Assembly: GCA_913057775.1 (NCBI GenBank)
Contig: CAJXOG010000007.1
Coordinates: forward strand, 62,001-126,000
Direction of reading: 5' to 3'
Origin: an uncultured Fodinibius sp.
GTDB lineage: Bacteria; Bacteroidota; Rhodothermia; Balneolales; Balneolaceae
DNA length: 64,000 nucleotides
Shown here: one piece after another, positions 1-64,000 of the stretch
How the letters are laid out: the number at the start of each line of letters is the position of its first letter
Numbering within the stretch: position 1 is the stretch's first letter
Made by a program: the position numbers and the translations under genes
Notes under the pieces: generated by a model
What the model was told of the DNA's origin: nothing
The model's database searches: none
Seen by the model: only the letters and a program-made list of their open reading frames with translations

Positions 1-306
1 AAGCAATACGAAGAAGTTTCAAAATTTCCTGCTTTTGATTTCGATTTCGGAGTTGTTGTAGACTCCCACATCAAAGCAGGCGACCTGTTAGAAACCATCA
101 AAGACACAGCCGGAGATTCACTCAAAGAACTGGATGTTTTTGATGTTTTCGAGGGAGAATCGCTCGGAGAAAACAAAAAAAGTATCGCATTCAGACTTTC
201 TTTCCTTGATGAAGAAAAGACATTGACTATCAAGGATGTAGAACCTATAATTAATAAAGTTCTAAAGGTTCTAGAAAATCAGTATTCAGCAAAACTTCGA
301 CAATAA
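1..306 (+). CDS. pheT: Phenylalanine-tRNA ligase beta subunit, C-terminal part (partial)
   Basis: The open frame enters from the left edge and stops at 304-306, giving 101 residues. The C-terminal stretch has the pattern of the ferredoxin-fold anticodon-binding domain that ends PheT: an early FPAFDFD motif, a central DVFEGESLGENKKS segment, then IAFRLSF and a final helix. PheT is the beta chain of the alpha2beta2 synthetase that charges tRNA-Phe; this domain contacts the tRNA. The next gene begins 9 bases after the stop, so the two are probably cotranscribed. PheT next to a coiled-coil gene and zapA is a common order in the Bacteroidota group. Confidence 0.9.
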   Translation, partial: KQYEEVSKFPAFDFDFGVVVDSHIKAGDLLETIKDTAGDSLKELDVFDVFEGESLGENKKSIAFRLSFLDEEKTLTIKDVEPIINKVLKVLENQYSAKLRQ

Positions 307-315
307 TTCCGAATA

Positions 316-573
316 GTGTTATCAAACGAAAGTCCATATCAGGAGCAGTTCCACGAGTTACTCAATGAGATTCGTGAGGAGGTACAATCTCTGAATGATG
401 AAATTAAGGAACTCAAAAAAGAGAACAGCGATCTGCGTTCCAAATTGAAAGAAATTCAGGATGGACAGACAGATATCTATTCGGCTATATCGGAATCGGA
501 GCGACTTTCCCTTCGTCACCAGGTATTGGGCCTAATATCAAAAATTGATAATCATCTGGAGGATAATAAATGA
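316..573 (+). CDS. Small coiled-coil protein between pheT and zapA
   Basis: This 85-residue protein starts at a GTG and is almost entirely a charged heptad-rich helix (residues 10-60, rich in E, L and K). It has no signal peptide or membrane segment. Its stop overlaps the zapA start as ATGA, which suggests translational coupling. Small coiled-coil proteins at this position are common in the phylum and may act with ZapA at the division site as a ZapB-like partner; that role is inferred from context only. Confidence 0.8.
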   Translation: MLSNESPYQEQFHELLNEIREEVQSLNDEIKELKKENSDLRSKLKEIQDGQTDIYSAISESERLSLRHQVLGLISKIDNHLEDNK

Positions 574-863
574 AATCCATAAAGATCACCATACTTGGCA
601 AGCAATATCCGCTAAAGGTTGAAGAATCTGAAGAAGAGGCGATGAAACGAATTGCCGGGTATGTTGACGATAAGTTTCGTCAATATAAAAAGGAGCTTAA
701 CAAGCAGCCCGATACCACAATTATGACCCTTGCAGCCCTCAGCATTGCTGAAGAGCTGTTTGAAGAACGAAAAAGAAACCGAGAACTCAACCAGCAAGAG
801 GATAAAACGCTAAAAAATGTCAATGAGTCTCTCGAAAATTTCCTTGAAGAGATACGCCAATAG
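570..863 (+). CDS. zapA: Cell division protein ZapA
   Basis: The 97-residue protein begins with the typical ZapA beta strand (SIKITILGKQYPL), then the helix with the conserved AGYVDDKF element near residues 28-36, followed by a long C-terminal coiled coil. ZapA binds and bundles FtsZ filaments in the cytoplasm at the division ring. The length matches the family. The start overlaps the preceding gene by 4 bases. The 88 bases after the stop separate it from the phosphodiesterase gene; no RNA gene was recognised there. Confidence 0.88.
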   Translation: MKSIKITILGKQYPLKVEESEEEAMKRIAGYVDDKFRQYKKELNKQPDTTIMTLAALSIAEELFEERKRNRELNQQEDKTLKNVNESLENFLEEIRQ

Positions 864-951
864 TCTCTTAATTCAATTCTGATAAGGCCATTATTTTCCT
901 TACTTTTACAGCTTCATTTTAGAAGCTATTTTCTGTTTTAATTCTTACAAC

Positions 952-1773
952 ATGTCCAAAGATCTGATTAATATACTTTTTGTTGGCGATATTGTAGGTG
1001 AACCGGGTCTAAGTTTACTCGAAACAGTACTACCCAGTTTTATTGACAAGTATGATGCCGACTTTGTTATAGCCAATGGGGAAAATTCCCATGAAGGAAA
1101 AGGCATTAACCGATCCATTATTAAGCGTCTTTATGATCTGGGCGTGCATGTTATCACGGGTGGAAACCATTCTTTTGCCAAGTGGAAGGTTTTTGATTAC
1201 ATGAAAGAGGACGGAAATATTTTGCGTCCGATGAACTATCCCAAAGGAAATCCCGGTTATGGATTTGGGATATATGATATCCCCAACACCGATGAAAAAA
1301 TTGGAGTACTCAACTTGCAGGGACGTACATTCATGCAGGCAATTGATGATCCTTTTAATACTGCCGATTGGGTGATTGAGCGCATGAATGAGGAAACCGA
1401 TCTCGTTTTTGTCGACTTTCATGCCGAAGCTACTGCTGAAAAGCTTGCCTTGGCTTGGCACCTCGATGGCGATGTATCTGTAATGGTAGGCACACATACT
1501 CATGTCCCCACTAACGATGCGCGTATTTTTCCACAAGGAACCGGCTATATCAGTGATGTAGGGATGACCGGCTCCTTTGACTCTGTATTGGGCATGGATA
1601 AAAATGTATCTATGAATCGTTTTAAATTAGCTACGCCTCATCGTTACCGATTAGCAAACGGCAATAATCATCTTTGTGCCGTTCTTGCCAAAGTAGATAC
1701 CGATACGGCTAAATGTGAATATATTGAGCCCATTATTTACCCTGGATTTAACAGAAGCAATCTTGAAGAGTAG
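952..1773 (+). CDS. TIGR00282/YmdB-type metallophosphoesterase
   Basis: At 273 residues this matches the YmdB family of cytoplasmic phosphodiesterases, which hydrolyse 2',3'-cyclic nucleotides and use two metal ions. Visible metal motifs are FVGDIVGEPG near the N-terminus, ANGENSHEG near residue 45, GGNHS near residue 70, VDFHAEAT near 155 and GTHTHVPT near 180. The family is often found beside rny and zapA; here no rny follows zapA. The gene lies 9 bases before the ABC ATPase, suggesting cotranscription. Confidence 0.88.
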   Translation: MSKDLINILFVGDIVGEPGLSLLETVLPSFIDKYDADFVIANGENSHEGKGINRSIIKRLYDLGVHVITGGNHSFAKWKVFDYMKEDGNILRPMNYPKGNPGYGFGIYDIPNTDEKIGVLNLQGRTFMQAIDDPFNTADWVIERMNEETDLVFVDFHAEATAEKLALAWHLDGDVSVMVGTHTHVPTNDARIFPQGTGYISDVGMTGSFDSVLGMDKNVSMNRFKLATPHRYRLANGNNHLCAVLAKVDTDTAKCEYIEPIIYPGFNRSNLEE

Positions 1774-1782
1774 TATTTTCCA

Positions 1783-2466
1783 ATGTCGATAATATTAGAA
1801 GGGAAAAATATTACCAAGCAATATAAGACCGAGTCCGGCAATGGTACGTTAACCGTTCTGGATGATACATCCATAGGAATAGAAAAAGGATCTGTATCAA
1901 CAGTGATTGGCGTCAGTGGCAGTGGAAAAAGCACGCTGCTTCATATTCTCGGTGGACTTGATAAACCCAACGCCGGCACAGTGCTCTGGGAAAATAATTC
2001 TATTTATGATATGACCCGGGAATCGCTGGCAAGTTTCAGAAATAACAAGTTAGGTTTTGTTTTTCAGTTTCATCATCTACTGCCTGAGTTTACCGCGCTC
2101 GAAAATATTATGATGCCTGCCCTTATCAGAGGAGAATCACCTGAAAAGGCCGGGCAGAGAGCCAACTACCTGCTGAAGGAGTTCGGCATACCCAAACGGG
2201 CCGAACATCGCCCTACGCAGCTTTCAGGGGGCGAACAGCAGCGTGTGGCTATGGCCCGGGCGCTAATGAATAGTCCAGACTTAATACTTGCCGATGAACC
2301 AACTGGTAACCTTGATGAAGATAATACCTCAGTAATTTTGGACTATCTTTTTAATCTCAGGGAAATTGAGGATGTCAGTATTCTCCTCATCACCCATGAA
2401 AAAGAAATTGCCAACAGGTCTGATACAATTTATCAACTTTCTAAAGGTAAGTTAGAGACTCTTTAA
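1783..2466 (+). CDS. lolD: ABC transporter ATP-binding protein, LolD-like
   Basis: This 227-residue ATPase has a complete ABC set: Walker [10 protein letters not shown] near residue 46, Q-loop at [15 protein letters not shown], signature [14 protein letters not shown] near 147 and Walker B LILADEPT near 167. Length and sequence fit the LolD/MacB subfamily, which drives release of outer-membrane lipoproteins together with LolC/E permeases. No permease gene is adjacent, so it must pair with a distant partner; assignment to lipoprotein release rather than another MacB-type export is probable, not certain. Confidence 0.85.
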
Positions 2467-2535
2467 ATTTTACTATCAAAGAAAACAATCATATTTTCAG
2501 CTACTCCTGAAATCAACCGACAACAAGTTTAAACT

Positions 2536-3225
2536 ATGAGTAAGAAACAAGTAAAAGAAGAATTAGAACAAGACGTACTCCTTGAAACTTTTTCAAAGGC
2601 CCAGAGTTTTTATGACCAAAATAAAAACACCGTAATTGGTGCAGTCATAGCAGTAATAATACTTATCGGCGGATCTGTAGGGTACTACTACTATGCAGAA
2701 GCTCAAGAAAGTGAAGCGCAAGAACTGATGGGATATGCCACCCAAGCTTACCTGCAAGGTGACTATGAAAAAGCTTTAACAGGATCTGACGCTGAATTCA
2801 CTGTAGGATTTGAGCAAATCATTAACAATTACGGAATGACGGATGCCGCAAATCTTGCACGGTATTATGCAGCAGTAAGTACATTTAAACTTGGTAATCC
2901 CCAGGAAGGGTTGCAGTATATCGAAAACTATGAAGTGCCTGAAGGCATAATGGGTGTAGGTCCTCTCTCCTTTCATGCTGTTATCCATACAGAGTTGGGA
3001 AATCATGCTGAAGCAGCTAAAATGTACGTAAAAGCAGCTGAATGGAATGTCAATGATTCCACAACTCCCTATAACTACCTGGAAGCTGCAAACGCTTATC
3101 ATGATGCGGGCAATACTGAAAAAGCCCAACAGTATGCACAAAAGATCATCAATGAATATGATAACAGCGATCAAGCCACAGAAGCAGAACGATTATTGGG
3201 TATGCTGGCTGTAGCTGAAAAGTAG
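2536..3225 (+). CDS. Single-pass membrane protein with tetratricopeptide repeats (YfgM-like)
   Basis: The 229-residue protein has a short cytoplasmic N-terminus, one membrane segment at about residues 35-54 (VIGAVIAVIILIGGSVGYYY) and a C-terminal domain with TPR-like helices, including the pairs around residues 150-220. This layout matches YfgM-type proteins, which assist folding around the Sec translocon. It ends the plus-strand run and is followed directly by a hairpin terminator. Confidence 0.8.
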   Translation: MSKKQVKEELEQDVLLETFSKAQSFYDQNKNTVIGAVIAVIILIGGSVGYYYYAEAQESEAQELMGYATQAYLQGDYEKALTGSDAEFTVGFEQIINNYGMTDAANLARYYAAVSTFKLGNPQEGLQYIENYEVPEGIMGVGPLSFHAVIHTELGNHAEAAKMYVKAAEWNVNDSTTPYNYLEAANAYHDAGNTEKAQQYAQKIINEYDNSDQATEAERLLGMLAVAEK

Positions 3226-3251
3226 AAGTATTTTTCATTCATTTAAGGAAA

Positions 3252-3284
3252 GCGACTGAGTGAATTCAGTCGCCTTTCTTTTTT
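3252..3284. terminator. Bidirectional hairpin terminator
   Basis: An 8-bp perfect stem GCGACTGA/TCAGTCGC (3252-3259 and 3266-3273) is followed on the plus strand by a T-rich run. On the minus strand the stem is followed by TTTCCTTAAAT. It lies between the convergent TPR gene and the Gfo/Idh gene and can serve both. Confidence 0.8.
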
Positions 3285-3301
3285 GTGGTTTTGTTATCTC
3301 T

Positions 3302-4483
3302 TTAACCCTTTCCCGGCGGCTGATAATTCATTTCAACCCATTCTCTCTTTTTACCACTTTCTATTGCTTTATGGATAAAATGAACCCCAACTGCCCCATC
3401 ATAAACCGTGGGAAAATCAAGTGCTTTTGGATCAGCTTCTTCTCCGTGAATTCGCGCTGCTATCGTGTCGGCAACGTTTGAGTATATATTGGCAAAAGCC
3501 TCAATATATCCTTCGGGATGTCCTGGCGGAACACGATTAACAAAGTTCGCTTCATCTGACAAATAGGGATTGCCGCGTTTATAAATTTCCTCTGGCTTAT
3601 CGGGATATTTCACGTGCAAATAGTTTGGATCTTCCTGCCGCCATTCAAGCGAAGCTTCATCTCCGTAAATACGAATTTTCAGATCATTTTCTTCTCCGAT
3701 CGATATTTGAGAACTATACAACACACCGCGGACTCCATCTTCATAATGAACAAGCATATTGGCATCATCCTCGAGCTCTCGTCCCTCAACAAAGGTATGA
3801 ATATCGGCATATAGCTCCTTGAGCCGGAGTCCTGCCATATATTCTACAAGATTTTCGGCATGTGAACCTATGTCTGCCACCACCGCAGATACTCCGGCAC
3901 GGTCAGGATCAGTTCGCCAAGCAGCCTGCTTATTTTCTCCCTTTCTTTCGATCGGTTCGGCCAGCCATCCTTGCGGATATTCAACAATGACCTTCCGAAG
4001 ATTTCCCAGCTTTCCATCCCGAATCATCTGTCGCGCTTGCTTAACCATTGGATAACCGGTATAGGTATAAGTAAGGGCAAATATCACATTATTCTCCTCA
4101 ACAAGCCGGCACAGTTCCTCAGCTTCTTCAATAGTATTGGTCATTGGCTTATCACAAACCACATTGATACCCGCTTCAATAAACGCTTTGCACACATCAA
4201 AATGCAGGTGATTGGGTGTTACTACCGTGACAAAATCAATTCGTTTCTCTTCAGGAAGTTTGGATTCTTTGTGCGCCATTTCTTCAAAAGAATCATACAG
4301 TCGATCTTGATCCAAGTCTAACTCCTGGCCCATTTGGCGGGTCTTTTGCAGATCTGAAGAAAATGAGCCAGCTACTAATTTTGTCTTCCCATCAACAGCA
4401 ACTGCCATTCGGTGTACCTCTCCAATAAAAGCTCCGGGGCCTCCACCAACCATTCCATATTTAATTTTTCGTTTTGATCCCAT
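3302..4483 (-). CDS. Gfo/Idh/MocA family oxidoreductase (cytoplasmic)
   Basis: The 393-residue enzyme has an N-terminal NAD(P)-binding fold with GGGPGAFIGEVHR near residues 13-25, the family EKP-like motif as CDKPMTNT near 110, and a C-terminal Gfo/Idh/MocA domain. It lacks a signal peptide, unlike the homologue at 7824-9314. Members oxidise or reduce sugar hydroxyl or keto groups with NAD(P). Next to a GMC oxidoreductase and a DUF1080 protein, a role in handling oxidised (3-keto) sugars in the cytoplasm is inferred; the substrate is unknown. Confidence 0.85.
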   Translation of the reverse strand: MGSKRKIKYGMVGGGPGAFIGEVHRMAVAVDGKTKLVAGSFSSDLQKTRQMGQELDLDQDRLYDSFEEMAHKESKLPEEKRIDFVTVVTPNHLHFDVCKAFIEAGINVVCDKPMTNTIEEAEELCRLVEENNVIFALTYTYTGYPMVKQARQMIRDGKLGNLRKVIVEYPQGWLAEPIERKGENKQAAWRTDPDRAGVSAVVADIGSHAENLVEYMAGLRLKELYADIHTFVEGRELEDDANMLVHYEDGVRGVLYSSQISIGEENDLKIRIYGDEASLEWRQEDPNYLHVKYPDKPEEIYKRGNPYLSDEANFVNRVPPGHPEGYIEAFANIYSNVADTIAARIHGEEADPKALDFPTVYDGAVGVHFIHKAIESGKKREWVEMNYQPPGKG

Positions 4484-4562
4484 AGATCTTAATACCTTCT
4501 AACTAAATTAAAATTAGTGCTGGTAATAATTTCTCAATTGGTTTCCCGATTCGTCACGTAAT

Positions 4563-5159
4563 CTAATCCCGTCCCAGATGTTCATGCGCCTCTTCAGGAC
4601 AACCATCCCAATCAAATGGCTGATTTCCCATATAACCGATATCCTCAATTCCTATCTTGCTGGACCAAAATCCCGATGCCACTAAATCTCGAAACCGATT
4701 GAAAAATTTTACGCCCGCCTGCATTTCCGGTTTGGCCTCATCGGGATAAGCAATCTCATCCAGCATTTCTTTCTTTTGATCTTCAGAACAATCGATAAAT
4801 TTACGATTGAATCGTTTCTGGCACTGTACATCCAGCCAGCGAAGTCCTCCTCGTGTTGGCGTTTGATTGTCAGGACGATCCAGCATCATGAAATCAATGA
4901 ATTGCGGGACGCCAGCATCCTCGGCATTTCCTGAGCGCTCATCGACAGGAATAATCATATTCGCCAATTGACGTACTGTTTCAAACTCATGATCAGTAAA
5001 AAACTGTGTATCCCACTTTTTAAGATCCTCATCCGTAACATGCTTCCAAAACTTGTGCTGCTCAGCCGCTTCCTTGGGAAGAGATTCACAGCCTGTCATG
5101 GCAAATCCTGCGGCCAGTGTTCCTAACGAAAGTGTCTTTAACAGTTCACGTCTGTTCAT
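4563..5159 (-). CDS. Gluconate 2-dehydrogenase subunit 3 family protein
   Basis: This 198-residue protein starts with a twin-arginine signal (NRRELLKTLSLG) that runs into a lipobox-like AMTGC near residue 24, so export by Tat and lipidation are likely. The body matches the small subunit of gluconate and glucoside-3-dehydrogenase complexes. In known LacA/LacC pairs this subunit carries the Tat signal and helps export the GMC subunit. It lies 15 bases downstream of the GMC gene. No cytochrome c partner gene is adjacent. Confidence 0.85.
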   Translation of the reverse strand: MNRRELLKTLSLGTLAAGFAMTGCESLPKEAAEQHKFWKHVTDEDLKKWDTQFFTDHEFETVRQLANMIIPVDERSGNAEDAGVPQFIDFMMLDRPDNQTPTRGGLRWLDVQCQKRFNRKFIDCSEDQKKEMLDEIAYPDEAKPEMQAGVKFFNRFRDLVASGFWSSKIGIEDIGYMGNQPFDWDGCPEEAHEHLGRD

Positions 5160-5174
5160 TGCTATCGAATTAAT

Positions 5175-6887
5175 TTAAAGATTTCCTTTATTCATTTGAT
5201 CGGCAATATATTCTGACGTCCTCATCGAAAGCGCCAAAATAGTCCAGGTGGGATTTTTGTGAGGTTGTGAAACAAAAGGTCCGCCATCCGTAACAAATAA
5301 ATTATCTACATCATGCGCCTGGCAATATTTATTTAATACAGACGCATCCGGATCATCGCCCATGCGAGTGGTACCCACCTCGTGAATAATTTGACCCGGA
5401 TTTGTGATGCCGTATCCATCCTCTTTTGAAGGCATATCCCACATTGGCTCGCCCCCCATCTCATCAATAATATTGCGGAAGGTTTCCTGCATGTGTTTAA
5501 CCTGTTTATACTCCTGATCGCTCCAATTATAATTAAATCGGAGAACCGGTATTCCCCACTCATCTACGACATCTGGATCTATTTCGCAGTAGTTATCTTC
5601 ATAAGCAATGCTTTCTCCCCGTCCGGCGAACCCAACCATCGATCCATAATAACGACGATAATCGTCCTTTAACTCCTTCCCATATCCGCCAGCTCTCTTG
5701 GGACCATCCTGAAAAAGATCATTATAATTTTGGATACCTCCCATAAATCCATAGCTGGGCATTCCACGTCCGCCCCAAAGCTCTACGTGATACCCGCGGG
5801 TAAAATCGAGATCGCTGTTATCTTTCCACCACGGAATATAAAGATGCATGCCGCCGGTGCCGTCTTCATTATGGGCAGGCATATTCATCAATTCAGGAAC
5901 AAGTCCCATAACAGAAGTGCCGGTAGAATCCATTAAGTATTTGCCCACGATACCACTGTTGTTAGCCAATCCATTAGGGAAATCTCGAGACTTGGAGTTC
6001 AGCAACAAACGAGCAGATTCACACGCACTGGCCGCCAATACAACCACCTTTGATTTTACTTTATATTCCTTGCCATTCTCTTTATTCACATACGATAACC
6101 CCGTCGCTTTACCATCACTGTATGTTACCTCGCGAACCATCGCATTATTGATGATTTCCAAATTACCCGTTTCCAAGGCTGGAGGCAGTAATACTGAAGG
6201 CGTCGAAAAATTAGAATGTGTCGAGCAGCTTCGGTTACATTGTCCGCAATAGTGACAAGCAGCTCGACCATTATGCGGTTCCGTGATAATCGACATCCGC
6301 GATGGAATACAGGGAATACCCATATCATCACAGGCATCTTTGATCAAATATTCGTAACAACGGGGTTCCGGTGGATCCATGTAGATACCTCCCGGGGCAT
6401 TGGGAATTCTTTCATTCGTGCCAAAAATACCGATCAGCCGATCTAAACGATCATAATATGGCTTCAAATCCTGATAGCTGATAGGCCAGTCATCGCCCAT
6501 TCCATCTTTGCTTCGAACCCTGAAATCATCCGGACCAAAACGCAGAGATATACGCCCCCAGTGATTCGTTCTGCCACCGAGCATCCGTCCCCGAAACCAG
6601 TCGAAGTCGGTACCTTCGGTAGTGGTATATGGCTCCCCTTTAATATCCCAGCCACCAAAACAGGCATCAAATTCGCCAAACGGCTGCTTGCGGGTACTGG
6701 CACCACGGCGGGGCGACTCATAAGGCCAGGTAAACATGGCAAAATCTTCTGAATCAAACCAACCACCAGCTTCCAGCATCAACACATTGGCTCCTGCTTT
6801 TGTCAGTTCATGAGCTGCCATCCCGCCGCCGGCACCCGATCCGACGATACAAACGTCATACTCCTCAGCGCTTTCTATAATCTGCAT
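5175..6887 (-). CDS. GMC family oxidoreductase, probable glucoside 3-dehydrogenase large subunit
   Basis: This 570-residue flavoprotein has the FAD Rossmann motif GSGAGGG at residues 16-22, the GMC signature around RMLGGRTNHWG (101-111) and the C-terminal EVGTTRMGDDP and KNPTW elements that carry active-site residues. A cysteine cluster at residues 211, 214, 217 and 221 (CHYCGQCNRSC) resembles the iron-sulphur site of FAD-dependent sugar dehydrogenases. It has no signal of its own, which fits co-export with the Tat-bearing subunit downstream. The expected reaction is oxidation of a sugar hydroxyl, often C3, with electrons passed to a membrane acceptor. Confidence 0.88.
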   Translation of the reverse strand: MQIIESAEEYDVCIVGSGAGGGMAAHELTKAGANVLMLEAGGWFDSEDFAMFTWPYESPRRGASTRKQPFGEFDACFGGWDIKGEPYTTTEGTDFDWFRGRMLGGRTNHWGRISLRFGPDDFRVRSKDGMGDDWPISYQDLKPYYDRLDRLIGIFGTNERIPNAPGGIYMDPPEPRCYEYLIKDACDDMGIPCIPSRMSIITEPHNGRAACHYCGQCNRSCSTHSNFSTPSVLLPPALETGNLEIINNAMVREVTYSDGKATGLSYVNKENGKEYKVKSKVVVLAASACESARLLLNSKSRDFPNGLANNSGIVGKYLMDSTGTSVMGLVPELMNMPAHNEDGTGGMHLYIPWWKDNSDLDFTRGYHVELWGGRGMPSYGFMGGIQNYNDLFQDGPKRAGGYGKELKDDYRRYYGSMVGFAGRGESIAYEDNYCEIDPDVVDEWGIPVLRFNYNWSDQEYKQVKHMQETFRNIIDEMGGEPMWDMPSKEDGYGITNPGQIIHEVGTTRMGDDPDASVLNKYCQAHDVDNLFVTDGGPFVSQPHKNPTWTILALSMRTSEYIADQMNKGNL

Positions 6888-6944
6888 AACTATGTTAGCT
6901 ATTTAAACTTTCATTCGTAAATCTCCTGCTGAATTAAGGTGGGC

Positions 6945-6979
6945 AAAAAATTGGCCTCCTCCATACTGGGAGAAGGCCA
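6945..6979 (-). terminator. Rho-independent terminator after the DUF1080 gene
   Basis: Arms 6952-6962 and 6969-6979 form an 11-bp stem with one mismatch; on the minus strand it is followed by a run of T. It separates the TIM-Gfo-DUF1080 transcript from the GMC-subunit 3-Gfo transcript. Confidence 0.78.
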
Positions 6980-6999
6980 TGCAATAAATTAATTAGAGC

Positions 7000-7785
7000 C
7001 TATCTTTTTCTAATTTTGATATTTCGGAACCATACATCATTTCCATGATCCTGTAGCCCGATATACCCTTCTTTGGCTACATCAGCAAAACCACCAAAAT
7101 CATTAAATTTGCTATTCTTAACCATCTCCTTCCAATCATCCGTCCAAAGGTGATACTCAAGTACTTTTTCCCCGTTCTGAAAGTGCACTACGGTCCCCTG
7201 ATACACCAAAATACGTACTTTATTCCACTCACCATATGGCTTCGTATTTTGCGGGTCGGCGGGAATCATATCATAGAGAGATGCAGCCTGACGATTTCCA
7301 TCTTCCCCAAGTTCTGCATCGGGATGATTTTCGTTATCCAGAATCTGAAACTCCGGTGCTGACTTCCATATGGGTTCTCCTTCATCACATAGCTCTTCGG
7401 CCAGATAAAAAATACCGCTGTTCCCACCTTCTTCTACCTTCCATTCCAGCTCGAGTTCAAAATTGCTGTACTTTTCTTTTGTGATAATGTCACCCCCACT
7501 TCCACCGGCTTCACCTTGTCCCGAGCCAATAACTTTGAGCGCATTATCTTCTACTGTCCAACCACTATCAGGAAATGCCTCATTACAATATCCGCGCAAG
7601 TGCTTGCTGGGATCTTCTCCATCAAACAGCAGTTGCCAGCCTTCCTCTTTTTCAGCTTCGGTTAACGTATTCACAGCAACATCCTCTTCCTCACTTTGAG
7701 ATTCATCTTCCTCTGAAGACTGGCAGCCCATTACCATCAAACTTGCTCCCAGCAAACATATTAATAAGGTATTACTCAGTTTCAT
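7000..7785 (-). CDS. DUF1080 (3-keto-disaccharide hydrolase-like) lipoprotein
   Basis: At 261 residues, it has a lipoprotein signal with lipobox VMGC at residues 18-21, a short acidic linker rich in E, D and S, then a single concanavalin-like DUF1080 domain that begins with EGWQLLFDGEDPS and contains ELEWKVEEGGNSGIFY. Characterised members cleave 3-keto-glycosides. With the GMC dehydrogenase and the Gfo/Idh enzymes nearby, it probably hydrolyses oxidised glycosides at the cell surface or in the periplasm. Confidence 0.87.
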   Translation of the reverse strand: MKLSNTLLICLLGASLMVMGCQSSEEDESQSEEEDVAVNTLTEAEKEEGWQLLFDGEDPSKHLRGYCNEAFPDSGWTVEDNALKVIGSGQGEAGGSGGDIITKEKYSNFELELEWKVEEGGNSGIFYLAEELCDEGEPIWKSAPEFQILDNENHPDAELGEDGNRQAASLYDMIPADPQNTKPYGEWNKVRILVYQGTVVHFQNGEKVLEYHLWTDDWKEMVKNSKFNDFGGFADVAKEGYIGLQDHGNDVWFRNIKIRKR

Positions 7786-7823
7786 AGTATTTAATTTTTG
7801 GTGATTGATTACGAATTAACTTT

Positions 7824-9314
7824 TTATTCATAACTCCAGCCATCGCGATATGGTCTTTTAATATACCGCTCGGCTGTCTCTTTGGCATTAGTCGTCTCGT
7901 ATGAAGTATCAAAACGAGGATCTCCGTCAACAACCTTAAAACTATCGCTTGTTACCACACGAATTTCATCACCCTCATCAATATTAATAATCTCCATATT
8001 TTTACCATCCCATTGCAATGGCCGCTTCAGGTCTTGCAAACGAACCGCCAGATTGCCCATCACAACAACTTCATTTAAAGGTCCAGCATACTCAAAATTA
8101 GAGCTGGGCCTATCAGGATCACCCTCTTTGCAGGCATCTACCCAATCCATTTCGTGTCCACCATTCATTGCATCAGGAATACGACGAAACTTTTTAGAAA
8201 CCTCAGGCGGATCTTCTTCTCGTCCAATAATATAAGGATCAAGAGCGTAAGTGCTACAGATCAAGGTTCCTTTGGAACCGACAAACATAGCCCCTCCGCC
8301 ATTATCACCCATTGTTTTCCCTTCGGGAATACCTTCCGGACGTTCGGGCATCAATCCGCCGTCGTACCAGGTGAATTTAACCGGCGGCATCTCAACATCC
8401 CCTTTCTTGGGTCTACGGGGAAATTCGTAAATTACTTTTTCTGCTAATGGTGCACTTTCGGTATTGAGCTGTGTAGAACTGCCCTCAATGGTATCAGGTT
8501 GCCCCAACTGTAGTGCCTTAAACACCGGATCGATAATATGGCATCCCATGTCGCCGAGTGCACCTGTTCCATAATCCCACCAAGCACGCCAGTTCCACGG
8601 CGTATATGAGGGATGATACGGACGCCATGGAGCGGGTCCCACAAACAGATCCCAGTTCAACGTTGGTGGTGTGGAAGGTGTCTCAGAGGGACGTTCCAAA
8701 CCCTGCGGCCAGATGGGTCGATTCGTCCATGCGTGCACTTCTTCGATTTCACCAATTTCGCCATTCCAAATCCATTCACAAATGTGACGAATACCTTCAG
8801 CAGAATTTCCCTGATTACCCATTTGTGTCACTACCCCGGTTTCCTGGGCGATATCTGTCAGCTTGCGAGATTCATAAATAGAATGAGTTAATGGTTTCTG
8901 AAGAAATACATGCTTCCCACGTCTCATGGCTTCAGCAGCCGTTACATAATGGGTATGATCGGGTGTGCCGATTACTACCGCATCAATTTCATCGCCCATC
9001 TCGTCAAACATTCGACGATAGTCCTCAAATTTTTGCGCATCAGGATAATCCTTAAATGTTTTAGCGGCATAATCCCAATCAACATCGCAGAGAGCGACAA
9101 TATTTTCGCTGCCCATATTACGTAAGTTAGCCCTGCCTATTCCACCAACGCCAATGCCTGCAATATTTAGCTTATCACTTGGTGGTTTATTGCCAAGGCC
9201 CGTAACAACTGAACTCGGTACAATAGAAAAGCCCGCTGCTAATACTCCTGATGTTTTTAAAAATTCGTGTCTGGATACCCCTTTCTTCTTTTTGTCATCA
9301 TCTTTTTTGCCCAT
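7824..9314 (-). CDS. Exported Gfo/Idh/MocA family oxidoreductase
   Basis: The 496-residue protein has an N-terminal Tat-like region (SRHEFLKTSG) followed by a hydrophobic stretch, then a Rossmann fold starting at GIGVGGIGRANLRNM and the family motif FLQKPLTHS near residue 140. The C-terminal domain is of the long periplasmic type seen in Bacteroidota and Planctomycetota. One arginine of the twin-arginine pair is replaced by histidine, which may weaken Tat recognition. It lies 38 bases upstream of the DUF1080 gene and is probably cotranscribed. Confidence 0.87.
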   Translation of the reverse strand: MGKKDDDKKKKGVSRHEFLKTSGVLAAGFSIVPSSVVTGLGNKPPSDKLNIAGIGVGGIGRANLRNMGSENIVALCDVDWDYAAKTFKDYPDAQKFEDYRRMFDEMGDEIDAVVIGTPDHTHYVTAAEAMRRGKHVFLQKPLTHSIYESRKLTDIAQETGVVTQMGNQGNSAEGIRHICEWIWNGEIGEIEEVHAWTNRPIWPQGLERPSETPSTPPTLNWDLFVGPAPWRPYHPSYTPWNWRAWWDYGTGALGDMGCHIIDPVFKALQLGQPDTIEGSSTQLNTESAPLAEKVIYEFPRRPKKGDVEMPPVKFTWYDGGLMPERPEGIPEGKTMGDNGGGAMFVGSKGTLICSTYALDPYIIGREEDPPEVSKKFRRIPDAMNGGHEMDWVDACKEGDPDRPSSNFEYAGPLNEVVVMGNLAVRLQDLKRPLQWDGKNMEIINIDEGDEIRVVTSDSFKVVDGDPRFDTSYETTNAKETAERYIKRPYRDGWSYE

Positions 9315-9437
9315 ATCGTTACGTATGATTTTTAGGTTTGGTCCCTGTCCCGACTCAAATTTTAATTATGTGGTATTTAAAAAATATTGGTTCGAGTTTC
9401 AATTTATACAAACAGCATCTCGTCGATGATGTAAATG

Positions 9438-10364
9438 CTAAAATTGATCTCCTAACTTTAGCAATAACTCCTTAGTGGCCCGAATCCCCTCATATTCACT
9501 GTGTTTATCTCCTTCGTATTCCACGCCAATATGTCCGGTATATCCGGCTTCGTGAATAATGTTGAGCATTCTTGGGAAATCTATAGTTCTCTCTAATCCA
9601 TTTTCATCAAAAGCATAACTTTTTGCGCTCACTCCCTTTGCAAAGGGTATCAACTCTTCTACTCCCTGGTATCGATCATATTTCTCAACACATTCTCCAT
9701 CCTCTTTTATTACACAGAAATTGCCGAAATCAGGCAGCGTACCACAATTATCCATATTTACCTGCCTCATTACATCCACCAGCCACTGGCCGTCAGAAGA
9801 ATATCCACCGTGATTTTCTACGGTAACATTGATGTCATAATCCTTTGCAAATTCAGCCAGACGACCCAAGCTGTCAACAGCAGCTGTCTTCTGCTCTTCG
9901 GCTGTGCCGTTGCCAAGAAGATTTACTCGGATAGAATGACATCCCAGGTACTCCGCCGCCTCAACCCATTTGTAATGATTTTCTATTGCCTCAATTCGCG
10001 CTTGATCATCCTTAGCAGCCAGATTGCCCTCCCCATCAACCATAATTAATAACTGATTAACCCCAAGATCAGAGCATCGACTGTTCATTTCATCGAGATA
10101 TGATGTATCTTCTGCTTTATCAGCAAAAAACTGATTCACATATTCCACGGCTGTAATTCCAAACTCATTTTTGGCGGTTCTCGGAAATTCCAGATGATCT
10201 ATTTTCCCATCAAATAACGCGCGGTGTAAGCTCCATTGTGCCAAAGAGATATCAAAAAACAGATCATCAGAAGATACGTTTGACGGTACAGCTTTTAACA
10301 AGCTTGGCATACTCAATGATACTGTTGCTAAACCGCCTAATTGCAAAAATCGTTTTCTGTCCAT
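9438..10364 (-). CDS. TIM-barrel sugar phosphate isomerase/epimerase-like protein
   Basis: This 308-residue protein starts with an export signal of the RKRFLQLGG type, then a xylose-isomerase-like TIM barrel (AP-endonuclease 2 family). Candidate metal ligands are the glutamate in VENHGG, the aspartate in LPDFGNF and the glutamate in GVEYEGD. Homologues accompany DUF1080 and Gfo/Idh genes in 3-keto-glycoside loci, where they isomerise or epimerise the keto-sugar. It is the first gene of its transcript. Confidence 0.83.
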   Translation of the reverse strand: MDRKRFLQLGGLATVSLSMPSLLKAVPSNVSSDDLFFDISLAQWSLHRALFDGKIDHLEFPRTAKNEFGITAVEYVNQFFADKAEDTSYLDEMNSRCSDLGVNQLLIMVDGEGNLAAKDDQARIEAIENHYKWVEAAEYLGCHSIRVNLLGNGTAEEQKTAAVDSLGRLAEFAKDYDINVTVENHGGYSSDGQWLVDVMRQVNMDNCGTLPDFGNFCVIKEDGECVEKYDRYQGVEELIPFAKGVSAKSYAFDENGLERTIDFPRMLNIIHEAGYTGHIGVEYEGDKHSEYEGIRATKELLLKLGDQF

Positions 10365-10666
10365 AAAGCATTAATTTGACTACCACTGGAATTACATTAT
10401 TGGATTATATAATAGGTAAAGCAAAACTTATTGTTGAGCGATCTAATGTTCTAAACAAAAGGCAGAAAAATTGACCATTTTTGGGATTAAGAATTTGATC
10501 AATATAAAATACGTATCACAATTCCGAGCTTTCAGGAGTACAGATATCCTTCTGATTATCTGCCCATTATTATTGATCTAAATTTTGTGCAAAAAATTAT
10601 TTAACAAGAATTGGAGCGATAAACATAAAATCTATCTTTCTTCTACTCTTGGGATAAATTTTAGAG
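10365..10666. other. Gene-free intergenic region
   Basis: This 302-base AT-rich stretch lies between the start of the TIM-barrel gene and the end of the hydrolase gene, both on the minus strand. It should hold the promoter of the sugar locus, but no clear TAnnTTTG box, hairpin or riboswitch was recognised. Confidence 0.5.
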
Positions 10667-11464
10667 CTAATCTTCAGAATTGAGCTGCTTACTGAACATC
10701 CATTCATAAAGATGCGGATTTCGATATGCCTGAACCCATGCTCCGATATGCCCCTCATCCGGATATTCTGTATAGCCGGGTGCACCTCCCGCTAAATGAA
10801 TGGCCTCGACCATTGATCGGGAAAATCCGGGATCCACAACTTGATCTTCTGTTCCATGAAATGCCCATATCGGCATATCTTTAAGCATAAATGCCCGAGT
10901 CAAATCTCCTCCACCGCAAACAGGAACAGCTGCTGCAAACTTGTTGGGAAAACGCTGAATTAAATCAAAGGTACCAAATCCCCCCATAGAAATACCGGTT
11001 ACATAAAGGCGATTAGCATCCACGGAGTATTTATTCTGAAGCTGCTCCAGTAATTCAATCGTTAACCTCATTGGTCGGGTTGGAGTTTCGCCCATTGAAG
11101 CAGTAAAAGTGGTAGTATCACGCGAGGTTATTAGTTGGGACCAAACCTCTTCCTCTTGCATTTGAGGTGCAACAACAAAGGCAGGATATTGCTCTCTAAA
11201 TTTAGGTTCTGCAAAATGAGTCACGCCCCATTTCAATTGGCTGTAGTTATCATTCCCTCGTTCACCGGCACCATGTAAAAATAAAACGAGCGGATAGCTT
11301 TTGGTACTATCGTAGGTGGCAGGCTTTAAAAGCCGATATTTTATTTCTTCTCCGGTACTGTCAGTATATATTTTTGGTTCAAAATCAGTTATTTGCGCCT
11401 TTACTATCCCGAAAGACAGAAATAGAAATCCTATAGTAACTAATATCTTCTTCATTTTATCCAA
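10667..11464 (-). CDS. Secreted alpha/beta hydrolase (prolyl oligopeptidase/phospholipase-like)
   Basis: The 265-residue protein has a signal peptide (residues 1-22, ending near VKA) and an alpha/beta-hydrolase core. The oxyanion-side motif is FLHGAGERGNDN, the nucleophile elbow is GISMGGFG (serine near residue 160), the acid lies in GTEDQVVDP and the histidine in DEGHIGAW. Such proteins cleave esters of surface carbohydrates or phospholipids. It follows icmF by 18 bases and is probably the last gene of that operon; a link to acyl-CoA metabolism is unclear. Confidence 0.83.
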   Translation of the reverse strand: MDKMKKILVTIGFLFLSFGIVKAQITDFEPKIYTDSTGEEIKYRLLKPATYDSTKSYPLVLFLHGAGERGNDNYSQLKWGVTHFAEPKFREQYPAFVVAPQMQEEEVWSQLITSRDTTTFTASMGETPTRPMRLTIELLEQLQNKYSVDANRLYVTGISMGGFGTFDLIQRFPNKFAAAVPVCGGGDLTRAFMLKDMPIWAFHGTEDQVVDPGFSRSMVEAIHLAGGAPGYTEYPDEGHIGAWVQAYRNPHLYEWMFSKQLNSED

Positions 11465-11482
11465 TCGATAATTAGTGCTGAA

Positions 11483-14400
11483 TTACATATTTCGGCGATA
11501 CTGTCCGCCAACTTCATACAGTGCCTGAGAAATTTGTCCCAGCGAAGCTACTTTCACCGTCTCCATCAGCTCTTCAAAGATATTACCATTATTTCGAGCT
11601 ACTTCTTTCAAGCGTTTAATTGCTTCCTCAGCCTCGTCATCATTACGTTCCCAAAAAGCTTCTACGCCATGAATTTGCTGTTCCTTTTCTTCTTTGGTAG
11701 AACGGATTAAATCAACTTCTTTTTCGTCCTCGGCGCTTTCGGCATCTTCATTTTTAAAGGTATTAACGCCAACAATCGGAAGCTCACCACTATGCTTTTT
11801 GGATTCATAATGCAAGCTCTCATCCTGAATCTTGCCTCGCTGATACATGTTCTCCATCGCACCCAGTACACCGCCTCGTTCTGTAAGGCGATCAAATTCA
11901 GAAAGAATAGCCTCTTCAACTAAATCCGTCATTTCCTCGATGAAATAAGACCCCTGATTTATATTTTCGTTTTTGGCAGGTCCCATTTCTTTATTGATAA
12001 TCAGCTGGATCGCTAATGCACGTCGTACCGACTCTTCGGTAGGAGTAGTAATGGCCTCATCATAAGCATTGGTATGCAATGAGTTACAGTTATCATAAAT
12101 AGCCATCAGCGCTTGCAGCGTAGTACGAATGTCATTGAACTGTATTTCCTGCGCATGAAGCGATCGCCCACTGGTTTGAATATGATACTTTAGCTTCTGT
12201 GATCGTTCGTTAGCCCCGTATTTCTCTCGCATTGCCACCGCCCAAATACGTCGTGCTACTCGACCGATTACCGCATATTCGGGATCAAGTCCATTACTGA
12301 AGAAGAATGACAGATTGTGGGCGAACTCATCCACATCCATACCGCGCGACAAATAGTACTCCACGTAAGTAAATCCGTTAGCCAGTGTAAAGGCCGCCTG
12401 AGTAATTGGATTAGCACCCGCTTCGGCAATATGATAACCCGAAATAGAAACCGAATAATAATTCCGTACCTCATGCTCAGTAAAATACTGCTGGATGTCG
12501 CCCATCATTTTCAACGCAAATTCGGTAGAGAAAATACAGGTATTTTGCGCCTGATCTTCTTTCAGAATATCCGCCTGAACAGTTCCTCGGACGACCGAAA
12601 GTGCCTCTTCTTTAATTTCCTCGTACGTTTCATCATCTATTAACTTATCACCAGTAATCCCTAAAAGACCCAGTCCAAAGCCATCGTTAGTTTCAGGTAA
12701 TTCATTATTGTATTCAGGAGCTTCTACATCTCGTTCTTCAAAATATTCTTCAATCTTTTGCTGAGCCTCCTCCCACTTGTCATTCTCCTTAAGATAACGT
12801 TCTACCTCTTGGTCAATGGCTGTATTCATGAACATCGCCAGAATCATCGGGGCCGGACCATTTATGGTCATCGAAACAGAAGTCTTGGAAGAGGTAAGCT
12901 CAAAACCGGAATACAACTTCTTCATATCATCCAGCGAGCAAATACTTACGCCAGAATTACCAACCTTACCATAAATATCGGGACGATGATCAGGATCTTC
13001 TCCATATAACGTTACCGAGTCAAAAGCAGTAGAAAGTCGTGCCGCTGGCATGCCCTCACTCAGATAGTGGAACCGTTTGTTAGTCCGCTCTGGCGTACCT
13101 TCCCCAGCAAACATTCTGGTAGGATCTTCACCTTCGCGCTTGAATTCAAACACTCCGGCCGTAAATGGATAGTAACCGGGAAGATTCTCTTTGAGTGCAA
13201 ATTTAAGCTGTTCACCCTTGTGCTCAGTTTTCGGAAGTGCTACGCGCGGAATTTCCAAACCGCTTAGCGATTCACGATACATTTTATTCTTAAATGTTTT
13301 ATCACGCACCTGCACTTCTACATAGTCTTGCTGATACTCTTCGTACAGATCATCCCATTGCTCGAGAATTTTTTTGCAGCGCGCATCCAGCTTACTAAGC
13401 CAATGCTCACGCATCGATTTCAATTTGACCTTGAGCTCATCTTTCTCGTCAGGGTCCCAACGATCAATCTGTTCAATGGTACCGGTTACATTTTCTAATT
13501 TACCGGCAATATCAACCTGTTGTTCTGCCCAACTGTGATAATCACGTATAGTATCGGATATATCGGACAGATAACGCTGACGTTTCCCAGGAATAATGGA
13601 TTGAGCCTGGATATCTTCGGCAGGTTCCGCATTTGTATGTAGATTAGTCTCCCAGTTTATACTGTAATGATCATTAACCTTATCTACGATGGCCTTGAAC
13701 AACCGATTTACGCCCTCATCATTAAACTGAGCCGCGATCGTAGGATAGGCCGGCATTGCTTCGGGATCAAGATCCCAAGCGCCCCTATTGCGTTTTATCT
13801 GCTTGCGAACATCACGAAGTGCGTCCAGCGAACCTTTCTTTTCGAACTTATTGAGTACCACCAGTTCGGCCAAATCCAGCATATTAATTTTTTCCAACTG
13901 CGTTGCCGCTCCGTACTCGCTCGTCATTACATACAGCGGAATATCCGAGATATTAACAATTTCGGTATCACTCTGACCAATTCCGCTGGTTTCTACAATT
14001 ACCAGATCAAAACCCGCTGTCTTGCAAACTTCTATGGCTCCTTTAATAGCTTCACTGGTAGTTCGGTTTGTAGCTCGCGTTGCAAGACTGCGCATATACA
14101 CACGTTCAGGGTCGAGGCTGTTCATGCGAATCCGATCACCCAGCAAAGCTCCCCCGGTACGGATTTTTGAGGGGTCAATTGAAATAACAGCAATATTGAT
14201 GTCCTCAAATTCTGTGAGAAAGCGTCTAATAAGTTCATCAGTGAGCGAACTTTTCCCAGCACCACCTGTTCCGGTGATTCCTATCAATGGAATGGGATTC
14301 CCATTTTTTTGAGCCGGAATCAAATTCCCCTTGCCGTCAAACAACTTATCCTCTTTGAAAGAAATGATATCTTTGTGCTTATTCTCCAACGCCGAGATAC

Positions 14401-14977
14401 AACGAGCAATCGTTATAGTATCTCTTTTCGTAATGTCCTGAGCATCTACCTCTTCAATTTCAGCAGTGTCAAAATCACATTCTTCGAGCATATAATTGAT
14501 CATGCCCTGCAATCCCATTTTACTTCCATCTTCGACAGAAAATATTCGACAAACACCTGCCTCATGCAATTCTTCTATCTCATCACCAACAATAACACCA
14601 CCACCGCCGCCAAATACGTTGATATGTGAAGCTCCACGCTCTTCAAGCAGCTCCACCATATATTTGAAATATTCCATGTGTCCACCCTGATACGAGCTAA
14701 CGGCAATACCTTGTACATCTTCTTGGATGGCACAGTCAACAATTTCCTGTACTGAACGGTTATGACCGAGGTGGATTACCTCTGCTCCACTACTCTGTAA
14801 AATACGGCGCATAATGTTGATGCTGGCGTCATGGCCGTCAAAAAGACTGGCAGCCGTTACAAAACGGATCTTATGATCGGCCTCATAAACTTCCGGCTGG
14901 CTGCTGTTCTTCGTTTCTGATTCCTCTTTAGCAGTGGTTTCTGTTGCTTGATCAGAGGTCATGGTGTCTTCAGACAT
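11483..14977 (-). CDS. icmF: Fused isobutyryl-CoA mutase (IcmF-type), B12-dependent
   Basis: The 1164-residue protein has three parts: an N-terminal B12-binding domain with the cobalt-ligand motif FDGHDAS (His49), a MeaB-like G-protein chaperone with P-loop [12 protein letters not shown] at 233-244, and a C-terminal methylmalonyl-CoA-mutase-like TIM barrel containing [11 protein letters not shown] and [13 protein letters not shown]. Fusion of all three in one chain is diagnostic of IcmF, which interconverts isobutyryl-CoA and n-butyryl-CoA (or related branched acyl-CoAs). The residues around TAGVF differ from true methylmalonyl-CoA mutase, which has a tyrosine and arginine for the substrate carboxylate. 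It follows mprF by 91 bases. Confidence 0.93.
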
Positions 14978-15068
14978 AATATTTTTCTCATTTTCTGTTG
15001 GATGTGTTAGAACGGAAGGTAAGAAATTTAAGGGACATTATTTATTGGCTACGACTTCAAAAAGCACC

Positions 15069-17624
15069 TTACTTCTTGGTCATAATGCTATCAAAACCAC
15101 CAGAAACGATGTTGGTAAGATTTGATAGTGCCCGCGGCATCGACCAGCCTCCTGGACCAACTAAAAACTTAGGCTCCCAAGTTGGATTAAACTGACTTTT
15201 ATATCTCCTGACCTTTTTAAAGCCATAGAAATTTTCACCGTAGGTATACACAAAATCTGCTAATTTATTCCATCCCGGGGAAAAGTCATGCTCATCCATC
15301 CCCGAAAGTGGAGCCATCCCTAAATTGAACCATTTAAAACCTTCCTGCTTTCCCCAAAGCATCGTATGAATTAGCATATAATCAATAATGCCTGCCGGTG
15401 ATTCTGGTCTATAACGGAGTAAATCAGTAGTCAACTCGTATTTGCCAGCTCCTTGCAAAATATTAGTAAAGGCCAGTAGATTCTCTTCTTTTTTGACTAC
15501 AGCTATTGGAAACTGGCTCAAATATCCTTTATCAAAATACCCAACAGCAAAGCCTCTTTCTTTTTTATTTCTTGCCCTAAGACTGGCATCTGAAATGGAC
15601 TTAAGTTCGGGCAAATATGATGCTACTGACTTCTGGGGAATAATTTCAAAGCTGTAATCTCGCTGCTCCAGCTCTTGATAGCCCGACCAAACTTTGTTAT
15701 GGATGGATTTTTCCGGATCAAAACCAGGCAAACCGATATATGCTTCCTCACCCAGCTTATAAAGAGTTAGCCCTAAATCCACATAATCTTCCAAATACTC
15801 CTCCCCCACCTGATAGAATATGGGACTATATCCTTGATTAGTACATTCATCATAAAACTCCCATATTAACTCTTCAGCTTCATTGGCAGGACCAACAGGA
15901 TCTCCCAAAGTAACCCAATTTTGCGCCTCTCTGGCGAACATTATAAATGAAGAATTGGATTCATTTAGTAATACTTCTTTATCTCCCAGTAACACAAGGT
16001 TGGAAATTGAATGTAGAGATTTGCTGCTTATATCTTTTGCAATCAGAAGTTCTTTTTTATCGGGTTCCTTAGTCTCCTTATGTTTTGGGCGGATTAATTT
16101 TAATAGCCCCATAATAACAGCAAAACCCAATACTGCAACCATTGCCCGCATATATCGAGGGGCGTCCCCCATCAAAGAAAATTGCCACCAAAGTTCTTTC
16201 TGATATTCAACATGTCCATAAGAAAACATGCCAAGCCAGACGGCACTGGCCAATACCATCAAGATTAAGGTAAACCAGCGAGCTGAAAAGAACTGATCCA
16301 TTAATGAGGCTTTGCGGTGAAATTCGTCACGGCAGGGTATCAACGCAACAAGCATCACTGACAACATGGAAGCCTCTTCGTAGTCAGCTCCTTTTAGCAA
16401 TGAGAACAAAATACCGAAGATTAGCAGCCCAATCGTTAAGTGATACGCCGCATCACTACGACGCTGCAATCCGCTGGCCAATACCAGCAACGCAGCCCCT
16501 ACCAAGCTGGCAAAAAAGTGCGACATCTCGATAACCGGTAACGGGATAAAATGCTGAAGCCATTCCATACGGGGCACCTCTGAGGGAACAGCCCCTGAAA
16601 AAAGCAGAATGGACCCACCTATAAATACAGAAAAACTCATAACTTGTGGGACAACCCTGGGAACCCAATTGGCGGCTTTACGTTGCAGTACTTTTACTTT
16701 GCGCCGATTGACGATATACTCTTGATATCCCAATACAATCAATGCTCCCAAAAGCGGCAGTATATAGTAGATGATTCGATATACCACCAAAATTCCCAAC
16801 ACTTGTGAGCCCGGCATAAAGTTGGTCAGATACATCAGCATGATGGATTCAAAAACACCCAAACCACCTGGTACCTGACTAAATAAACCCACTATTTGGG
16901 CCAGCATAAAAGCCCCAATAAAGCTAAAAAAACTTATTCCTGTATCTGGTAACAATACGAACAGTACTAAGGCCATTAACAACCAATCAACCGAGGCAAT
17001 AGCTACCTGCTGCAAAGCCAACTTTGAATCCGGAAATTTAAAGGACCACTCTTTAAAACTAATTTCTTTTTTGAAGGTATAACTCGCTATGATATAGCTC
17101 ACAACCATAATCAGTAAAATAACCCCCAAAATTCTAAGCGATACAAAGGGTATCATTACATCATTTGGCAATTCAGGAGTCGCAAAAAGCAGTGCTAATC
17201 CCGCCACGGCACAAAATCCTATCCAGAGCGTGAATGCGCTAAATGCTACAATCTGTGTGACTTGCATACCTGAAAATCCCCAAACTGAATAAATACGATA
17301 TCGAATAGACCCACCTGTTATTAAAGCCAGTCCGATATTATGGCTAAAGGCATATCCCACATATCCAGCACGTATGATTTTCCCTGCCTCGAGATCTTCA
17401 CCAATATATTGCACGCCGAGCGCATCATATCCCGTTAACAGAAGGTAACTTAAAAACGAAAGTACCAGCGAAAACAGAATATATTGATTGGGAATATCCG
17501 AAAGCTGGGTCATCACTTCCGACATCTCATACTGCTGCAGCTCCTGATCAAGGAACCACAACGCAAAAGCGAAGAAAATGATGCTTATGAATGGCGTAAG
17601 TTTTTTAAGCTTCTTCTTCATCAA
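15069..17624 (-). CDS. mprF: MprF-type lysylphosphatidylglycerol synthase/flippase
   Basis: The 851-residue membrane protein has about 14 N-terminal hydrophobic segments (residues 10 to about 510), including the flippase-like block with LAQIVGLFSQVPGGLGVFES. A soluble DUF2156/GNAT-like domain follows from about residue 545 to the end, with features such as FVYTYGENFYGFKKVRRYKS. MprF moves aminoacyl groups from tRNA to phosphatidylglycerol and flips the product, lowering surface charge and giving resistance to cationic peptides. It starts 24 bases after the Ig-like lipoprotein gene. The amino acid transferred cannot be read from the sequence. Confidence 0.88.
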   Translation of the reverse strand: MMKKKLKKLTPFISIIFFAFALWFLDQELQQYEMSEVMTQLSDIPNQYILFSLVLSFLSYLLLTGYDALGVQYIGEDLEAGKIIRAGYVGYAFSHNIGLALITGGSIRYRIYSVWGFSGMQVTQIVAFSAFTLWIGFCAVAGLALLFATPELPNDVMIPFVSLRILGVILLIMVVSYIIASYTFKKEISFKEWSFKFPDSKLALQQVAIASVDWLLMALVLFVLLPDTGISFFSFIGAFMLAQIVGLFSQVPGGLGVFESIMLMYLTNFMPGSQVLGILVVYRIIYYILPLLGALIVLGYQEYIVNRRKVKVLQRKAANWVPRVVPQVMSFSVFIGGSILLFSGAVPSEVPRMEWLQHFIPLPVIEMSHFFASLVGAALLVLASGLQRRSDAAYHLTIGLLIFGILFSLLKGADYEEASMLSVMLVALIPCRDEFHRKASLMDQFFSARWFTLILMVLASAVWLGMFSYGHVEYQKELWWQFSLMGDAPRYMRAMVAVLGFAVIMGLLKLIRPKHKETKEPDKKELLIAKDISSKSLHSISNLVLLGDKEVLLNESNSSFIMFAREAQNWVTLGDPVGPANEAEELIWEFYDECTNQGYSPIFYQVGEEYLEDYVDLGLTLYKLGEEAYIGLPGFDPEKSIHNKVWSGYQELEQRDYSFEIIPQKSVASYLPELKSISDASLRARNKKERGFAVGYFDKGYLSQFPIAVVKKEENLLAFTNILQGAGKYELTTDLLRYRPESPAGIIDYMLIHTMLWGKQEGFKWFNLGMAPLSGMDEHDFSPGWNKLADFVYTYGENFYGFKKVRRYKSQFNPTWEPKFLVGPGGWSMPRALSNLTNIVSGGFDSIMTKK

Positions 17625-17647
17625 ACAGAGAGACTACAAATTCTGAT

Positions 17648-19270
17648 CTAATTGGGGAATTCAATAGTAAGATCACCGGTAAGTCCTTTTTCTACCGGCA
17701 CCTGCTTTCTAATATAATAGGATTCGGGTTTTACATATGGATCTACCTGTCCATAATCCCATCGGCCGTTGGTATTTTCATCGTGATAGACCGTCAGCTT
17801 ATAACTAAGCGGTGGTAAGTTATCGATTTCTATTTGATCTGTAAACAAGGTATCTCTTTCAAAACCTGATTCCTCATTTTCAATACGTAATCGCAGTTTC
17901 TTCAGCGTAGAATCTTCCATCATGATATTTAACGACCCCATTTGTGAGGAATACCAGATTTCCGGATCAAACTTACGATAATCCTCCACCGCCGGGTCCC
18001 ATACTCGCACCTCATACTCTACTCCATCTTTCCATTGCTCGATGGGATTAATCCGCAACATATTTTGTTCTGTATCAACATTTGGCCAGGAATCGATAAG
18101 GGAATCACCCTCTACGATTTTAAGCGAATCTGTAATTGCGGACTCATCAATAGGCTTGGCATAGGTGATCTTAAAGGGTTCGCCAGGATAGTATCCCGAC
18201 ACCGTGTTCCTTTTTATGATTCTTTGCTGTGTTGTGTCTTCTTGTGCAGAACCGGTAAAGGAATCCGTATAATCAGCAACCGGGTTTTCAGATCCGTCAA
18301 AGATACCGGTTGTACTGATACTGTAACTCGCTTCCGAAGCCAACGAATCCCTGCTGTGTGCAAACAAGATGTAAGGTTCATTCGGCTGAATATATAGCGG
18401 CCAGGCCGGACTGTATTCGTTTCCCAAGCTATCTGTTATAACGATATTGGCACTATCAGACAATATGATATCTTCACTAAATCGCATCCGCATCCGTTTT
18501 GAAGAAAACAATCCCACTCCCTGTAAAGTCGGTTTGGTTGTATCCATTGAAGTTGAAAATAACGTTCCAAGTGTGTCTTTTCCTTTTTTCTCCAAGGTTA
18601 CAAACTCTTTTTTAAAAGGTTGAGCTCTTTCCTGCTGCGGATCCCAAACTTTATTTCTGTTGCGATCATCCACCCAAAAAAGTTTAAATTTTCCCTGTGG
18701 AAGATAAGAGAATTGAAATTGTCCCGATGTATCTGTAGAAGCTATATAATCGGCTTTTTTTGTTAAATCGTAAGGTTCACGATAGAGTAAGACGCGCTTG
18801 CCTTCTGAACCTTTTCCTGTTTCTGCATCAATAACTTTCCCCATAATCTCTCCCTCATCAATTTCAGAACCTGTAGAAACAGCAATCTTCTTAGGAGACG
18901 ACATCCCATTGTTATTCGTATCCGTTAAATCAGTCCCAACGGTTAGAATAAGTGTTGTTGAATCAGGAATTTGACTCTCAAATACCACTTCAGCGGATTT
19001 TCGTCCCCAGTCAATATTATATGAAATGCCGATATCAGGCTCGAGAACAATAGCCTGATTGAGAGAAGATCGCTCCACGAATTCAGAAAAATGAAGCGTA
19101 ATACTTTGTCCTCTAAAGTTAGTGGTGCCGGTTTCGGGCTCGGATCGTATAATTTCAGGACCTTCTTCATCAGCAGGTCCCCCTGTTGGCGAGGTAGGCG
19201 TAGCACAACTTGCCAGCAGAGCTCCCACTAAAACCAATATGGCGATAAGCCAACCGCTGTTATAATCCAC
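17648..19270 (-). CDS. Lipoprotein with SbsA-like Ig domain
   Basis: This 540-residue protein has a lipoprotein signal with lipobox LLASC at residues 18-22, then a proline/glycine-rich linker and a bacterial Ig-like (SbsA type) domain beginning at GPEIIRSEPETGT. A carboxypeptidase-regulatory-like fold follows (GEIMGKVIDAETGKG) with a WVDDRNRNKVWDPQ segment that resembles calcium-loop repeats. Such lipoproteins are widespread in Bacteroidota and of unknown function. It is the first gene of the operon leading to mprF and icmF; a TAnnTTTG promoter lies about 36 bases upstream. Confidence 0.83.
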   Translation of the reverse strand: MDYNSGWLIAILVLVGALLASCATPTSPTGGPADEEGPEIIRSEPETGTTNFRGQSITLHFSEFVERSSLNQAIVLEPDIGISYNIDWGRKSAEVVFESQIPDSTTLILTVGTDLTDTNNNGMSSPKKIAVSTGSEIDEGEIMGKVIDAETGKGSEGKRVLLYREPYDLTKKADYIASTDTSGQFQFSYLPQGKFKLFWVDDRNRNKVWDPQQERAQPFKKEFVTLEKKGKDTLGTLFSTSMDTTKPTLQGVGLFSSKRMRMRFSEDIILSDSANIVITDSLGNEYSPAWPLYIQPNEPYILFAHSRDSLASEASYSISTTGIFDGSENPVADYTDSFTGSAQEDTTQQRIIKRNTVSGYYPGEPFKITYAKPIDESAITDSLKIVEGDSLIDSWPNVDTEQNMLRINPIEQWKDGVEYEVRVWDPAVEDYRKFDPEIWYSSQMGSLNIMMEDSTLKKLRLRIENEESGFERDTLFTDQIEIDNLPPLSYKLTVYHDENTNGRWDYGQVDPYVKPESYYIRKQVPVEKGLTGDLTIEFPN

Positions 19271-19305
19271 AAATATCAGTACTTACAGTTAGTAAAATTT
19301 CGGTG

Positions 19306-19313
19306 CAAAGATA
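19306..19313 (-). promoter_or_regulatory. Bacteroidota-type -7 promoter box
   Basis: On the minus strand the sequence reads TATCTTTG, a match to the TAnnTTTG -7 box used by the primary sigma factor in this phylum. It lies 36 bases before the ATG of the Ig-like lipoprotein gene, leaving room for a leader of about 30 bases. A clear -33 TTTG was not identified at the usual spacing. Confidence 0.6.
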
Positions 19314-19530
19314 CAAATTATAACCACCTTTACAGATATAAAAACAGTCCTTTTTTATCTGAAATCAGAACTTACGTAATTTAGACAAAAGTATTTATAG
19401 CAACACATTCGCAAAATAAGAGATTTACATTTGTATTCTTTATCTAACCCACTAATCACCAAAATAGTTACAGCTTCTATATTGTATTGGTTATCTTCCC
19501 TTGGTTTTAATTTGTAACAGCAAATATATT

Positions 19531-20967
19531 ATGAGCTTAGTCCAATCCGAGCATTCAACATTACTTGAGCGTCCTGCATTATATACTGATTATTATGAGG
19601 TCACAATGGCTCAGGGATATTTTTTGGCAGGACGACAAGATGAGGAAGCCACCTTCGATTACTTCTTTCGAGACCTCCCCTTTAAAGGAGGTTATGTTAT
19701 TTTTGCTGGTCTTGGAGATCTTCTCAAAACATTGCAAGACTTTCGCTTCCACGAAGATGAAATTGCATATCTGGCCAGACAAGGATTTCGAAAAGAATTT
19801 CTTGATTACTTACGCAATTTTGAATTAACAGCAGATATTTTCGCAGCGAAAGAAGGAGAAATTGTCTTCCCTACCGAGCCTATTGTCCGTATAGAGGGCA
19901 GCATTATCGAAGCTCAAATTTTAGAGACCCTATTGTTAAATATTCTGAACTTCGAATCACTAATTGCCACAAAAGCTTCGCGGATGAAATATGCTGCAGG
20001 TGATCGAAAGGTACTCGATTTTGGATTGAGACGAGCCCAGGGATATGGTGGTATCCAAGCGAGCAAGGCGGCCTACATTGGTGGTGTTGAGGCTACATCA
20101 AACGTATACAGTTCTTTCCGTGATAATATTCCTGCCAGTGGTACTATGGCACACTCCTGGATACAATCGTTTGACGATGAACTAACTGCTTTTCGAAAGT
20201 ATGCCGAATATTACCCGGATGATTGTATTCTACTGGTCGATACCTATGATACTCTTAACAGTGGAGTACCCAATGCCATCAAAGTGGGTAAGGAGCTGGA
20301 GAAAAAAGGATATAAGTTAAAAGGTATCCGATTAGATAGCGGTGATTTGGCCTATTTCTCCCGCCAATCACGCAAACAGCTTGATGAAGCTGGATTAGAA
20401 TACGTAAAAATTGCAGCGTCCAACCAACTTGATGAGCGACTTATAAAAAGTTTGATAAGCCAGGATGCTCCTATTGATCTTTTTGGTGTTGGTACTCGTC
20501 TTGTCACCGGTCAGGATAGCCCCGCCTTAGACGGTGTCTATAAACTGGCATCCGTCAATAATGAACCAAAGCTAAAAATCTCTGAAAATATTGAGAAAAT
20601 TACACTTCCCGGACGTAAGAAGGTTATTCGATATAGCGGCGATGATGGTACATTTTATGGTGATGGCATTGTGCTTAATCAAGAGAAAAATGTAGATACA
20701 ATTTACCATCCCCACTACCCTGCCAAGCATGCTACGGTAACTACCTTTAACAAAGAAGATTTATTACATAATGTAATGCGAGATGGGAAGCCGACTATCG
20801 ATATCCCAACCCCCAAAGAAAGTGCTTCGTATGCTAAACAGAGACTTAGTAAATTGATTCCTGAGCACAAGCGTTTTGACAATCCACATATTTACAAAGT
20901 GGGGATTAGCAAAGAATTAATGAATTTACGAGATGATCTAACCCAAAAAATGAAGAATAAAAGTTAA
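19531..20967 (+). CDS. pncB: Nicotinate phosphoribosyltransferase
   Basis: Starting at the ATG at 19531 the protein is 478 residues; an in-frame TTG 30 bases upstream is less likely. It has the N-terminal LYTDYYEVTMAQGY motif that binds nicotinate, the FGLRRAQGYGG element and the phosphate-binding GVGTRLVTG region near residue 335. The enzyme makes nicotinate mononucleotide from nicotinate and PRPP in the NAD salvage pathway. It lies 10 bases before pncA, which supplies its substrate. Confidence 0.93.
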   Translation: MSLVQSEHSTLLERPALYTDYYEVTMAQGYFLAGRQDEEATFDYFFRDLPFKGGYVIFAGLGDLLKTLQDFRFHEDEIAYLARQGFRKEFLDYLRNFELTADIFAAKEGEIVFPTEPIVRIEGSIIEAQILETLLLNILNFESLIATKASRMKYAAGDRKVLDFGLRRAQGYGGIQASKAAYIGGVEATSNVYSSFRDNIPASGTMAHSWIQSFDDELTAFRKYAEYYPDDCILLVDTYDTLNSGVPNAIKVGKELEKKGYKLKGIRLDSGDLAYFSRQSRKQLDEAGLEYVKIAASNQLDERLIKSLISQDAPIDLFGVGTRLVTGQDSPALDGVYKLASVNNEPKLKISENIEKITLPGRKKVIRYSGDDGTFYGDGIVLNQEKNVDTIYHPHYPAKHATVTTFNKEDLLHNVMRDGKPTIDIPTPKESASYAKQRLSKLIPEHKRFDNPHIYKVGISKELMNLRDDLTQKMKNKS

Positions 20968-20977
20968 CGAAAGTATT

Positions 20978-21592
20978 ATGAAAGCTCTTTTGATTGTTGA
21001 TGTTCAAAATGATTTTTGTCCCGGTGGAGCGCTCGAAGTTCCAAACGGTGATCAAATTATTCCAGCTATTAATCAACTTTCTAAACAATTTGATATTGTC
21101 GTACAAACCCAGGACTGGCACCCCAAAGAACACTCCTCTTTTGCCTCATCTCATCAAGGAAAAGAACCTTTTGAAACCATTGAAATGCCTTACGGGGAAC
21201 AGGTTCTCTGGCCCAATCACTGTGTACAAGGTAGCCGGGGAGCTGATTTTCATGCTGATCTTGAAACCAACCGATCTCAATTAATCATCCGTAAAGGATT
21301 TCGAAAAGACATCGACTCCTACTCAGCTTTCTTCGAAAATGATGACGAAACCACAACAGGACTTACGGGCTACCTGAGAGAACGTGATATTGATACTCTC
21401 TATACCGTGGGATTAGCAACTGATTTCTGTGTAAAATGGTCTGTGATTGATGGCATCAAAGAAGGTTTCAACGTTTTTGTAATCGAGGATGCCGTAAAAG
21501 GAATTGATATTGAAGGATCTGTGGATAAAGCCTGGCAAGAGATGTTAGAAAAAGGAGCTCAAAAAGTCTTATCAGCAGATTTTTTACCTTAG
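20978..21592 (+). CDS. pncA: Nicotinamidase
   Basis: The 204-residue protein has the isochorismatase-like fold with the catalytic aspartate in VDVQNDFCPGG (residue 8-18), the metal-binding DWHPKEHSSF motif and the active-site cysteine region ATDFCVKW near residue 155. It deamidates nicotinamide to nicotinate. It is directly downstream of pncB, so the pair converts nicotinamide to nicotinate mononucleotide. Confidence 0.93.
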   Translation: MKALLIVDVQNDFCPGGALEVPNGDQIIPAINQLSKQFDIVVQTQDWHPKEHSSFASSHQGKEPFETIEMPYGEQVLWPNHCVQGSRGADFHADLETNRSQLIIRKGFRKDIDSYSAFFENDDETTTGLTGYLRERDIDTLYTVGLATDFCVKWSVIDGIKEGFNVFVIEDAVKGIDIEGSVDKAWQEMLEKGAQKVLSADFLP

Positions 21593-21603
21593 TTTCTCAA
21601 TTC

Positions 21604-22722
21604 ATGAATCGACATATTGATTTTTGCATCCTGGGTGGCGGTATTGCCGGTTTATCTATAGCAGATACCCTATCTGAACGCGATATTGAATGTTTGGTGG
21701 TTGAGAAGAATGATATTGGATCTGGAGCATCTGGTACTCCCGGTGGATTGGTAAATCCTGCCACGGGCAGACGCGCAAAAAAGTCGTGGAAAGCCGAACA
21801 GGGTTATGAAGCCATCGCAGAGAACCTGTACAAAGTACAATCCTATTCCAGCAATTCTTTTTTTCAAAAAAACGGCCTTTTGCGCCCTGCTCTTTATGAA
21901 AAAATGGCGCGCAAGATGAAAGATCAGTATGAGAACACATCTTGGCCTGATGACTGGTGTGAATGGAAAACCAAGAAACAAATTCAAGAGATCCATCCAG
22001 GTATTACCTGCATGGATGGTGGATTATGGCTGCCTGTTGGCTTAACCGTAGATATAGGAAGCTACATGGTTGCGTATGCCAAATACCTGAAAAAGGCTGG
22101 TGTCGAGATAATCACTAACAATGATCCCAAAGAAATTCACCAACAGACTACAGACAAGTGGAAAATTGTCATAGAAGGTGAAATAATTATAGCTAATCAT
22201 CTAATTTATGCCACGGGGCACTATACTAAAGAAACAAAATACTGGGATTGGCTGCCCATTAACCCCATCAAAGGACAGGTAGCAAAGTTTAAAAAAGAAA
22301 ATGATCCCCTTTCTTTTTCTCACTCGATTTCAAGCCTTGGATATATTGCCCGTCTTGATGAAGAAGATACATTCATTCAGGGCAGCACCTACGAACACGA
22401 TTTTATCCATCTAAATCCTGATACGGAAGGAGAAGATTATCTTAGAAAACGAATGCAGCGAACGCTTCCCAAACTCGAGGAACAGTCTGCACTTGTTGAT
22501 CAATGGGCCGGAGTTCGTACCTCTACTCCCAACTACAAACCAATATTGGGTGAGCATCCGGAATATAAAAATCTGCACGTTTTCTCAGGACTCGGCTCAA
22601 AAGGCCTTTTATTCGGTAAGTTTCTTGCCGAGCATTATGTCGATCATCTAACAAACAAAGAGCCGCTATATCCTGAAATAGCTATTGAGAGGTTTGAGTA
22701 TAACATTGGTAATACCGATTAG
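21604..22722 (+). CDS. FAD-dependent oxidoreductase of the DAO/DadA family
   Basis: At 372 residues it begins with the FAD dinucleotide motif LGGGIAGLSIADTL and the following acidic beta-strand end (VVEKND), then GASGTPGGLVNPATGRR, typical of D-amino-acid-oxidase-like proteins related to the MnmC oxidase domain. The C-terminus has WAGVRTSTPNYKPILG and GLGSKGLLFG. Substrate is unknown. It follows pncA by 11 bases and its stop overlaps the stop of the convergent gene. Confidence 0.8.
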   Translation: MNRHIDFCILGGGIAGLSIADTLSERDIECLVVEKNDIGSGASGTPGGLVNPATGRRAKKSWKAEQGYEAIAENLYKVQSYSSNSFFQKNGLLRPALYEKMARKMKDQYENTSWPDDWCEWKTKKQIQEIHPGITCMDGGLWLPVGLTVDIGSYMVAYAKYLKKAGVEIITNNDPKEIHQQTTDKWKIVIEGEIIIANHLIYATGHYTKETKYWDWLPINPIKGQVAKFKKENDPLSFSHSISSLGYIARLDEEDTFIQGSTYEHDFIHLNPDTEGEDYLRKRMQRTLPKLEEQSALVDQWAGVRTSTPNYKPILGEHPEYKNLHVFSGLGSKGLLFGKFLAEHYVDHLTNKEPLYPEIAIERFEYNIGNTD

Positions 22723-24212
22723 AAACGTATCACCAATCCGCTCCAGGCTCCTCCCATACCAGAACCATTGTTTTCGGAATTAGGCACCGTTAAACCCGCT
22801 ACAGTAAATTCGAAATTGCGCAGCTCTATTCCTGTTCCAAAGGTAATGCTTGAAGAAGTTAATCCACCTGTTCTGTATCCTGCTCGCAGCGGAATAATGT
22901 TAAACAGTTTGTATTCAGCTCCCAATCCTAAAGCCAAACGGGGACTATTCATGCCTGTTTCGTATAACCCTTTCTGTAAATCAAAAGCAAAACTAAGTTT
23001 TCCGGCTTGTAACTGTGCTCCGAAATTGAGTTTTGTAGGAAGCTTTTCAGTAATTTCTTCATTATTAGATGGCTCATAATTCTGATAGATTTCTTGCCGT
23101 ACACTGTCGGCAAAATTATCAGACAACCCATCTTCGATGTCAATTCCCTCCCAGGTAAAAGTTTCATCGGCCGAAAATTGACCGGCATTACTGTAGTAAG
23201 TAATACTTCCGATATCTGTTATTGAAAGACCGACCCGTAACTTTTTTTCTCCTTCAATCCAGGAGAAAGCCCCCTTCAAAGGTCCGGCTAAATCCATTTC
23301 TACGGTTCCGCCTACATCAACCCCGAAGCCTGAACCTTGTGTTTCTGTAAAGCTTGTACCATCCGGATCCACAAAATCACCAATCTCTCCATCAAAACTG
23401 GGATCTTGCCGGGCTTGATAGTAATCCTCAAATTGATTGGTCAGCTGTCCAACTGTGGTAAATGTATAGGCAAAATCGTGGATTACTTCATTATCCGTGA
23501 CCTGCAATGTAGAATTAAAATCAATGCTCGAAGTATAATGAGCTATAAGATACTTCGGCGCAACACCTGCAAATACTTTTACATTCTCACCAATTCCCAA
23601 AAGAGTCGGAAGTTCCAATAGCTGATAAGAAAATCCGGCTGAGAGTTCACTAAACGCTATGCCTTTACTACTAAAATTAACAGGTTCGGGTTCAGAAAAA
23701 CGTTCTTGGCTTATACCTGTAAGTAGCGCTTCGGAAAAGCCTCTGTTTACAGAACCAGAGAAAAGGACCCGGTTTCTAAAGGCAAGACTGAGAGCCATTT
23801 TTTCTCCTCTCCATGACCCGGCAAGCGGTATAACATCAACCTCCATGCCCATGGCCTTATTATTTCCCATTGCGGTACCAAACCATTCATCAAGTGATTC
23901 TGGATCTACCACATCACCTGTCGTAAAGTGCCGGTTATACACCGTAATATTCATCAGTGGCCCACCGGCGGTAGCAGATAGTCCTCCCAGCACGCCAATA
24001 GAAGTTGAGGGTTTCGTATCCGCGTTGAGCATAAGATTGGCAGGATTGACAAAATTTGCGTGGTACGTATCAAGATAAGCAGTGCCAGACCCACCCAATC
24101 CTAAGCTTTGAGCCGAATAATGACCTGACTGCGCCTCTGCCAATGAAGCCCCACCAATAATTAATCCCGCTACTACAAAAATAGACGCTAATTGTTTTGA
24201 AAACTTCATCAA
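22719..24212 (-). CDS. DUF5723-like outer-membrane beta-barrel protein
   Basis: The 497-residue protein has a signal peptide ending at AEAQ (residue 28) and then a repeated pattern of amphipathic beta strands with glycine-rich turns, ending in an aromatic residue (VIRF), as in outer-membrane barrels. The N-terminal region (SLGLGGSGTAYLDTYHANFVNPAN) matches the DUF5723/PorV-like layout. It lies 16 bases after the lipoprotein gene at 24229-25929. Function is unknown; a structural or transport role in the outer membrane is inferred. Confidence 0.72.
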   Translation of the reverse strand: MMKFSKQLASIFVVAGLIIGGASLAEAQSGHYSAQSLGLGGSGTAYLDTYHANFVNPANLMLNADTKPSTSIGVLGGLSATAGGPLMNITVYNRHFTTGDVVDPESLDEWFGTAMGNNKAMGMEVDVIPLAGSWRGEKMALSLAFRNRVLFSGSVNRGFSEALLTGISQERFSEPEPVNFSSKGIAFSELSAGFSYQLLELPTLLGIGENVKVFAGVAPKYLIAHYTSSIDFNSTLQVTDNEVIHDFAYTFTTVGQLTNQFEDYYQARQDPSFDGEIGDFVDPDGTSFTETQGSGFGVDVGGTVEMDLAGPLKGAFSWIEGEKKLRVGLSITDIGSITYYSNAGQFSADETFTWEGIDIEDGLSDNFADSVRQEIYQNYEPSNNEEITEKLPTKLNFGAQLQAGKLSFAFDLQKGLYETGMNSPRLALGLGAEYKLFNIIPLRAGYRTGGLTSSSITFGTGIELRNFEFTVAGLTVPNSENNGSGMGGAWSGLVIRF

Positions 24213-24228
24213 ATAGTCCCTTTCCCCT

Positions 24229-25929
24229 TTAATTAATTGTTGAGGTTATGCCAGCTCTCACTTTCACCTTAAAGGTAACGGCGTCGTCCTCTCTTAAACT
24301 AACCGACTGTTGCTGTGGCGTATTAATCGTGATATCCATCACCACAGCTCTTGTGCGATGTAATTCACTCATCTCACTCTCCGAAAAGCTAATTTCGTAT
24401 TCGCTTTGTGCAGCATCGGAAGCAAAGCCATCCTCATTGGTCGAAGCTCCATTTACAGCGATTCCATCCTTAGATATAACTTCATTTCCATTGGCATCAA
24501 GCATAATCACATTTAAACTCAAATCAAGCGGCAGACCATTCGTATAGTTAATCGTCATCGTTGCCTCGGAAAGTTTGCGATCTTCATTCTCTTCAGGAAT
24601 ATCGCTGAAATTGGCATCAACAGTATCTCGGTAAGTAGCATTATCAGCCGAAAATTCAAATGGAATTTCTACACCGAATAAGGGGTCAAAAATAACCGGA
24701 TTTACTACAGTTCCGATTTCTTCTGCTGCATTAACTTCAGCAACCCCCACAAAACGAATATTCGTAGGTAGATTACTAAAAAAATCCGGTGTATTGGCAT
24801 TCCCAGCATTAAATTCATTCGAACCTTGTTCTCCCTGAGATGCACTTGGATTATCTACGACATCTAAAGAAAATTTTATCACTTGCTCTTCGGTTGCTGG
24901 AGCCCCATTAACCATAAGGGCAGCCGGTATTTCTGATGCAATTACGTTGTAAGCCGAGTTTTCATCTCCATTTAAGTAAATGGTGTTACCATTCGATTTA
25001 GTCCCGGCAATTACAGCATACACTGTTGTATTTACTCCCAAATTAGAATTGTACATAGTACTTAAAATAGGGTTGGAAAAAGCAAGATCAGAAACATGGT
25101 CGGAAATATTACTGATACCATCGATATCAATAACCTCTGCTTCGCTATCGTTAAATACTTCCAAATCTCCATCGCCGTTAGCATCTTCATTAAGCAACAT
25201 ATTTTTGGGTACAATAAACCCCTCAGCCCTACTTATGCCTAAGTTTTCAAATCCAACTTCAGTGGTAATATCACCACCTTGTTGCGAAGAACTATTTGTT
25301 GATACTGAAATTTGATAATCAATTACGTTATCTGCTCCGGCATAAATCCGGTGGTCAGTTAAATCGTACGAATTCGAGATAATTTCACCGGGAGAAATGT
25401 TATCAATAGTAATAACCAAAGATGATTGGTTGGGATCAGTAACATCAGGAAAAGAGATTTCTAAATCGAAAGAAACATCGGTACCGTTAGTAATCCCTAC
25501 GGTGAAAGCACCGCTATCCATTTCAACGAAATGGCTGGCATCTCGAAACTCAAAACTGTTATTATCAATGTTTAAATTCCCGTCTGCAGTAACTGTTTGT
25601 GATCCTGTAAAGGGGGGAACTGTTATATTTACAATCTCGGGAGATACATTGACTTCCGGAATTGCACTATTTAGATCACTAAAACTAAAATCCTGTTCTT
25701 TAACGACTCTTACTAATCCTTTTTCTCCGGTTACAAATATATTTTCAAAATCTTCTTCAGTAGTATCGATAAGAGCATCATCGGTTCCCAGGAATTGATA
25801 CGTTTTTTCCATTGTTAGTGGAATTTGTAGCTCGTTTTTAACCTTGAAATCAGGAGATTTTGGTCGTTCGCAGGACCAACTGGAAATTGCTAACGTTAAA
25901 ACAAGTATAATGGGAAGTGAATTCTTCAT
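24229..25929 (-). CDS. Large surface lipoprotein of unknown function
   Basis: This 566-residue protein has a lipoprotein signal with lipobox SWSC at residues 17-20, and an acidic, serine/asparagine-rich beta body without a recognisable catalytic motif. It is transcribed just ahead of the DUF5723-like gene with a 16-base gap, which suggests a lipoprotein-barrel pair. It is the last chromosomal gene before the integrated element. No function could be assigned. Confidence 0.7.
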   Translation of the reverse strand: MKNSLPIILVLTLAISSWSCERPKSPDFKVKNELQIPLTMEKTYQFLGTDDALIDTTEEDFENIFVTGEKGLVRVVKEQDFSFSDLNSAIPEVNVSPEIVNITVPPFTGSQTVTADGNLNIDNNSFEFRDASHFVEMDSGAFTVGITNGTDVSFDLEISFPDVTDPNQSSLVITIDNISPGEIISNSYDLTDHRIYAGADNVIDYQISVSTNSSSQQGGDITTEVGFENLGISRAEGFIVPKNMLLNEDANGDGDLEVFNDSEAEVIDIDGISNISDHVSDLAFSNPILSTMYNSNLGVNTTVYAVIAGTKSNGNTIYLNGDENSAYNVIASEIPAALMVNGAPATEEQVIKFSLDVVDNPSASQGEQGSNEFNAGNANTPDFFSNLPTNIRFVGVAEVNAAEEIGTVVNPVIFDPLFGVEIPFEFSADNATYRDTVDANFSDIPEENEDRKLSEATMTINYTNGLPLDLSLNVIMLDANGNEVISKDGIAVNGASTNEDGFASDAAQSEYEISFSESEMSELHRTRAVVMDITINTPQQQSVSLREDDAVTFKVKVRAGITSTIN

Positions 25930-26130
25930 CTTTCCTAGTGGTCTGTTAAATGATATCTTTTAAGTTCCATCTTACCCAAATTCGGGGCCCTCTCCATCAT
26001 TGATGAAATTAAATAATGGAGTTCAACTACATACAAAGTCTTTTGACAAAATCAGAAATGCTGAAGGCAAACCCAATATTTTTTGATTACTTTTTCTCTT
26101 GTTCAGTGATAAAAGAAAAAATCATAAGCA

Positions 26131-26187
26131 AAAAAAACGAAAAGGCTTTGTCCGACAAGCTTTTACCTGCCTGTCAAACAAAGCCTT
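26131..26187 (-). terminator. Terminator that probably served the tRNA-Ser gene before integration
   Basis: A perfect 10-bp stem AAGGCTTTGT/ACAAAGCCTT (26142-26151 and 26178-26187) is followed on the minus strand by a T-rich tract. It lies 11 bases beyond the detached tRNA-Ser 3' fragment, so in the empty site it would sit just after the intact tRNA-Ser gene. Confidence 0.7.
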
Positions 26188-26198
26188 AATATAGTTGA

Positions 26199-26225
26199 GC
26201 GGAGAGGGAGGGATTCGAACCCTCG
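26199..26225 (-). repeat. Distal attachment site: detached 3' end of tRNA-Ser
   Basis: These 27 bases are identical to 49333-49359, the T-arm and acceptor 3' strand of the intact tRNA-Ser. The rest of the tRNA is absent here. This is the pattern left by a tyrosine recombinase that integrates at a tRNA 3' end. Confidence 0.92.
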
Positions 26226-26281
26226 CAAATACCCGCCTCAGAATACTAAAAACACTGTTTTTGTGCTACCTTTCATTAATA

Positions 26282-26298
26282 GTCACTGTTTAGTTCAC
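26282..26298 (+). promoter_or_regulatory. Left-end copy of a motif shared by both element ends
   Basis: The sequence GTCAC-4N-TAGTTCAC occurs here and at 49202-49218 in the same orientation. In the circular form the two copies would flank the 27-bp core as direct repeats, as expected for integrase arm-type sites. This copy is also part of a GTCACT/AGTGAC hairpin ending near 26307. Confidence 0.4.
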
Positions 26299-26435
26299 TG
26301 AAGTGACCTTTTCCTAATTACAAATTATGGATACGAGAATCAATCCTACCCCTTACTTTATATTTAATCTGGCTTACTCATTTGGGAACGACCGATTATC
26401 GAGAAAAAATAATTGTTATCCACATTAATTCCTTT

Positions 26436-26606
26436 TTACCAATCAAGCACTTTTACTAGAATGTACGTAACTACTCCTATCCCAAATAGGCCAATTAGAA
26501 TATATTGGAATGATGCTAAAAATACTCCAATGAGAATTATTATTAAAGGAAATACTAACCAATTAAAACATCCTCCCCCTTGTTCTTCTTTATTAATATT
26601 ATCCAT
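26436..26606 (-). CDS. Small two-helix membrane protein
   Basis: A 56-codon frame starting at the ATG at 26604-26606 encodes a short polar head (MDNINKEEQGGG) and a hydrophobic stretch of about 38 residues that can form two membrane helices (WLVFPLIIILIGVFLASF and YILIGLFGIGVVTYILV), with a short charged tail. It has no recognised family. It is downstream of, and on the same strand as, the GYF_2-like membrane protein, with a 71-base gap, so the two could work together at the membrane. Its size leaves some doubt. Confidence 0.55.
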   Translation of the reverse strand: MDNINKEEQGGGCFNWLVFPLIIILIGVFLASFQYILIGLFGIGVVTYILVKVLDW

Positions 26607-26677
26607 GTATTTTGATATTTACACATTAATAATAAGGTAATTTGTGAAATAATCCCTTGTAGATGTGTTATCAATAA

Positions 26678-27217
26678 TTAATCAGAATTTTTGTTAACCC
26701 ACTGTATCCCTCTGAAAACTATATATCCGCCTGTACCTACCATCGCCCCTAAAAATATTATCCCTGCTACATCTCCTCCAATATATCTATCAAAGTTATT
26801 TCTGCGATTTTCAATCCTCGTTTCTGCATTTGGAAAGTACCCACGATCATATTTATCCAAAGCTGCGTCAGGATTTTGAACTTGATTTAACTCCACTGAG
26901 TAATATACCAAAGAAATCACCAGTGAAATGGCTAAGGCAACTCCTAATACCTTGCCATAAACTTTAAGCTCATTGGCAAAAGTTTTCTTATTTAAATTTG
27001 ACTTCCTTCCCTTCTGATACTCATTCTTCTGGTCCGGCAGAGGTGGTATTTCTGCTTTAAATATTCCTTCTAAAGCAGTTACATTTTGAGCTTCTCTCCA
27101 ATCATCTTCTCCCTCCCACCACACCAATGTTTCTTCATTAATCTTTTTTTCTTTTAATTTATCAATCGTAAATGGTCCCTCTGACTCATTATCTATTACT
27201 ATATAATATTTATTCAT
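26678..27217 (-). CDS. GYF_2-domain membrane protein
   Basis: The 179-residue protein starts with a GYF_2 (DUF4339)-like domain: YYIVIDNESEGPFTIDKL, then ETLVWWEGEDDWREAQNV. A basic linker follows, then two membrane segments at about 93-110 and 150-168. GYF_2 domains bind proline-rich peptides or partner proteins. The gene diverges from the XRE regulator gene with a 70-base gap. It sits at the distal end of the element. Role unknown. Confidence 0.7.
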   Translation of the reverse strand: MNKYYIVIDNESEGPFTIDKLKEKKINEETLVWWEGEDDWREAQNVTALEGIFKAEIPPLPDQKNEYQKGRKSNLNKKTFANELKVYGKVLGVALAISLVISLVYYSVELNQVQNPDAALDKYDRGYFPNAETRIENRRNNFDRYIGGDVAGIIFLGAMVGTGGYIVFRGIQWVNKNSD

Positions 27218-27287
27218 AGTAAATATACTTTTTTGTTGGGTATAGCCCGTAGTCTAAAGAAGTGATTTCCCTTTACTTATTCAACTG

Positions 27288-27536
27288 ATGGTAAAGGGAA
27301 CCGACATAAGAAAAGCACTTGGTCAAACTGTTAGGCAACTACGGTTAGACCGGAATATCTCTCAGGAAAAGCTTGCTGAACTCGGCTCTCTTGATCGGTC
27401 TTACATATCTGAAATTGAAAATGGAGAAAAAACAGCTTCAATATTAACTGTTTATAAACTCTCTCTTGCATTAGAAGTAAAACCCAGTCAACTAATCGAG
27501 GAGATGGAAAAGCATTTCGAATTCAACAAAGGTTGA
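27288..27536 (+). CDS. XRE-family helix-turn-helix regulator
   Basis: This 82-residue protein is a single Cro/C1-type helix-turn-helix domain: GQTVRQLRLDRNISQEKLAELGSL is the start of the HTH, followed by the recognition helix and the typical SYISEIENGEK. Size and form resemble the controller (C) proteins of restriction-modification systems. A short sequence with partial dyad symmetry (TATAGCCCGTAGTCTA, near 27240-27256) lies in the divergent promoter region and may be its operator; this is a weak match to known C-boxes. Confidence 0.85.
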   Translation: MVKGTDIRKALGQTVRQLRLDRNISQEKLAELGSLDRSYISEIENGEKTASILTVYKLSLALEVKPSQLIEEMEKHFEFNKG

Positions 27537-27544
27537 TCCCATAA

Positions 27545-27754
27545 CTAACAATCCAGTAAATCATCAAGATTATTCCGATCCGTTTTATCAGGATCAGTCC
27601 TCAAATCCTTACCATGTTCTGGATGATCTACCACATGTATATCTATCTCTTCTTCCCTTGGTACTTGAACATAATATGTATGCCATTCCATCTCTATATC
27701 TCGAATAGCATTCTTTTTACTTACAGGTGAATTCTTACAAGCAAAATATGTTAT
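27545..27754 (-). pseudogene. DUF3892-like small protein, start codon not evident
   Basis: The minus-strand frame runs from the stop at 27545-27547 back to an ATA at 27752-27754, about 69 codons. The C-terminal pattern GKDLRTDPDKTDRNNLDDLL fits the end of DUF3892 proteins, and the N-terminal ITYFACKNS fits their first strand. The first in-frame ATG (27691) would remove that strand. A GAGGAAA sequence lies just before the ATA, so either ATA is used or the true start has mutated. Within the 370-base gap 27537-27906 this is the only structure I could support. Confidence 0.45.
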
Positions 27755-27906
27755 CGCAGTTTATTTCCTCTATTTGTAACGGTATTAGAATATAGGAGAT
27801 ACATTAAAATCCGGTCTCCCATATAGTTAATAGACCTTTTGAAATATTATGCATACCATTCTTTACTAGAAATTGGTATGTAAAATAAGGCTATGAATCA
27901 TTATTT

Positions 27907-28653
27907 ATGTTGATAACAGAAAATACCCCTGAAGATTGGAGAGCTTTACAGGATGAAGTTGGTACTATACTAGAGGAATGTGGTTTTGATGTTGATGTGG
28001 AACGAACGTTTGAAACTGTAAGAGGTGAGGTTGAGATAGATGTGTACGGAGAAGAAGTAATAGATGGTCGAACACTTACAATTGCTTGTGAATGTAAACA
28101 TTGGACACGAAGAGTTCCCCAAGCTGTAGTCCACTCTTTCAGAACAGTCTTAGGAGATCTTGGTATTAACTCAGGATACGTTATTTCAAGCAATGGTTTT
28201 CAGGAAGGTGCTTTTGAAGCTTGTCAGAATACAAACTTAGAACTTTTAACATGGCAAGAATTTCAAACTGAATTCATTCAAACATGGCTAGAAAAATACC
28301 TCACGCCCACCCTACACTCTGAACTTGATCCCATTCAATCTTATACTGAACCATTAGTTCCACCTTGGTTTATGGAAGTCCCAGATGATGAAGTAGATGT
28401 ATTGCGTGACCTTAGAGAAAGGTATATGCCATTTGGAATGCTCATATTGACATTCATGCCTTATGCAGATTTTATGAGGGAGGACGGTTATCCAGAGTTA
28501 CCAATAAGACAACATATTACTGATAACATTGATATGATTCCTAACCAATTACTTGATGCAGTTGGGTATCGAGAATTTATGAATCACGCAATTGAATATG
28601 GTAGTGTTGCTATAGAAGAGTTCCGGGAGGTAAAGAGAAGGAATGATGTATAA
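27907..28653 (+). CDS. Mrr-like PD-(D/E)XK restriction endonuclease
   Basis: This 248-residue protein has an N-terminal restriction-endonuclease-like domain: GFDVDVERTFETVRGEVEID supplies the acidic residue (Asp45), and ACECKH supplies the E-x-K pair (Glu62, Lys64), followed by a QAVVHSFRTVLGD helix typical of Mrr-type folds. The C-terminal half (about 130-248) is unrecognised. Mrr-like enzymes cut modified or foreign DNA. It is alone on its transcript behind the XRE regulator, 118 bases before the coiled-coil membrane protein. Confidence 0.75.
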   Translation: MLITENTPEDWRALQDEVGTILEECGFDVDVERTFETVRGEVEIDVYGEEVIDGRTLTIACECKHWTRRVPQAVVHSFRTVLGDLGINSGYVISSNGFQEGAFEACQNTNLELLTWQEFQTEFIQTWLEKYLTPTLHSELDPIQSYTEPLVPPWFMEVPDDEVDVLRDLRERYMPFGMLILTFMPYADFMREDGYPELPIRQHITDNIDMIPNQLLDAVGYREFMNHAIEYGSVAIEEFREVKRRNDV

Positions 28654-28771
28654 CAGGACATTTGATGGGAACTTGAACACAGCATGGAAATTAGATCAAA
28701 TAATCAGACAAGGTGCTTATACACTTATCTGATCTATAAGCTATATATTTAACCTACAATCAATTTTCCAA

Positions 28772-29596
28772 ATGGAAATTGCTTACATTTTAGGTACAAT
28801 TCTTAGTGGTGCAGCTGCAGTTCTTGCTTGGTTAGCAAAGATATATTGGAGTAAGGAATACATTTCTGCAAAAGACGAGATAATAAAAGCAAAAGAAGCA
28901 CAAATAGAGCAATTAAAATCTCAGGTTCAACACTACAAAGATTTAACTCCTATGAAAATTCGGGAGTACTTTGAAAGTATGAAAGAACAACTAGAAGAGT
29001 ATAATGACTCTTTACAACGAAAGTTAGAGAATACTAAGGACCAGCTTGAAAAAAAGAATGAAGAACTAAAGAAACTTGAACAGTATGACCAAGAAAAAGC
29101 TAGTACCATTGCTAATATTAAAGATGAAAAGGAGAAACTGGAAGAACAGGTTTCAGAACTAGAAACAGATCTTGAGAAACTTAGAATTAACGAAGAAGAG
29201 TTTAACACTATTAAAATTCCTAAAATTGACACTTCTGCTTTTGCTAATGCCGCAAAGGTAATAAATGAATCAATGAATGAAAGTTTAGGAAGACAACTTG
29301 CTCAGATTTCAAACTCAATGGAGTATTTGAAAGGAATCACTCCTAAACTGCCTTTAGAAACTGATGAAGAAAAGAAAATGGCTCTTTGGTTTTTAAATAA
29401 ATTTGAAGATCCAGCAAATAGTGTACCCTACGAATCTAAAGAAGGTGGTTACCAATACAAGGGAAATGAACCATATAATGCTAGAGAAGTTTTGAGCGAA
29501 AAATTCCAAGATGTCGATCAAGAAGTAATTGAATCTGTAGTCGATTATTTAGAAGGAATTTCCCTTGAATGGGTAAAGAAAGATAGATTCCAATAA
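28772..29596 (+). CDS. Membrane-anchored long coiled-coil protein, unknown
   Basis: At 274 residues it has one N-terminal membrane helix (residues 4-26, YILGTILSGAAAVLAWLAKIY), a long charged coiled coil (about 30-145), a linker and a small C-terminal domain (about 195-274) containing KKMALWFLNKFEDPANSV. No family was recognised. A membrane anchor plus coiled coil beside nuclease genes recalls sensing or effector parts of defence systems, but this is inference. Between this gene and the previous one lies an imperfect hairpin (about 28700-28735). Confidence 0.7.
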   Translation: MEIAYILGTILSGAAAVLAWLAKIYWSKEYISAKDEIIKAKEAQIEQLKSQVQHYKDLTPMKIREYFESMKEQLEEYNDSLQRKLENTKDQLEKKNEELKKLEQYDQEKASTIANIKDEKEKLEEQVSELETDLEKLRINEEEFNTIKIPKIDTSAFANAAKVINESMNESLGRQLAQISNSMEYLKGITPKLPLETDEEKKMALWFLNKFEDPANSVPYESKEGGYQYKGNEPYNAREVLSEKFQDVDQEVIESVVDYLEGISLEWVKKDRFQ

Positions 29597-29739
29597 GTTT
29601 ATGCTAAACTGCATAATTAATTCACCATGCAAACATGCATGTTTTGTTTTCTGAATACCGAATAGTAAAATAGTAATTTAACTTTCAGCAATACGAGAAA
29701 CGTTAAATGTAATGATGATAAGATTTAATAAATTCCGAT

Positions 29740-30600
29740 ATGAGAAAATCGCTTTTTCTTAATGGAGTTTACGAGAGTGTTCTGGAAGAAATTTTAGAAG
29801 CCCAGAAAGAATATCCTAATAAGATATTTTACCTACAGCCGTATTCCAGTCATACTATAAGGCTATTGGCAGATAATGCTCCAAGTGAAAAAAAACCTAT
29901 CCCTCTTTACATTTCTACTACCACTGATTTAGACAAGATCTGTTTTGAGGCTAAAGTTGTAGGCTGGGAAAATAAACAAGAACTTTCTCAAGTACGGTTA
30001 GATGAATTAAATAAGCATATAAAACAGTATCAGCCAAATGAAGAAGAAATTTATTTAAAAGTTGGCGATTCAGAATGTATCAATCTAATATCAATATGTG
30101 ACCTCAACCGTTTACCTAATAAATACTCAGTTAAGAACCTTATAAAAACTGGTAATGATGAACCGCTAAAACCGAGAGCTCAACCTGGGAAATGGTCCTA
30201 TGTAAAAGAATTACCAGAATGGTTACGATTAGAAAAGTCAACGACAGAAGAAAACCTCCAAGAGGAACTTGACAAAGGAATTGAAGAATCAACAAATCTC
30301 GACGATGAAACTAGAAGAAGACGCATCTCTAAAGCTTCTGAAAAACCTGAACCCATACAAGTCATCTCAAAGGGTTATCGAAGAAATCCAGACGTAATTG
30401 TAGAGGTTTTAAAAAGAGCAGATGGAAAATGCGAAAGATGCGGTAATAAAGCCCCTTTCAAAAGAGCTTCCGATGGGTCTCCTTACTTAGAAGTCCACCA
30501 TTGGACCCCCCTGTCTGAAGGGGGAAGTGACACCGTAAATAATGCAGGAGCTCTGTGCCCAAATTGCCATAGAGAAGTTCATTATGGTAATTCTAGTTAA
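29740..30600 (+). CDS. HNH endonuclease with N-terminal recognition domain
   Basis: The 286-residue protein has an N-terminal domain (residues 1-160; FLNGVYESVLEEIL, PIPLYISTTTDL, VVGWENKQ) that looks like the modified-base recognition regions of McrA-type enzymes, a linker, and a C-terminal HNH nuclease. The HNH part has two CxxC knuckles (CERCG and CPNCH) and the catalytic EVHHWTPLSEGG with a downstream N and H. Similar proteins cut DNA carrying modified cytosines. A 13-base gap separates it from the next gene, suggesting an operon with the zinc-ribbon protein. Confidence 0.8.
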   Translation: MRKSLFLNGVYESVLEEILEAQKEYPNKIFYLQPYSSHTIRLLADNAPSEKKPIPLYISTTTDLDKICFEAKVVGWENKQELSQVRLDELNKHIKQYQPNEEEIYLKVGDSECINLISICDLNRLPNKYSVKNLIKTGNDEPLKPRAQPGKWSYVKELPEWLRLEKSTTEENLQEELDKGIEESTNLDDETRRRRISKASEKPEPIQVISKGYRRNPDVIVEVLKRADGKCERCGNKAPFKRASDGSPYLEVHHWTPLSEGGSDTVNNAGALCPNCHREVHYGNSS

Positions 30601-30613
30601 ACCTTAATTAAAT

Positions 30614-31105
30614 ATGGATTTTCAAAAAAAGGGTTATTGGTGGGAATGCACAGAATGTGGATTTTCTAAAAAGGATCCAACGATAGTTAAAGTAATTCAA
30701 CAGCTACGCTTTGAATCATGGAATCAAGAACTTCTTAACCAAAGTTGCCCTCAAAACAACTGTCATGGCATCTTAAAAATCGCTTTTTATAGAGATCTCA
30801 AAGAAAAGGATACTGCATTGGTACAACACATAGTTGGAATATCTTTTGATGACAAGATTAGAGAACCAACTGATTCACCTTTCGGTAAGCTTCAAACAGT
30901 TATTGATTTTCTGCCAATGATGTGGGAATGGAATCTCAAAGACTCTGGTGAAGAATCTTCTTATTTTGATTTGAAGCATATGAGCTTACATAACCCAAAT
31001 GTTCAAACATTAACAAATATAGTCTCACTTTCTGAAAAAGAATTAAGCAGGCTCATATCTATTTACCGTGAGAAGACAGGGAAATCCTTTCTAAATAACA
31101 TCTAA
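30614..31105 (+). CDS. Putative zinc-ribbon protein, unknown function
   Basis: This 163-residue protein begins with a likely zinc ribbon: WECTECGFSKK and, about 35 residues later, CPQNNCHG provide four cysteines. The rest is a mixed fold with MMWEWNLKD near 110 and no known motif. It follows the HNH gene by 13 bases and precedes a small membrane protein by 31 bases, so the three could be one unit. No function can be assigned. Confidence 0.65.
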   Translation: MDFQKKGYWWECTECGFSKKDPTIVKVIQQLRFESWNQELLNQSCPQNNCHGILKIAFYRDLKEKDTALVQHIVGISFDDKIREPTDSPFGKLQTVIDFLPMMWEWNLKDSGEESSYFDLKHMSLHNPNVQTLTNIVSLSEKELSRLISIYREKTGKSFLNNI

Positions 31106-31136
31106 TTAATTTCATCATTCTTTAGACAAAATTAAT

Positions 31137-31709
31137 ATGGACAGACAAAAACTTGTTGTTTGGATTTTTGGGTTCATAACATTAATTGTTTGCTCTTTTT
31201 TCTATTTTAGGAGTAATCGCTTTGTCCTTCAAAATGAAAAGGGAGAGATTTCTTATAAAATAGATCAATGGACAGGTGAAACTTGGGTATTGTCTGGAGA
31301 TCAACAAACGAAAGTCAAAGATCCTGATTCCAATATCGAAGAAAACAAAATAGTAGATAAGTCTACCGCTATTACAAGAGTTGAGAATGCAAATATTCTA
31401 AGTCCATATTATACTAATGAACATGTTATTAATTCAAGATTAGAAGACCTCTCAGGGTCCTTGAATATTATCGGTTGGGATGCCCAAAAAATTGATCAGC
31501 AAACATTTTTAGTCACCTATAAATATAAACTTAATGACAAATTAAGGGGATATCATTTCGAGGTTAATACTAAAGCAGATATTATTAGGAACGTTCATTC
31601 TGATACAACTTTAAAGAAAAAATATAATATCGACTTCTTTGATTTACCAGATAAAGTAAAAGGCGACTTAACAGAAAAATTCTTGAAAGAGATAAGAAAA
31701 AGTAAATAA
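31137..31709 (+). CDS. Single-pass membrane protein, unknown function
   Basis: The 190-residue protein has an N-terminal membrane helix at about residues 7-24 (VVWIFGFITLIVCSFFYF) and a soluble domain exposed on the far side of the membrane, with a short internal repeat-free mixed fold. No motif was recognised. It is the third gene of the possible HNH transcript. The 141 bases after it hold nothing that I could identify. Confidence 0.65.
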   Translation: MDRQKLVVWIFGFITLIVCSFFYFRSNRFVLQNEKGEISYKIDQWTGETWVLSGDQQTKVKDPDSNIEENKIVDKSTAITRVENANILSPYYTNEHVINSRLEDLSGSLNIIGWDAQKIDQQTFLVTYKYKLNDKLRGYHFEVNTKADIIRNVHSDTTLKKKYNIDFFDLPDKVKGDLTEKFLKEIRKSK

Positions 31710-31850
31710 TACAGCCTTGGAAGATATGTACTTAGCTACCACTCATTGGCTTTTCAACTCTTCGCTAATCCATTTACTACAAGTTTAAAATTACGCACGC
31801 ATTTTATATTCAATTCGATTTGACTACAAGTCAAACAGAACTCCATTAGC

Positions 31851-32672
31851 ATGAATAATTATTACGTTTATGTTTATATAGATCCAAGAAACTTTGAAGA
31901 ATTTTATTTTGGTAAAGGCAAAGGATCCAGAAAAAATGCTCATTTAAATGATGATTCGGATTCTGAAAAAGCTAATCGGATTGCCTCAATAAAAGATGAA
32001 GGGCTTGAACCAATAATTCGAGTAATTGCTAAAGATCTCTCTAAAAAAGAAGCTTTGCTTATTGAAAAAACATTGCTCTGGAAGCTTGGTCGCAACCTTA
32101 CTAATATATCATCAGGGCATTTTAAAAATAAATTCAGACCACATAATACTCTACATTTAGAACTAAATAATTTCGATTACGAAAATGGTATTTATTACTA
32201 TGTAGTAGGTGAAGATAGTAAAAATGAAAAAAGAAACTGGGATGACTATAGAGAACTTGGGTTTATATCCGCTGGTCAAGGAGTTAAGTATAAAAACTAT
32301 ATAAAAGGGTTTAATCCTGGTGATATTTTCGCTGCATACCTAAGACAGAATAAACGCTCCGATGGTTTTGGCTATGTTGGAATCGGAAGAATAATTCAAG
32401 AAGCAAAGCCAGTACGTGAAGTGCAAATTGATGGGAAACCTCTTATAGATTACGATCTAAGAGGGAATATGTACAAGAATATCGAATCGGATGAACTTTG
32501 TGAATATGTTGCACTAGTTGAATGGATTAGAGCTGTAGAAAGCTCCGAAGCTAAATGGGAACCAGGGCTTTTTACCAATCAGAATATTCGTACTAAACTC
32601 GATAAGCAGACTGAAACTATAGAGTTCTTAGAAAATACATTCCAAGTTAATCTTAGAGAGCTTGTTGCGTAA
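31851..32672 (+). CDS. GIY-YIG nuclease fused to a PUA/EVE-like reader domain
   Basis: The 273-residue protein has two parts. Residues 1-95 form a LEM-3-like GIY-YIG nuclease: YYVYVYIDPRN, then FYFGKGKGSR with the catalytic arginine, and EALLIEKTLLW with the metal-binding glutamate. Residues 105-273 form an EVE/PUA-like domain: RNWDDYRELGFISAGQG, then FNPGDIFAAYLRQ, YVGIGRIIQEAKP and CEYVALVEW. Such domains bind modified bases in nucleic acids, so the fusion looks like a modification-dependent nuclease. The second domain is assigned by pattern only. It is followed by the first copy of the element's hairpin repeat. Confidence 0.7.
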   Translation: MNNYYVYVYIDPRNFEEFYFGKGKGSRKNAHLNDDSDSEKANRIASIKDEGLEPIIRVIAKDLSKKEALLIEKTLLWKLGRNLTNISSGHFKNKFRPHNTLHLELNNFDYENGIYYYVVGEDSKNEKRNWDDYRELGFISAGQGVKYKNYIKGFNPGDIFAAYLRQNKRSDGFGYVGIGRIIQEAKPVREVQIDGKPLIDYDLRGNMYKNIESDELCEYVALVEWIRAVESSEAKWEPGLFTNQNIRTKLDKQTETIEFLENTFQVNLRELVA

Positions 32673-32710
32673 AACACCTAACTAAGCAGAAAGTCCTTGC
32701 TTATCGTTAA

Positions 32711-32833
32711 TTCATCCATCCATACAAATAACATATACATTGGATAGATGGATAAGGAACAAGGCTAACTATACAAAAAATGCATTAAGGAGACGAACCT
32801 CTACATGAATTGCCAGCTTTTTATCTTTTTCCC
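32711..32833 (+). repeat. Island hairpin repeat, copy A
   Basis: The repeat starts with an inverted pair ATCCATC (32714-32720) and GATGGAT (32747-32753) around a spacer with ATATACATTGGAT. It continues with AAGGnG..ACCT (near 32787-32800) and ends in TGCCAG followed by a T-rich run. Copy B at 33731 aligns over its whole length. A and B are direct repeats flanking the EVE-like reader gene at 32889-33590. The end looks terminator-like. Confidence 0.65.
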
Positions 32834-32888
32834 TACAATCATTAGTGCACCCCTTATTATACAAGGTCTCTATACCACTTCTCAAATA

Positions 32889-33590
32889 CTATTCTGAAAG
32901 TTGATCTATCATCTGATCAATTGATCCATATTTGGCAAGCATTTTTTCGACATGATCTGTAGTTACACGTCTAAATCCTGGTACATCATAATTAGATTTA
33001 TATCCAAAGGCTTCAACCATTTTAACCCGGTCAATTTTGATAGGTTTAATTTCGTCCAAAACAAAAATCAACTCCCATGGTTTTCCAGGTGTTACATCCC
33101 ATAGGGCTTGACCAAAATCTTCATTTTCAAACTTATAAATTACTTTTCCAACAAAATTGAAGAATCCACTCCCAGTAATTTTAAACAATACATAGTCGTT
33201 TTTCTTCATAGTTCTGTAATATGCACGACTATTTTCATTCATTGCCCAACAGTGAAAACTTATATTTTCCCCAAGACTTTCTGACAAAGACTCAAATTGT
33301 TCTGAAGAGAGATATTTCTTTGCTGTTGAAAGATGTACACTACCTTTAATACTTGTTTTGATATTTTCTTCACTTGCTGGAGCAAGAAATATATCAAAAT
33401 CTAAAGCTTCACTATCCCTTTCTCGATTTTCATTAACTTCTGAACTTTTAAACATTTCGTCCTCCTCGTTATGTTCTTCATAAAAATCTAGTAGTCGTTC
33501 AATTACATTAGCTGGTGTATCAACTAGTGGTTCAGCATGCTTTTGTAATCTCAGAAAAACAGATTTCGGTATTCTTATTACCTTACTCAT
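32889..33590 (-). CDS. EVE/PUA-like reader protein with ribbon-helix-helix-like N-terminus
   Basis: This 233-residue protein has an N-terminal region (SKVIRIPKSVFLRLQKHA...) like the short DNA-binding leader of some restriction proteins, an acidic linker (43-62) and a C-terminal EVE-like reader domain: MNENSRAYYRTMKKNDYVLF, FFNFVGKVIYKFEN, QALWDVTPGKPWELIFVLDE and a final helix. No nuclease motif was seen. It is flanked by copies A and B of the hairpin repeat. It may supply recognition for a neighbouring nuclease, for example the divergent gene at 33921. Confidence 0.65.
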   Translation of the reverse strand: MSKVIRIPKSVFLRLQKHAEPLVDTPANVIERLLDFYEEHNEEDEMFKSSEVNENRERDSEALDFDIFLAPASEENIKTSIKGSVHLSTAKKYLSSEQFESLSESLGENISFHCWAMNENSRAYYRTMKKNDYVLFKITGSGFFNFVGKVIYKFENEDFGQALWDVTPGKPWELIFVLDEIKPIKIDRVKMVEAFGYKSNYDVPGFRRVTTDHVEKMLAKYGSIDQMIDQLSE

Positions 33591-33920
33591 AAACCCGGAA
33601 TTAAAGTAAATATTATTTGTTACAATGTAACACTATCTATTGATCTATGTCAATTTTATTTTGAAAGACGATGTCATAACACTTTTTAATGGGAAAATGT
33701 CAATCAGATAATTTTCATCAATGATCTAACTTATCCATCCATACAAACTGTATATACATTGGATAGATGTATGAGGATCTAAGCTTGTTTTACAATCAGC
33801 ACAATAAGGGGCATACCTGACCCCCAGCTGCCAGTTTTTGGCTTTTAAGCTTTCGTTCATTATTTAGAATCAAAATATTTTCTGTTCGCAGATTATTTGC
33901 TATTCATTTATGTACCTTAA
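33591..33920. other. Intergenic region carrying hairpin repeat copy B
   Basis: This 330-base divergent region separates the EVE-like reader gene (minus) from the PD-(D/E)XK gene (plus). It must hold both promoters. Apart from repeat copy B at 33731-33848, no gene or clear promoter box was recognised. Confidence 0.5.
33731..33848 (+). repeat. Island hairpin repeat, copy B
   Basis: The left arm ATCCATCCATACAAA (from 33733) and ATATACATTGGATAGATG match copy A nearly exactly. Conservation continues through AAGGGGCATACCT and TGCCAGTTTTTGGCTTTT at the 3' end. The middle of the element differs, but the short AGG/CCT pairing positions are kept, which suggests that structure is under selection. Confidence 0.65.
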
Positions 33921-34970
33921 ATGACGAAGAACCCTATGCCAAAAGACAAGATTTCTCGAATCTGCTGGAACACGGAAGGTTGGCGAAAGCCATCAGGTAA
34001 AGCTGGGAAAAGCAAAAATAAAGATTTATACGAATATCGTTTTGGATATGGTCATGAAGAATGGCTCTTAGATACTACGAAACTCATTGATGGTTGGCAC
34101 TACGCGTATTTGCAGTCGATCGGGCTACACCGCTCAAAATATATTGGAGAAAAATTCAATATATCATTGTATGCCATCAATAGTAAAACCAAGAGACGAT
34201 GGTGGATTGGACGAATCCTTGATGTTATAGTTACAACTCCCGAAGAATCCCAAGAGGTTTATGCTAATTATAGAAAAAGAGGATGGTTGAAAGAAATGGA
34301 GGAACAACTTCGCAATGTCAATGCAGATGTTAATGACTTTCGGGAAAATACAGTACCAGAAAACTTTGCCGTAATAAGGTTTCGACTTAAGTCGCTCGAC
34401 ATATTGGATACTCCTATGGAGTTTTCTAAAGATGATCCAGCTGTGTCCTCAAACTACTATAACCTTTTGAATAAAAAGCAATCACCTAAACTTCTTGCCA
34501 ATAAAAACCAGTTTGAATTCACCCCAGGTCACAAGCACAAGAAGGATTCAACAAAGTCGACTTATGAGGAACATTCTACCAAAGTTGATCTTGTTCATAA
34601 TCAGATCCAAACCAAAATATATCGACAACTTGCTAAAAAATATGGGGAGGGAAATGTAGGAACAGAACAAGATACAGGTTATGGTTCACAAATAGATCTT
34701 GTGGTAAAGAGCGATGAAGGCTTTATTTTTTATGAAATTAAAACATCGTACTCAGTTAGACTGTGTATTCGAAAGGGGTTATCTCAATTGCTTGAGTACG
34801 GTTACTATCCCAACACAGAAAATGCCGAAAAATTAATAATAGTTGCTCCTAAAAAAATAACAAAGGAAGCCATAAGATACATGAAATCATTAAGAAAGAA
34901 TTTTGACATTCCAGTTTATTATCAATGCTATAATCCTGAAACAGAAAGTTTAGAGAAAGTACTATATTAA
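33921..34970 (+). CDS. PD-(D/E)XK nuclease with unknown N-terminal reader-like domain
   Basis: The 349-residue protein has a C-terminal nuclease domain: GSQIDLVV (Asp259) and YEIKTSYS (Glu272, Lys274), with upstream helix VHNQIQTKIYRQLAKKY and downstream LSQLLEYGYYP. The N-terminal region (1-200) contains FGYGHEEWLLD and RRWWIGRILDVI, a pattern seen in several restriction-like proteins and resembling a modified-base reader; this is inference. The start ATG at 33921 is followed by a second ATG at codon 6. It diverges from the EVE-like reader gene. Confidence 0.75.
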   Translation: MTKNPMPKDKISRICWNTEGWRKPSGKAGKSKNKDLYEYRFGYGHEEWLLDTTKLIDGWHYAYLQSIGLHRSKYIGEKFNISLYAINSKTKRRWWIGRILDVIVTTPEESQEVYANYRKRGWLKEMEEQLRNVNADVNDFRENTVPENFAVIRFRLKSLDILDTPMEFSKDDPAVSSNYYNLLNKKQSPKLLANKNQFEFTPGHKHKKDSTKSTYEEHSTKVDLVHNQIQTKIYRQLAKKYGEGNVGTEQDTGYGSQIDLVVKSDEGFIFYEIKTSYSVRLCIRKGLSQLLEYGYYPNTENAEKLIIVAPKKITKEAIRYMKSLRKNFDIPVYYQCYNPETESLEKVLY

Positions 34971-35157
34971 GACGAAAGTATAACCAACTTTTCAAATGGG
35001 ATATGTTTTGCAAAGTTTTTACTACTCTTTGTGTATAATCTAATCTCCCATTAGGTGCTAATTCAACACTGAAGTTTTTGCTGGTTATGTCACCCCAAAT
35101 GTCGTTACAAAACTTAACGCACTCGAACTGCTAAACACCACATTAAAACCAGATAAA

Positions 35158-36126
35158 ATGCTTTGGAATAAAAAGAATAAATATTCAGAACTACCTTTCG
35201 ACAAAGAAGCAGAACTTGAAGATGCTGTTAATAAAGTAAAAGAAGTATTATTTGGGGAAAAAAGAATCTATCTCGATGACAAGAAAAAAATTGGCGAAAA
35301 GGGTAAAACCAATAATTTACCAGATGGTTACTTAATCGACTTAACTGATAGTCAAGATCCAAAAATTTTTGTAGTAGAAAATGACTTGGCAAGTCATCAA
35401 CACTTAAAACATATTGCGGTACAAATTCTCGAATTTTCTCTTTCCTTTGAATCCTCCAAAGTAAAAGTGAAGAATGTTATAAAAGAAATGCTACAGAGTA
35501 GACCGAAGGAATTAGAAAAGCTAAAAAGCTTTGCACAAAAAAATAAGTATGAAAATGTTGACTACCTATTGGAATCAATTATTCATAAAAAAGAATCCTT
35601 TAATGCCCTTCTCATCATTGATGAATTAAGTGATGAATTGGAAACAGTTCTCATTAGTAAATTTAAGTTTCCAGTAGAAGTAATCACTCTTAAGAGATAT
35701 CAGAACTCCAGTGATGAGATTTTATATGAGTTCGAACCCTTTTTATATGAAATAGATGAGGATACTAAAAAGATAGAGATATCAGATATTGATACAATTG
35801 TAGTACCAGCACATGAAGATACTTTCAAAGAAACCTTTGTAGAGCAAAACTGTTGGTATGCTATTCCCCTAAATTCGTCAATGATACCTAAAATAAAATA
35901 CATTGCAGCTTATCAAGTAGCCCCTATTTCCGCTATAACTCATATAGCCGAAGTCAAAAAGATTGAGCAATGGGAAGATACAAGTAAATATATTTTGCAT
36001 TTCAGCGAGCCGGCTAAAAAGATTGACGAAGTTAAATTACAATCAAGCAATAAGGCTCCTCAAGGTCCAAGATATTCGTCAAAAGAAAGGATATTTGAAG
36101 CAAATACTTTAGACGATTTGTTTTGA
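35158..36126 (+). CDS. Unknown protein with PD-(D/E)XK-like N-terminal motif
   Basis: At 322 residues, it has an N-terminal region that resembles a nuclease fold: LPDGYLID (Pro55, Asp56) followed by FVVENDL (Glu74, Asp76) and QILEF (Gln89). The usual lysine is replaced by aspartate. A middle section with IIDELSDELETVLISKFKFPVEVITL looks like a second alpha/beta unit. A C-terminal tail is basic. No family was recognised. A preceding intergenic gap of 187 bases carries no identified signal. Confidence 0.6.
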   Translation: MLWNKKNKYSELPFDKEAELEDAVNKVKEVLFGEKRIYLDDKKKIGEKGKTNNLPDGYLIDLTDSQDPKIFVVENDLASHQHLKHIAVQILEFSLSFESSKVKVKNVIKEMLQSRPKELEKLKSFAQKNKYENVDYLLESIIHKKESFNALLIIDELSDELETVLISKFKFPVEVITLKRYQNSSDEILYEFEPFLYEIDEDTKKIEISDIDTIVVPAHEDTFKETFVEQNCWYAIPLNSSMIPKIKYIAAYQVAPISAITHIAEVKKIEQWEDTSKYILHFSEPAKKIDEVKLQSSNKAPQGPRYSSKERIFEANTLDDLF

Positions 36127-36154
36127 TAATCTTAAGGGTTTCATCAATCCCCTA

Positions 36155-36391
36155 TTATTCAATAATTTCCCGTGAAAGTGGTTCCCATCTGTTAGCGATT
36201 TCTTTCAAGCTAAACCATTTAGAGTCAGTAGCATCAATGATATGAAATTCATCAGTATCGTGATAGTAGATTGTCACACTGCCACTTTCAAATTTGAATA
36301 AACTCCACATTACATCTCCACCTGAGTTGTAGAACAGGTCTTCCTTGGCATGATCAAACTTTTCTTTTAGTAATTTTTTATGCTTTTCCAT
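36155..36391 (-). CDS. Small conserved-looking protein, unknown
   Basis: A 78-residue soluble protein: an amphipathic charged N-terminal helix (KHKKLLKEKFDHAKEDLF), then beta strands with MWSLFKFESGSVTIYYHD and a C-terminal helix. Its start lies 7 bases after the stop of the next upstream small gene, so they form a two-gene unit. No family was recognised. Confidence 0.55.
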   Translation of the reverse strand: MEKHKKLLKEKFDHAKEDLFYNSGGDVMWSLFKFESGSVTIYYHDTDEFHIIDATDSKWFSLKEIANRWEPLSREIIE

Positions 36392-36398
36392 AATTGAT

Positions 36399-36602
36399 TC
36401 ATTTTTGGTTAGGTATTAATCTGTTCCGAATATCGTTTGCTCGGTTAAAAGCTTTTCTATCTTCCTTGTTATCCATCATGTGTTTATTATCATTTAGATG
36501 TTCTAAAGCCCTTTTCAGGTTATCTATTTCGCCATCATGTATCCAGTCTGCGAGCATGGGGAATCCAAGCTCTTCCAGTTCCAACAATAGGTTATCCATC
36601 AC
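36399..36602 (-). CDS. Small helical protein, unknown
   Basis: This 67-residue protein is almost wholly helical and charged (LLLELEELGFPMLADWIHDG, then KRALEHLNDNKHMMDNKED). It is the first gene of a short minus-strand pair and diverges from the Dcm gene; a perfect inverted repeat lies between them. It could be a regulator or an inhibitor, but no motif supports either. Confidence 0.55.
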   Translation of the reverse strand: MMDNLLLELEELGFPMLADWIHDGEIDNLKRALEHLNDNKHMMDNKEDRKAFNRANDIRNRLIPNQK

Positions 36603-36633
36603 AAAATCCTTTTATTTAAGCTGAAAAAATTGT

Positions 36634-36651
36634 GTGACAATACGTTGTCAC
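36634..36651. promoter_or_regulatory. Perfect palindrome in the divergent Dcm promoter region
   Basis: GTGACAA-TACG-TTGTCAC is a perfect 18-base inverted repeat with 7-base arms. It lies 31 bases upstream of the 36602 start and 120 bases upstream of dcm, where an operator for control of the methylase or the small genes would be expected. Confidence 0.5.
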
Positions 36652-36771
36652 TTATCGTGCTTACTATATATGCTATATTAGTAAAAGGAAGTCTTTTAAT
36701 TCCAAACAATAATTTATTAATTAGTTCAGCAACAGTTAATAAGCTATTCGCAACTTCTTTATTTTTATCAA

Positions 36772-37809
36772 ATGAAATTTATCGATCTCTTTGCGGGAAT
36801 AGGCGGTTTCAGACTTGCCTTGGAAAAATACGACCAAGAATGTGTGTTTTCTTCAGATATTGACAAGTTCGCTCGACAAACATATGAACACAATTTTGGT
36901 GAAAAACCCCACGGAGATATTACTGAAATTGAAACTGACGACATCCCCGATTTTGATATTTTGACGGCTGGGTTTCCCTGTCAACCATTCAGTTATGCAG
37001 GAAAAAATGAGGGATTTAAGGACAAAACAAGAGGTACTCTTTTCTTTGATATCCTTCGTGTTCTTGAGTCACACAAACCCAAAATGTTTTTACTTGAAAA
37101 TGTAAAGGGATTAAAATCTCATCGAAAAGGTAAAACATTAAAAATCATAGAAGAATCTCTCGAAGAACTGGGATACACAATTCATTGGAAAGTCCTTAAT
37201 AGCCATAATTTTGGTATACCGCAAAAAAGAGAACGATGGTTCTGTGTAGGTTTTGACAAACCACTGGCATTTAAATTCCCCAAAGGTGATAAACCAGGTA
37301 CAGTTCTTAGAGATATTGTAGACTTTGACGTTGACAACGAATCTTTAAGAATATCTGATCTTGATCTTAAAAGAATTGAAGATCATTTTAAATCAGACGA
37401 AGAGAGAGTTGAGCATGATAATAGTATGTATGACCCTGATACCAAAAAAGGTAAACATGGAGTTTATACATATCAGAAACCAGACGGTTCAATTAGATTC
37501 CACGTTGGAGATAAGTCAAAAACACAAATTCAAGAATCCTTCTATGCTTGTCTCGACACATATGCTCCAACTTTAATTGCTAATCGTGTACCCCAGTTGT
37601 GGGATTTAGAACGCAAGCTTTCAGTCAACGAATGCAAAAAACTTCAAGGCTTTCCCGAAAGCTTTGAATTCCCAGTTTCGAACCATCAAGCTTACAAACA
37701 GCTTGGTAACGCAGTTCCAGTACCAGTCGTAGAAGCAGTATTCGAAAACATGCTCAAATTCTATGAATTGGAAAAACCTAAATCGGAAGAGCTTGTTCTG
37801 GATCTCTAA
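36772..37809 (+). CDS. dcm: DNA (cytosine-5) methyltransferase
   Basis: The 345-residue protein has all core motifs of C5 methylases: FAGIGGFRLAL (motif I), TAGFPCQPFSYAG with the catalytic cysteine near residue 69 (motif IV), LLENVKG (motif VI), PQKRERWFCVGF (motif VIII) and QLGNAVPVPV (motif X). It protects host DNA by methylating the recognition sequence. It pairs with the convergent McrC- and McrB-like genes and with vsr. The stop codon overlaps that of the McrC-like gene. The recognition sequence cannot be read from the protein. Confidence 0.93.
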   Translation: MKFIDLFAGIGGFRLALEKYDQECVFSSDIDKFARQTYEHNFGEKPHGDITEIETDDIPDFDILTAGFPCQPFSYAGKNEGFKDKTRGTLFFDILRVLESHKPKMFLLENVKGLKSHRKGKTLKIIEESLEELGYTIHWKVLNSHNFGIPQKRERWFCVGFDKPLAFKFPKGDKPGTVLRDIVDFDVDNESLRISDLDLKRIEDHFKSDEERVEHDNSMYDPDTKKGKHGVYTYQKPDGSIRFHVGDKSKTQIQESFYACLDTYAPTLIANRVPQLWDLERKLSVNECKKLQGFPESFEFPVSNHQAYKQLGNAVPVPVVEAVFENMLKFYELEKPKSEELVLDL

Positions 37810-39092
37810 ATGTTATACTGAATTCCTTCTTTAATCGGCTGCTTGAGACTAAACCACTCCTCTTTGCTGGTATATACTTTCATACACTCAATTAGATCCA
37901 ATCCAAAGCAATATATAGGTTGATGAATATCTTCTCTCGATTCATTAATTGTTGGGTAAATAGTTGAAAGCAGCTTTATATTCGAATCATCGAGAGTATT
38001 CTTCAGCGAAGGGAAAAATAATAAATTGGCTAAACTTAAATTATTTTCTTTGGCAATCGTGTCCATCGATACTGCATAATAAAACTGTTTCCAAAGGTCC
38101 GCTTGTCCTGGTCTACTCTTCTTTAGATTATAGTTTTTTGCATCCACTACAAAAAGAGAATCATCATCTCTTACCAATATATCGGGAATTATAGTATTAG
38201 TATATTCTTCCCCACCTAATAGTTGAGAGTCTTTCCATTCAAAGCCCAATTTGCTATTCAATGTTTTCAACTCACTAACTTTAAACAAGTTCAAACAGAT
38301 ATCTTCCCAGACCAAATCAAAATTGGTCGATCCCAAATAAAATTCACTTGACGCTTGCTGACTTACTGAACCTGTTTTTAAATATCTTAAAAGAATTTTT
38401 AAAGTGTTTATCCTTTTATTGTCGTAAACGTTTCTTAGGAAGTTTTGTAGCACATATACCATTTTGCTACGGTGAAGATTTAGATTTATATAATCTGGAA
38501 CAGGTAAATCCAATAACGTTCCTATCTTTTCCCAACACTCATACACAATCAATTTGTGTATATCAGTTATTAATTTTTTTTCAGTTGTTTTCTTCTCCGC
38601 TAATACATCGCTATAAACAACGTTTTGTTGAGAGTGAATTGGGTTAATTTTATTTATTGTTCTTCCCCAATCGATCTTACCACTGTAGTTCTTACTTAAT
38701 TCCTTACTGTGAAAGTTCAAGTATCCATTCCTAACATAATCTATCAAAATTTTCTCTGCAGAAATACCATTAATTATATTGCTTCGAACTTGATCAGGCT
38801 CGACGGAAAGACTTTTTCGTTGTGAACTTGAAAAATATTTTTTGAAAACTTGGAATAAAAGTTGGGCAAGTTGAACCTTGGATAGTTGTTGGTTTTCGTA
38901 ATCAAGTGTTTTTGGAAGGCTTATAATAAGTTGGTCTGAGGTAATTACGAGACCTGCAAAATTAACTTTTAGACGAGCACCTGTTTTTTGTAACAATCCC
39001 TTTGAAACTAACTCCTCGACTTCTAAGGCAAATAAGTCATTAACTAAATTATGTTCTAAGTAGTCGCCACTATTTAAGACTTTAACACTCAT
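37806..39092 (-). CDS. McrC-like restriction subunit (LlaJI R2-type)
   Basis: This 428-residue protein has an N-terminal beta-rich region and a C-terminal PD-(D/E)XK nuclease: IIPDILVRDDDSLFVVDAKNYN, with Asp in IPDIL and Asp-x-Lys in VDAKNY. In LlaJI- and McrBC-like systems this protein supplies the nuclease and binds the McrB GTPase. It starts one base into the stop of the McrB-like gene, indicating translational coupling. It converges with dcm with overlapping stop codons. Confidence 0.83.
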   Translation of the reverse strand: MSVKVLNSGDYLEHNLVNDLFALEVEELVSKGLLQKTGARLKVNFAGLVITSDQLIISLPKTLDYENQQLSKVQLAQLLFQVFKKYFSSSQRKSLSVEPDQVRSNIINGISAEKILIDYVRNGYLNFHSKELSKNYSGKIDWGRTINKINPIHSQQNVVYSDVLAEKKTTEKKLITDIHKLIVYECWEKIGTLLDLPVPDYINLNLHRSKMVYVLQNFLRNVYDNKRINTLKILLRYLKTGSVSQQASSEFYLGSTNFDLVWEDICLNLFKVSELKTLNSKLGFEWKDSQLLGGEEYTNTIIPDILVRDDDSLFVVDAKNYNLKKSRPGQADLWKQFYYAVSMDTIAKENNLSLANLLFFPSLKNTLDDSNIKLLSTIYPTINESREDIHQPIYCFGLDLIECMKVYTSKEEWFSLKQPIKEGIQYNI

Positions 39093-40798
39093 CAGTTAGA
39101 AATTTCCCTTAAAGCCTTATCCAAATTATCTACAAAGATTGGCTTGTCCTTTTGGGAGTAAGTTGCCATAAGGTTTTCATAAGATGTTATAGTTGAAGAA
39201 AATAATTCGCTGGGGTTGTGAGGAACTACGTCTTCCCAAAGATATTGCAACACCTTAGTTTTGATTAAATTTTCATCTTTTAGATCTTGTACTGTAATAA
39301 AATACTGCCCCATTAATTTATCGTCTTTGACTCCTTGTATTGAAGCTATCTCTTGATTTAATATCTTAATAAATTTCAACCACTTTATTGTCCTACCCCT
39401 CCAAGAGATATCAATATCTGACAGCCTTTCCTCTTCATAATCAATAGGCAAATACTTCCAATTCCATCTTCTTTTAAATGCGGTATCTAATGTGAATACA
39501 TTTTGATCAGCTTGATTGATGGTCGCCCACAAGTGTAAATTATCAGGCAAATAAACACCTTCGTCCAATGACTTATCTGTAACACGTTTCAAGTATTTAA
39601 CTAAATCTAAATTACTTTGACTGGGGAATTCACTCTTACCGTCTCGCCCCCTATCCAGAATTTGAATTAAATCTCCGAAAATCCCGGCAATATCTCCCCT
39701 ATTTAACTCTTCGATAATTAATACAACAGGCTTGTCCGTATTTAACGCCAAGCTTAATGCATCTGTAAATGGTCCGATGCTATAACTGTAATCAATTACC
39801 GGCATCATCTCTTTACGTGTGTCATCCAACTCTAAATACTCAGAATCTCGAAGATATTTATCTTCTTCACCAATAGGTTGATATTTAGGATTAGGTCTAT
39901 AGCTACCAACAAAATCAGAGTAACTATATTCGGGATGAAAAGTGACTCTTTTTATATGCCTCTCATCTTCCACAAAAGATTTTGCCAAATGTTTCAAATA
40001 ATATGACTTACCAGTTCCAGTAGGTCCAAAAACGACTAAATTTTTGTAGATATTTTCACTCTCGGAATCTATAGTGACCGATTCCTGAAATCTATTCCCG
40101 GCAAAGTTGTATTTGCCGAACAAATCAAATGAAGACAAAAGTAAACACTTTTCAACTTGTTGACCCGAGTAAAGTGTTTGATAAAAAGGTGCCCCACTTA
40201 AACTTCCAGCCGCTTTTGACAATACAATATTTCCATCTTCAAAACCAATTGACCCATAATCCTCAGTATTTGCAGATACATCCAACGTATCTAATATCAG
40301 GCTTGATAGTTCGGTCGAAGAAGGTCTTCTCTCTTGTAAATCAAGTATTGAATTAGGATCACCAGATTCAACAAACCATTCTTCTTTCATCTTATCGGAA
40401 ATCCTAAAAGTTTCCACAAACTGATCTACCAAATCAGCTTCAGACATTTCTTCATTATTAAATGATACATTATGAGACATTACAACACTTACATCAAATA
40501 TGCTGAGGGGATCGTCGAGAAATTGATTCTTGCATTCACTTATCCATGATTCAGAAAAAATACAGTATCTGTCTTGATCTCTTGACAGAGAACGACTGGC
40601 ACCAAATGAAAATAAATCATCCAAAAGTTCCGATATTTTAATTTTCGAAAACTTATAAGATTTTGACGGTTTTATATCTGATTCATTTATCTTTAATACT
40701 CTAATCAAGGCAAGTAAACCGAAAAATTTATTTTCTGGATTTCGATCAACAATATTTGCCCATGACTGAGCAATTCGCTCTTTAGGAATATAACCCAT
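39092..40798 (-). CDS. McrB-like AAA+ GTPase restriction subunit
   Basis: At 568 residues it has an unrecognised N-terminal DNA-recognition region (1-240) and an AAA+ module. Walker A is GPTGTGKSYY, Walker B is VVLIIEELNRGD with the McrB-specific FGDLIQILDRG, and a sensor segment LWATINQADQNVF precedes DTAFKRRW. Proteins of this kind translocate DNA in rings and activate the McrC nuclease. With dcm it forms an LlaJI-like system, in which the restriction proteins target unmethylated or wrongly methylated sites. Confidence 0.87.
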   Translation of the reverse strand: MGYIPKERIAQSWANIVDRNPENKFFGLLALIRVLKINESDIKPSKSYKFSKIKISELLDDLFSFGASRSLSRDQDRYCIFSESWISECKNQFLDDPLSIFDVSVVMSHNVSFNNEEMSEADLVDQFVETFRISDKMKEEWFVESGDPNSILDLQERRPSSTELSSLILDTLDVSANTEDYGSIGFEDGNIVLSKAAGSLSGAPFYQTLYSGQQVEKCLLLSSFDLFGKYNFAGNRFQESVTIDSESENIYKNLVVFGPTGTGKSYYLKHLAKSFVEDERHIKRVTFHPEYSYSDFVGSYRPNPKYQPIGEEDKYLRDSEYLELDDTRKEMMPVIDYSYSIGPFTDALSLALNTDKPVVLIIEELNRGDIAGIFGDLIQILDRGRDGKSEFPSQSNLDLVKYLKRVTDKSLDEGVYLPDNLHLWATINQADQNVFTLDTAFKRRWNWKYLPIDYEEERLSDIDISWRGRTIKWLKFIKILNQEIASIQGVKDDKLMGQYFITVQDLKDENLIKTKVLQYLWEDVVPHNPSELFSSTITSYENLMATYSQKDKPIFVDNLDKALREISN

Positions 40799-40914
40799 GA
40801 ACTTTTCTGATTATTTTAAGCTGTATCTTGATATAGACTCTATCTTAAATTTCACTCAATTCTAATCAGAATTACGTAAAATCCCTAATTGAAGTAAACA
40901 CCCTTCATTTCATT

Positions 40915-41364
40915 ATGGCTGATATTGTATCTAAAGAAAAAAGAAGTGAGATAATGGCGAGTGTTGGGAATAAAGATACCGAACCCGAGCTAATCATCCG
41001 AAAGGGTATCCATGGTAAAGGTTATAGATATTCCTTAAACGACAACAGTTTACCCGGAAGACCCGATATAAAAATGCCTAAGTATAACGCAATCATATTT
41101 ATTCATGGTTGTTTCTGGCACGGTCACGAGAAATGCGGAAGCCAAATACCAAAAAGCAATAAAGAGTTTTGGAGAAATAAGATTGAAAGGAATAAAGAAA
41201 GAGATCGAGAGAATACAGAAAAGCTACTCGGATTAGGCTGGAGAGTATTGACTATTTGGGAATGTGCCATAAAAGATAAAAATAGCTTACCACATGATAA
41301 ACTTTTGGAGAAGGTGACAGGTTGGATAGAGTCTGACAGTAAGCGAGAAACAATATCATCCTAA
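40915..41364 (+). CDS. vsr: Very-short-patch mismatch endonuclease
   Basis: The 149-residue protein has the Vsr pattern: SEIMASVGNKDTEPE, then YSLNDNSLPGRPDI with the metal-binding aspartate, and IFIHGCFWHGHE with the zinc and catalytic histidines. Vsr nicks DNA at T:G mismatches left by deamination of 5-methylcytosine made by the partner Dcm enzyme. It diverges from the McrB-like gene across 116 bases that contain a 9-base inverted pair (TTCTGATTA near 40805 and TAATCAGAA near 40864). Confidence 0.92.
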   Translation: MADIVSKEKRSEIMASVGNKDTEPELIIRKGIHGKGYRYSLNDNSLPGRPDIKMPKYNAIIFIHGCFWHGHEKCGSQIPKSNKEFWRNKIERNKERDRENTEKLLGLGWRVLTIWECAIKDKNSLPHDKLLEKVTGWIESDSKRETISS

Positions 41365-41399
41365 AAAGTCTTTAGTTTCATTTCAAAATACCATGGTAA

Positions 41400-41903
41400 C
41401 TAAAAGACAATATTTTTTGCCCTTAATGAGATATAAGCCCCTTTTGTAAGTATTATGTGGTCATTGACATTAATACCCATCATTTCTCCACATTCCTTAA
41501 TTCTTCGAGTCAATGTTTTATCTGCTTTTGAAGCTTCCAGATTACCACTGGGATGGTTGTGGGCTAATATGATGGAAGTAGCATTGGCTAAGAGAGCTAC
41601 CTGGAAAATTGATGCAGGATCTACGATAGTAGCAGTAGCTCCGCCAGAACTAATTTTACTCCACCCCAGGCATTTTTTCGCATTGTTCAGGAGTAACACT
41701 ACAAACTCCTCCCGAAGCTGTATTGTGCCATCATCCCAGATGTCACGAAATACCTTTACTGCCTCATCCGGTGAGGTTATAGCTGGGCACTCTTCAAGAG
41801 CGATAGTTGACTCATACTTAAGGGATATCTCCGCTAAGGAGGGCGATTTAAGAACGTTTTTCTCAGTTCGGTCTGCTTGTTGGTTATATGTTGATTCATT
41901 CAT
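41400..41903 (-). CDS. radC: RadC-like JAB-domain protein
   Basis: At 167 residues this is the short form of RadC found in mobile elements, without the N-terminal helix-hairpin-helix. The JAMM metal site is visible as HNHPSGNLEASKAD. Such proteins are common on Bacteroidota integrative elements; the molecular role is unknown and the RadC repair label is historical. A 7-base-arm hairpin lies just upstream of its start. Confidence 0.85.
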   Translation of the reverse strand: MNESTYNQQADRTEKNVLKSPSLAEISLKYESTIALEECPAITSPDEAVKVFRDIWDDGTIQLREEFVVLLLNNAKKCLGWSKISSGGATATIVDPASIFQVALLANATSIILAHNHPSGNLEASKADKTLTRRIKECGEMMGINVNDHIILTKGAYISLRAKNIVF

Positions 41904-41919
41904 GGTGATATTAATTTTG

Positions 41920-41940
41920 AGGGGAGCATAACACTCCCCT
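41920..41940 (-). terminator. Hairpin between the 65-residue gene and radC
   Basis: AGGGGAG (41920-41926) and CTCCCCT (41934-41940) form a perfect 7-bp stem with a 7-base loop. No T run follows on the minus strand, so it may be an attenuator or a structured leader for radC rather than a full terminator. Confidence 0.5.
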
Positions 41941-41973
41941 ACAGTTATAATTGGTTATCGAATTGTTCATTAG

Positions 41974-42171
41974 TCACACAGCAAAAGGCGAGTGAGATTG
42001 GGCATATTCATCCAGATCGAAGTCTACTTTCCTGAAATCGATGCAGTAGGTTTGCTCTCCGGCTTTTAGCCAGATGAATCCAACCTTGGCATCAATCCGG
42101 GTGATAGAATCCGTTGATATATCCCTGAACTCAAGTGCCTGATACAGTGCTTCCACGAGTTCTTGAAACAT
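41974..42171 (-). CDS. Small protein, unknown
   Basis: This 65-residue soluble protein has an N-terminal helix (FQELVEALYQALEFRD) and then beta strands (VGFIWLKAGEQTYCIDF). It is the second gene after the 82-residue protein in the minus-strand backbone of the element. It resembles no family that I recognise; element context supports it as real. Confidence 0.55.
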   Translation of the reverse strand: MFQELVEALYQALEFRDISTDSITRIDAKVGFIWLKAGEQTYCIDFRKVDFDLDEYAQSHSPFAV

Positions 42172-42200
42172 TGGCTTTGAATTTAGATTGGCGTTTTAGC

Positions 42201-42449
42201 TCAGACTTGAATAGAGAAGTAGTAGTGATAGTATCCCTTGTTGCCTATGATGTATACGAGATCTAAGTCTGGAGATATTTTCACATTGACTACTTCCAGC
42301 TCCTGTCCAACCATATAGCTGTCCACTGATCGAATGACCTTGACCGTAAACGGGCAATACAGGCGTATCAGCCCTCTGCTTTTGGTGTGGACAAGAAGAC
42401 TATCCGAGCTGGTGTACTTGTTGATGTCATCGATAAGATTACTTCCCAT
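42201..42449 (-). CDS. Small protein, unknown
   Basis: An 82-residue, mostly beta-strand protein (LIRLYCPFTVKVIRSVDSY, YIIGNKGYYHYYFSIQV). It begins 9 bases after the stop of the DUF3871-like gene, suggesting cotranscription. No motif was recognised. Confidence 0.55.
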   Translation of the reverse strand: MGSNLIDDINKYTSSDSLLVHTKSRGLIRLYCPFTVKVIRSVDSYMVGQELEVVNVKISPDLDLVYIIGNKGYYHYYFSIQV

Positions 42450-42458
42450 AACCAGCGA

Positions 42459-43439
42459 TCAGTTTAGAAACCAGAATTCGGTATTCTCCTCCAAGGCATT
42501 GGCTATTTGAGAGGTAAACTGACAGGCATTCACTCCCCGGTCCAGAAAGGTATCGATGTAAGACGACTTATTAGCTTCCGTCAAGAGGTTATACATATCC
42601 CACAGGTTAATACTGCCGTCCGAAGCACTCCCAAAATTTTCATTTCGATAGTACTCTTTGGCTACCGTTGAAATCTGCGTGTCGTTAAGCTGAAACTCCG
42701 GCAGGTTCTTCTTTTTGCTGGACGGCAAATACTGATACAGCCTTGCCCTTCCGACAAGCTGAGCAAACTGCTCTTCGGTAAGCTGATAGTCTTGATACTT
42801 GTTCAGCAAATGGGATTGATTGGAATAGCTGAATCCATTGACAAGATTGTAGATCCTGCCTTCCAGATCACGGGGATTGTCCACCTCGATCGTCTCCGAA
42901 AACCCGTCAGTCCATATGCATAAGTTTGTACACACCTTGTTCACAAAGCCGATAAAGACCTTGAAATGCTCTGGCGTACCTTTTCTGCGATTGAGGTTGT
43001 CCATGTTGTAAGGCTTGACTCCTCCCACCGTTAGGCTTAAATCATTCCCCTTTATTTGCTGAGTAATGGAGGAGATTTCAACAACAAACGCCATTCGCTC
43101 GTAGTAAAGGGTTTTCTCGTGTTCCTCCAGTTGGTCGGCAGGCTTGCCTTTGGCATCCGGTATTCTTCCCTTCCTTGGATGACTTACCCGAATGTCGGGT
43201 TCCCTGATCGTCTCTCTGGGAAAGGCGTGGTGGACAATACCTACCGTTCGGTCTATAAATTCTCCATGGGAAATAGCCGGCTCGTTATCCTGGGAAAACA
43301 CGGGTATAATGTGGTTCTCCTCAAGCTCCTTCAAATCGATAGGTTCGGTATTAGCTTCGATAAACGGAGACTGGTTTTCAGCCTCCTCTATAACACTTAC
43401 CTCATTTTCGTTTGGTTGTTGAGTTTCTATTGTATTCAT
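42459..43439 (-). CDS. DUF3871 family protein
   Basis: This 326-residue protein has an acidic, disordered N-terminus (1-50) and a body with HGEFIDRTVGIVHHAF, PDIRVSHPRKGRIPDAKGKP and the strong CTNLCIWTDGFSE segment. These are features of DUF3871, a family found on Bacteroidota integrative elements, often near RadC. Function is unknown; proximity to small genes of unknown role suggests a part in element maintenance. A terminator lies just upstream of its start. Confidence 0.8.
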   Translation of the reverse strand: MNTIETQQPNENEVSVIEEAENQSPFIEANTEPIDLKELEENHIIPVFSQDNEPAISHGEFIDRTVGIVHHAFPRETIREPDIRVSHPRKGRIPDAKGKPADQLEEHEKTLYYERMAFVVEISSITQQIKGNDLSLTVGGVKPYNMDNLNRRKGTPEHFKVFIGFVNKVCTNLCIWTDGFSETIEVDNPRDLEGRIYNLVNGFSYSNQSHLLNKYQDYQLTEEQFAQLVGRARLYQYLPSSKKKNLPEFQLNDTQISTVAKEYYRNENFGSASDGSINLWDMYNLLTEANKSSYIDTFLDRGVNACQFTSQIANALEENTEFWFLN

Positions 43440-43465
43440 TGTTGGAAGTTTTTTTGGTTAGAAAT

Positions 43466-43493
43466 AAAAAAAGGCGGTCCTGCTAAGACCACC
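43466..43493 (-). terminator. Rho-independent terminator
   Basis: On the minus strand GGTGGTC-TTAGCAG-GACCGCC forms a 7-bp stem (one G-T pair), followed by seven T. It ends transcription from the 61-residue gene at 43525-43710 before the DUF3871-like gene. Confidence 0.8.
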
Positions 43494-43524
43494 TCTGAGT
43501 TCATTGTTAAAAAATCGCTTGGTA

Positions 43525-43710
43525 TTACATGAGCTGGGTTACATAGTCTGGTTCCAGCCCAAAGTATTCTTCGCAGATATAGTATGCGGAGTCTAAATCG
43601 CCCTGCTGTAGATACCTGTGAAACTGCTCTGAAGCCTCCGCTATAAGAGCTTCGGCTTCTTCTTCGCTCATATCATCACGTTCTGTTAGTACCTGTTTTA
43701 TGGATTTCAT
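43525..43710 (-). CDS. Small acidic protein, unknown
   Basis: A 61-residue, highly acidic, helical protein with EEEAEALIAEASEQFHRYL and a tail CEEYFGLEPDYV. It lies between two terminators, so it probably has its own transcript. No family was recognised. The acidic composition would fit a DNA mimic, but nothing else supports that. Confidence 0.55.
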   Translation of the reverse strand: MKSIKQVLTERDDMSEEEAEALIAEASEQFHRYLQQGDLDSAYYICEEYFGLEPDYVTQLM

Positions 43711-43719
43711 AATGACTGG

Positions 43720-43750
43720 AAAAAGAAAAGGCAGGACTTCTCATCCTGCC
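43720..43750 (-). terminator. Rho-independent terminator
   Basis: GGCAGGA (43730-43736) and TCCTGCC (43744-43750) form a 7-bp perfect stem; on the minus strand it is followed by TTTTCTTTTT. It ends the transcript of the 116-residue gene at 43778-44128. Confidence 0.8.
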
Positions 43751-43777
43751 TCTAATCAGTTTGTGTTATAATGGAAG

Positions 43778-44128
43778 TTACGCTGGCACCTCGTTTTGCT
43801 GATTCTCGAAGACCTCTTCCTCCATCGATACCGGAGTCGGATTGTATTCCCACGTAAAATCAAGAATAATCTTCTCCCCAGTTTCCGGAATTTCGTATTC
43901 GTATTTATCACAGGGAACACGGTCGATACTTCCCTGTAGCTTCGTACCGATCAGCTCTTCACACTTGGCGTCGTCAAACGTGGATGGAATCGATGTTTCA
44001 CGAGCCGTAGCATAATACTGACCTGTTTCCGTGGATTTTACCATTTCGACTTCGCCTTGGATGCGAAGTGCGTTAAACGGTTCTTCATCTTCGTTCATAA
44101 CTTCTTTATATCCTATTACTTGTACCAT
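43778..44128 (-). CDS. Conserved element protein of unknown function
   Basis: At 116 residues this is a beta-rich soluble protein (ALRIQGEVEMVKSTETGQYY, LQGSIDRVPCDKYEYEIP) with an acidic C-terminal tail. Similar proteins are found near DUF3871 genes on related elements, to the best of my recollection. An 11-base inverted repeat begins at its start codon. No function is known. Confidence 0.6.
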   Translation of the reverse strand: MVQVIGYKEVMNEDEEPFNALRIQGEVEMVKSTETGQYYATARETSIPSTFDDAKCEELIGTKLQGSIDRVPCDKYEYEIPETGEKIILDFTWEYNPTPVSMEEEVFENQQNEVPA

Positions 44129-44190
44129 TTGTCTTGGGATTTAATTTGAATTAAATATTTGGCGGGCATTGCTTGAATACCCAAGACAAA
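44128..44190. promoter_or_regulatory. 11-base inverted repeat at the start of the 116-residue gene
   Basis: TTTGTCTTGGG (44128-44138) and CCCAAGACAAA (44180-44190) are perfect inverted copies 41 bases apart. They overlap the start codon of the gene at 43778-44128 and could form a leader hairpin that hides it. Confidence 0.45.
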
Positions 44191-44306
44191 GAGGGGGTAG
44201 CTTAACAAGGTAGGTTGGACGATCTCATAAAGAGACCACTGAAAATATTATATATTATTTTTTTATGAAATTGACTACATCTCCAGTATAGAATTAGCAA
44301 GGTTTT

Positions 44307-45107
44307 CTAAATAACTCTGCCATTTTTTACTTCAACCGTATTTAGAAATCCAAGTTTATATCTTCCATCAGGTACATATGTGGTTAAATTTCTATCTCTA
44401 TAAACATTGTCACCATCTCTATATCCATGAACTACTGATTGAAAAATATATATAATATCGCCTGACTTGGTTTCGTATTTCTTAGGCTTTTTAATGTCAA
44501 CCAGAGTATTATCCTTGACACTTATTTGATACCCTGTTTTGGCGAGAGTATAGCTTGCCTTCTTTATTGACTTATCTTCAATTTGGATCTTGTTGCCCAA
44601 GTTCAATCTCATTTTTTTCTCAGGTACATTCCTTGCATTCTTGATTAAAATACTCCTTCCATCCTCAAGCTTGTATTTTTTTGCATTCGACTTTGAAGAA
44701 CCCTGAACATTCCTAGATGTATTGTTATAAAAAAGCTTCTGAAAATAACCAACAATATCTTGATTAGGTAATCTCTGCTGATGAGCCAAAGCAATAAAAT
44801 TGTGGGAAGTCCCATCTAACTTGAGAAGAACGACACATTCGTCGATAAAAATGATGTTACATAATAGCTTAACATCATCTGTTTCTATTAATAAGGATTC
44901 ATCAACTTCTAGATATTTCCAACTGCCCATCTCTACTTTTCCACTATCAGACAAAATTAGGTCGCCACTAGATTGAAATATCATCTTCTGCAAATCAAAC
45001 ATATCGTTAACCATTATCCATGGTTGATCTAGCAATGTCGACTTAAGCTCCCATGATTTCTTAAATCCTTTAACTTTTTCTGCTACTCTCTTTAGATGCT
45101 CATTCAT
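44307..45107 (-). CDS. Protein of unknown function
   Basis: This 266-residue soluble protein has an N-terminal helix and then alternating beta strands with several basic linkers (KLFYNNTSRNVQGSSKSNAK). A C-terminal block (NVYRDRNLTTYVPDGRYKLG) is rich in aromatic and charged residues. No motif or family was recognised. It lies alone between backbone genes and the 509-base gap that carries two hairpin repeats. Confidence 0.6.
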   Translation of the reverse strand: MNEHLKRVAEKVKGFKKSWELKSTLLDQPWIMVNDMFDLQKMIFQSSGDLILSDSGKVEMGSWKYLEVDESLLIETDDVKLLCNIIFIDECVVLLKLDGTSHNFIALAHQQRLPNQDIVGYFQKLFYNNTSRNVQGSSKSNAKKYKLEDGRSILIKNARNVPEKKMRLNLGNKIQIEDKSIKKASYTLAKTGYQISVKDNTLVDIKKPKKYETKSGDIIYIFQSVVHGYRDGDNVYRDRNLTTYVPDGRYKLGFLNTVEVKNGRVI

Positions 45108-45290
45108 ATCCTAATAATCTGTAAATTAAAATTGATTGGCTAGAAATATTAACTAGTTCACAAAAAACTTAATTAAGAGAACAAAGTTTATAAATATTAT
45201 TTGTGTTATATAATTCAGATGTATCTACAATTGAAATAGCTTAAGTTACCCCAAATATGAGGATATAAAAGCACACTCACGCTCTCACTT

Positions 45291-45410
45291 ATATCCATGC
45301 ATCCAAACCCCATGTACATTAGATGGATGGATAAATACAGTTATCCTATAAAATGCTACTCATATATGAATCTCTAACATAATTGACAACTGAATTCTTG
45401 TCGACTTTAT
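45291..45410 (+). repeat. Island hairpin repeat, copy C (divergent)
   Basis: ATCCATGCATCCAAA (from 45293) and TACATTAGATGGATGGAT (to 45333) match the arms and the TACATT of copies A and B. Similarity beyond the hairpin is weak. Confidence 0.5.
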
Positions 45411-45563
45411 AAAACTACTAGTCTCACACTAATTAATTAAATATATACTATAGTTTGCCATTGTTTTGACCTACATATTAAAGTGCAATCACTATGCACA
45501 GTAAAAATAGATGGAGCCCAGCCTCTAAATTGGTCAGTAAACCAAAGGTAGAGAGACTGAGCA

Positions 45564-45609
45564 TATCTATCCATCTATGTATTTTGCCTGCTTGTTGGAT
45601 GGATAGATA
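45564..45609 (-). repeat. Island hairpin repeat, copy D (inverted)
   Basis: The arms are perfect inverted 12-mers: TATCTATCCATC (45564-45575) and GATGGATAGATA (45598-45609). Read on the minus strand, the spacer with ATACAT next to the right arm matches copies A and B. It lies 8 bases downstream of the stop of the RepA-like gene. Confidence 0.6.
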
Positions 45610-45616
45610 GCTCCAT

Positions 45617-46573
45617 CTACCCCTCCCAATTATCCCTGATCCAATTACCGACCGTTGAACGCCCTCCTTCAAAACCTTCCTCTTGAAGAAGATTATAAAT
45701 AGCCGTTATCGATCTCTCAGGATCTTCCTCCTTAAAGTCTAGGCAACGGTCAAGCCATTCATCTTGTAACGTACTGGTTCGAGCTCCAAGGTCGTCGAAA
45801 TGCACCCGTCGCCCCGTATTTTCAAACCATAACCGTTCTGTATCAAAGTTCAATACATAACTTCGGTTCTTTTCCTCATCGGCAATATAGTTACCTTTGA
45901 CAATGCACAGGTGCCTAATGCTGGAATCACTGGGATCTCTCCTAAGTTCAGCCAACATTCTCATTTTTGCTTCAAAAGCCTGGGAACCGAGCGAATTATG
46001 CTTCGAAGGTCGATTCCGTTCCTTGCCCTTACCAACATGATTTAACATGATAAAGAGCGTACCATACCTTTGAGAAAGGTTCTTAAACCTGTTGAGCAAA
46101 GGTCTAATGCGGCTTGCCATATTCATGTCTCCGGTAAAAATATCCGTAAAACAGTCAATTATCACACAGTCAGGACTTTGCTCCTCCAACAACTCTTCAA
46201 GCTTTTCAAGCAGATTGTAAGAGTCTGTAATGAATGTGAGGTTATCCCAGCAGTCTTCAATCTCGGAGGGATTTTCTAACTGTCTCCTTACTAAGAATGC
46301 CAGATCTTGCATAACATCCTCTGTGCTTACATATACGACCTTATTAGACCTAGTATTTAATGGAAAGCCAATAAACTCATCGTCTCCCCTTGCAATTGAC
46401 AATGACAATTGCCTTAGTAACGTACTTTTTGCCACATCCGAGGAACCGGTTAATCCTACTAGCCCCGTTTCCTGTATAAGTCCCTCCACAAGCATCGGAA
46501 TTTCCGTTACCTCCAGTTCCAGGAGATCTTTTGCCGTACAAACTGAGTCCATTTCTTCATTAGTAACTAACAT
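45617..46573 (-). CDS. RepA-like AAA ATPase
   Basis: The 318-residue protein has an N-terminal AAA/RecA-like ATPase of the RepA type: LTGSSDVAKSTLLRQLSLSIARG near residue 36, Walker B DCVIIDCFTDIF near 130 and a LFIMLNHVGKGKERNRPSKH segment. The usual glycine before the Walker A lysine is alanine (DVAKST). The C-terminal region has a basic GGRSTVGNWIRDNW helix-turn-helix-like end. Such ATPases load helicases at element or plasmid origins. It follows the MerR-like gene by 2 bases. Confidence 0.78.
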   Translation of the reverse strand: MLVTNEEMDSVCTAKDLLELEVTEIPMLVEGLIQETGLVGLTGSSDVAKSTLLRQLSLSIARGDDEFIGFPLNTRSNKVVYVSTEDVMQDLAFLVRRQLENPSEIEDCWDNLTFITDSYNLLEKLEELLEEQSPDCVIIDCFTDIFTGDMNMASRIRPLLNRFKNLSQRYGTLFIMLNHVGKGKERNRPSKHNSLGSQAFEAKMRMLAELRRDPSDSSIRHLCIVKGNYIADEEKNRSYVLNFDTERLWFENTGRRVHFDDLGARTSTLQDEWLDRCLDFKEEDPERSITAIYNLLQEEGFEGGRSTVGNWIRDNWEG

Positions 46574-46575
46574 AA

Positions 46576-46863
46576 CTACACCTCCTCAGCTTTGATGTAG
46601 TTATCATTAAAAAAGGCATCCAAGTCTTCCGCCTTGAAATATATTTTACGCCCATTCTTGACATAAGAAATCTGACCTGAATCCCTCAGGTACTGTAAAT
46701 GTCTTCTGGAGACATTCAGTTTTTTACAGGTTTCCTCTATCGTATAATAGTCCTTGCGATTGGTTTTATTGATAATTTGGGGAAGCCTCTCAGCTACAGC
46801 TTTCTCAACTGCATGCCGGACAACTTCTTCTAATTCTTGTTTTGAAGGAATGTATGTTTTCAT
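46576..46863 (-). CDS. MerR-like helix-turn-helix (excisionase-type) protein
   Basis: This 95-residue protein has an N-terminal helix and a C-terminal HTH_17 domain: YYTIEETCKKLNVSRRHLQYLRDSGQISYVKNGRKIYF. This is the usual form of excisionases and replication-helper proteins in Bacteroidota elements. It is translationally linked to the RepA-like ATPase (2-base gap). Three 11-base repeats lie upstream of its start and may be its binding sites. Confidence 0.83.
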   Translation of the reverse strand: MKTYIPSKQELEEVVRHAVEKAVAERLPQIINKTNRKDYYTIEETCKKLNVSRRHLQYLRDSGQISYVKNGRKIYFKAEDLDAFFNDNYIKAEEV

Positions 46864-46939
46864 AATTACCTACTATTTCAGTTAAAAATTATCTTCAACA
46901 GTAGGTTAATGGAGAAAGAGCATACCCTCGATTGGAACC

Positions 46940-46972
46940 TTATTGAAAGGTTATTGAAAACTTATTGAAATG
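46940..46972. repeat. Three 11-bp iteron-like direct repeats
   Basis: TTATTGAA occurs at 46940-46947, 46951-46958 and 46962-46969, exactly 11 bases apart, about one helical turn. They lie between the gene at 46984-47688 and the MerR-like gene. The phasing suggests binding of one protein on one face of the helix. Confidence 0.65.
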
Positions 46973-46983
46973 TTTGTAGTGCA

Positions 46984-47688
46984 CTAATTTTCTGTGCGGG
47001 CAGCTGTATATTCTTCCCATTTCTGTTCCCAATTACGCAAAGTCCCATCATTAGGGATAGATAATTTCTCTTGTTCAAGCATTCCTTTTGCTTTCGCCCG
47101 CCTATAGTGAAACCCCTTGAAGTCAATCCAATGCTTTAAATACCTAGAGATAAGCTCCGCTGAATAATCTGCATTCTCAGCAAATACCTCCGAAAACTCT
47201 TTGATCATGTTATCATTCCTATTTGAGGAGTTTTCGTCAATATAAATCTCTTCCAGTTTCTCTATCCGGTTTTGTAGTATAAGTAAAGCCTCTTTAATTG
47301 AATCGTACTTACTTAATTCTTCACTGGATTCAAGGTGAGTGATTAGCTTATTAAGCTCATCCGTAATAAATACCAGATATTTTTGTATCGATTCAGATTC
47401 TTTTCGTGATTCTAGTTGTTGATCAATCCTTTCAAGTGACCGCTTTAACTCACGCTCAAGCCTATGTTGTAACTCCTTATTGAACTTACGAGGATACGAT
47501 TCTTCGCTAATCTCGTAAGTCTCATGATTTTTTCTAAAAAGATAATATGCTTCTTCTTCCTCATCGTAGTCCTTTCGGCTGTCTCTCAGATTTGCATTTG
47601 CCAGATTATGGAAATCCGTTTTTAAATTTTCCAATCCACCGTGCAATATTAGATTCTTGAAAAAGCCTAATGTGGTGCCTGTACTCAT
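46984..47688 (-). CDS. Coiled-coil protein of unknown function
   Basis: At 234 residues the protein has a short N-terminus and then a long charged coiled coil (about 60-165) rich in K, E and L. The C-terminal third contains SRYLKHWIDFKGFHYRRAKAKG and a basic end. No family was recognised. It lies between the integrase and the MerR-like gene, a position often used for replication or recombination helper genes. Confidence 0.6.
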   Translation of the reverse strand: MSTGTTLGFFKNLILHGGLENLKTDFHNLANANLRDSRKDYDEEEEAYYLFRKNHETYEISEESYPRKFNKELQHRLERELKRSLERIDQQLESRKESESIQKYLVFITDELNKLITHLESSEELSKYDSIKEALLILQNRIEKLEEIYIDENSSNRNDNMIKEFSEVFAENADYSAELISRYLKHWIDFKGFHYRRAKAKGMLEQEKLSIPNDGTLRNWEQKWEEYTAARTEN

Positions 47689-47849
47689 GGTAAAATGTTT
47701 TCGCCATTAGTAGAAAAATTAAAAGATGAAGTCTAACCAATATGAGAAAAACGACTGTCTTTGTCATAAATTGGAAAAACCACTCCCAAAGGAATATAGT
47801 ACAGATCAACACACATGAATTCATGCTTAATTATACTCCTTATGATCCA

Positions 47850-49073
47850 CTAAGAAACATTTTCAAGTTTTTCCTTTAGCTCAGACATCTCAGAATTAAC
47901 CTTATCCGGAGTTACTCGAGCATAATGCATTGTAGACTTTAAATCAGAGTGACCTAATACTTTTTGAACAGTTTCAACTGGTATTCCATTGGTTAAAAGC
48001 ATGGTAGCACATGTATGGCGTGCCACATGATGAGTGAGCTTTTTATCCACTCTGCAGAGAGTGGCTATCTCCTTTAGGTAGGCGTTTGTCTTTTGATTAC
48101 TAATCATAGGCAGTAAGCTGCCATCCGTAGTCTCTGGATGATCTTCATACTTGCTAATAATTTCAATCGCCTTTGGCAGTAATAAAACGCTTGCATTATT
48201 ACCTGTTTTTGTCCTCGGTTGGTACAGATAATAATCTCCATTTCGATCTTTTTTCACATCCGACTTTTTAAGCTTTTCAGCATCACTAAAGCCAAACCCC
48301 GTATAGCAACTGAATACAAATATATCACGTACTTGATCAAGCCGGTCTATTTCAAACTCTTTACGCTCTATCTTCTTTAATTCGCCCTGAGAAAGGAAAA
48401 CCGGGTCTTTCTTTTTATACTGCATTTTGAAGTGTTGGTATGGATTGCAATCCAATAATCCTTTCGACCTTGCTTTATTGACAATTTTTTGAAAATTGGA
48501 CAAGTACTTACGGGCTGTATTATTTGAGCATGGGTCATCTTTTGTCATTAGATAATGGGCAAACTCCTCTAAGAAATCCTGATCTACATCTGTAATTAAG
48601 TATTCCACATCATTGTACTGTTCCTGTAAAAATGCTTTTATATGCTTCTTTACGGTGCAGTATTTCTTATAAGTGGATTTGGCATATTTATTACCAACCA
48701 ACGATTTCATCTTTTTATTATGCTGTTTTATAACCTCTATAACAGGGTTAGAACTCTCCTCCTTATCCTTCCCTGTCATTCGCATCTTAACAGCCCTAGA
48801 AGTAATCTTCGCCCCTTCCTGGAGCAACTGCTGGTGAGCTTGATTAGCTTTGAATTCAAGTGTGTCAAGATATTGATTGATAGCCTTTGCTTTCTGGCTT
48901 CTACCTTTAACCCTATAAGTTTCACCATTCCATTTGGAAGGATCTACAGTTCGCCCCGCGGATATTTCAGAGGTTTTTCCATCTATATTTAGTCGCATAT
49001 AGATAGGCACTTCTCCATTAGCTCTGGCTTTATTTTTACGTACGGTATAAGAAATGTTTAAAGATCTAAACAT
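47850..49073 (-). CDS. int: Tyrosine recombinase (phage-type integrase)
   Basis: Starting at the ATG at 49071-49073, the protein is 407 residues and begins with the Arm-DNA-binding segment FRSLNISYTVRKNKARANGEVPIYMRL typical of Bacteroidota integrases; an upstream extension to 49190 is less likely. The SAM-like core-binding domain follows. The catalytic domain has TGFGFSDAEKL, RTKTGN, HHVARHT and LGHSDLKSTMHYARV with the nucleophilic tyrosine. The first catalytic arginine is not in its usual place, as in IntDOT-like enzymes. It lies 260 bases from the tRNA-Ser attachment site. Confidence 0.93.
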   Translation of the reverse strand: MFRSLNISYTVRKNKARANGEVPIYMRLNIDGKTSEISAGRTVDPSKWNGETYRVKGRSQKAKAINQYLDTLEFKANQAHQQLLQEGAKITSRAVKMRMTGKDKEESSNPVIEVIKQHNKKMKSLVGNKYAKSTYKKYCTVKKHIKAFLQEQYNDVEYLITDVDQDFLEEFAHYLMTKDDPCSNNTARKYLSNFQKIVNKARSKGLLDCNPYQHFKMQYKKKDPVFLSQGELKKIERKEFEIDRLDQVRDIFVFSCYTGFGFSDAEKLKKSDVKKDRNGDYYLYQPRTKTGNNASVLLLPKAIEIISKYEDHPETTDGSLLPMISNQKTNAYLKEIATLCRVDKKLTHHVARHTCATMLLTNGIPVETVQKVLGHSDLKSTMHYARVTPDKVNSEMSELKEKLENVS

Positions 49074-49151
49074 AATTGTGTCCTTTATGAGTTTCGAGTT
49101 TGTTCTACAGAAAGGCAGTAAAACAGATCTTGGTCCTCGTGGACACTTTTT

Positions 49152-49175
49152 CTGAGATGCGATAGATAATCTCAG
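49152..49175. promoter_or_regulatory. Inverted repeat upstream of int
   Basis: CTGAGAT and ATCTCAG form perfect 7-base arms with a 10-base spacer, about 80 bases before the integrase ATG. It could be an operator or a recombinase-binding site. Confidence 0.4.
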
Positions 49176-49201
49176 TGACCATTGCGACATCTTTGTGCAT
49201 G

Positions 49202-49218
49202 GTCACCGAATAGTTCAC
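49202..49218 (+). promoter_or_regulatory. Right-end copy of the shared end motif
   Basis: GTCAC-4N-TAGTTCAC is shared with 26282-26298 in sequence and spacing. It lies 115 bases from the tRNA-side repeat, within the attachment region between the integrase gene and the core. Confidence 0.4.
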
Positions 49219-49332
49219 CAGAAGTCTGGTAAAATCTGGAATTATCGGGTTTTATAATTTTCCAAAATCGCCCTTCATATACTCTAATATGCGATTTTTA
49301 GGGCATTTTAAGGAAACCTGAAAAGCAAAAAT

Positions 49333-49359
49333 GCGGAGAGGGAGGGATTCGAACCCTCG
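49333..49359 (-). repeat. tRNA-side attachment core
   Basis: These 27 bases are identical to 26199-26225 and form the 3' part of the intact tRNA-Ser gene, from the T-arm to the discriminator base and one base beyond. The tRNA is therefore restored by the element's own copy. Confidence 0.92.
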
Positions 49360-49421
49360 GTACGCGCTAGACGCACACACGCTTTCCAAGCGTGCGCCTT
49401 CGACCGCTCGGCCACCTCTCC
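49334..49421 (-). tRNA. tRNA-Ser (GGA)
   Basis: The 88-base gene reads GGAGAGG at the 5' end, pairing with CCTCTCC before the discriminator G. The anticodon loop is TTGGAAA, with GGA complementary to 49385-49387, and the anticodon stem is CACGC/GCGTG. A long variable arm follows, as in all serine tRNAs. The T-loop is GGTTCGAATCC. CCA is not encoded. It is the integration target of the adjacent element. Confidence 0.95.
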
Positions 49422-49466
49422 AATAAAGAGTCGCAAATATAGGTTAATTTCTAGCTGTTTTCAACG

Positions 49467-50150
49467 TTAAAATCCATAGGTAAAAATTTGTCTTGAGTAC
49501 GCCTTTACAGGCTGCCCTTTATTCTTAGCCGGACGAAATTTCCATTGTAAAGCAGCGGTAAGTGTAGCCTCAGTAAGTCCATAGTTAATGCGATCCACCT
49601 TTCTTTTGTCTCCCGACTCTTGATCATATAACACAATTTCAGTAATACTGGCCTCTTCAACTTTTCCCTCGGTATCCACTAAAAAGTTTACCCATATTTC
49701 AGCTTTAATATCTGCTTTTTTTGCAGCATCAGGAACCGTTGGTTCTACAATATGGATTACTTGTGGGGCTACCTGCGGACTTGATACCGGCTCATCAGCA
49801 TCACCCTCACTGCCAATCATTTCAACAGAAAGAGAATCAGAATATTCACTCACATTTAAGTCATCCAGCTCAATAGGATCTTCTTCTATCACTTCATCGG
49901 TTGGTTCGGGTATTGGAATTTGTGGTTTGGGTGGAGGTGGCGGGCTGTTTTGCTGTTCTGTTCGCACAATATCTTCAAGAGCAATGGCATCATCCGAAAA
50001 ATCAATTTGCTGACCAGATGAGGTTGATTTATTGACAGGCCACAGATTAAAGGTGGCGATAGCCAATAATTCTACAATAGCTATTGCCGTCAGAACACGA
50101 ATCCGATATCCATTTTCACTGTCCTCGATATATTTTTTAAGATCAGACAA
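49467..50150 (-). CDS. tonB: Energy transducer TonB
   Basis: This 227-residue protein has one N-terminal membrane helix (about 22-38), a proline-rich periplasmic spacer (PPPPPKPQIPIPEP near 70) and a C-terminal TonB domain with VNFLVDTEGKVEEASI and ALQWKFRPAKNKGQPVKAYS. It links the ExbB-ExbD motor to TonB-dependent receptors in the outer membrane. No exbBD genes are adjacent. It is the first chromosomal gene beyond tRNA-Ser. Confidence 0.88.
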   Translation of the reverse strand: MSDLKKYIEDSENGYRIRVLTAIAIVELLAIATFNLWPVNKSTSSGQQIDFSDDAIALEDIVRTEQQNSPPPPPKPQIPIPEPTDEVIEEDPIELDDLNVSEYSDSLSVEMIGSEGDADEPVSSPQVAPQVIHIVEPTVPDAAKKADIKAEIWVNFLVDTEGKVEEASITEIVLYDQESGDKRKVDRINYGLTEATLTAALQWKFRPAKNKGQPVKAYSRQIFTYGF

Positions 50151-50325
50151 AATTATTTATGGATATCTAAACTCATTATGAAGGTTGAAGTTCTTTGTAG
50201 TAACGAATAAACAGTGGCTTATCATTCAATTGCTTACTGCAATATTTGCAGCTACCAAAAAACAATTCTTAACAGAATAATCTTATGACCTCATCACTTA
50301 TTTGGTCAAAACCGTCCATCCTCAG

Positions 50326-51255
50326 TCACGTTCTTACGTCTTTCAACGCCTTACGAATGAAACCACTGTGGTCTTCTAATTTCTTTTCTGCTTCCTTTTT
50401 ATTCAGTCCTCCCAATGCCATAACCAAGGCTGTTTTAACGTGACCATCAGCCGTATGCAACAACTTTTCAGTCTCTTCATAATCAAGATCAGTAAACATC
50501 ATGACAATGCGTTTTGATCGCTCGTGTAATTTCTGATTGGAAAGTTGCAGGTCAACCATCACATTTTCATACACTTTTCCTCTGCGTATATTTGCTCCCG
50601 TAGTGATCATATTTAGCACCATCTTTTGAGCAGTAGCACTTTTCATGCGGGTACTTCCCATAATTACTTCGGGACCTACGGGGATATCAATCAGCACATC
50701 CACATTAAGCGTGATCTGAGAGCCTGGCACAGTCGTTACAAAAATTGTATGACAACCTTTTCCACGAGCTGCTTTAAGTGCGCCATGCACATACGGTGTA
50801 CGTCCGCTAGCGGCCAATCCGCAAACAATATCAGTAGATGCTAAATCAATATCTGCCAAAGCCTTTCGGCCATTTTTCTCATAATCCTCAGCCCCTTCTT
50901 GAGCCTCAAAAACTGCATCTGTGCCTCCCGCAATCAGTCCTACAACCTGCTCCGGATCCGAACCAAAAGTAGGCGGACATTCGGCTGCATCAAGTATTCC
51001 CAATCTTCCGCTAGTGCCGGCCCCTGCGTAGATTAGGCGCCCGCCCTCATCAAATGCTTGCTTCACCAGATCAATAGCCTGCGCAATTTGTGGTAACTTC
51101 TTTTCAACCTCATCGGCAACTTTCTTATCCTCGGCATTAATGAGACGAGCTATTTCCAGTGAATCTGCGACATCTATTTTCTTGGTATTTGGATTCCGCT
51201 GCTCTGTATCCAATTCTTTTAACTGGTCAAAAAGCTCTTGTTCTTCTTTGTTCAC
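50326..51255 (-). CDS. murQ: N-acetylmuramic acid 6-phosphate etherase
   Basis: The 309-residue protein has the SIS fold with the MurQ signature AGAGTSGRLGILDAAECPPTFG (residues about 77-98) and GSTRMKSATAQKMVLNM near 200. It cleaves the lactyl ether of MurNAc-6-phosphate, giving GlcNAc-6-phosphate and lactate during cell-wall recycling. Length is as expected. The gene stands alone with gaps of more than 100 bases on both sides. Confidence 0.93.
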   Translation of the reverse strand: MNKEEQELFDQLKELDTEQRNPNTKKIDVADSLEIARLINAEDKKVADEVEKKLPQIAQAIDLVKQAFDEGGRLIYAGAGTSGRLGILDAAECPPTFGSDPEQVVGLIAGGTDAVFEAQEGAEDYEKNGRKALADIDLASTDIVCGLAASGRTPYVHGALKAARGKGCHTIFVTTVPGSQITLNVDVLIDIPVGPEVIMGSTRMKSATAQKMVLNMITTGANIRRGKVYENVMVDLQLSNQKLHERSKRIVMMFTDLDYEETEKLLHTADGHVKTALVMALGGLNKKEAEKKLEDHSGFIRKALKDVRT

Positions 51256-51374
51256 GCTGTAATCACTGTTATTAATAAGAATGGTTCAACTCGCTTAAGT
51301 TAAGCGGTTTTGAGGATAACAGAAAAAGCAATACAAAAAGGTTCTCAATAAATACCAATATGGGTTAACATAAT

Positions 51375-51728
51375 TTATGCCTCCCCTATTTTTCCAAGGT
51401 GGGTGTGTCTAAAAGAGTCAGTATGCTTTAGTCCATATCCAAAAAGGCGATCCATTGAGGAGTGTGCAAACAGTATAATCCCTGCTAATTGTATAGCTAT
51501 AGATCCCATAAAGAATCCTATGGCATAAACCAGAAGAGCTAAACCTTTATGATGAACCAGGTTATATAAATATGCACCTGTTTTGTTATTGATCATGTAT
51601 CCGATCATGCTCATATCGGGCAACAGCAACAAAGCTGGGAACCACCACCAAGTAAAATCAGTCTTCCAAAACAAAAAGCCGGCGAATAGAAACATCGCCA
51701 GCTCCTCAATCTTAATAAGTGATTTCAT
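51375..51728 (-). CDS. DUF4260 membrane protein
   Basis: This 117-residue protein has about four hydrophobic segments and the family features FTWWWFPALLLLPD and ILFAHSSMDRLFGYGLK. Function is unknown. Its ATG overlaps the accC stop as ATGA, so it is translated together with accC. Confidence 0.82.
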   Translation of the reverse strand: MKSLIKIEELAMFLFAGFLFWKTDFTWWWFPALLLLPDMSMIGYMINNKTGAYLYNLVHHKGLALLVYAIGFFMGSIAIQLAGIILFAHSSMDRLFGYGLKHTDSFRHTHLGKIGEA

Positions 51729-53239
51729 AATTTTTTCTTACTGCGGTGTTTCCACCACTTTGAAGATGCCCCGTTTTGGGAATTATTTTTGAGCTTCTGC
51801 TTCACTTGCTGACCACTCCCTTCCATTTTAAGTAGAGCTGCGGCCAGTGCTTTTACCTTAGGACCATCAGTAATTTCTGCATCAAGTTTCTCTTTGCTAA
51901 AGTAATCAGGAACAAAGTGCGTATCGTATTCACCCGAAGTAAATGACTCATGATTCAGTACATATTTGCAAAACGGAATCGTTGTTCTACAGCCGGCAAT
52001 CTCATATTCATCCAGTGCACGAAGCATTCTCCTTATGGCATGATCACGATCAGTGCCATACGCACACAGTTTTGATATCATGGGATCATAGTTGATCGTC
52101 ACCTTCTGCCCTTCCTCAACTCCGGAATCAACACGCACTCCATTGCCGGATGGGATGCGGTGTTTGCTCAATGTACCGGTACTTGGTAAAAAGTTATCCC
52201 GAGGATCTTCCGCATAAATACGACATTCCACAGCATGACCTTCCATTTGGATATCATCCTGCGTGATGGGCAGCTCTTTTCCTTCAGCCACTAATATCTG
52301 CAGTTCTACCAAATCCAACCCCGTAATTAACTCTGTTACCGGATGCTCTACCTGCAGACGTGTATTCATCTCAAGGAAATAGAAATTTCGATCGGCATCT
52401 ACCAGAAACTCAATCGTTCCTGCTCCAACATAGTCCACCGCTTCGGCAGCTGCAATAGCAGCGTCGGCCATTTCTGATCGCAATTCGGGCGTTAATATAG
52501 AGCATGGGGCTTCTTCTATAACTTTCTGATGACGACGCTGGATTGAACATTCCCGATCAAATACATGAAGCGTATTTCCATGTTCATCAGCAATAATTTG
52601 AAACTCGACATGACGGGGCTCAACCAAATATTTTTCTATATATACTCTGTCATCTCCAAAGGCATTACGTGCCTCAGACTTTGCCGCCTTAATACCCGAA
52701 CGGAATTCATCTTTGTTATTTACGATACGCATTCCTTTTCCACCGCCCCCGGCTGCCGCTTTTACCAATACGGGATAACCGATTTCATCGGCTATTTTTT
52801 CGGCCTCTTCAACATCTTCGAGCTCTTTTTTGGTACCCGGCGGAAATGGTACATTGGCTTTGCCCATAATTTCTCGGGCGGCGGTTTTATCTCCCATCAA
52901 CCGAATAGCCTTGGCCTTTGGACCAATAAATATGATATCTTCTTCTCGGCATCGCTCCGAGAAATCACCATTCTCACTTAAAAATCCATAACCGGGATGG
53001 ATCGCATCGGCTCCGGTATCTTTGGCTGCCTTAATTATTTTATCGATTACCAAATAACTCTCTGAAGAAGAGGCAGGACCAATATGCACCGATTCGTCGG
53101 CCCGTAATACATGTGGCGCATCGGCATCAGGTGTTGAATATACCGCCACCGTTTTTTTACCTAGCTCCTTGCACGTTCGAATTACACGTAAAGCAATTTC
53201 GCCGCGATTAGCGACCAATATCTTATTAATATCTGGCAT
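51725..53239 (-). CDS. accC: Biotin carboxylase subunit of acyl-CoA carboxylase
   Basis: The 504-residue protein has the ATP-grasp core: N-terminal VANRGEIALRVIRTCKELG, the glycine-rich AAAGGGGKGMRIV, catalytic residues in EMNTRLQVEHPVTE and the C-terminal biotin-carboxylase domain with GVEEGQKVTINYDPMI. It carboxylates biotin on the carrier protein. The last 50 residues, with a KKK-rich end, extend beyond E. coli AccC. No accB lies next to it; it may serve acetyl- or propionyl-CoA carboxylase. Confidence 0.92.
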   Translation of the reverse strand: MPDINKILVANRGEIALRVIRTCKELGKKTVAVYSTPDADAPHVLRADESVHIGPASSSESYLVIDKIIKAAKDTGADAIHPGYGFLSENGDFSERCREEDIIFIGPKAKAIRLMGDKTAAREIMGKANVPFPPGTKKELEDVEEAEKIADEIGYPVLVKAAAGGGGKGMRIVNNKDEFRSGIKAAKSEARNAFGDDRVYIEKYLVEPRHVEFQIIADEHGNTLHVFDRECSIQRRHQKVIEEAPCSILTPELRSEMADAAIAAAEAVDYVGAGTIEFLVDADRNFYFLEMNTRLQVEHPVTELITGLDLVELQILVAEGKELPITQDDIQMEGHAVECRIYAEDPRDNFLPSTGTLSKHRIPSGNGVRVDSGVEEGQKVTINYDPMISKLCAYGTDRDHAIRRMLRALDEYEIAGCRTTIPFCKYVLNHESFTSGEYDTHFVPDYFSKEKLDAEITDGPKVKALAAALLKMEGSGQQVKQKLKNNSQNGASSKWWKHRSKKKL

Positions 53240-53248
53240 AATTATCTT

Positions 53249-53959
53249 TTAAATGATGTGCGTTTTTAACATTTGTGGCCATAATTTCCATTCGTCTCCT
53301 CCATCAGACCAAATATCTAGGTCATGATCTAAAAACTTCATCCGCATTACCTTATCCATTCGAACCGCATCGTCGATTCTCTTATCTCCTTCATAACTTA
53401 CCAACCGAAAATCAATGTCCTGAACTTTATCAAGCAAAGACTTTTTATTCAAATTGGGTACAAAATCCATTGGATTACTGTAATAAACATCGTCATCATA
53501 ATAATCATCCATATACGGTCTGATATCATAGATACCGCTTATACCAATAGATTTACCAAATACTTCAGGGTACTTGAGAGCGGTTGTAACAGCATGATAT
53601 CCGCCGAAATCAACACCTCCGATGATAATAAATTTTATACTGTTTTGGTCTTTAATATAGGGTACTACTTCCTCAACAATATACGATTCGTACTGCTGCT
53701 GGCGAATAACGCGTTGTTCAGGAGATGCATTTTCATTCAATAGCGCTTCATCATCAATTGACGATAATACAAATAGTTGATTGAATCCATTTTCCAGCTG
53801 GTACGAGATAGAATCCGTCATGCCAAATTCTTCCCATTGCTTGCAAGTAGCTCCTCTTGTAGGAATCCCAATTACCGGCGTTCCCGACTCTCCATAAACA
53901 GCCAGCTCCATGTCTTTTCCCAAACTGGGACTCCGCCATTTCTTGATTTTAGCTTCCAT
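53249..53959 (-). CDS. Esterase-family alpha/beta-hydrolase, probably catalytically inactive
   Basis: This 236-residue protein follows the D-type esterase fold. Where active members have a G-x-S-x-G elbow, it has GGVDFGGYHA, with Asp117 in place of the serine. The C-terminal GGDEWKLWPQML has Asp222 at the usual histidine position. Both substitutions suggest loss of hydrolase activity, perhaps with a binding or structural role. It starts 9 bases after accC on the same strand. Confidence 0.8.
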   Translation of the reverse strand: MEAKIKKWRSPSLGKDMELAVYGESGTPVIGIPTRGATCKQWEEFGMTDSISYQLENGFNQLFVLSSIDDEALLNENASPEQRVIRQQQYESYIVEEVVPYIKDQNSIKFIIIGGVDFGGYHAVTTALKYPEVFGKSIGISGIYDIRPYMDDYYDDDVYYSNPMDFVPNLNKKSLLDKVQDIDFRLVSYEGDKRIDDAVRMDKVMRMKFLDHDLDIWSDGGDEWKLWPQMLKTHII

Positions 53960-54058
53960 TCGTCTCTATTTTGTTTAGATCGGCAATAAAATTTGAATGG
54001 AATATAACAGTTCATATTGATTAGTGTAAACGCAGATCCCACCTATTTTAAAATCGAA

Positions 54059-55036
54059 TTAAGACTGCGCTACCTTCATCTGATAATATGCCCTGGGAAG
54101 AATGGAAAATTTCTCTGTGGCGTTTAGATATGCTCGTTTATCAAATACATTGTAGTTATTCTCCTCAATTTTATCGAGAATACGACCGTAGTTTTGCCGT
54201 GCTAAATACACCGGTAAACGACTGTCACTGCTCAGCAGACTTATACCCTTGTCTGATCTCTGATAGTATCTGCGTGTTCGCTGAATCTGAAAATTTAACA
54301 ATTCAATAACGTTTTCTGTCCGCTGGTGATCAAAAAGTTCTTGCTCTGAGACATTAAACCGAACTAAATCTTCTTGTGGCAAATATATTCTATTACGTTG
54401 CAGATCTTCCCCAACATCCCGCAAAATATTTGTCAGCTGCATTGCAATACCCAAATCTACCGCATATCCCAAAGCTTCTTGGGATTGATATCCAAAAACC
54501 TGACTGGTCATCAATCCTACTATCGATGCCACCTTAAATGAATAATCATATAGCTCATCAAATGTTTCGTATCTATTTTTGAAAAGATCCATACAAACCC
54601 CTTCCATTAGCTCAAATGGCATTTCTATGGGGATATGATATTGTCTTAGTACATCGGAAAATGCAATGAGGATATCATTATCGTGAGCTTTGCCGTCGTA
54701 CGTATCCCGAAGTTTCTGTTTCCAAGATTCCAGCTTTAAGCGGATATCTTCTTCGGTAAGTTCACGCTTTTCTAATAGATCCTCGGCCTCATCCACCAGA
54801 TCATCGATATACCGACATAAGCTATAAATGGCAAAAATACCCCGCTGCTTATGGTTGGGTAAGAAGCGCGTAGCCATATAAAATGTCTTTGCGTGATAAC
54901 GAGTTATCGCCCGACACTCGGCGTAGGCTTCTTTAAGACGCTCATCATTCAGTTCTTCAATAACCGAACGATGAAAAGACGTGCGCTGATAAATAGGCTT
55001 AAGCAACGCGTATGGTATTCGGAAAAGATTTGTCAT
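54059..55036 (-). CDS. Squalene/phytoene synthase
   Basis: The 325-residue protein has the two aspartate-rich motifs of the head-to-head prenyl synthases: YIDDLVDEAED near residue 75 and DVGEDLQRNRIYLP near 205, with the TFYMATRFLP segment in the N-terminal part. It condenses two C15 or C20 diphosphates to squalene or phytoene, as a first step toward carotenoids or hopanoids. No other carotenoid gene is in the window, so the product cannot be fixed. Confidence 0.87.
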   Translation of the reverse strand: MTNLFRIPYALLKPIYQRTSFHRSVIEELNDERLKEAYAECRAITRYHAKTFYMATRFLPNHKQRGIFAIYSLCRYIDDLVDEAEDLLEKRELTEEDIRLKLESWKQKLRDTYDGKAHDNDILIAFSDVLRQYHIPIEMPFELMEGVCMDLFKNRYETFDELYDYSFKVASIVGLMTSQVFGYQSQEALGYAVDLGIAMQLTNILRDVGEDLQRNRIYLPQEDLVRFNVSEQELFDHQRTENVIELLNFQIQRTRRYYQRSDKGISLLSSDSRLPVYLARQNYGRILDKIEENNYNVFDKRAYLNATEKFSILPRAYYQMKVAQS

Positions 55037-55208
55037 TGAAATAATTTAATTTCTTTATGTACTATACCTAATGTTTTACCGGTATAAAATAGTTCCTTTG
55101 AATTTCTTTCGGACTATAGAATTAGAATGATCTAATAAATTTATTTCTATTCTTGACAAGTTTTTATGATTTTCTATTGATCTCTTTTTATTGAAAATCA
55201 TTAGTCTT

Positions 55209-56177
55209 GTGAATAATTCTTCTCCAATTAATGCCAAAGCTTTAAACAACTGCATCACTAAAACTGATGTTCCAGGCTATCCTGAACCCTATCGCGGCAA
55301 AGTACGCGATGTATATAACCTTGGGAATGACAAACTCGGCATTGTAGCAAGCGATCGCATTTCGGCTTTCGATCACATCATGAAACAAGCCATCCCTTAT
55401 AAGGGGCAAATTTTAAATTCACTGGCCGCCTTTGCTTTTGATAAAGTGGATGATCTGGTTGCCACACATGTTATTGACGTACCCCACCCCAATATAACGA
55501 TTGCTAAAAAATGTGAGCCTATTCCTATTGAAGTTGTGATTCGGGCCTGTCTAACCGGTCATGCAGCACGGGTTTACAAATCAGGGAAACGAACGCTTTG
55601 CGGGGTAACTCTTCCTGATGGAATGGTTGAAAACCAAAAATTTGAGGAACCCATATTAACTCCGGCAACCAAAGCTGAAGAAGGTCACGATGAAGATATC
55701 TCCGAAAAAGAAATTTTAGAACAAGATATTGTTGATGAGAGAATATGGCAGGATATTCGAGAGAAAGCTTTTAAGGTTTTTAAGCGTGGTCAACAAGTAG
55801 CCAATAAGCAGGGACTTATCCTCGTAGATACCAAGTACGAATTTGGTTTGTATAATGGAGAGGTTACCCTCATTGATGAAGTGCATACAGCAGATTCTTC
55901 AAGATACTTTTATGCGGATGGCTACGAGGAGCGACTTAAAAAAGGAAAACCTCAAAAACAACTTTCCAAAGAGTTTCTCCGCGAATGGCTAATGGATCAC
56001 GGCTTTCAAGGAAAAGAAGGACAAACACTGCCTGATCTGCCTGATGAATTTCGGATCAAAGTCTACAATCGCTACACCGAACTCTTTGAAAAGCTAACCC
56101 GAAAATCATTTATCCCCACTCCTATTGATATGGATTCATTCAATAATGAGCTAAAGGATATTTTTGATTGGTATTGA
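55209..56177 (+). CDS. purC: SAICAR synthase (purine biosynthesis)
   Basis: Starting at the GTG at 55209 the protein is 322 residues; an in-frame TTG six codons earlier (55191) is an alternative, and neither has a strong ribosome-binding site. Motifs include YRGKVRDVYNLGNDKL, VASDRISAFDHIM, EVVIRACLTGHAARVY and LIDEVHTADSSRYFYADG, diagnostic for PurC of the long type. It adds aspartate to CAIR with ATP. The gene is alone on the plus strand. Confidence 0.9.
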   Translation: MNNSSPINAKALNNCITKTDVPGYPEPYRGKVRDVYNLGNDKLGIVASDRISAFDHIMKQAIPYKGQILNSLAAFAFDKVDDLVATHVIDVPHPNITIAKKCEPIPIEVVIRACLTGHAARVYKSGKRTLCGVTLPDGMVENQKFEEPILTPATKAEEGHDEDISEKEILEQDIVDERIWQDIREKAFKVFKRGQQVANKQGLILVDTKYEFGLYNGEVTLIDEVHTADSSRYFYADGYEERLKKGKPQKQLSKEFLREWLMDHGFQGKEGQTLPDLPDEFRIKVYNRYTELFEKLTRKSFIPTPIDMDSFNNELKDIFDWY

Positions 56178-56330
56178 TTATCATAATAACACGGCCCAAC
56201 GTGTCATCACAAAAGCCTCACCAAATAGCACAAACATCCGCTTGTGTAATCCAAACTATTTCCAGTTTGAAACGGACACTGAAACTATTTACCCAACATT
56301 CTTCCGCCGTTGAAAAATGTCCTTCCGGGG

Positions 56331-56543
56331 CTACGCTGTTACTGAGGGTACATTAATTTTATCCGCAAAACGAGCCAAGGCTTTTTTTCCTTTCATCGCT
56401 TTATGAGCAAACACTTTCTCTTCTTCGTTTTGGGACAAATATTCCTCGAAAGATTGTCGCTCAGCTTGATCCAGGTTGCCATCCAGGTAATCAGTTAAAA
56501 AATCAGTGAGCACTCCATCACTATCAAATGCTGTAGGTTTCAT
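56331..56543 (-). CDS. Small putative anti-sigma-like protein
   Basis: This 70-residue protein has the DYLDGNLDQAERQSFEEYLSQN segment of the anti-sigma zinc-finger (zf-HC2) fold, but the metal-binding histidine and cysteines are absent. There is no membrane segment. It lies 62 bases downstream of the ECF sigma gene and is probably cotranscribed. A soluble, zinc-independent anti-sigma is a reasonable guess. No terminator is evident in the 153 bases between it and purC. Confidence 0.65.
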   Translation of the reverse strand: MKPTAFDSDGVLTDFLTDYLDGNLDQAERQSFEEYLSQNEEEKVFAHKAMKGKKALARFADKINVPSVTA

Positions 56544-56605
56544 AGTAAAAAGGGTAATAGATTATTTTACAAGTTCAATACCTTATCTATTACCCTCTTA
56601 CTGTA

Positions 56606-57220
56606 CTATGCAGAAATTGTTTCAGGATAGACGTAATTTTCTAATAATTCCTGCAATTGTGCCCGTCCGCGGTTGATGCGTGACTTTACAGTGCCCATGG
56701 GCAGATCCGCTATTTCAGAAATCTCTTCGTACGATAACTGCTGAATATCCCGAAGCACTACAACTTCACGGAAATCATCGCTTAGCTCTTCTAAGGCTTT
56801 TTCGAGCTGATCCATACACATTTTTTCATGCAGTGAGTCATCCGGCAAAATTCCTGAATCTTCCAATTTCATAGGCCGATCTTCAGAATCATCGGGATCT
56901 TTGTGGATAGTAACCTTGGTCATACGTTTTTTCTTTTTGTACAAGCTCTTAGCCAGATTAATGGCGATGGTGTACATCCATGTGGAAAATTTTGCAATGC
57001 GTTCATAAGAATGACGACTGCGAAAAACACGGAAAAAAGTCTCCTGAACTAAATCCTCACAATCCTGATGGTCGTGGGTATAACGATATAAGAAATTATG
57101 CAATCGATCCTGATACCGATCTACCAAAATATTAAACGCTAGTTCGTACCCGGACTGAAATTTTTCCATTAAATCTTCATCCGACATCTTGCGAAATTCG
57201 GCTTTGGAAGCAGCTTGCAT
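56606..57220 (-). CDS. ECF-type RNA polymerase sigma factor
   Basis: The 204-residue form starts at the ATG at 57218-57220, with AGGGG a few bases upstream as a plausible ribosome-binding site; a start 12 codons earlier is less likely. Region 2 has FNILVDRYQDRLHNFLYRYTHDHQDCEDLVQ and VFRSRHSYERIAKFSTWMYTIAIN. Region 4 has LREVVVL-like DFREVVVLRDIQQLSYEEISEIADLPMGTVKSRINRGR. It redirects RNA polymerase in response to an unknown signal. Confidence 0.9.
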   Translation of the reverse strand: MQAASKAEFRKMSDEDLMEKFQSGYELAFNILVDRYQDRLHNFLYRYTHDHQDCEDLVQETFFRVFRSRHSYERIAKFSTWMYTIAINLAKSLYKKKKRMTKVTIHKDPDDSEDRPMKLEDSGILPDDSLHEKMCMDQLEKALEELSDDFREVVVLRDIQQLSYEEISEIADLPMGTVKSRINRGRAQLQELLENYVYPETISA

Positions 57221-57297
57221 AATGACCCCTATTTTGATTGCAGTTAATAATTGCAAGGATCATCAGTGTTCCGAAAAACGAAATAATAAAAGAAGTA

Positions 57298-58356
57298 TTA
57301 ACCGATGATCCGTTTGATCATCAGGAGAAGTATCGTCGAGGGGTCCATCTTGGTAAAACCTTTCGATGCTCTATCAGCATCCAAGAGTGCTTCAAATATT
57401 CTGGGCATATCGGCCAATTTAAAAGCTGAAGCATCTTTCCAAAGCTTGTTGAAGTACCAATTATTATTGATACCTAAGGTATTTTGAACTTGTTTTTTGG
57501 AATTACCCTGTCCAGCTAATCGGCGTATTTGCCAGATGTTTGAAAACACATTGTAAAAGAACCCCACGGAACGAATAATTTCTCCCGTGTTCGCTTTAGA
57601 GTGTTGCAACATCTGTTCCGCGATAAACAGGGCCTCTTCCAGATTTCGCTCAAATACGGCGTCTTTTAGTTCAAACACCGAATATTCGCGATAAAGGCCG
57701 ATTATTTTTTTTATTTCGCTCTCTGTAATAGTATCAGAAGTGTCCACAAAAGTGCACACTTTATCTATTTCTGTGGACAGTAACTGCAAACTATTGCCAA
57801 CATACTGCGCCAGCATTTGGGCTGCCGGCGGCTCTATTTTTTTACTATGATGTTTTTTAGCCCAACTTATAATCCAGTCAGGTAGGCGGTAGTCGGGCAC
57901 TTCTTCAAATTCGTAAAATCCTGCATGTTTCTTAAAGGCCTTGCCAATTTTAGAGCGTCCGGAGGGTTTCTTAGTATCAATGCAAACAAACAGCGTTGTG
58001 GGATTTGGCTGCTCCAAATAGGGAATCAAATCGTTGACCTCTCCCTCGTATCCTTCAGCTTGAGCACCATAGCCGCTTAGCTCTTTAAAATCACGTAAAA
58101 TTACCACGCGCTGTTCGGCCATCATAGGGAAACTTCGAATAATGGAGAGCACTTTTTCGGGCGTTACATCGCGGCCGTAGAGCAGGTCAAAGTTAAAGTC
58201 TTTCTGATCTTCGGGAATTAAACCCTCGACTACCTCCTGCAACTTATCCAGAAAGAACTCCTCTTCCCCATAAAAAAAATACACCGGTTCCTTTTCCTTG
58301 GATTTTAACTCCTGCAGGATCTCGGAATAGAGTTCTATGCTGGTCTTTTTTGCCAT
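57298..58356 (-). CDS. holA: DNA polymerase III subunit delta
   Basis: At 352 residues, it has the clamp-loader delta layout: an N-terminal AAA-like domain beginning YFFYGEEEFFLDKLQEVV, with VILRDFKELSGYG and LFVCIDTKKPSGRS, a lid domain (SLQLLSTEIDKVCTFV) and a C-terminal collar with DADRASKGFTKMDPSTILLLMI. It opens the beta clamp during loading. It lies downstream of asnS on the same strand, with a 24-base palindrome between them. Confidence 0.9.
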   Translation of the reverse strand: MAKKTSIELYSEILQELKSKEKEPVYFFYGEEEFFLDKLQEVVEGLIPEDQKDFNFDLLYGRDVTPEKVLSIIRSFPMMAEQRVVILRDFKELSGYGAQAEGYEGEVNDLIPYLEQPNPTTLFVCIDTKKPSGRSKIGKAFKKHAGFYEFEEVPDYRLPDWIISWAKKHHSKKIEPPAAQMLAQYVGNSLQLLSTEIDKVCTFVDTSDTITESEIKKIIGLYREYSVFELKDAVFERNLEEALFIAEQMLQHSKANTGEIIRSVGFFYNVFSNIWQIRRLAGQGNSKKQVQNTLGINNNWYFNKLWKDASAFKLADMPRIFEALLDADRASKGFTKMDPSTILLLMIKRIIG

Positions 58357-58428
58357 TTGGGGATCGTTGTCAGTATTTACAATTCTGCAACACCAAGGCT
58401 AATACGGCCTTTGCTAATTACTATAAGT

Positions 58429-58452
58429 AGCGCGGGAATTAATTCCCGCGCT
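58429..58452. repeat. 24-base perfect palindrome between asnS and holA
   Basis: AGCGCGGGAATT followed by its exact reverse complement makes a loop-free palindrome. There is no T tract on either side, so a normal terminator is unlikely. It could be a repeat unit or a protein-binding site. Confidence 0.6.
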
Positions 58453-58484
58453 CGTAATACCTTTTCCATCACCGATTAAAGAAA

Positions 58485-59981
58485 CTACGGCGTTAACCTT
58501 CCCATCATACGTGGGAAGGGGATGGTTTCGCGAACGTGATCCAAACCGCAGAGCCAAGCCACAGTTCGCTCTAATCCCAATCCAAAGCCAGAGTGCGGTA
58601 CCGATCCGTATTGACGCAGATCCATGTACCAACTAAATATATCCTCGTCTAATCCGTGCTCATTGATACGCTTGCGGAGTGTCTCTAAGTCCTCTTCACG
58701 CTCGCTGCCGCCAATAATTTCACCGTATCCTTCAGGAGCCAACATATCGCAAGCCAACGCCAGTTTTTCATTCTCGGGATCACGCTTCATATAAAAGGCT
58801 TTAATTGCAGCGGGGAATCGATGAACTAAAACCGGTGTATCGTACTTCATCGTCAGCAGCGTTTCATCGCTGCCACCAAAGTCTTGGCCCCACTCAAAAT
58901 TGAGGGCCGATTCTCTCCAATCAGGAATATTTCGCAAGTTTTCTTCAATTTCATCCAATCGCTTGCCAATTTCTATAACGCGCTCATCAATTTGCGCTTT
59001 GCGCCACTTCTTAGCTTGTCCGCGTTCTTTCTCAATCTCTTCACGCTCTTCTTTAAGCTCTTCCACTTCCTGCTTGCGATCTGCGACCATCTGATCAAGC
59101 ATGGCGGCCATATCGTCACTCTTAAGCTGCTCAACGGCCTCGGTGTACGAAATACGAGGGAAGCCCTCTTCAGCTGTTTTTTGGAGCTTAGATGTATCAC
59201 GCTCAAGAATCTCCAACTCTTTGGGACGTCGATCAAGAACCCGTTTAACGATGAACTTGATGAAGTCCTCGGCAAGGTCCATATTCATATCAAGATCATA
59301 AAACGCCATCTCGGGTTCTATCATCCAGAACTCGGTTAAGTGGCGACGAGTCTTGCTCTTTTCAGCACGGAACGTAGGACCAAAAGTATAAATCAATCCA
59401 TGTGCCATAGCCATCGCTTCCCCATATAGCTGACCTGACTGCGTCAGATAGGCTTGATCATCGAAGTACTCTGTTTCAAAAAGATTCGTCGTACCTTCGG
59501 CGGCGTTGCCGGTAAAAATAGGCGCATCCATCTGTACAAACCCACGCTCTTGAAAAAAGGTATGAATGGCATATATAATTTCGTTGCGCACACGCATAGC
59601 TGCCCACTGCTTTTGACTTCGCAGCCACAGGTGACGATTTTCCATCAAGAACTCAACGCCGTGCTCTTTGGGCGTAATAGGATAATCTTCGGCAACCTGA
59701 TAAATATTAAGATCAGATACCTGCAACTCATGTCCCCCAATGCTGCGCTCATCCTCAACCACTTTTCCGGTAATTTCAAGGGAAGTTTCCTGACGTAGCG
59801 CTTCGGTTTGTTCCCAAGCATCCTCACTTACGGCATCTTGCGCCACTACGCACTGACAAATACCCGAACCGTCGCGCATTTCAACAAAATAGAGACTTCC
59901 ACTGCTTCGGTAGTTGTAGACCCACCCTTTCAACGTTACTTCTTCATCAACGTGATCAGACAAATTGCTGATATAAACCAT
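58485..59981 (-). CDS. asnS: Asparagine-tRNA ligase with coiled-coil insertion
   Basis: The 498-residue protein has an N-terminal OB-fold anticodon-binding domain (1-110) and class II motifs: [21 protein letters not shown] (motif 2 region) and [15 protein letters not shown] (motif 3). It charges tRNA-Asn. Between about residues 289 and 358 it carries a highly charged helical hairpin rich in E, K and R, absent from typical enzymes of about 465 residues. The reading frame is intact on both sides, so this looks like a true domain insertion. Confidence 0.9.
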
Positions 59982-60068
59982 GCTTCAACGAATAATTTTG
60001 TTAATACTTATTGATAAAATATTGATCTCGAAACTAATCATTTCTGATCAGACTCGAAACGAAAATCA

Positions 60069-61328
60069 CTATGCTTCAGGCAGCAATAAAGCCTCAGAAA
60101 ATAAATCATTGTTAAAGAAATCCTGGGCAAAATCTTGAACCTGATCGGCTTCTACGGCATCTATTTTTTCCTGAAGTTCATCGAGCGTAACAAAGCGATC
60201 AAAATAGATTTCACTCTTAGCCAAGCGCGACATGCGATTGCTCATGCTTTCTACCGAGAGCATCAACTTTCCTTTGAGCTGGGCCTTCGCTTCAGCCAAC
60301 TCTTTTTGCGGGATGGGATCTTGCTTTAATTTATCTAATTCAGCCTCAATAAGCTCTCGAACATGATTCACATAATCCTTATCTGTACCCACATAAATGC
60401 CATACAAACCGGTATCACTGTAAGACTGATTAAAGGAGGTGATGGTATAACAGTAGCCATATTTTTCCCGCACATTTTGGTGCAAACGAGAGCTCATTCC
60501 TCCTCCCAACACTGTGTTAGCCAGCAACAACCTAAATTTATCGTCATGGTCATAGTGCAAACCGCGGCGTCCGGTTATCAAATGCGTTTGCTCAATCGGT
60601 TTTGTAAGCTCTATATCACTAACTTCATAATCCGGTAACGACGGATTTTGATCCACCGTTTCTTGGGGATCAACTTCCCTAAAATATTCGCTGATCAACT
60701 TCACTACCTTTTCATGATCTACATTTCCAGCTACAGAAATCAGCAGATTTGACGGCTGATAACGATCATCCATGTAATCGTACAGATCCTGACGCTCAAA
60801 AGCAGATACCGTATCTTCAAAACCAAGCGTAGAATTTCCCAATGGATGTCCCTTAAAAACCTGTTCACTAAACTGTTCAAACAGATAATCATTAGGACTG
60901 TCACGGTACATCTTCATTTCTTCAATAACGACTTTCTTCTCCTTTTCTATTTCACCTTCCGGAAATGAAGGATGTAAAACCATGTCCGAAAGTACATCCA
61001 AGGCTCGTTCAAGCTGTGTATTAAGGCAGCGGGAATAATAACAGGTATATTCTGAGGAAGTAAAGGCGTTCAAATATCCGCCAACAGATTCCATACTCAT
61101 CGCGATATCCTGCGAAGATCGGTTTTCAGTTCCCTTGAATAACATATGCTCCAAAAAATGAGTGACGCCGGCCATTTTATGTGTTTCATTTCTGCTGCCG
61201 GTCTTGGCCCAAATGCCAACAGCTACACTTTTTACGCTGTCAACATGTTCGGTGACAATCTTGAGGCCGTTATCGAGTGTCGTTTTATTCACAAAATCAA
61301 TTTCTTTCATAATCTCTGCTGTACTCAT
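60069..61328 (-). CDS. M16 family zinc metallopeptidase
   Basis: This 419-residue protein has the inverted zinc motif HFLEHMLFKG (HxxEH) and the downstream glutamate in EKEKKVVIEEMKMYRD. The R/Y-pair region of M16B peptidases is visible near GGGMSSRLHQNVREKYGYCY. A second start (Met7) is possible. Enzymes of this group degrade peptides in the cytoplasm or process precursors. It is followed by a gap of 88 bases before asnS. Confidence 0.9.
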   Translation of the reverse strand: MSTAEIMKEIDFVNKTTLDNGLKIVTEHVDSVKSVAVGIWAKTGSRNETHKMAGVTHFLEHMLFKGTENRSSQDIAMSMESVGGYLNAFTSSEYTCYYSRCLNTQLERALDVLSDMVLHPSFPEGEIEKEKKVVIEEMKMYRDSPNDYLFEQFSEQVFKGHPLGNSTLGFEDTVSAFERQDLYDYMDDRYQPSNLLISVAGNVDHEKVVKLISEYFREVDPQETVDQNPSLPDYEVSDIELTKPIEQTHLITGRRGLHYDHDDKFRLLLANTVLGGGMSSRLHQNVREKYGYCYTITSFNQSYSDTGLYGIYVGTDKDYVNHVRELIEAELDKLKQDPIPQKELAEAKAQLKGKLMLSVESMSNRMSRLAKSEIYFDRFVTLDELQEKIDAVEADQVQDFAQDFFNNDLFSEALLLPEA

Positions 61329-61465
61329 AAAATATTATGTGCTTTTATAACTAAACCTTCATCTAAATTGAAATGAGAAATCTTTGTTTTACCCTTTTAC
61401 CAATTTTTATATGACTATAGATTTCTCTACTTGCTAAGCCCGGTTCAAAAAGACATACCTGACTT

Positions 61466-61500
61466 AAAACAAAACGCCATCCCGAACAATCGAGATGGCG
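61466..61500 (-). terminator. Terminator after pnp
   Basis: On the minus strand CGCCATCTCG and CGGGATGGCG (61475-61484 and 61491-61500) pair with one T-G or T-C mismatch and are followed by TTTTGTTTT. It lies 36 bases after the pnp stop. Confidence 0.8.
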
Positions 61501-61535
61501 CAAATGTATTACTTTTTATAAAGATATGAATAAGC

Positions 61536-63656
61536 TTAGTTGTTATCTCCATCTTCAGGAATCAACGCCTTTCGTGAGAGACGAAGCTTTCCGCCATGCT
61601 CAACTTTGAGCAGCTTCACTTCGAGCTCATCTCCTACAGAAAGCACATCACTCACATTATCTACATGGGTGTGATTGATTTCTGAAACGTGGAGCAATCC
61701 ATCTTTGCCCGGTACAATTTCAACAAAAGCGCCATAATCTTTAATTGCTTTCACCGTACCCTGGTACGTCGCTCCTTCTTCAAGATGACCAACAATACCC
61801 TGGATACGTTTTTTCGCTTCTTCTGCATTTGAAAGTTGATCAGCGCTAATAGTAATTTTACCTTTGCCGCGCTCCTCATCTTCCTCAACCCAAATCTCGG
61901 TATTGGTTTCTTTCTGGAGGGTCTGAATAACTTTACCACCAGGCCCAATAACAGATCCAATATCATCCGCTTCGATCTCCATCTTAACAAATTGTGGAGC
62001 AAATTCAGAAATCTGATCGCGGGGCTCAGAAATAGTTTCTTCCATTTTGTCAAGAATATGTAAACGTCCTTGTCGAGCCTGCTCAAGTGCTTCCTCAAGC
62101 TTCTCAAAAGATATACCGCTTACTTTCATATCCATCTGACATGCCGTAATTCCATCTCGGCTACCAGCCGTTTTGAAGTCCATATCGCCCATAAAGTCTT
62201 CTTCACCGCGGATATCAGAAAGAACAACCTCGTCGTCATCGCCCACAATCATTCCCATTGCAATTCCGGCAACAGGTTTCTTGAGGGGAACTCCGGCATC
62301 CATTAAGGCCATTGAACCTCCGCAAACAGAAGCCATAGAAGATGAGCCGTTAGATTCAGTAATATCAGAAATAACCCGAATCACATATCCAAACTCATCA
62401 AATGTAGGCATCAATTTACTAATTGAACGCTCAGCCAAATGTCCGTGACCAATTTCACGTCGGCCGGGCCCTCGCATAAATCCGGCTTCACCCACACTAT
62501 AGTTGGGGAAGTTATAATGGAGGAAAAACTTCTTGTCTTCTTCTGTTAATAACGTATCCACAGACTGCGCATCCTTTTGCGTACCCAGCGTTACGGAAAC
62601 CAAGGCCTGCGTTTCACCGCGAGTAAAAATTGCTGATCCGTGCGTACGAGCCAAGTATCCGACCTGGGTCCATATATCACGGATATCTTCCGGAGAACGT
62701 CCGTCAATACGTTTCTTTTTCTCAAGAATCATATTACGGAGCTCTTCCTTCTCAATATTACTAAGAATATCCTTAATCGTATCCTCTTCTTCAGCGTATT
62801 CTTCCGTATCAGTGAGTTCTTCAATAACGCTATCTTTAATTTCCTGAAGACCTTCGCTGTACTTCTCTTTACCAAGACCAATATTCACATGCTCACGAAT
62901 TCGCTCTTCAGCAAGTTCGTGAACTTTATTTTTAAGACTTTCATCGACAGGCTCCGGCTCATACTCACGCTTTTCTTTTCCAAATTCATCGCGAAGCTCT
63001 TCTTGAAAAACACAAAGCTTTTTGATCGCTTCATGACCAACTTTAATAGCCTCAAGCATTTCCTCTTCAGAAACCTCGTCCATTTCACCTTCCATCATAG
63101 AAACGCTCTCTGCAGTTCCACCAATAATCATATCGATATCACTGCTTTCCATCTCGCTAATGGTAGGATTAACAACAAATTCTCCTTCAACACGTCCAAC
63201 ACGAACTTCGGCAATGGGTCCTGCAAATGGTACGTCTGAAATGTGCAGTGCGGCAGATGCTCCGACAGCACCAAGTACATCACCATCATGTTCCCCATCG
63301 GATGAAAGTACCGAACAGATAATTTGCGTTTCATTTGTGTAGCCATCCGGAAACAAAGGTCGAAGACATCGGTCAATTAGTCGACTGGACAAAATTTCTT
63401 TGTCATTTGGGCGACCTTCACGCTTTATAAATCCACCCGGAAACTTACCACCCGCAGAAAAACTTTCGCGGAGGTCAACCGTCATCGGGAAAAAGGGTTT
63501 TCCAGACGGTTCCTTTGAGCTTACCGCTGTACATAATACCATGGTATCGCCCATGCGAACCACAACTGCACCATCGGCCTGTTTAGCAATACGGCCTGTT
63601 TCTATTGATAACGTTTTGCCAGGTGCAAATTCTACACTTCTAAAATCTTCTTTCAT
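61536..63656 (-). CDS. pnp: Polynucleotide phosphorylase
   Basis: The 706-residue enzyme has two RNase PH-like cores: the first begins with KTLSIETGRIAKQADGAVVVRMGDT, the second with KKRIDGRSPEDIRDIW and carries DITESNGSSSMASVCGGS and the metal-binding residues in AGSRDGITACQMDMK. The C-terminus has a KH domain (GSVIGPGGKVIQTLQKET) and an S1 domain (GTVKAIKDYGAFVEIVPGKDGLLHVSEI). It degrades RNA 3' to 5' with phosphate. It lies downstream of rpsO, as in many bacteria. Confidence 0.95.
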   Translation of the reverse strand: MKEDFRSVEFAPGKTLSIETGRIAKQADGAVVVRMGDTMVLCTAVSSKEPSGKPFFPMTVDLRESFSAGGKFPGGFIKREGRPNDKEILSSRLIDRCLRPLFPDGYTNETQIICSVLSSDGEHDGDVLGAVGASAALHISDVPFAGPIAEVRVGRVEGEFVVNPTISEMESSDIDMIIGGTAESVSMMEGEMDEVSEEEMLEAIKVGHEAIKKLCVFQEELRDEFGKEKREYEPEPVDESLKNKVHELAEERIREHVNIGLGKEKYSEGLQEIKDSVIEELTDTEEYAEEEDTIKDILSNIEKEELRNMILEKKKRIDGRSPEDIRDIWTQVGYLARTHGSAIFTRGETQALVSVTLGTQKDAQSVDTLLTEEDKKFFLHYNFPNYSVGEAGFMRGPGRREIGHGHLAERSISKLMPTFDEFGYVIRVISDITESNGSSSMASVCGGSMALMDAGVPLKKPVAGIAMGMIVGDDDEVVLSDIRGEEDFMGDMDFKTAGSRDGITACQMDMKVSGISFEKLEEALEQARQGRLHILDKMEETISEPRDQISEFAPQFVKMEIEADDIGSVIGPGGKVIQTLQKETNTEIWVEEDEERGKGKITISADQLSNAEEAKKRIQGIVGHLEEGATYQGTVKAIKDYGAFVEIVPGKDGLLHVSEINHTHVDNVSDVLSVGDELEVKLLKVEHGGKLRLSRKALIPEDGDNN

Positions 63657-63750
63657 CGTAATACTGTATTCTATTCAAATTTAAAATAAATGGACAAAGC
63701 TTTACGTAATAATTTCAAAACTTTGTAATTGATCAATTAGGAAGGAAAAC

Positions 63751-63768
63751 ACTGCAAAAGTGTGCAGT
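63751..63768 (-). promoter_or_regulatory. Leader stem-loop upstream of pnp
   Basis: ACTGCA and TGCAGT (63751-63756 and 63763-63768) form a short stem in the 150-base gap between rpsO and pnp, beyond the rpsO terminator. It could be part of the pnp leader, where stem-loops often serve autoregulation; this is a weak inference. Confidence 0.3.
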
Positions 63769-63769
63769 A

Positions 63770-63800
63770 TAAAAAAAGGCACGTCATCAATAACGTGCCT
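63770..63800 (-). terminator. Terminator after rpsO
   Basis: AGGCACGT and ACGTGCCT (63777-63784 and 63793-63800) form an 8-bp perfect stem; on the minus strand it is followed by seven T. It lies 9 bases after the rpsO stop. Confidence 0.85.
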
Positions 63801-63808
63801 TTCAAAAA

Positions 63809-64000
63809 TTATTTACGAATTCCTAAATCACTAATAAGTTCTCGATATTTTTCAATATCGTTATCTTTGAGGTAGTCGAGTAGCTTTCGTCGTTTCCCTA
63901 CCAGCTTTAACAATCCTCTTCGAGAATGATGATCCTGGGTGTTTTCCTGAATGTGATTAGTCAGATCATTAATACGCTCAGTTAATATTGCAATCTGAGC
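63809..64000 (-). CDS. rpsO: Ribosomal protein S15, C-terminal part (partial)
   Basis: The minus-strand frame from the window edge to the stop at 63809-63811 gives 63 residues with the S15 pattern: [39 protein letters not shown], ending in [10 protein letters not shown]15 binds 16S rRNA and organises the central domain of the 30S subunit. The start lies outside the window. Order rpsO-pnp is conserved in many bacteria. Confidence 0.95.

Follow-up and report, generated by a model that had tools for sequence, protein, structure and literature searches.

The gene at positions 32889-33590 of the window, by which the whole 64,000-nucleotide stretch of DNA analysed is meant, is very probably a former integron cassette that lies between two decayed attC sites of the chromosomal integron of the host genus, within an integrase-less attC cluster (CALIN) carried as cargo by a 23-kb tRNA-Ser island (Table 1). 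Integron integrases act on folded attC sites, and by recombining them they excise or insert single genes that carry one attC each. The repeat on either side of the gene, which would otherwise have been filed as a nameless direct repeat, is here identified as an integron recombination site.

Table 1 Features of the tRNA-Ser island and its attC cluster, with positions in the window
Feature	Position	Strand	Evidence or remark
tRNA-Ser integrative island	26199-49359		27-bp exact direct repeats at 26199-26225 and 49333-49359
GIY-YIG gene, PDC-S11-like C-terminal part, upstream of attC_A	31851-32672	+	PF22945 2.2e-9; PDC-S11 4.1e-35
ATCC palindrome, copy A	32714-32753	+	arms of 14 nt, 86 % complementary, 12-nt loop
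attC_A	32775-32874	+	model R2 19.8 bits, E = 0.0052 in window; strongly decayed; R'' and R' lost
Bracketed gene, 233 aa, putative EVE/McrB-N-like domain	32889-33590	-	ORF; 30 % identity to McrB-like N-terminus
ATCC palindrome, copy B	33733-33772	+	core pattern match
attC_B	33792-33912	+	model R2 45.1 bits, E = 1.8e-9 in window; decayed; R'' and R' lost
349-aa gene, ordinary cassette position	33921-34970	+	ORF; no family match
attC_C	34980-35109	+	model R2 35.7 bits, E = 4.4e-7 in window; both outer boxes kept, inner stem weakened
ATCC palindrome, copy C	45292-45333		without attC
ATCC-type palindrome, copy D, looser relative	45564-45609		without attC
Island tyrosine integrase, adjoins tRNA, not an integron integrase	47850-49190	-	PF00589 1.3e-16; TIGR02249 45.6 bits, cut-off 265

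The first-pass annotation had described a repeat of about 120 bases flanking the gene in the same orientation. In direct comparison, copies A (32708-32790) and B (33727-33809) were 75 % identical over 83 ungapped nucleotides in the same orientation. Self-BLAST of a 28-kb stretch returned the pair as 59 nt with 81 % identity (E = 4.8e-9), and the gapped similarity extended over about 150 nt, with a score that was reached by none of 500 shuffles. The flanking repeats were thus confirmed and their length had been fairly estimated, but each copy is composite rather than one unit, consisting of a 40-nt imperfect palindrome followed by a decayed integron attC.

A first model of the attC family was made from the tail of copy B and the two repeats flanking an HNH gene of G019, a related island. 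It detected the family in 29 of the 124 genomes from the order and in every one of the 12 genomes searched within the window's genus, the sites often following one another on one strand at distances of about 1 kb. The model used thereafter, R2, was built on 32 full sites of 124-128 nt from seven genomes of the genus. These sites fit the R''-L''-L'-R' plan of attC boxes. They had been chosen by a pattern demanding the outer boxes, and conservation of the boxes is therefore by construction, whereas covariation of the stem, with compensatory changes at 4 of the 12 predicted stem pairs, is not. Judged from sequence, the family is attC.

Scanning the window with model R2 gave three sites, all on the plus strand, the next best match having E = 0.31, and these sites belong to the attC family of the host integron. 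When E-values were calculated genome-wide, attC_B (8.7e-8) and attC_C (2.2e-5) were retained and attC_A was weak (0.255); the genome as a whole gave 31 matches with E of 1 or less, 27 of them with E of 0.01 or less. With a sequence-only HMM the scores were 33.7 bits for attC_B, 19.6 for attC_C and 13.7 for attC_A; shuffling the island 50 times gave no score above 7.4, and reversing it gave 5.6. One more candidate site (31736-31797) was not significant with either model R2 or the sequence-only HMM. With three attC within 32775-35109, counted with our own model and not that of IntegronFinder, the cluster passes the count for a CALIN, for which passages of PMC9024848 give a threshold of two.

Intact R'' (TAAC) and R' (GTTA) boxes were both kept in 46 of 67 aligned sites, some of which are partial and many of which had been picked by a pattern demanding the outer boxes; attC_C has both and attC_A and attC_B have neither. 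The latter two would thus appear to be remnants and not working sites, and excision of the bracketed gene by an integron integrase is unlikely today, because both flanking sites are without outer boxes. The proposal that recombination between A and B would remove exactly this gene was correct in its geometry but is unlikely to hold today, TAAC and GTTA being absent from both copies. Likewise, the idea that the repeat serves the gain and loss of single genes stands insofar as its right-hand part is an attC of the host integron family, but not for the present-day action of A and B.

The window's genome has an integron integrase on contig C16, with a TIGR02249 score of 444.5 bits against the curated cut-off of 265. 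None of 14 control genomes had a match over the cut-off, and all 14 had weaker ones. Four attC sites lie 1.3-3.1 kb from this integrase, and the contig ends 85 bases past the last of them. No other match in the genome exceeds the TIGR02249 cut-off, and there is thus no integron integrase in cis to the window cluster; an integrase beside an array, as in a complete integron, was found on C16 and in genome G009, and not at the window cluster. The integrase of G009 (C2:576641-577597) is 62 % identical to that of the window's genome and adjoins a 33-kb chromosomal array (C2:542162-574995) of at least 36 attC sites, the 36 used here being counted with two halves of one site taken as one and with weaker candidates at E = 0.003 and 0.042 left out.

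Further attC clusters off the integrase contig were seen in the window's genome at C4:195001-212000, C6:1-20000 and C14:24001-35286. Those that lie at the end of a contig may be fragments of the main array. Contig C4 also has another tyrosine integrase, with three attC sites 0.6-6 kb away.

Along the plus strand the window cluster consists of the GIY-YIG gene, attC_A, the bracketed gene (reversed), attC_B, the 349-aa gene and attC_C. A cassette is a single gene closely trailed by an attC, and this arrangement is clear for the 349-aa gene, which begins 8 nt past attC_B and ends 9 nt ahead of attC_C. Its product has what we take to be a PD-(D/E)XK-like motif. The bracketed gene lies between attC_A and attC_B and is read in the opposite direction, and this orientation, a minority state, counts against reading it as a cassette. 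In the G009 array, the longest ORF had the attC orientation in 32 of the 35 intervals and was reversed in the other 3, and the reversed bracketed gene is therefore no obstacle to the cassette reading.

The product of the bracketed gene had been described as EVE-like. Residues 53-226 have 30 % identity (E = 2e-14) with the N-terminal part of a 532-aa protein from another genome of the genus, the remainder of which is presumably a McrB-type AAA ATPase, judged from its motifs. This indirect similarity favours the description, but no Pfam family was above cut-off and no match was found in the PDB for the 233-aa product, and an EVE-like nature is best regarded as plausible from sequence comparison. 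The N-terminal 40 amino acids look like a ribbon-helix-helix. A single-sequence structure model was unusable (mean pLDDT 34.7). Searched with the bracketed gene, plasmid records gave one weak match and phage records none.

The 27-bp repeat at the two ends of the island is an exact copy of the 3' end of the tRNA-Ser and bounds 23.2 kb. Mrr-type, HNH and GIY-YIG (PDC-S11-like) genes are among the cargo, along with a C5 methylase, a LlaJI-type restriction enzyme, an AAA-ATPase restriction protein and Vsr. With its many genes for restriction and nucleases, the island appears to be a mobile defence island. A small gene for an XRE-type regulator is present at 27288-27536, and similar XRE-type genes were seen by eye at the far cargo end in the related islands G012 and G019; the cargo therefore seems bounded by an XRE-type gene and RadC. 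A 15.5-kb circular record from Bacteroides finegoldii, deposited as a plasmid (NZ_OY725960.1), contains two integrases, DUF3871 and a restriction-modification gene, and looks like the excised circular form of such an island.

DUF3871 had matches at seven places in six other genomes, and the six places fetched are the six related islands discussed here. Islands of this kind in the order have in common a 116-aa protein, DUF3871 and RadC, and most have a small protein as well. Sites of the attC family were found in two of the six: in G019 one on each side of the HNH gene (61.4 and 37.9 bits), and in G012 one of 54.0 bits, the R'' of which falls on a gene's stop codon. No attC at E below 0.1 was found in the remaining four. 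Self-comparison of G019 showed that the HNH gene is bracketed by 78-nt direct repeats, which match the right-hand part of copy B with 85 % identity over 40 nt (E = 4e-6). The same repeat beside other genes, which the first-pass annotation had proposed to look for, was thus found around this HNH gene and, as the attC family, along the 35 intervals of the G009 array. The two islands, together with the sites near the C4 integrase, suggest that islands collect cassettes, the window being one not randomly chosen and no enrichment being claimed. As to empty sites, the six related islands matched neither neighbouring gene of the bracketed gene, and no island without the gene was found. Viral contigs searched for DUF3871 and the AAA_25 protein gave nothing.

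We infer that the cassettes were mobile in the past, and that those of the attC family may have entered the island either when the integron integrase acted on a secondary site or when the island recombined with an array. The island's own integrase would then move the block between chromosomes by way of tRNA sites, as the 27-bp repeats suggest.

The left-hand part of each repeat, the ATCC palindrome, is imperfect (ATCCATCCATACAA, 12 nt, TTGGATAGATGGAT) and ends 21 nt ahead of attC_A and 19 nt ahead of attC_B. Its core did not occur in 100 shuffles of the window, and searches of the window's own genome with two patterns gave 45293-45329 as the sole place besides A and B. No attC was found near palindromes C and D. 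When 64 attC sites were searched with 80 nt of upstream sequence, such a hairpin was found at attC_A only, at the limits used, copy B being over the mismatch limit. The palindrome is neither part of attC nor a general cassette feature.

A Chitinophagales MAG, G128, contains two copies (L012:9723-9764 and 19646-19691) that bracket 10 kb of cargo and stand within a 16-bp direct repeat (C35:1583 and 22953), in an island of which DUF3871 is 51 %, the 116-aa protein 52 % and the integrase 28 % alike to those of the window island. None of the six related islands showed the palindrome. Pattern searches returned the window's own genome and one chance match among 128 genomes of the order, the own genome only among 394 genomes of the phylum, and G128 with one chance match among 395 genomes of the class of G128. 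A looser pattern in 99 relatives of G128 gave G128 and eight genomes with matches judged by eye to be chance. The patterns gave no match in IMG/VR, and one loop variant searched in GTDB contigs gave five stretches, of which one was real by eye.

Folded as RNA, copies A, B and C were no more stable than shuffles, and D and both G128 copies were more stable. No intrinsic terminators were found around A and B; around C and D there was one terminator-like site (45483-45499), at neither palindrome. Rfam gave the tRNA alone at the gathering score and one chance match at a lax threshold. The arm orientations of C, D and the first G128 copy were ambiguous and were dropped. For the palindrome as an oriT, ssi, REP or MITE there was no positive evidence, and binding by the product of the bracketed gene was dropped as a candidate, no such protein having been noticed beside the G128 palindromes. 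At the position of palindromes C and D, in the gap that separates the 116-aa gene from the next one, the island G011b has a 122-nt direct repeat (L048:8818-8935 and 9054-9172) and G019 a 122-nt inverted repeat (joined reverse of L046 and L047, 25089-25210).

It might be supposed that the palindrome is itself the active unit and serves as a small mobile or recombination element on either side of genes and cargo in these islands, with the attC remnants incidental. No other part of A and B is conserved as well as the palindrome, C and D stand at a module junction of the same island, and two copies bracket cargo in the distant G128 island, but neither a transposase nor a second recombinase was seen near the copies. 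Its rarity elsewhere, under the patterns used in the genomes of the order, the phylum and the class of G128, would also suit such an element, but the family that brackets genes in G019, in G012 and in the chromosomal arrays is attC without the palindrome, and four of the six copies (A, D and both in G128) lie 4-41 nt past a stop codon, as expected of a 3'-end hairpin. This explanation is considered improbable.

Even less credit is given to ordinary duplication, by which A and B would be one local segment present twice with no recombination system involved. The similar spacing of palindrome and attC in both copies would follow from it, and the right flanks resemble each other (p = 0.004 in 1000 shuffles, with 60 such comparisons made). 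However, over the attC part the two copies have the same base at 54 of 96 columns, which is below the agreement of either with the consensus (A, 62 of 98; B, 76 of 121), and where both depart from the consensus the base is shared at 9 of 19 columns. A and B match each other less than they match the family consensus and therefore need not be mutual copies, and a third attC begins at 34980. That the shared stretch is a promoter or regulatory segment can practically be dismissed: copy B and the G019 repeats do lie upstream of plus-strand genes, but the conserved unit is about 125 nt long with a covarying inner stem, scores as attC and separates the genes in arrays that have an integron integrase at their head, and the promoter-like matches around A and B numbered 6 against 5.5 in shuffles.

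Beyond the reading of the bracketed gene as a former cassette, we put forward as a tentative and rather doubtful extension that the chromosomal integrons of the genus feed nuclease and modification-reader cassettes into tRNA-targeted islands, which would serve as vehicles between strains, and that the ATCC palindrome marks a second site of cargo exchange, found twice 19-21 nt before an attC. The results point to a testable exchange route between integrons and integrative defence islands.

The results also reveal a Bacteroidota-like genus with a well-stocked family of chromosomal integrons; passages of the survey in PMC9024848 report one complete integron in Bacteroidetes and describe complete integrons there as very rare. 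A literature search on integrons in Balneola and its relatives, a weak search since the names of the relatives were guessed, gave no such array among the matches listed. Integrase-less attC clusters are already known as CALIN (passages of PMC9024848 and PMC11389934). The window resembles them in having three same-strand attC within 2.3 kb, with genes between, in an island without an integron integrase. It differs in that two of the three sites are without outer boxes and one cassette gene is reversed, and in that a tRNA-bounded island encloses the cluster, the genome having a complete integron of the same family at another place. Anti-phage cassettes in sedentary chromosomal integrons have been described by Darracq, Getz and Kieffer, as cited in passages of PMC12444791. 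A chromosomal integrase, same-strand attC arrays and defence-like genes between sites of the family are shared with those systems, whereas here the defence-like genes were seen in islands and the host is a Bacteroidota-like genus. Insertion of cassettes at attG sites, for which passages of PMC12444791 and PMC11023631 cite Loot and others (2024), is a candidate path from the chromosomal integron into the island.

Follow-up and report, generated by a model that had tools for sequence, protein, structure and literature searches.

Decayed integron attC sites, two of them split by a hairpin insertion, in a tRNA-Ser defence island of Fodinibius

Clusters of attC sites lacking an integron integrase are termed CALIN and are among the elements handled by IntegronFinder (PMC9024848). 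For the Bacteroidota, a complete integron has been reported only from Salinibacter ruber M1, besides those of Chlorobi and Ignavibacteriae in the wider group (PMC9024848). Members of the IS1111 family that target attC have been published; their seeker RNA comes from the region downstream of the transposase gene (tnp), and cargo placed between the IS ends can be moved (PMC11187229). ISKpn4, ISPst6, and ISPa25 are assigned to this attC-targeting group (Tetu and Holmes 2008; Post and Hall 2009; both as summarized in PMC11187229). Insertion of IS1111 elements into REP or MITE palindromes has also been published, QMITE2 of Coxiella being one such target (PMC5896051).

The window analysed here is a stretch of 64,000 nucleotides from an uncultured Fodinibius sp., in which the original prediction had described four copies of a hairpin repeat (A to D; Table 1). 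Three of these are real copies: A, B, and C have in common a 42-nt imperfect palindrome (B is 86% and C 81% identical to A), and the core pattern CAAAN7TACATTRGATRGATG, with up to 3 mismatches, matches the window at exactly these three places, while 0.15 matches are expected from shuffled sequences. They fold into an imperfect stem of 14 positions with a 12-nt loop, in which TACA is conserved. When folded as single-stranded DNA, A and C are better than shuffled sequences (z -2.4 and -2.1) and B is no better (z -1.2). The membership of D is doubtful, as its loop of 22 nt is unlike that of the others and its score is 24 bits (22 bits on the other strand) versus 62-69 bits for A to C, from which the model was built; by sequence, D appears to be only a loose look-alike and at most a candidate member of the family. 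Gene context differs among the copies: A is flanked by convergent genes and B by divergent gene starts, while C lies upstream of a gene. The sequences upstream of the hairpin are also alike in A and B (33681-33715 in B), which had gone unnoticed in the original prediction.

Table 1. Positions of the features in the window and the evidence for each.
Feature	Position	Strand	Evidence or remarks
Host island	26199-49359	.	At 3' end of tRNA-Ser (49333-49421); 27-bp direct repeat GCGGAGAGGGAGGGATTCGAACCCTCG at 26199 and 49333
Cassette gene upstream of attC A	31851-32672	+	GIY-YIG protein, PDC-S11-like, putative defence; Pfam PF22945, PADLOC PDC-S11 4e-35
Site A, decayed attC split by hairpin insertion	32678-32878	+	R3 32771-32875, 22.6 bits, E 4e-4
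Hairpin A	32714-32755	+	42-nt unit, pattern match, folding
Cassette gene between attC A and B	32889-33590	-	Antisense to array; no family (Pfam, PADLOC)
Site B, decayed attC split by hairpin insertion	33673-33917	+	R3 33790-33913, 42.0 bits, E 1.9e-9
Left end of insertion in B, ACTTTTTAATGGGAAAATGTCAATCAGATAATTTTCATC, homologous to that of the IS	33681-33718	+	R2 95.8 bits (by construction); aligns to the left end of the IS with P 0.001
Hairpin B	33733-33774	+	42-nt unit, pattern match, folding
Cassette gene between attC B and F	33921-34970	+	No family (Pfam, PADLOC)
Site F, third decayed attC, no insertion or hairpin	34978-35110	+	R3 38.2 bits, E 2.1e-8; R'' GTATAAC, R' GTCGTTACAA
Hairpin C	45293-45334	+	Third palindrome copy; at most attC trace 3'
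Hairpin D, look-alike	45568-45608	-	11-bp perfect stem, just 3' of AAA_25 gene; 24 bits

The sequences that flank hairpins A and B belong to decayed attC sites, and a third such site, F, which had been overlooked, lies downstream. An attC model (R3) built from other loci alone, without any sequence of the window, matches B, F, and A, and the next best match has an E value of 0.41. The block AAGGnG..ACCT..TGCCAG with its T-rich end, correctly noted as common to A and B, is the left half of attC (each P<=0.0004 against the attC sites of the genus). For A and B alike, the left half gave P 0.0003 and the right half P 0.0007. At site A, R'' (ACCTAAC, at about 32678) is followed by the insertion until about 32780, L'' (GCATTAAGG) from 32781, and a right half (GTGCACCCCTTATTATACAAGGTCTCTATACC) that ends at about 32878; its left boundary is uncertain, given that a deletion may have removed the outermost ~20 nt of the insertion. 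At site B, R'' (GTCATAAC) occupies about 33672-33679, the insertion begins at 33680 and ends near 33799, where L'' (GCACAATAAGG) starts, and the right half extends to about 33915. Compared with the core boxes RYYYAAC/GTTRRRY, A has ACCTAAC, site F has an R'' of the type found in intact sites of the genus and ends in GTTACAA, and the R' boxes of A and B have lost the GTT. Sites A and F lie close behind stop codons (about 5 nt for A and 8 nt for F), as attC sites do in cassettes, which supports their reading as attC. The original prediction had excluded integron attC sites: this stands for the hairpin itself, but not for the flanking blocks, and its suggestion of a recombination site is supported for A and B by R3 and the half-site P values in precisely the form it had set aside. 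Downstream of hairpin C there is at most a trace of attC (P=0.005-0.007).

Given the R3 matches at B, F, and A, the region from 31.85 to 35.11 kb, inside the tRNA-Ser island, is a decayed array of cassettes with no integrase nearby. It resembles a CALIN, which has at least two attC sites and no integron integrase nearby: there are three attC sites, and the sole integron integrase above the cut-off in this genome is on another contig (G000:C16:27245-28186). Genes and attC sites alternate in cassette order, the three sites share one strand, and one cassette has its ORF in antisense; for the 233-aa protein, the relatives yielded only homologues too weak to be informative. Sites A and B mark where the defence island acquired single-gene cassettes. 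In the genus itself, the integron integrase family TIGR02249 was above cut-off in 11 of 12 Fodinibius genomes and in none of the 14 control genomes. Intact arrays of the genus have attC sites of 126-132 bp (about 128 bp) with the same R''-L''...L'-R' plan as the window sites, cassettes that begin with a complement of their own R'', and covarying stems (24 two-sided changes versus 7.9 in shuffles), all of which are as in known integrons. The sites in the window differ in being decayed, in having an insertion in two of three cases, and in lying in a tRNA-borne defence island of a Bacteroidota host.

An insertion of about 100-120 nt separates R'' from L'' in A and B, and the same attC position is used by an IS1111-like element in sister species. 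In G010, G005, G009, and G011, IS elements of 1386-1394 bp (~1.39 kb) lie between CCTAAC and CCGCGCATTAAG of attC, and forms with internal deletions (697 and 387 nt) occupy this position as well. A 192-nt repeat of the sister genomes was considered as a long attC and rejected, since comparison with empty attC sites resolved it into the left end of this element and the downstream non-coding region. The elements share with the attC-targeting IS1111 group a transposase of the DEDD, IS110/IS1111 type (PF01548/PF02371), a non-coding region downstream of tnp (263 nt), 13-bp subterminal inverted repeats (AGTCCTCACCTAG/AGTCCTCACTTAG), and a single fixed attC position and orientation. Canonical subterminal repeats are 7 and 3 bp from the ends, however, while in the Fodinibius elements 29 and 18 nt separate them from the attC junctions. 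A search of the sister elements for a seeker RNA gave a longest target match of 8 nt, not significant against a chance mean of 6.2. The left ~36 nt of the insertion resemble the left end of this IS; in the Fodinibius roseus copy E1 the identity is 32/36, and the left-end homology is established for E1 and B (P<=0.001). In B and E1 the hairpin and the IS left end are joined at equal spacing. At site A, the outermost ~20 nt on the left have diverged or been lost (P 0.035), and alignment found no IS left end at hairpin C. None of A, B, and E1 gave a significant match to the IS right end (P 0.2-0.4), and the transposase of the IS1111-like element is absent from the genome of the window. The hairpin insertion is best read as a miniature, non-autonomous element that would have targeted attC and, since the genome lacks that transposase, would be a fossil here. 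The MITE-like option of the original prediction is supported for the hairpin part, an insertion between R'' and L'' with an IS left end; a right end could not be demonstrated. Compared with the attC-targeting IS1111 group, the window copies lack a transposase and enclose a hairpin. With bacterial MITEs and REP palindromes such as QMITE2, they share small size, absence of coding sequence, a palindromic core, low copy number, and a link to IS1111-type elements, but they differ in lying inside attC, in having an IS left end in common, and in being very few (3-4 here and up to 4 in F. roseus).

The explanation that best accounts for these observations, with a probability of roughly 0.68, takes A and B as decayed attC sites of the Fodinibius type that form, with F, a CALIN-like array in the tRNA-Ser defence island, each of the two having later been hit by a miniature hairpin element whose left end is homologous to that of the IS1111-like element. 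The array may have reached the island by IntI-mediated recombination. In A and B the insertion of about 100-120 nt sits at one exact position between R'' and L'', and the element was presumably moved in trans by an IS1111-type transposase guided by its seeker RNA. At this position it should hinder IntI recombination of the folded bottom strand, and it may have broken the attC sites and so frozen the cassettes.

The attC identity of A and B is also accepted by the alternative that fares best, in which the hairpin is an independent REP- or MITE-like repeat that entered first and an IS1111-like element later targeted the hairpin-bearing site, as in Coxiella. The palindrome can occur outside the setting of IS and attC, because no IS ends accompany hairpin C or the two hairpins of this kind in a Chitinophagales MAG, and attC is absent or, at C, at most a trace; entry of IS1111 into such palindromes is also known (PMC5896051). 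However, the full-length IS copies of the sister species sit in plain attC sites without a hairpin, which makes the hairpin unnecessary as a target, and the equal spacing in B and E1 also argues against this alternative, which is considered unlikely. It is improbable that the island itself uses the repeats for recombination or transfer, through its tyrosine integrase (47850-49190) or its replication module. Hairpins C and D adjoin the AAA_25/HTH module of the island, and DUF3871 and an AAA gene are present on the contig of the Chitinophagales hairpins, but the island has its att sites in the 27-bp tRNA repeats, which do not resemble the hairpin, the F. roseus copies are on a contig without any of these genes, and A and B have their own identity as attC. 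Transcription of the repeats into a structured RNA, whether small or cis-regulatory, the first option of the original prediction, is highly improbable: the hairpin and its TACA loop are conserved, but in six copies 7 of 12 pairs are invariant and none of the 12 is changed on both sides, the flanking blocks are attC, and the contexts of A, B, and C are inconsistent with one cis-acting RNA. Rfam searches found only the tRNA-Ser in the window and, in four loci of the genus, just two sub-threshold matches to the Thr leader. A reading of A to C as ordinary rho-independent terminators or chance-similar ATCC-rich palindromes is disfavoured and scarcely credible, for although D has a perfect stem a few bases past a stop codon and the stems are made of ATCC/GGAT words, they are AT-rich, weak, and without T-tracts, three copies with a conserved loop far exceed the chance expectation, and B lies between divergent starts.

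Further copies, whose absence from all genomes would have counted against the repeat family, were found: F. roseus has one full copy of the hairpin form and partial copies (up to 4), in addition to the two hairpins of the Chitinophagales MAG. A strict hairpin pattern searched over 97 relatives matched the genome of the window alone, and a search of a plasmid collection matched nothing. The 35 matches of a loose hairpin pattern in viral contigs were rejected as coding coincidences without the left arm, and R1 matches in G117, G027, G316, and G415 were rejected as coding-like and devoid of the conserved blocks. The short block pattern TCAAGCARAMAGT was too common across the genus to be a marker (about 29 per genome versus about 20 in the reversed control).

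Returning to the preferred reading of a miniature element within decayed attC, the proposal that miniature hairpin elements using an RNA-guided IS1111-type transposase in trans form a class of non-autonomous attC parasites, which travel with integron cassettes when these seed Bacteroidota defence islands, is offered tentatively. The locus indicates that a tRNA-borne defence island has drawn on integron cassettes, and on elements parasitic on their recombination sites, in a phylum for which complete integrons have rarely been reported (PMC9024848). Nearly all sampled genomes of one genus, Fodinibius, have an integron integrase. The attC-targeting IS with its putative miniature partner would be a natural test bed for the target choice of RNA-guided IS1111-type elements. 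The decayed sites both date and delimit single-gene cassettes that are probably defensive, such as those for the 233-aa and 349-aa proteins.

The block downstream of hairpin repeats A and B (AAGGnG..ACCT..TGCCAG and a T-rich run) is real, but the statement in the original prediction that it is not attC does not hold, since it equals the left half of the genus attC, GCATTAAGGGGACGCACCTCGCC..TTGCCA..TTTTT. Right attC halves are also present at the window sites. An attC model built on 21 sites, none taken from the window, matched A, B and a further site, F, and the best match after these has an E-value of 0.41. On these matches, three gene and attC units are read as successive decayed cassettes, forming an array like a CALIN (attC cluster without integron integrase). 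A badly decayed candidate fourth attC (GGCTTTTCAACTCTTCGCTAATCC...ACGCACGCATTTTATATTC, 31737-31810, 6.8 bits only) follows an ORF at 31137-31709. The window belongs to a 3.1-Mb genome that shares its genus with Fodinibius roseus DSM 21986, and the repeats lie in an island rich in defence or restriction genes.

Integron integrases (TIGR02249 above cut-off) are found in 11 of 12 genus genomes and none of 14 controls. The arrays next to them have attC sites of 126-132 bp, consecutive cassettes each start with a TTRRRY complementary to their own R'' box, and the attC stems of the genus covary. At least four attC cassettes adjoin the integrase of the window's own genome, and that array is truncated at the contig end.

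Features of the island and of related loci (window positions unless a locus or contig is named)
Feature	Position	Remarks
Direct repeat, 27 bp, of tRNA-Ser 3' end	26199-26225 and 49333-49359	both ends of 23-kb integrative island
Tyrosine integrase of island	47850-49190	
LlaJI-type restriction system	36772-41364	m5C methylase, LlaJI endonuclease, McrB-like AAA ATPase, Vsr
Other defence-like genes	27.9-32.7 kb	Mrr, HNH, GIY-YIG
attC A		22.6 bits, E 4e-4
attC B		42.0 bits, E 1.9e-9
attC F	34978-35110	38.2 bits, E 2.1e-8; directly after ORF 33921-34970; absent from original prediction
Cassette 1	31851-32672	gene, with attC A
Cassette 2	32889-33590	gene (antisense), with attC B
Cassette 3	33921-34970	gene, with attC F
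Own-genome integron integrase	G000:C16:27245-28186 (L184)	TIGR02249 above cut-off
F. roseus attC	L079 5026-5145	40 bits
IS1111-like element in attC	L142 3751-5144	same-site elements in L140, L147, L148, L149; several Fodinibius genomes
Chitinophagales MAG hairpins (JAHDFD010000013.1)	L192 1724-1763; L194 3649-3688	minus; plus

One imperfect palindrome of 42 nt, ATCCATCCATACAA-(12-nt loop with TACA at its end)-TTGGATAGATGGAT, is shared by hairpins A, B and C; B and C are 86% and 81% identical to A, and the pattern is matched three times versus 0.15 expected by chance. The fourth claimed copy, D, forms an 11-bp perfect stem from similar words; it is not counted, because its loop differs and the opposite strand scores nearly as well. 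D sits within a larger inverted repeat (45500-45620; TAGATGGAGC ... GCTCCATCTA) just 3' of an AAA_25 gene, which could be a terminator or origin-like structure. The likeness of A and B extends well past the hairpin on both sides. No covariation was found among six hairpin copies, so the suggested structured RNA is unsupported.

In the family genomes the hairpin model found one more full copy, E1, on F. roseus contig C57 (32.3 bits, E 1.3e-3), where the 34-nt upstream block recurs near three other sites and the downstream block once. The model joining upstream block and hairpin gave about 30 additional block matches in the genus genomes, most directly 3' of genes and following ...CCTAAC or ...TATAAC. 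The F. roseus contig also carries attC (L079). This locus (NZ_FQUS01000044.1, 1-12781) is a second gene cluster seeded by cassettes; it has genes for OLD-like ATPase, PLD-like, UvrD-like and HerA-like proteins, its ends are 94-bp inverted repeats, and it contains several decayed hairpin/attC remnants.

The hairpin in B and E1, and probably in A, is part of an insertion separating the attC R'' and L'' boxes. In sister species the same spot, between CCTAAC and CCGCGCATTAAG, holds 1386-1394-bp elements that encode a DEDD transposase (PF01548, PF02371) oriented against the cassette direction. Downstream of that gene lie 263 nt of non-coding sequence, the subterminal inverted repeats are 13 bp long, and forms with internal deletions, 697 and 387 nt in size, are also found at this spot. 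These features are consistent with membership of the IS1111 group. Some IS1111 elements target attC via a seeker RNA that the region downstream of tnp encodes, and they are able to move cargo between IS ends (PMC11187229). The spacing of the Fodinibius repeats does not fit, as they are 29 and 18 nt away from the attC junctions rather than 7 and 3. Because the F. roseus hairpin insertion (32/36 identical) and B (P<=0.001) share the left ~36 nt of the sister-species elements, the favoured reading is a miniature non-autonomous element, kin of the IS1111-like element, with an internal hairpin. In A the left-end match is weak (P 0.035), and none of the three shows a significant right end. The window copies look fossil, since their genome has no transposase of this group.

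The main rival is that the palindrome may also occur as a repeat in its own right. Hairpin C has no detected IS end and a trace of attC only (P 0.005-0.007), and two ATCCATC hairpins 10 kb apart in a Chitinophagales MAG (55 and 38 bits) have neither attC nor upstream block. One of the latter has the loop ATATACATT common to A and B; their contig encodes DUF3871 and an AAA_24 gene, and DUF3871 is also in the window island.

Elements of the attC, CALIN and IS1111-attC types have all been described before. Their occurrence across Fodinibius is new, as is the hairpin-bearing miniature form within attC. Bacteroidota integrons are rarely reported (PMC9024848), and a literature search found no paper joining Fodinibius and integron, and no description of such a miniature form among the papers searched. 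We infer that IntI placed the cassettes in the island; the cassette genes include at least one with a putative defence role (GIY-YIG, PDC-S11-like). Two attC sites would then have received the miniature element through an IS1111-type transposase acting in trans. The landing position, which is shown, like the identities of the parts, is the one that the element's autonomous relatives use. Mutation would afterwards have eroded these attC sites, in which the insertion parts R'' from the remaining attC and should halt further shuffling.
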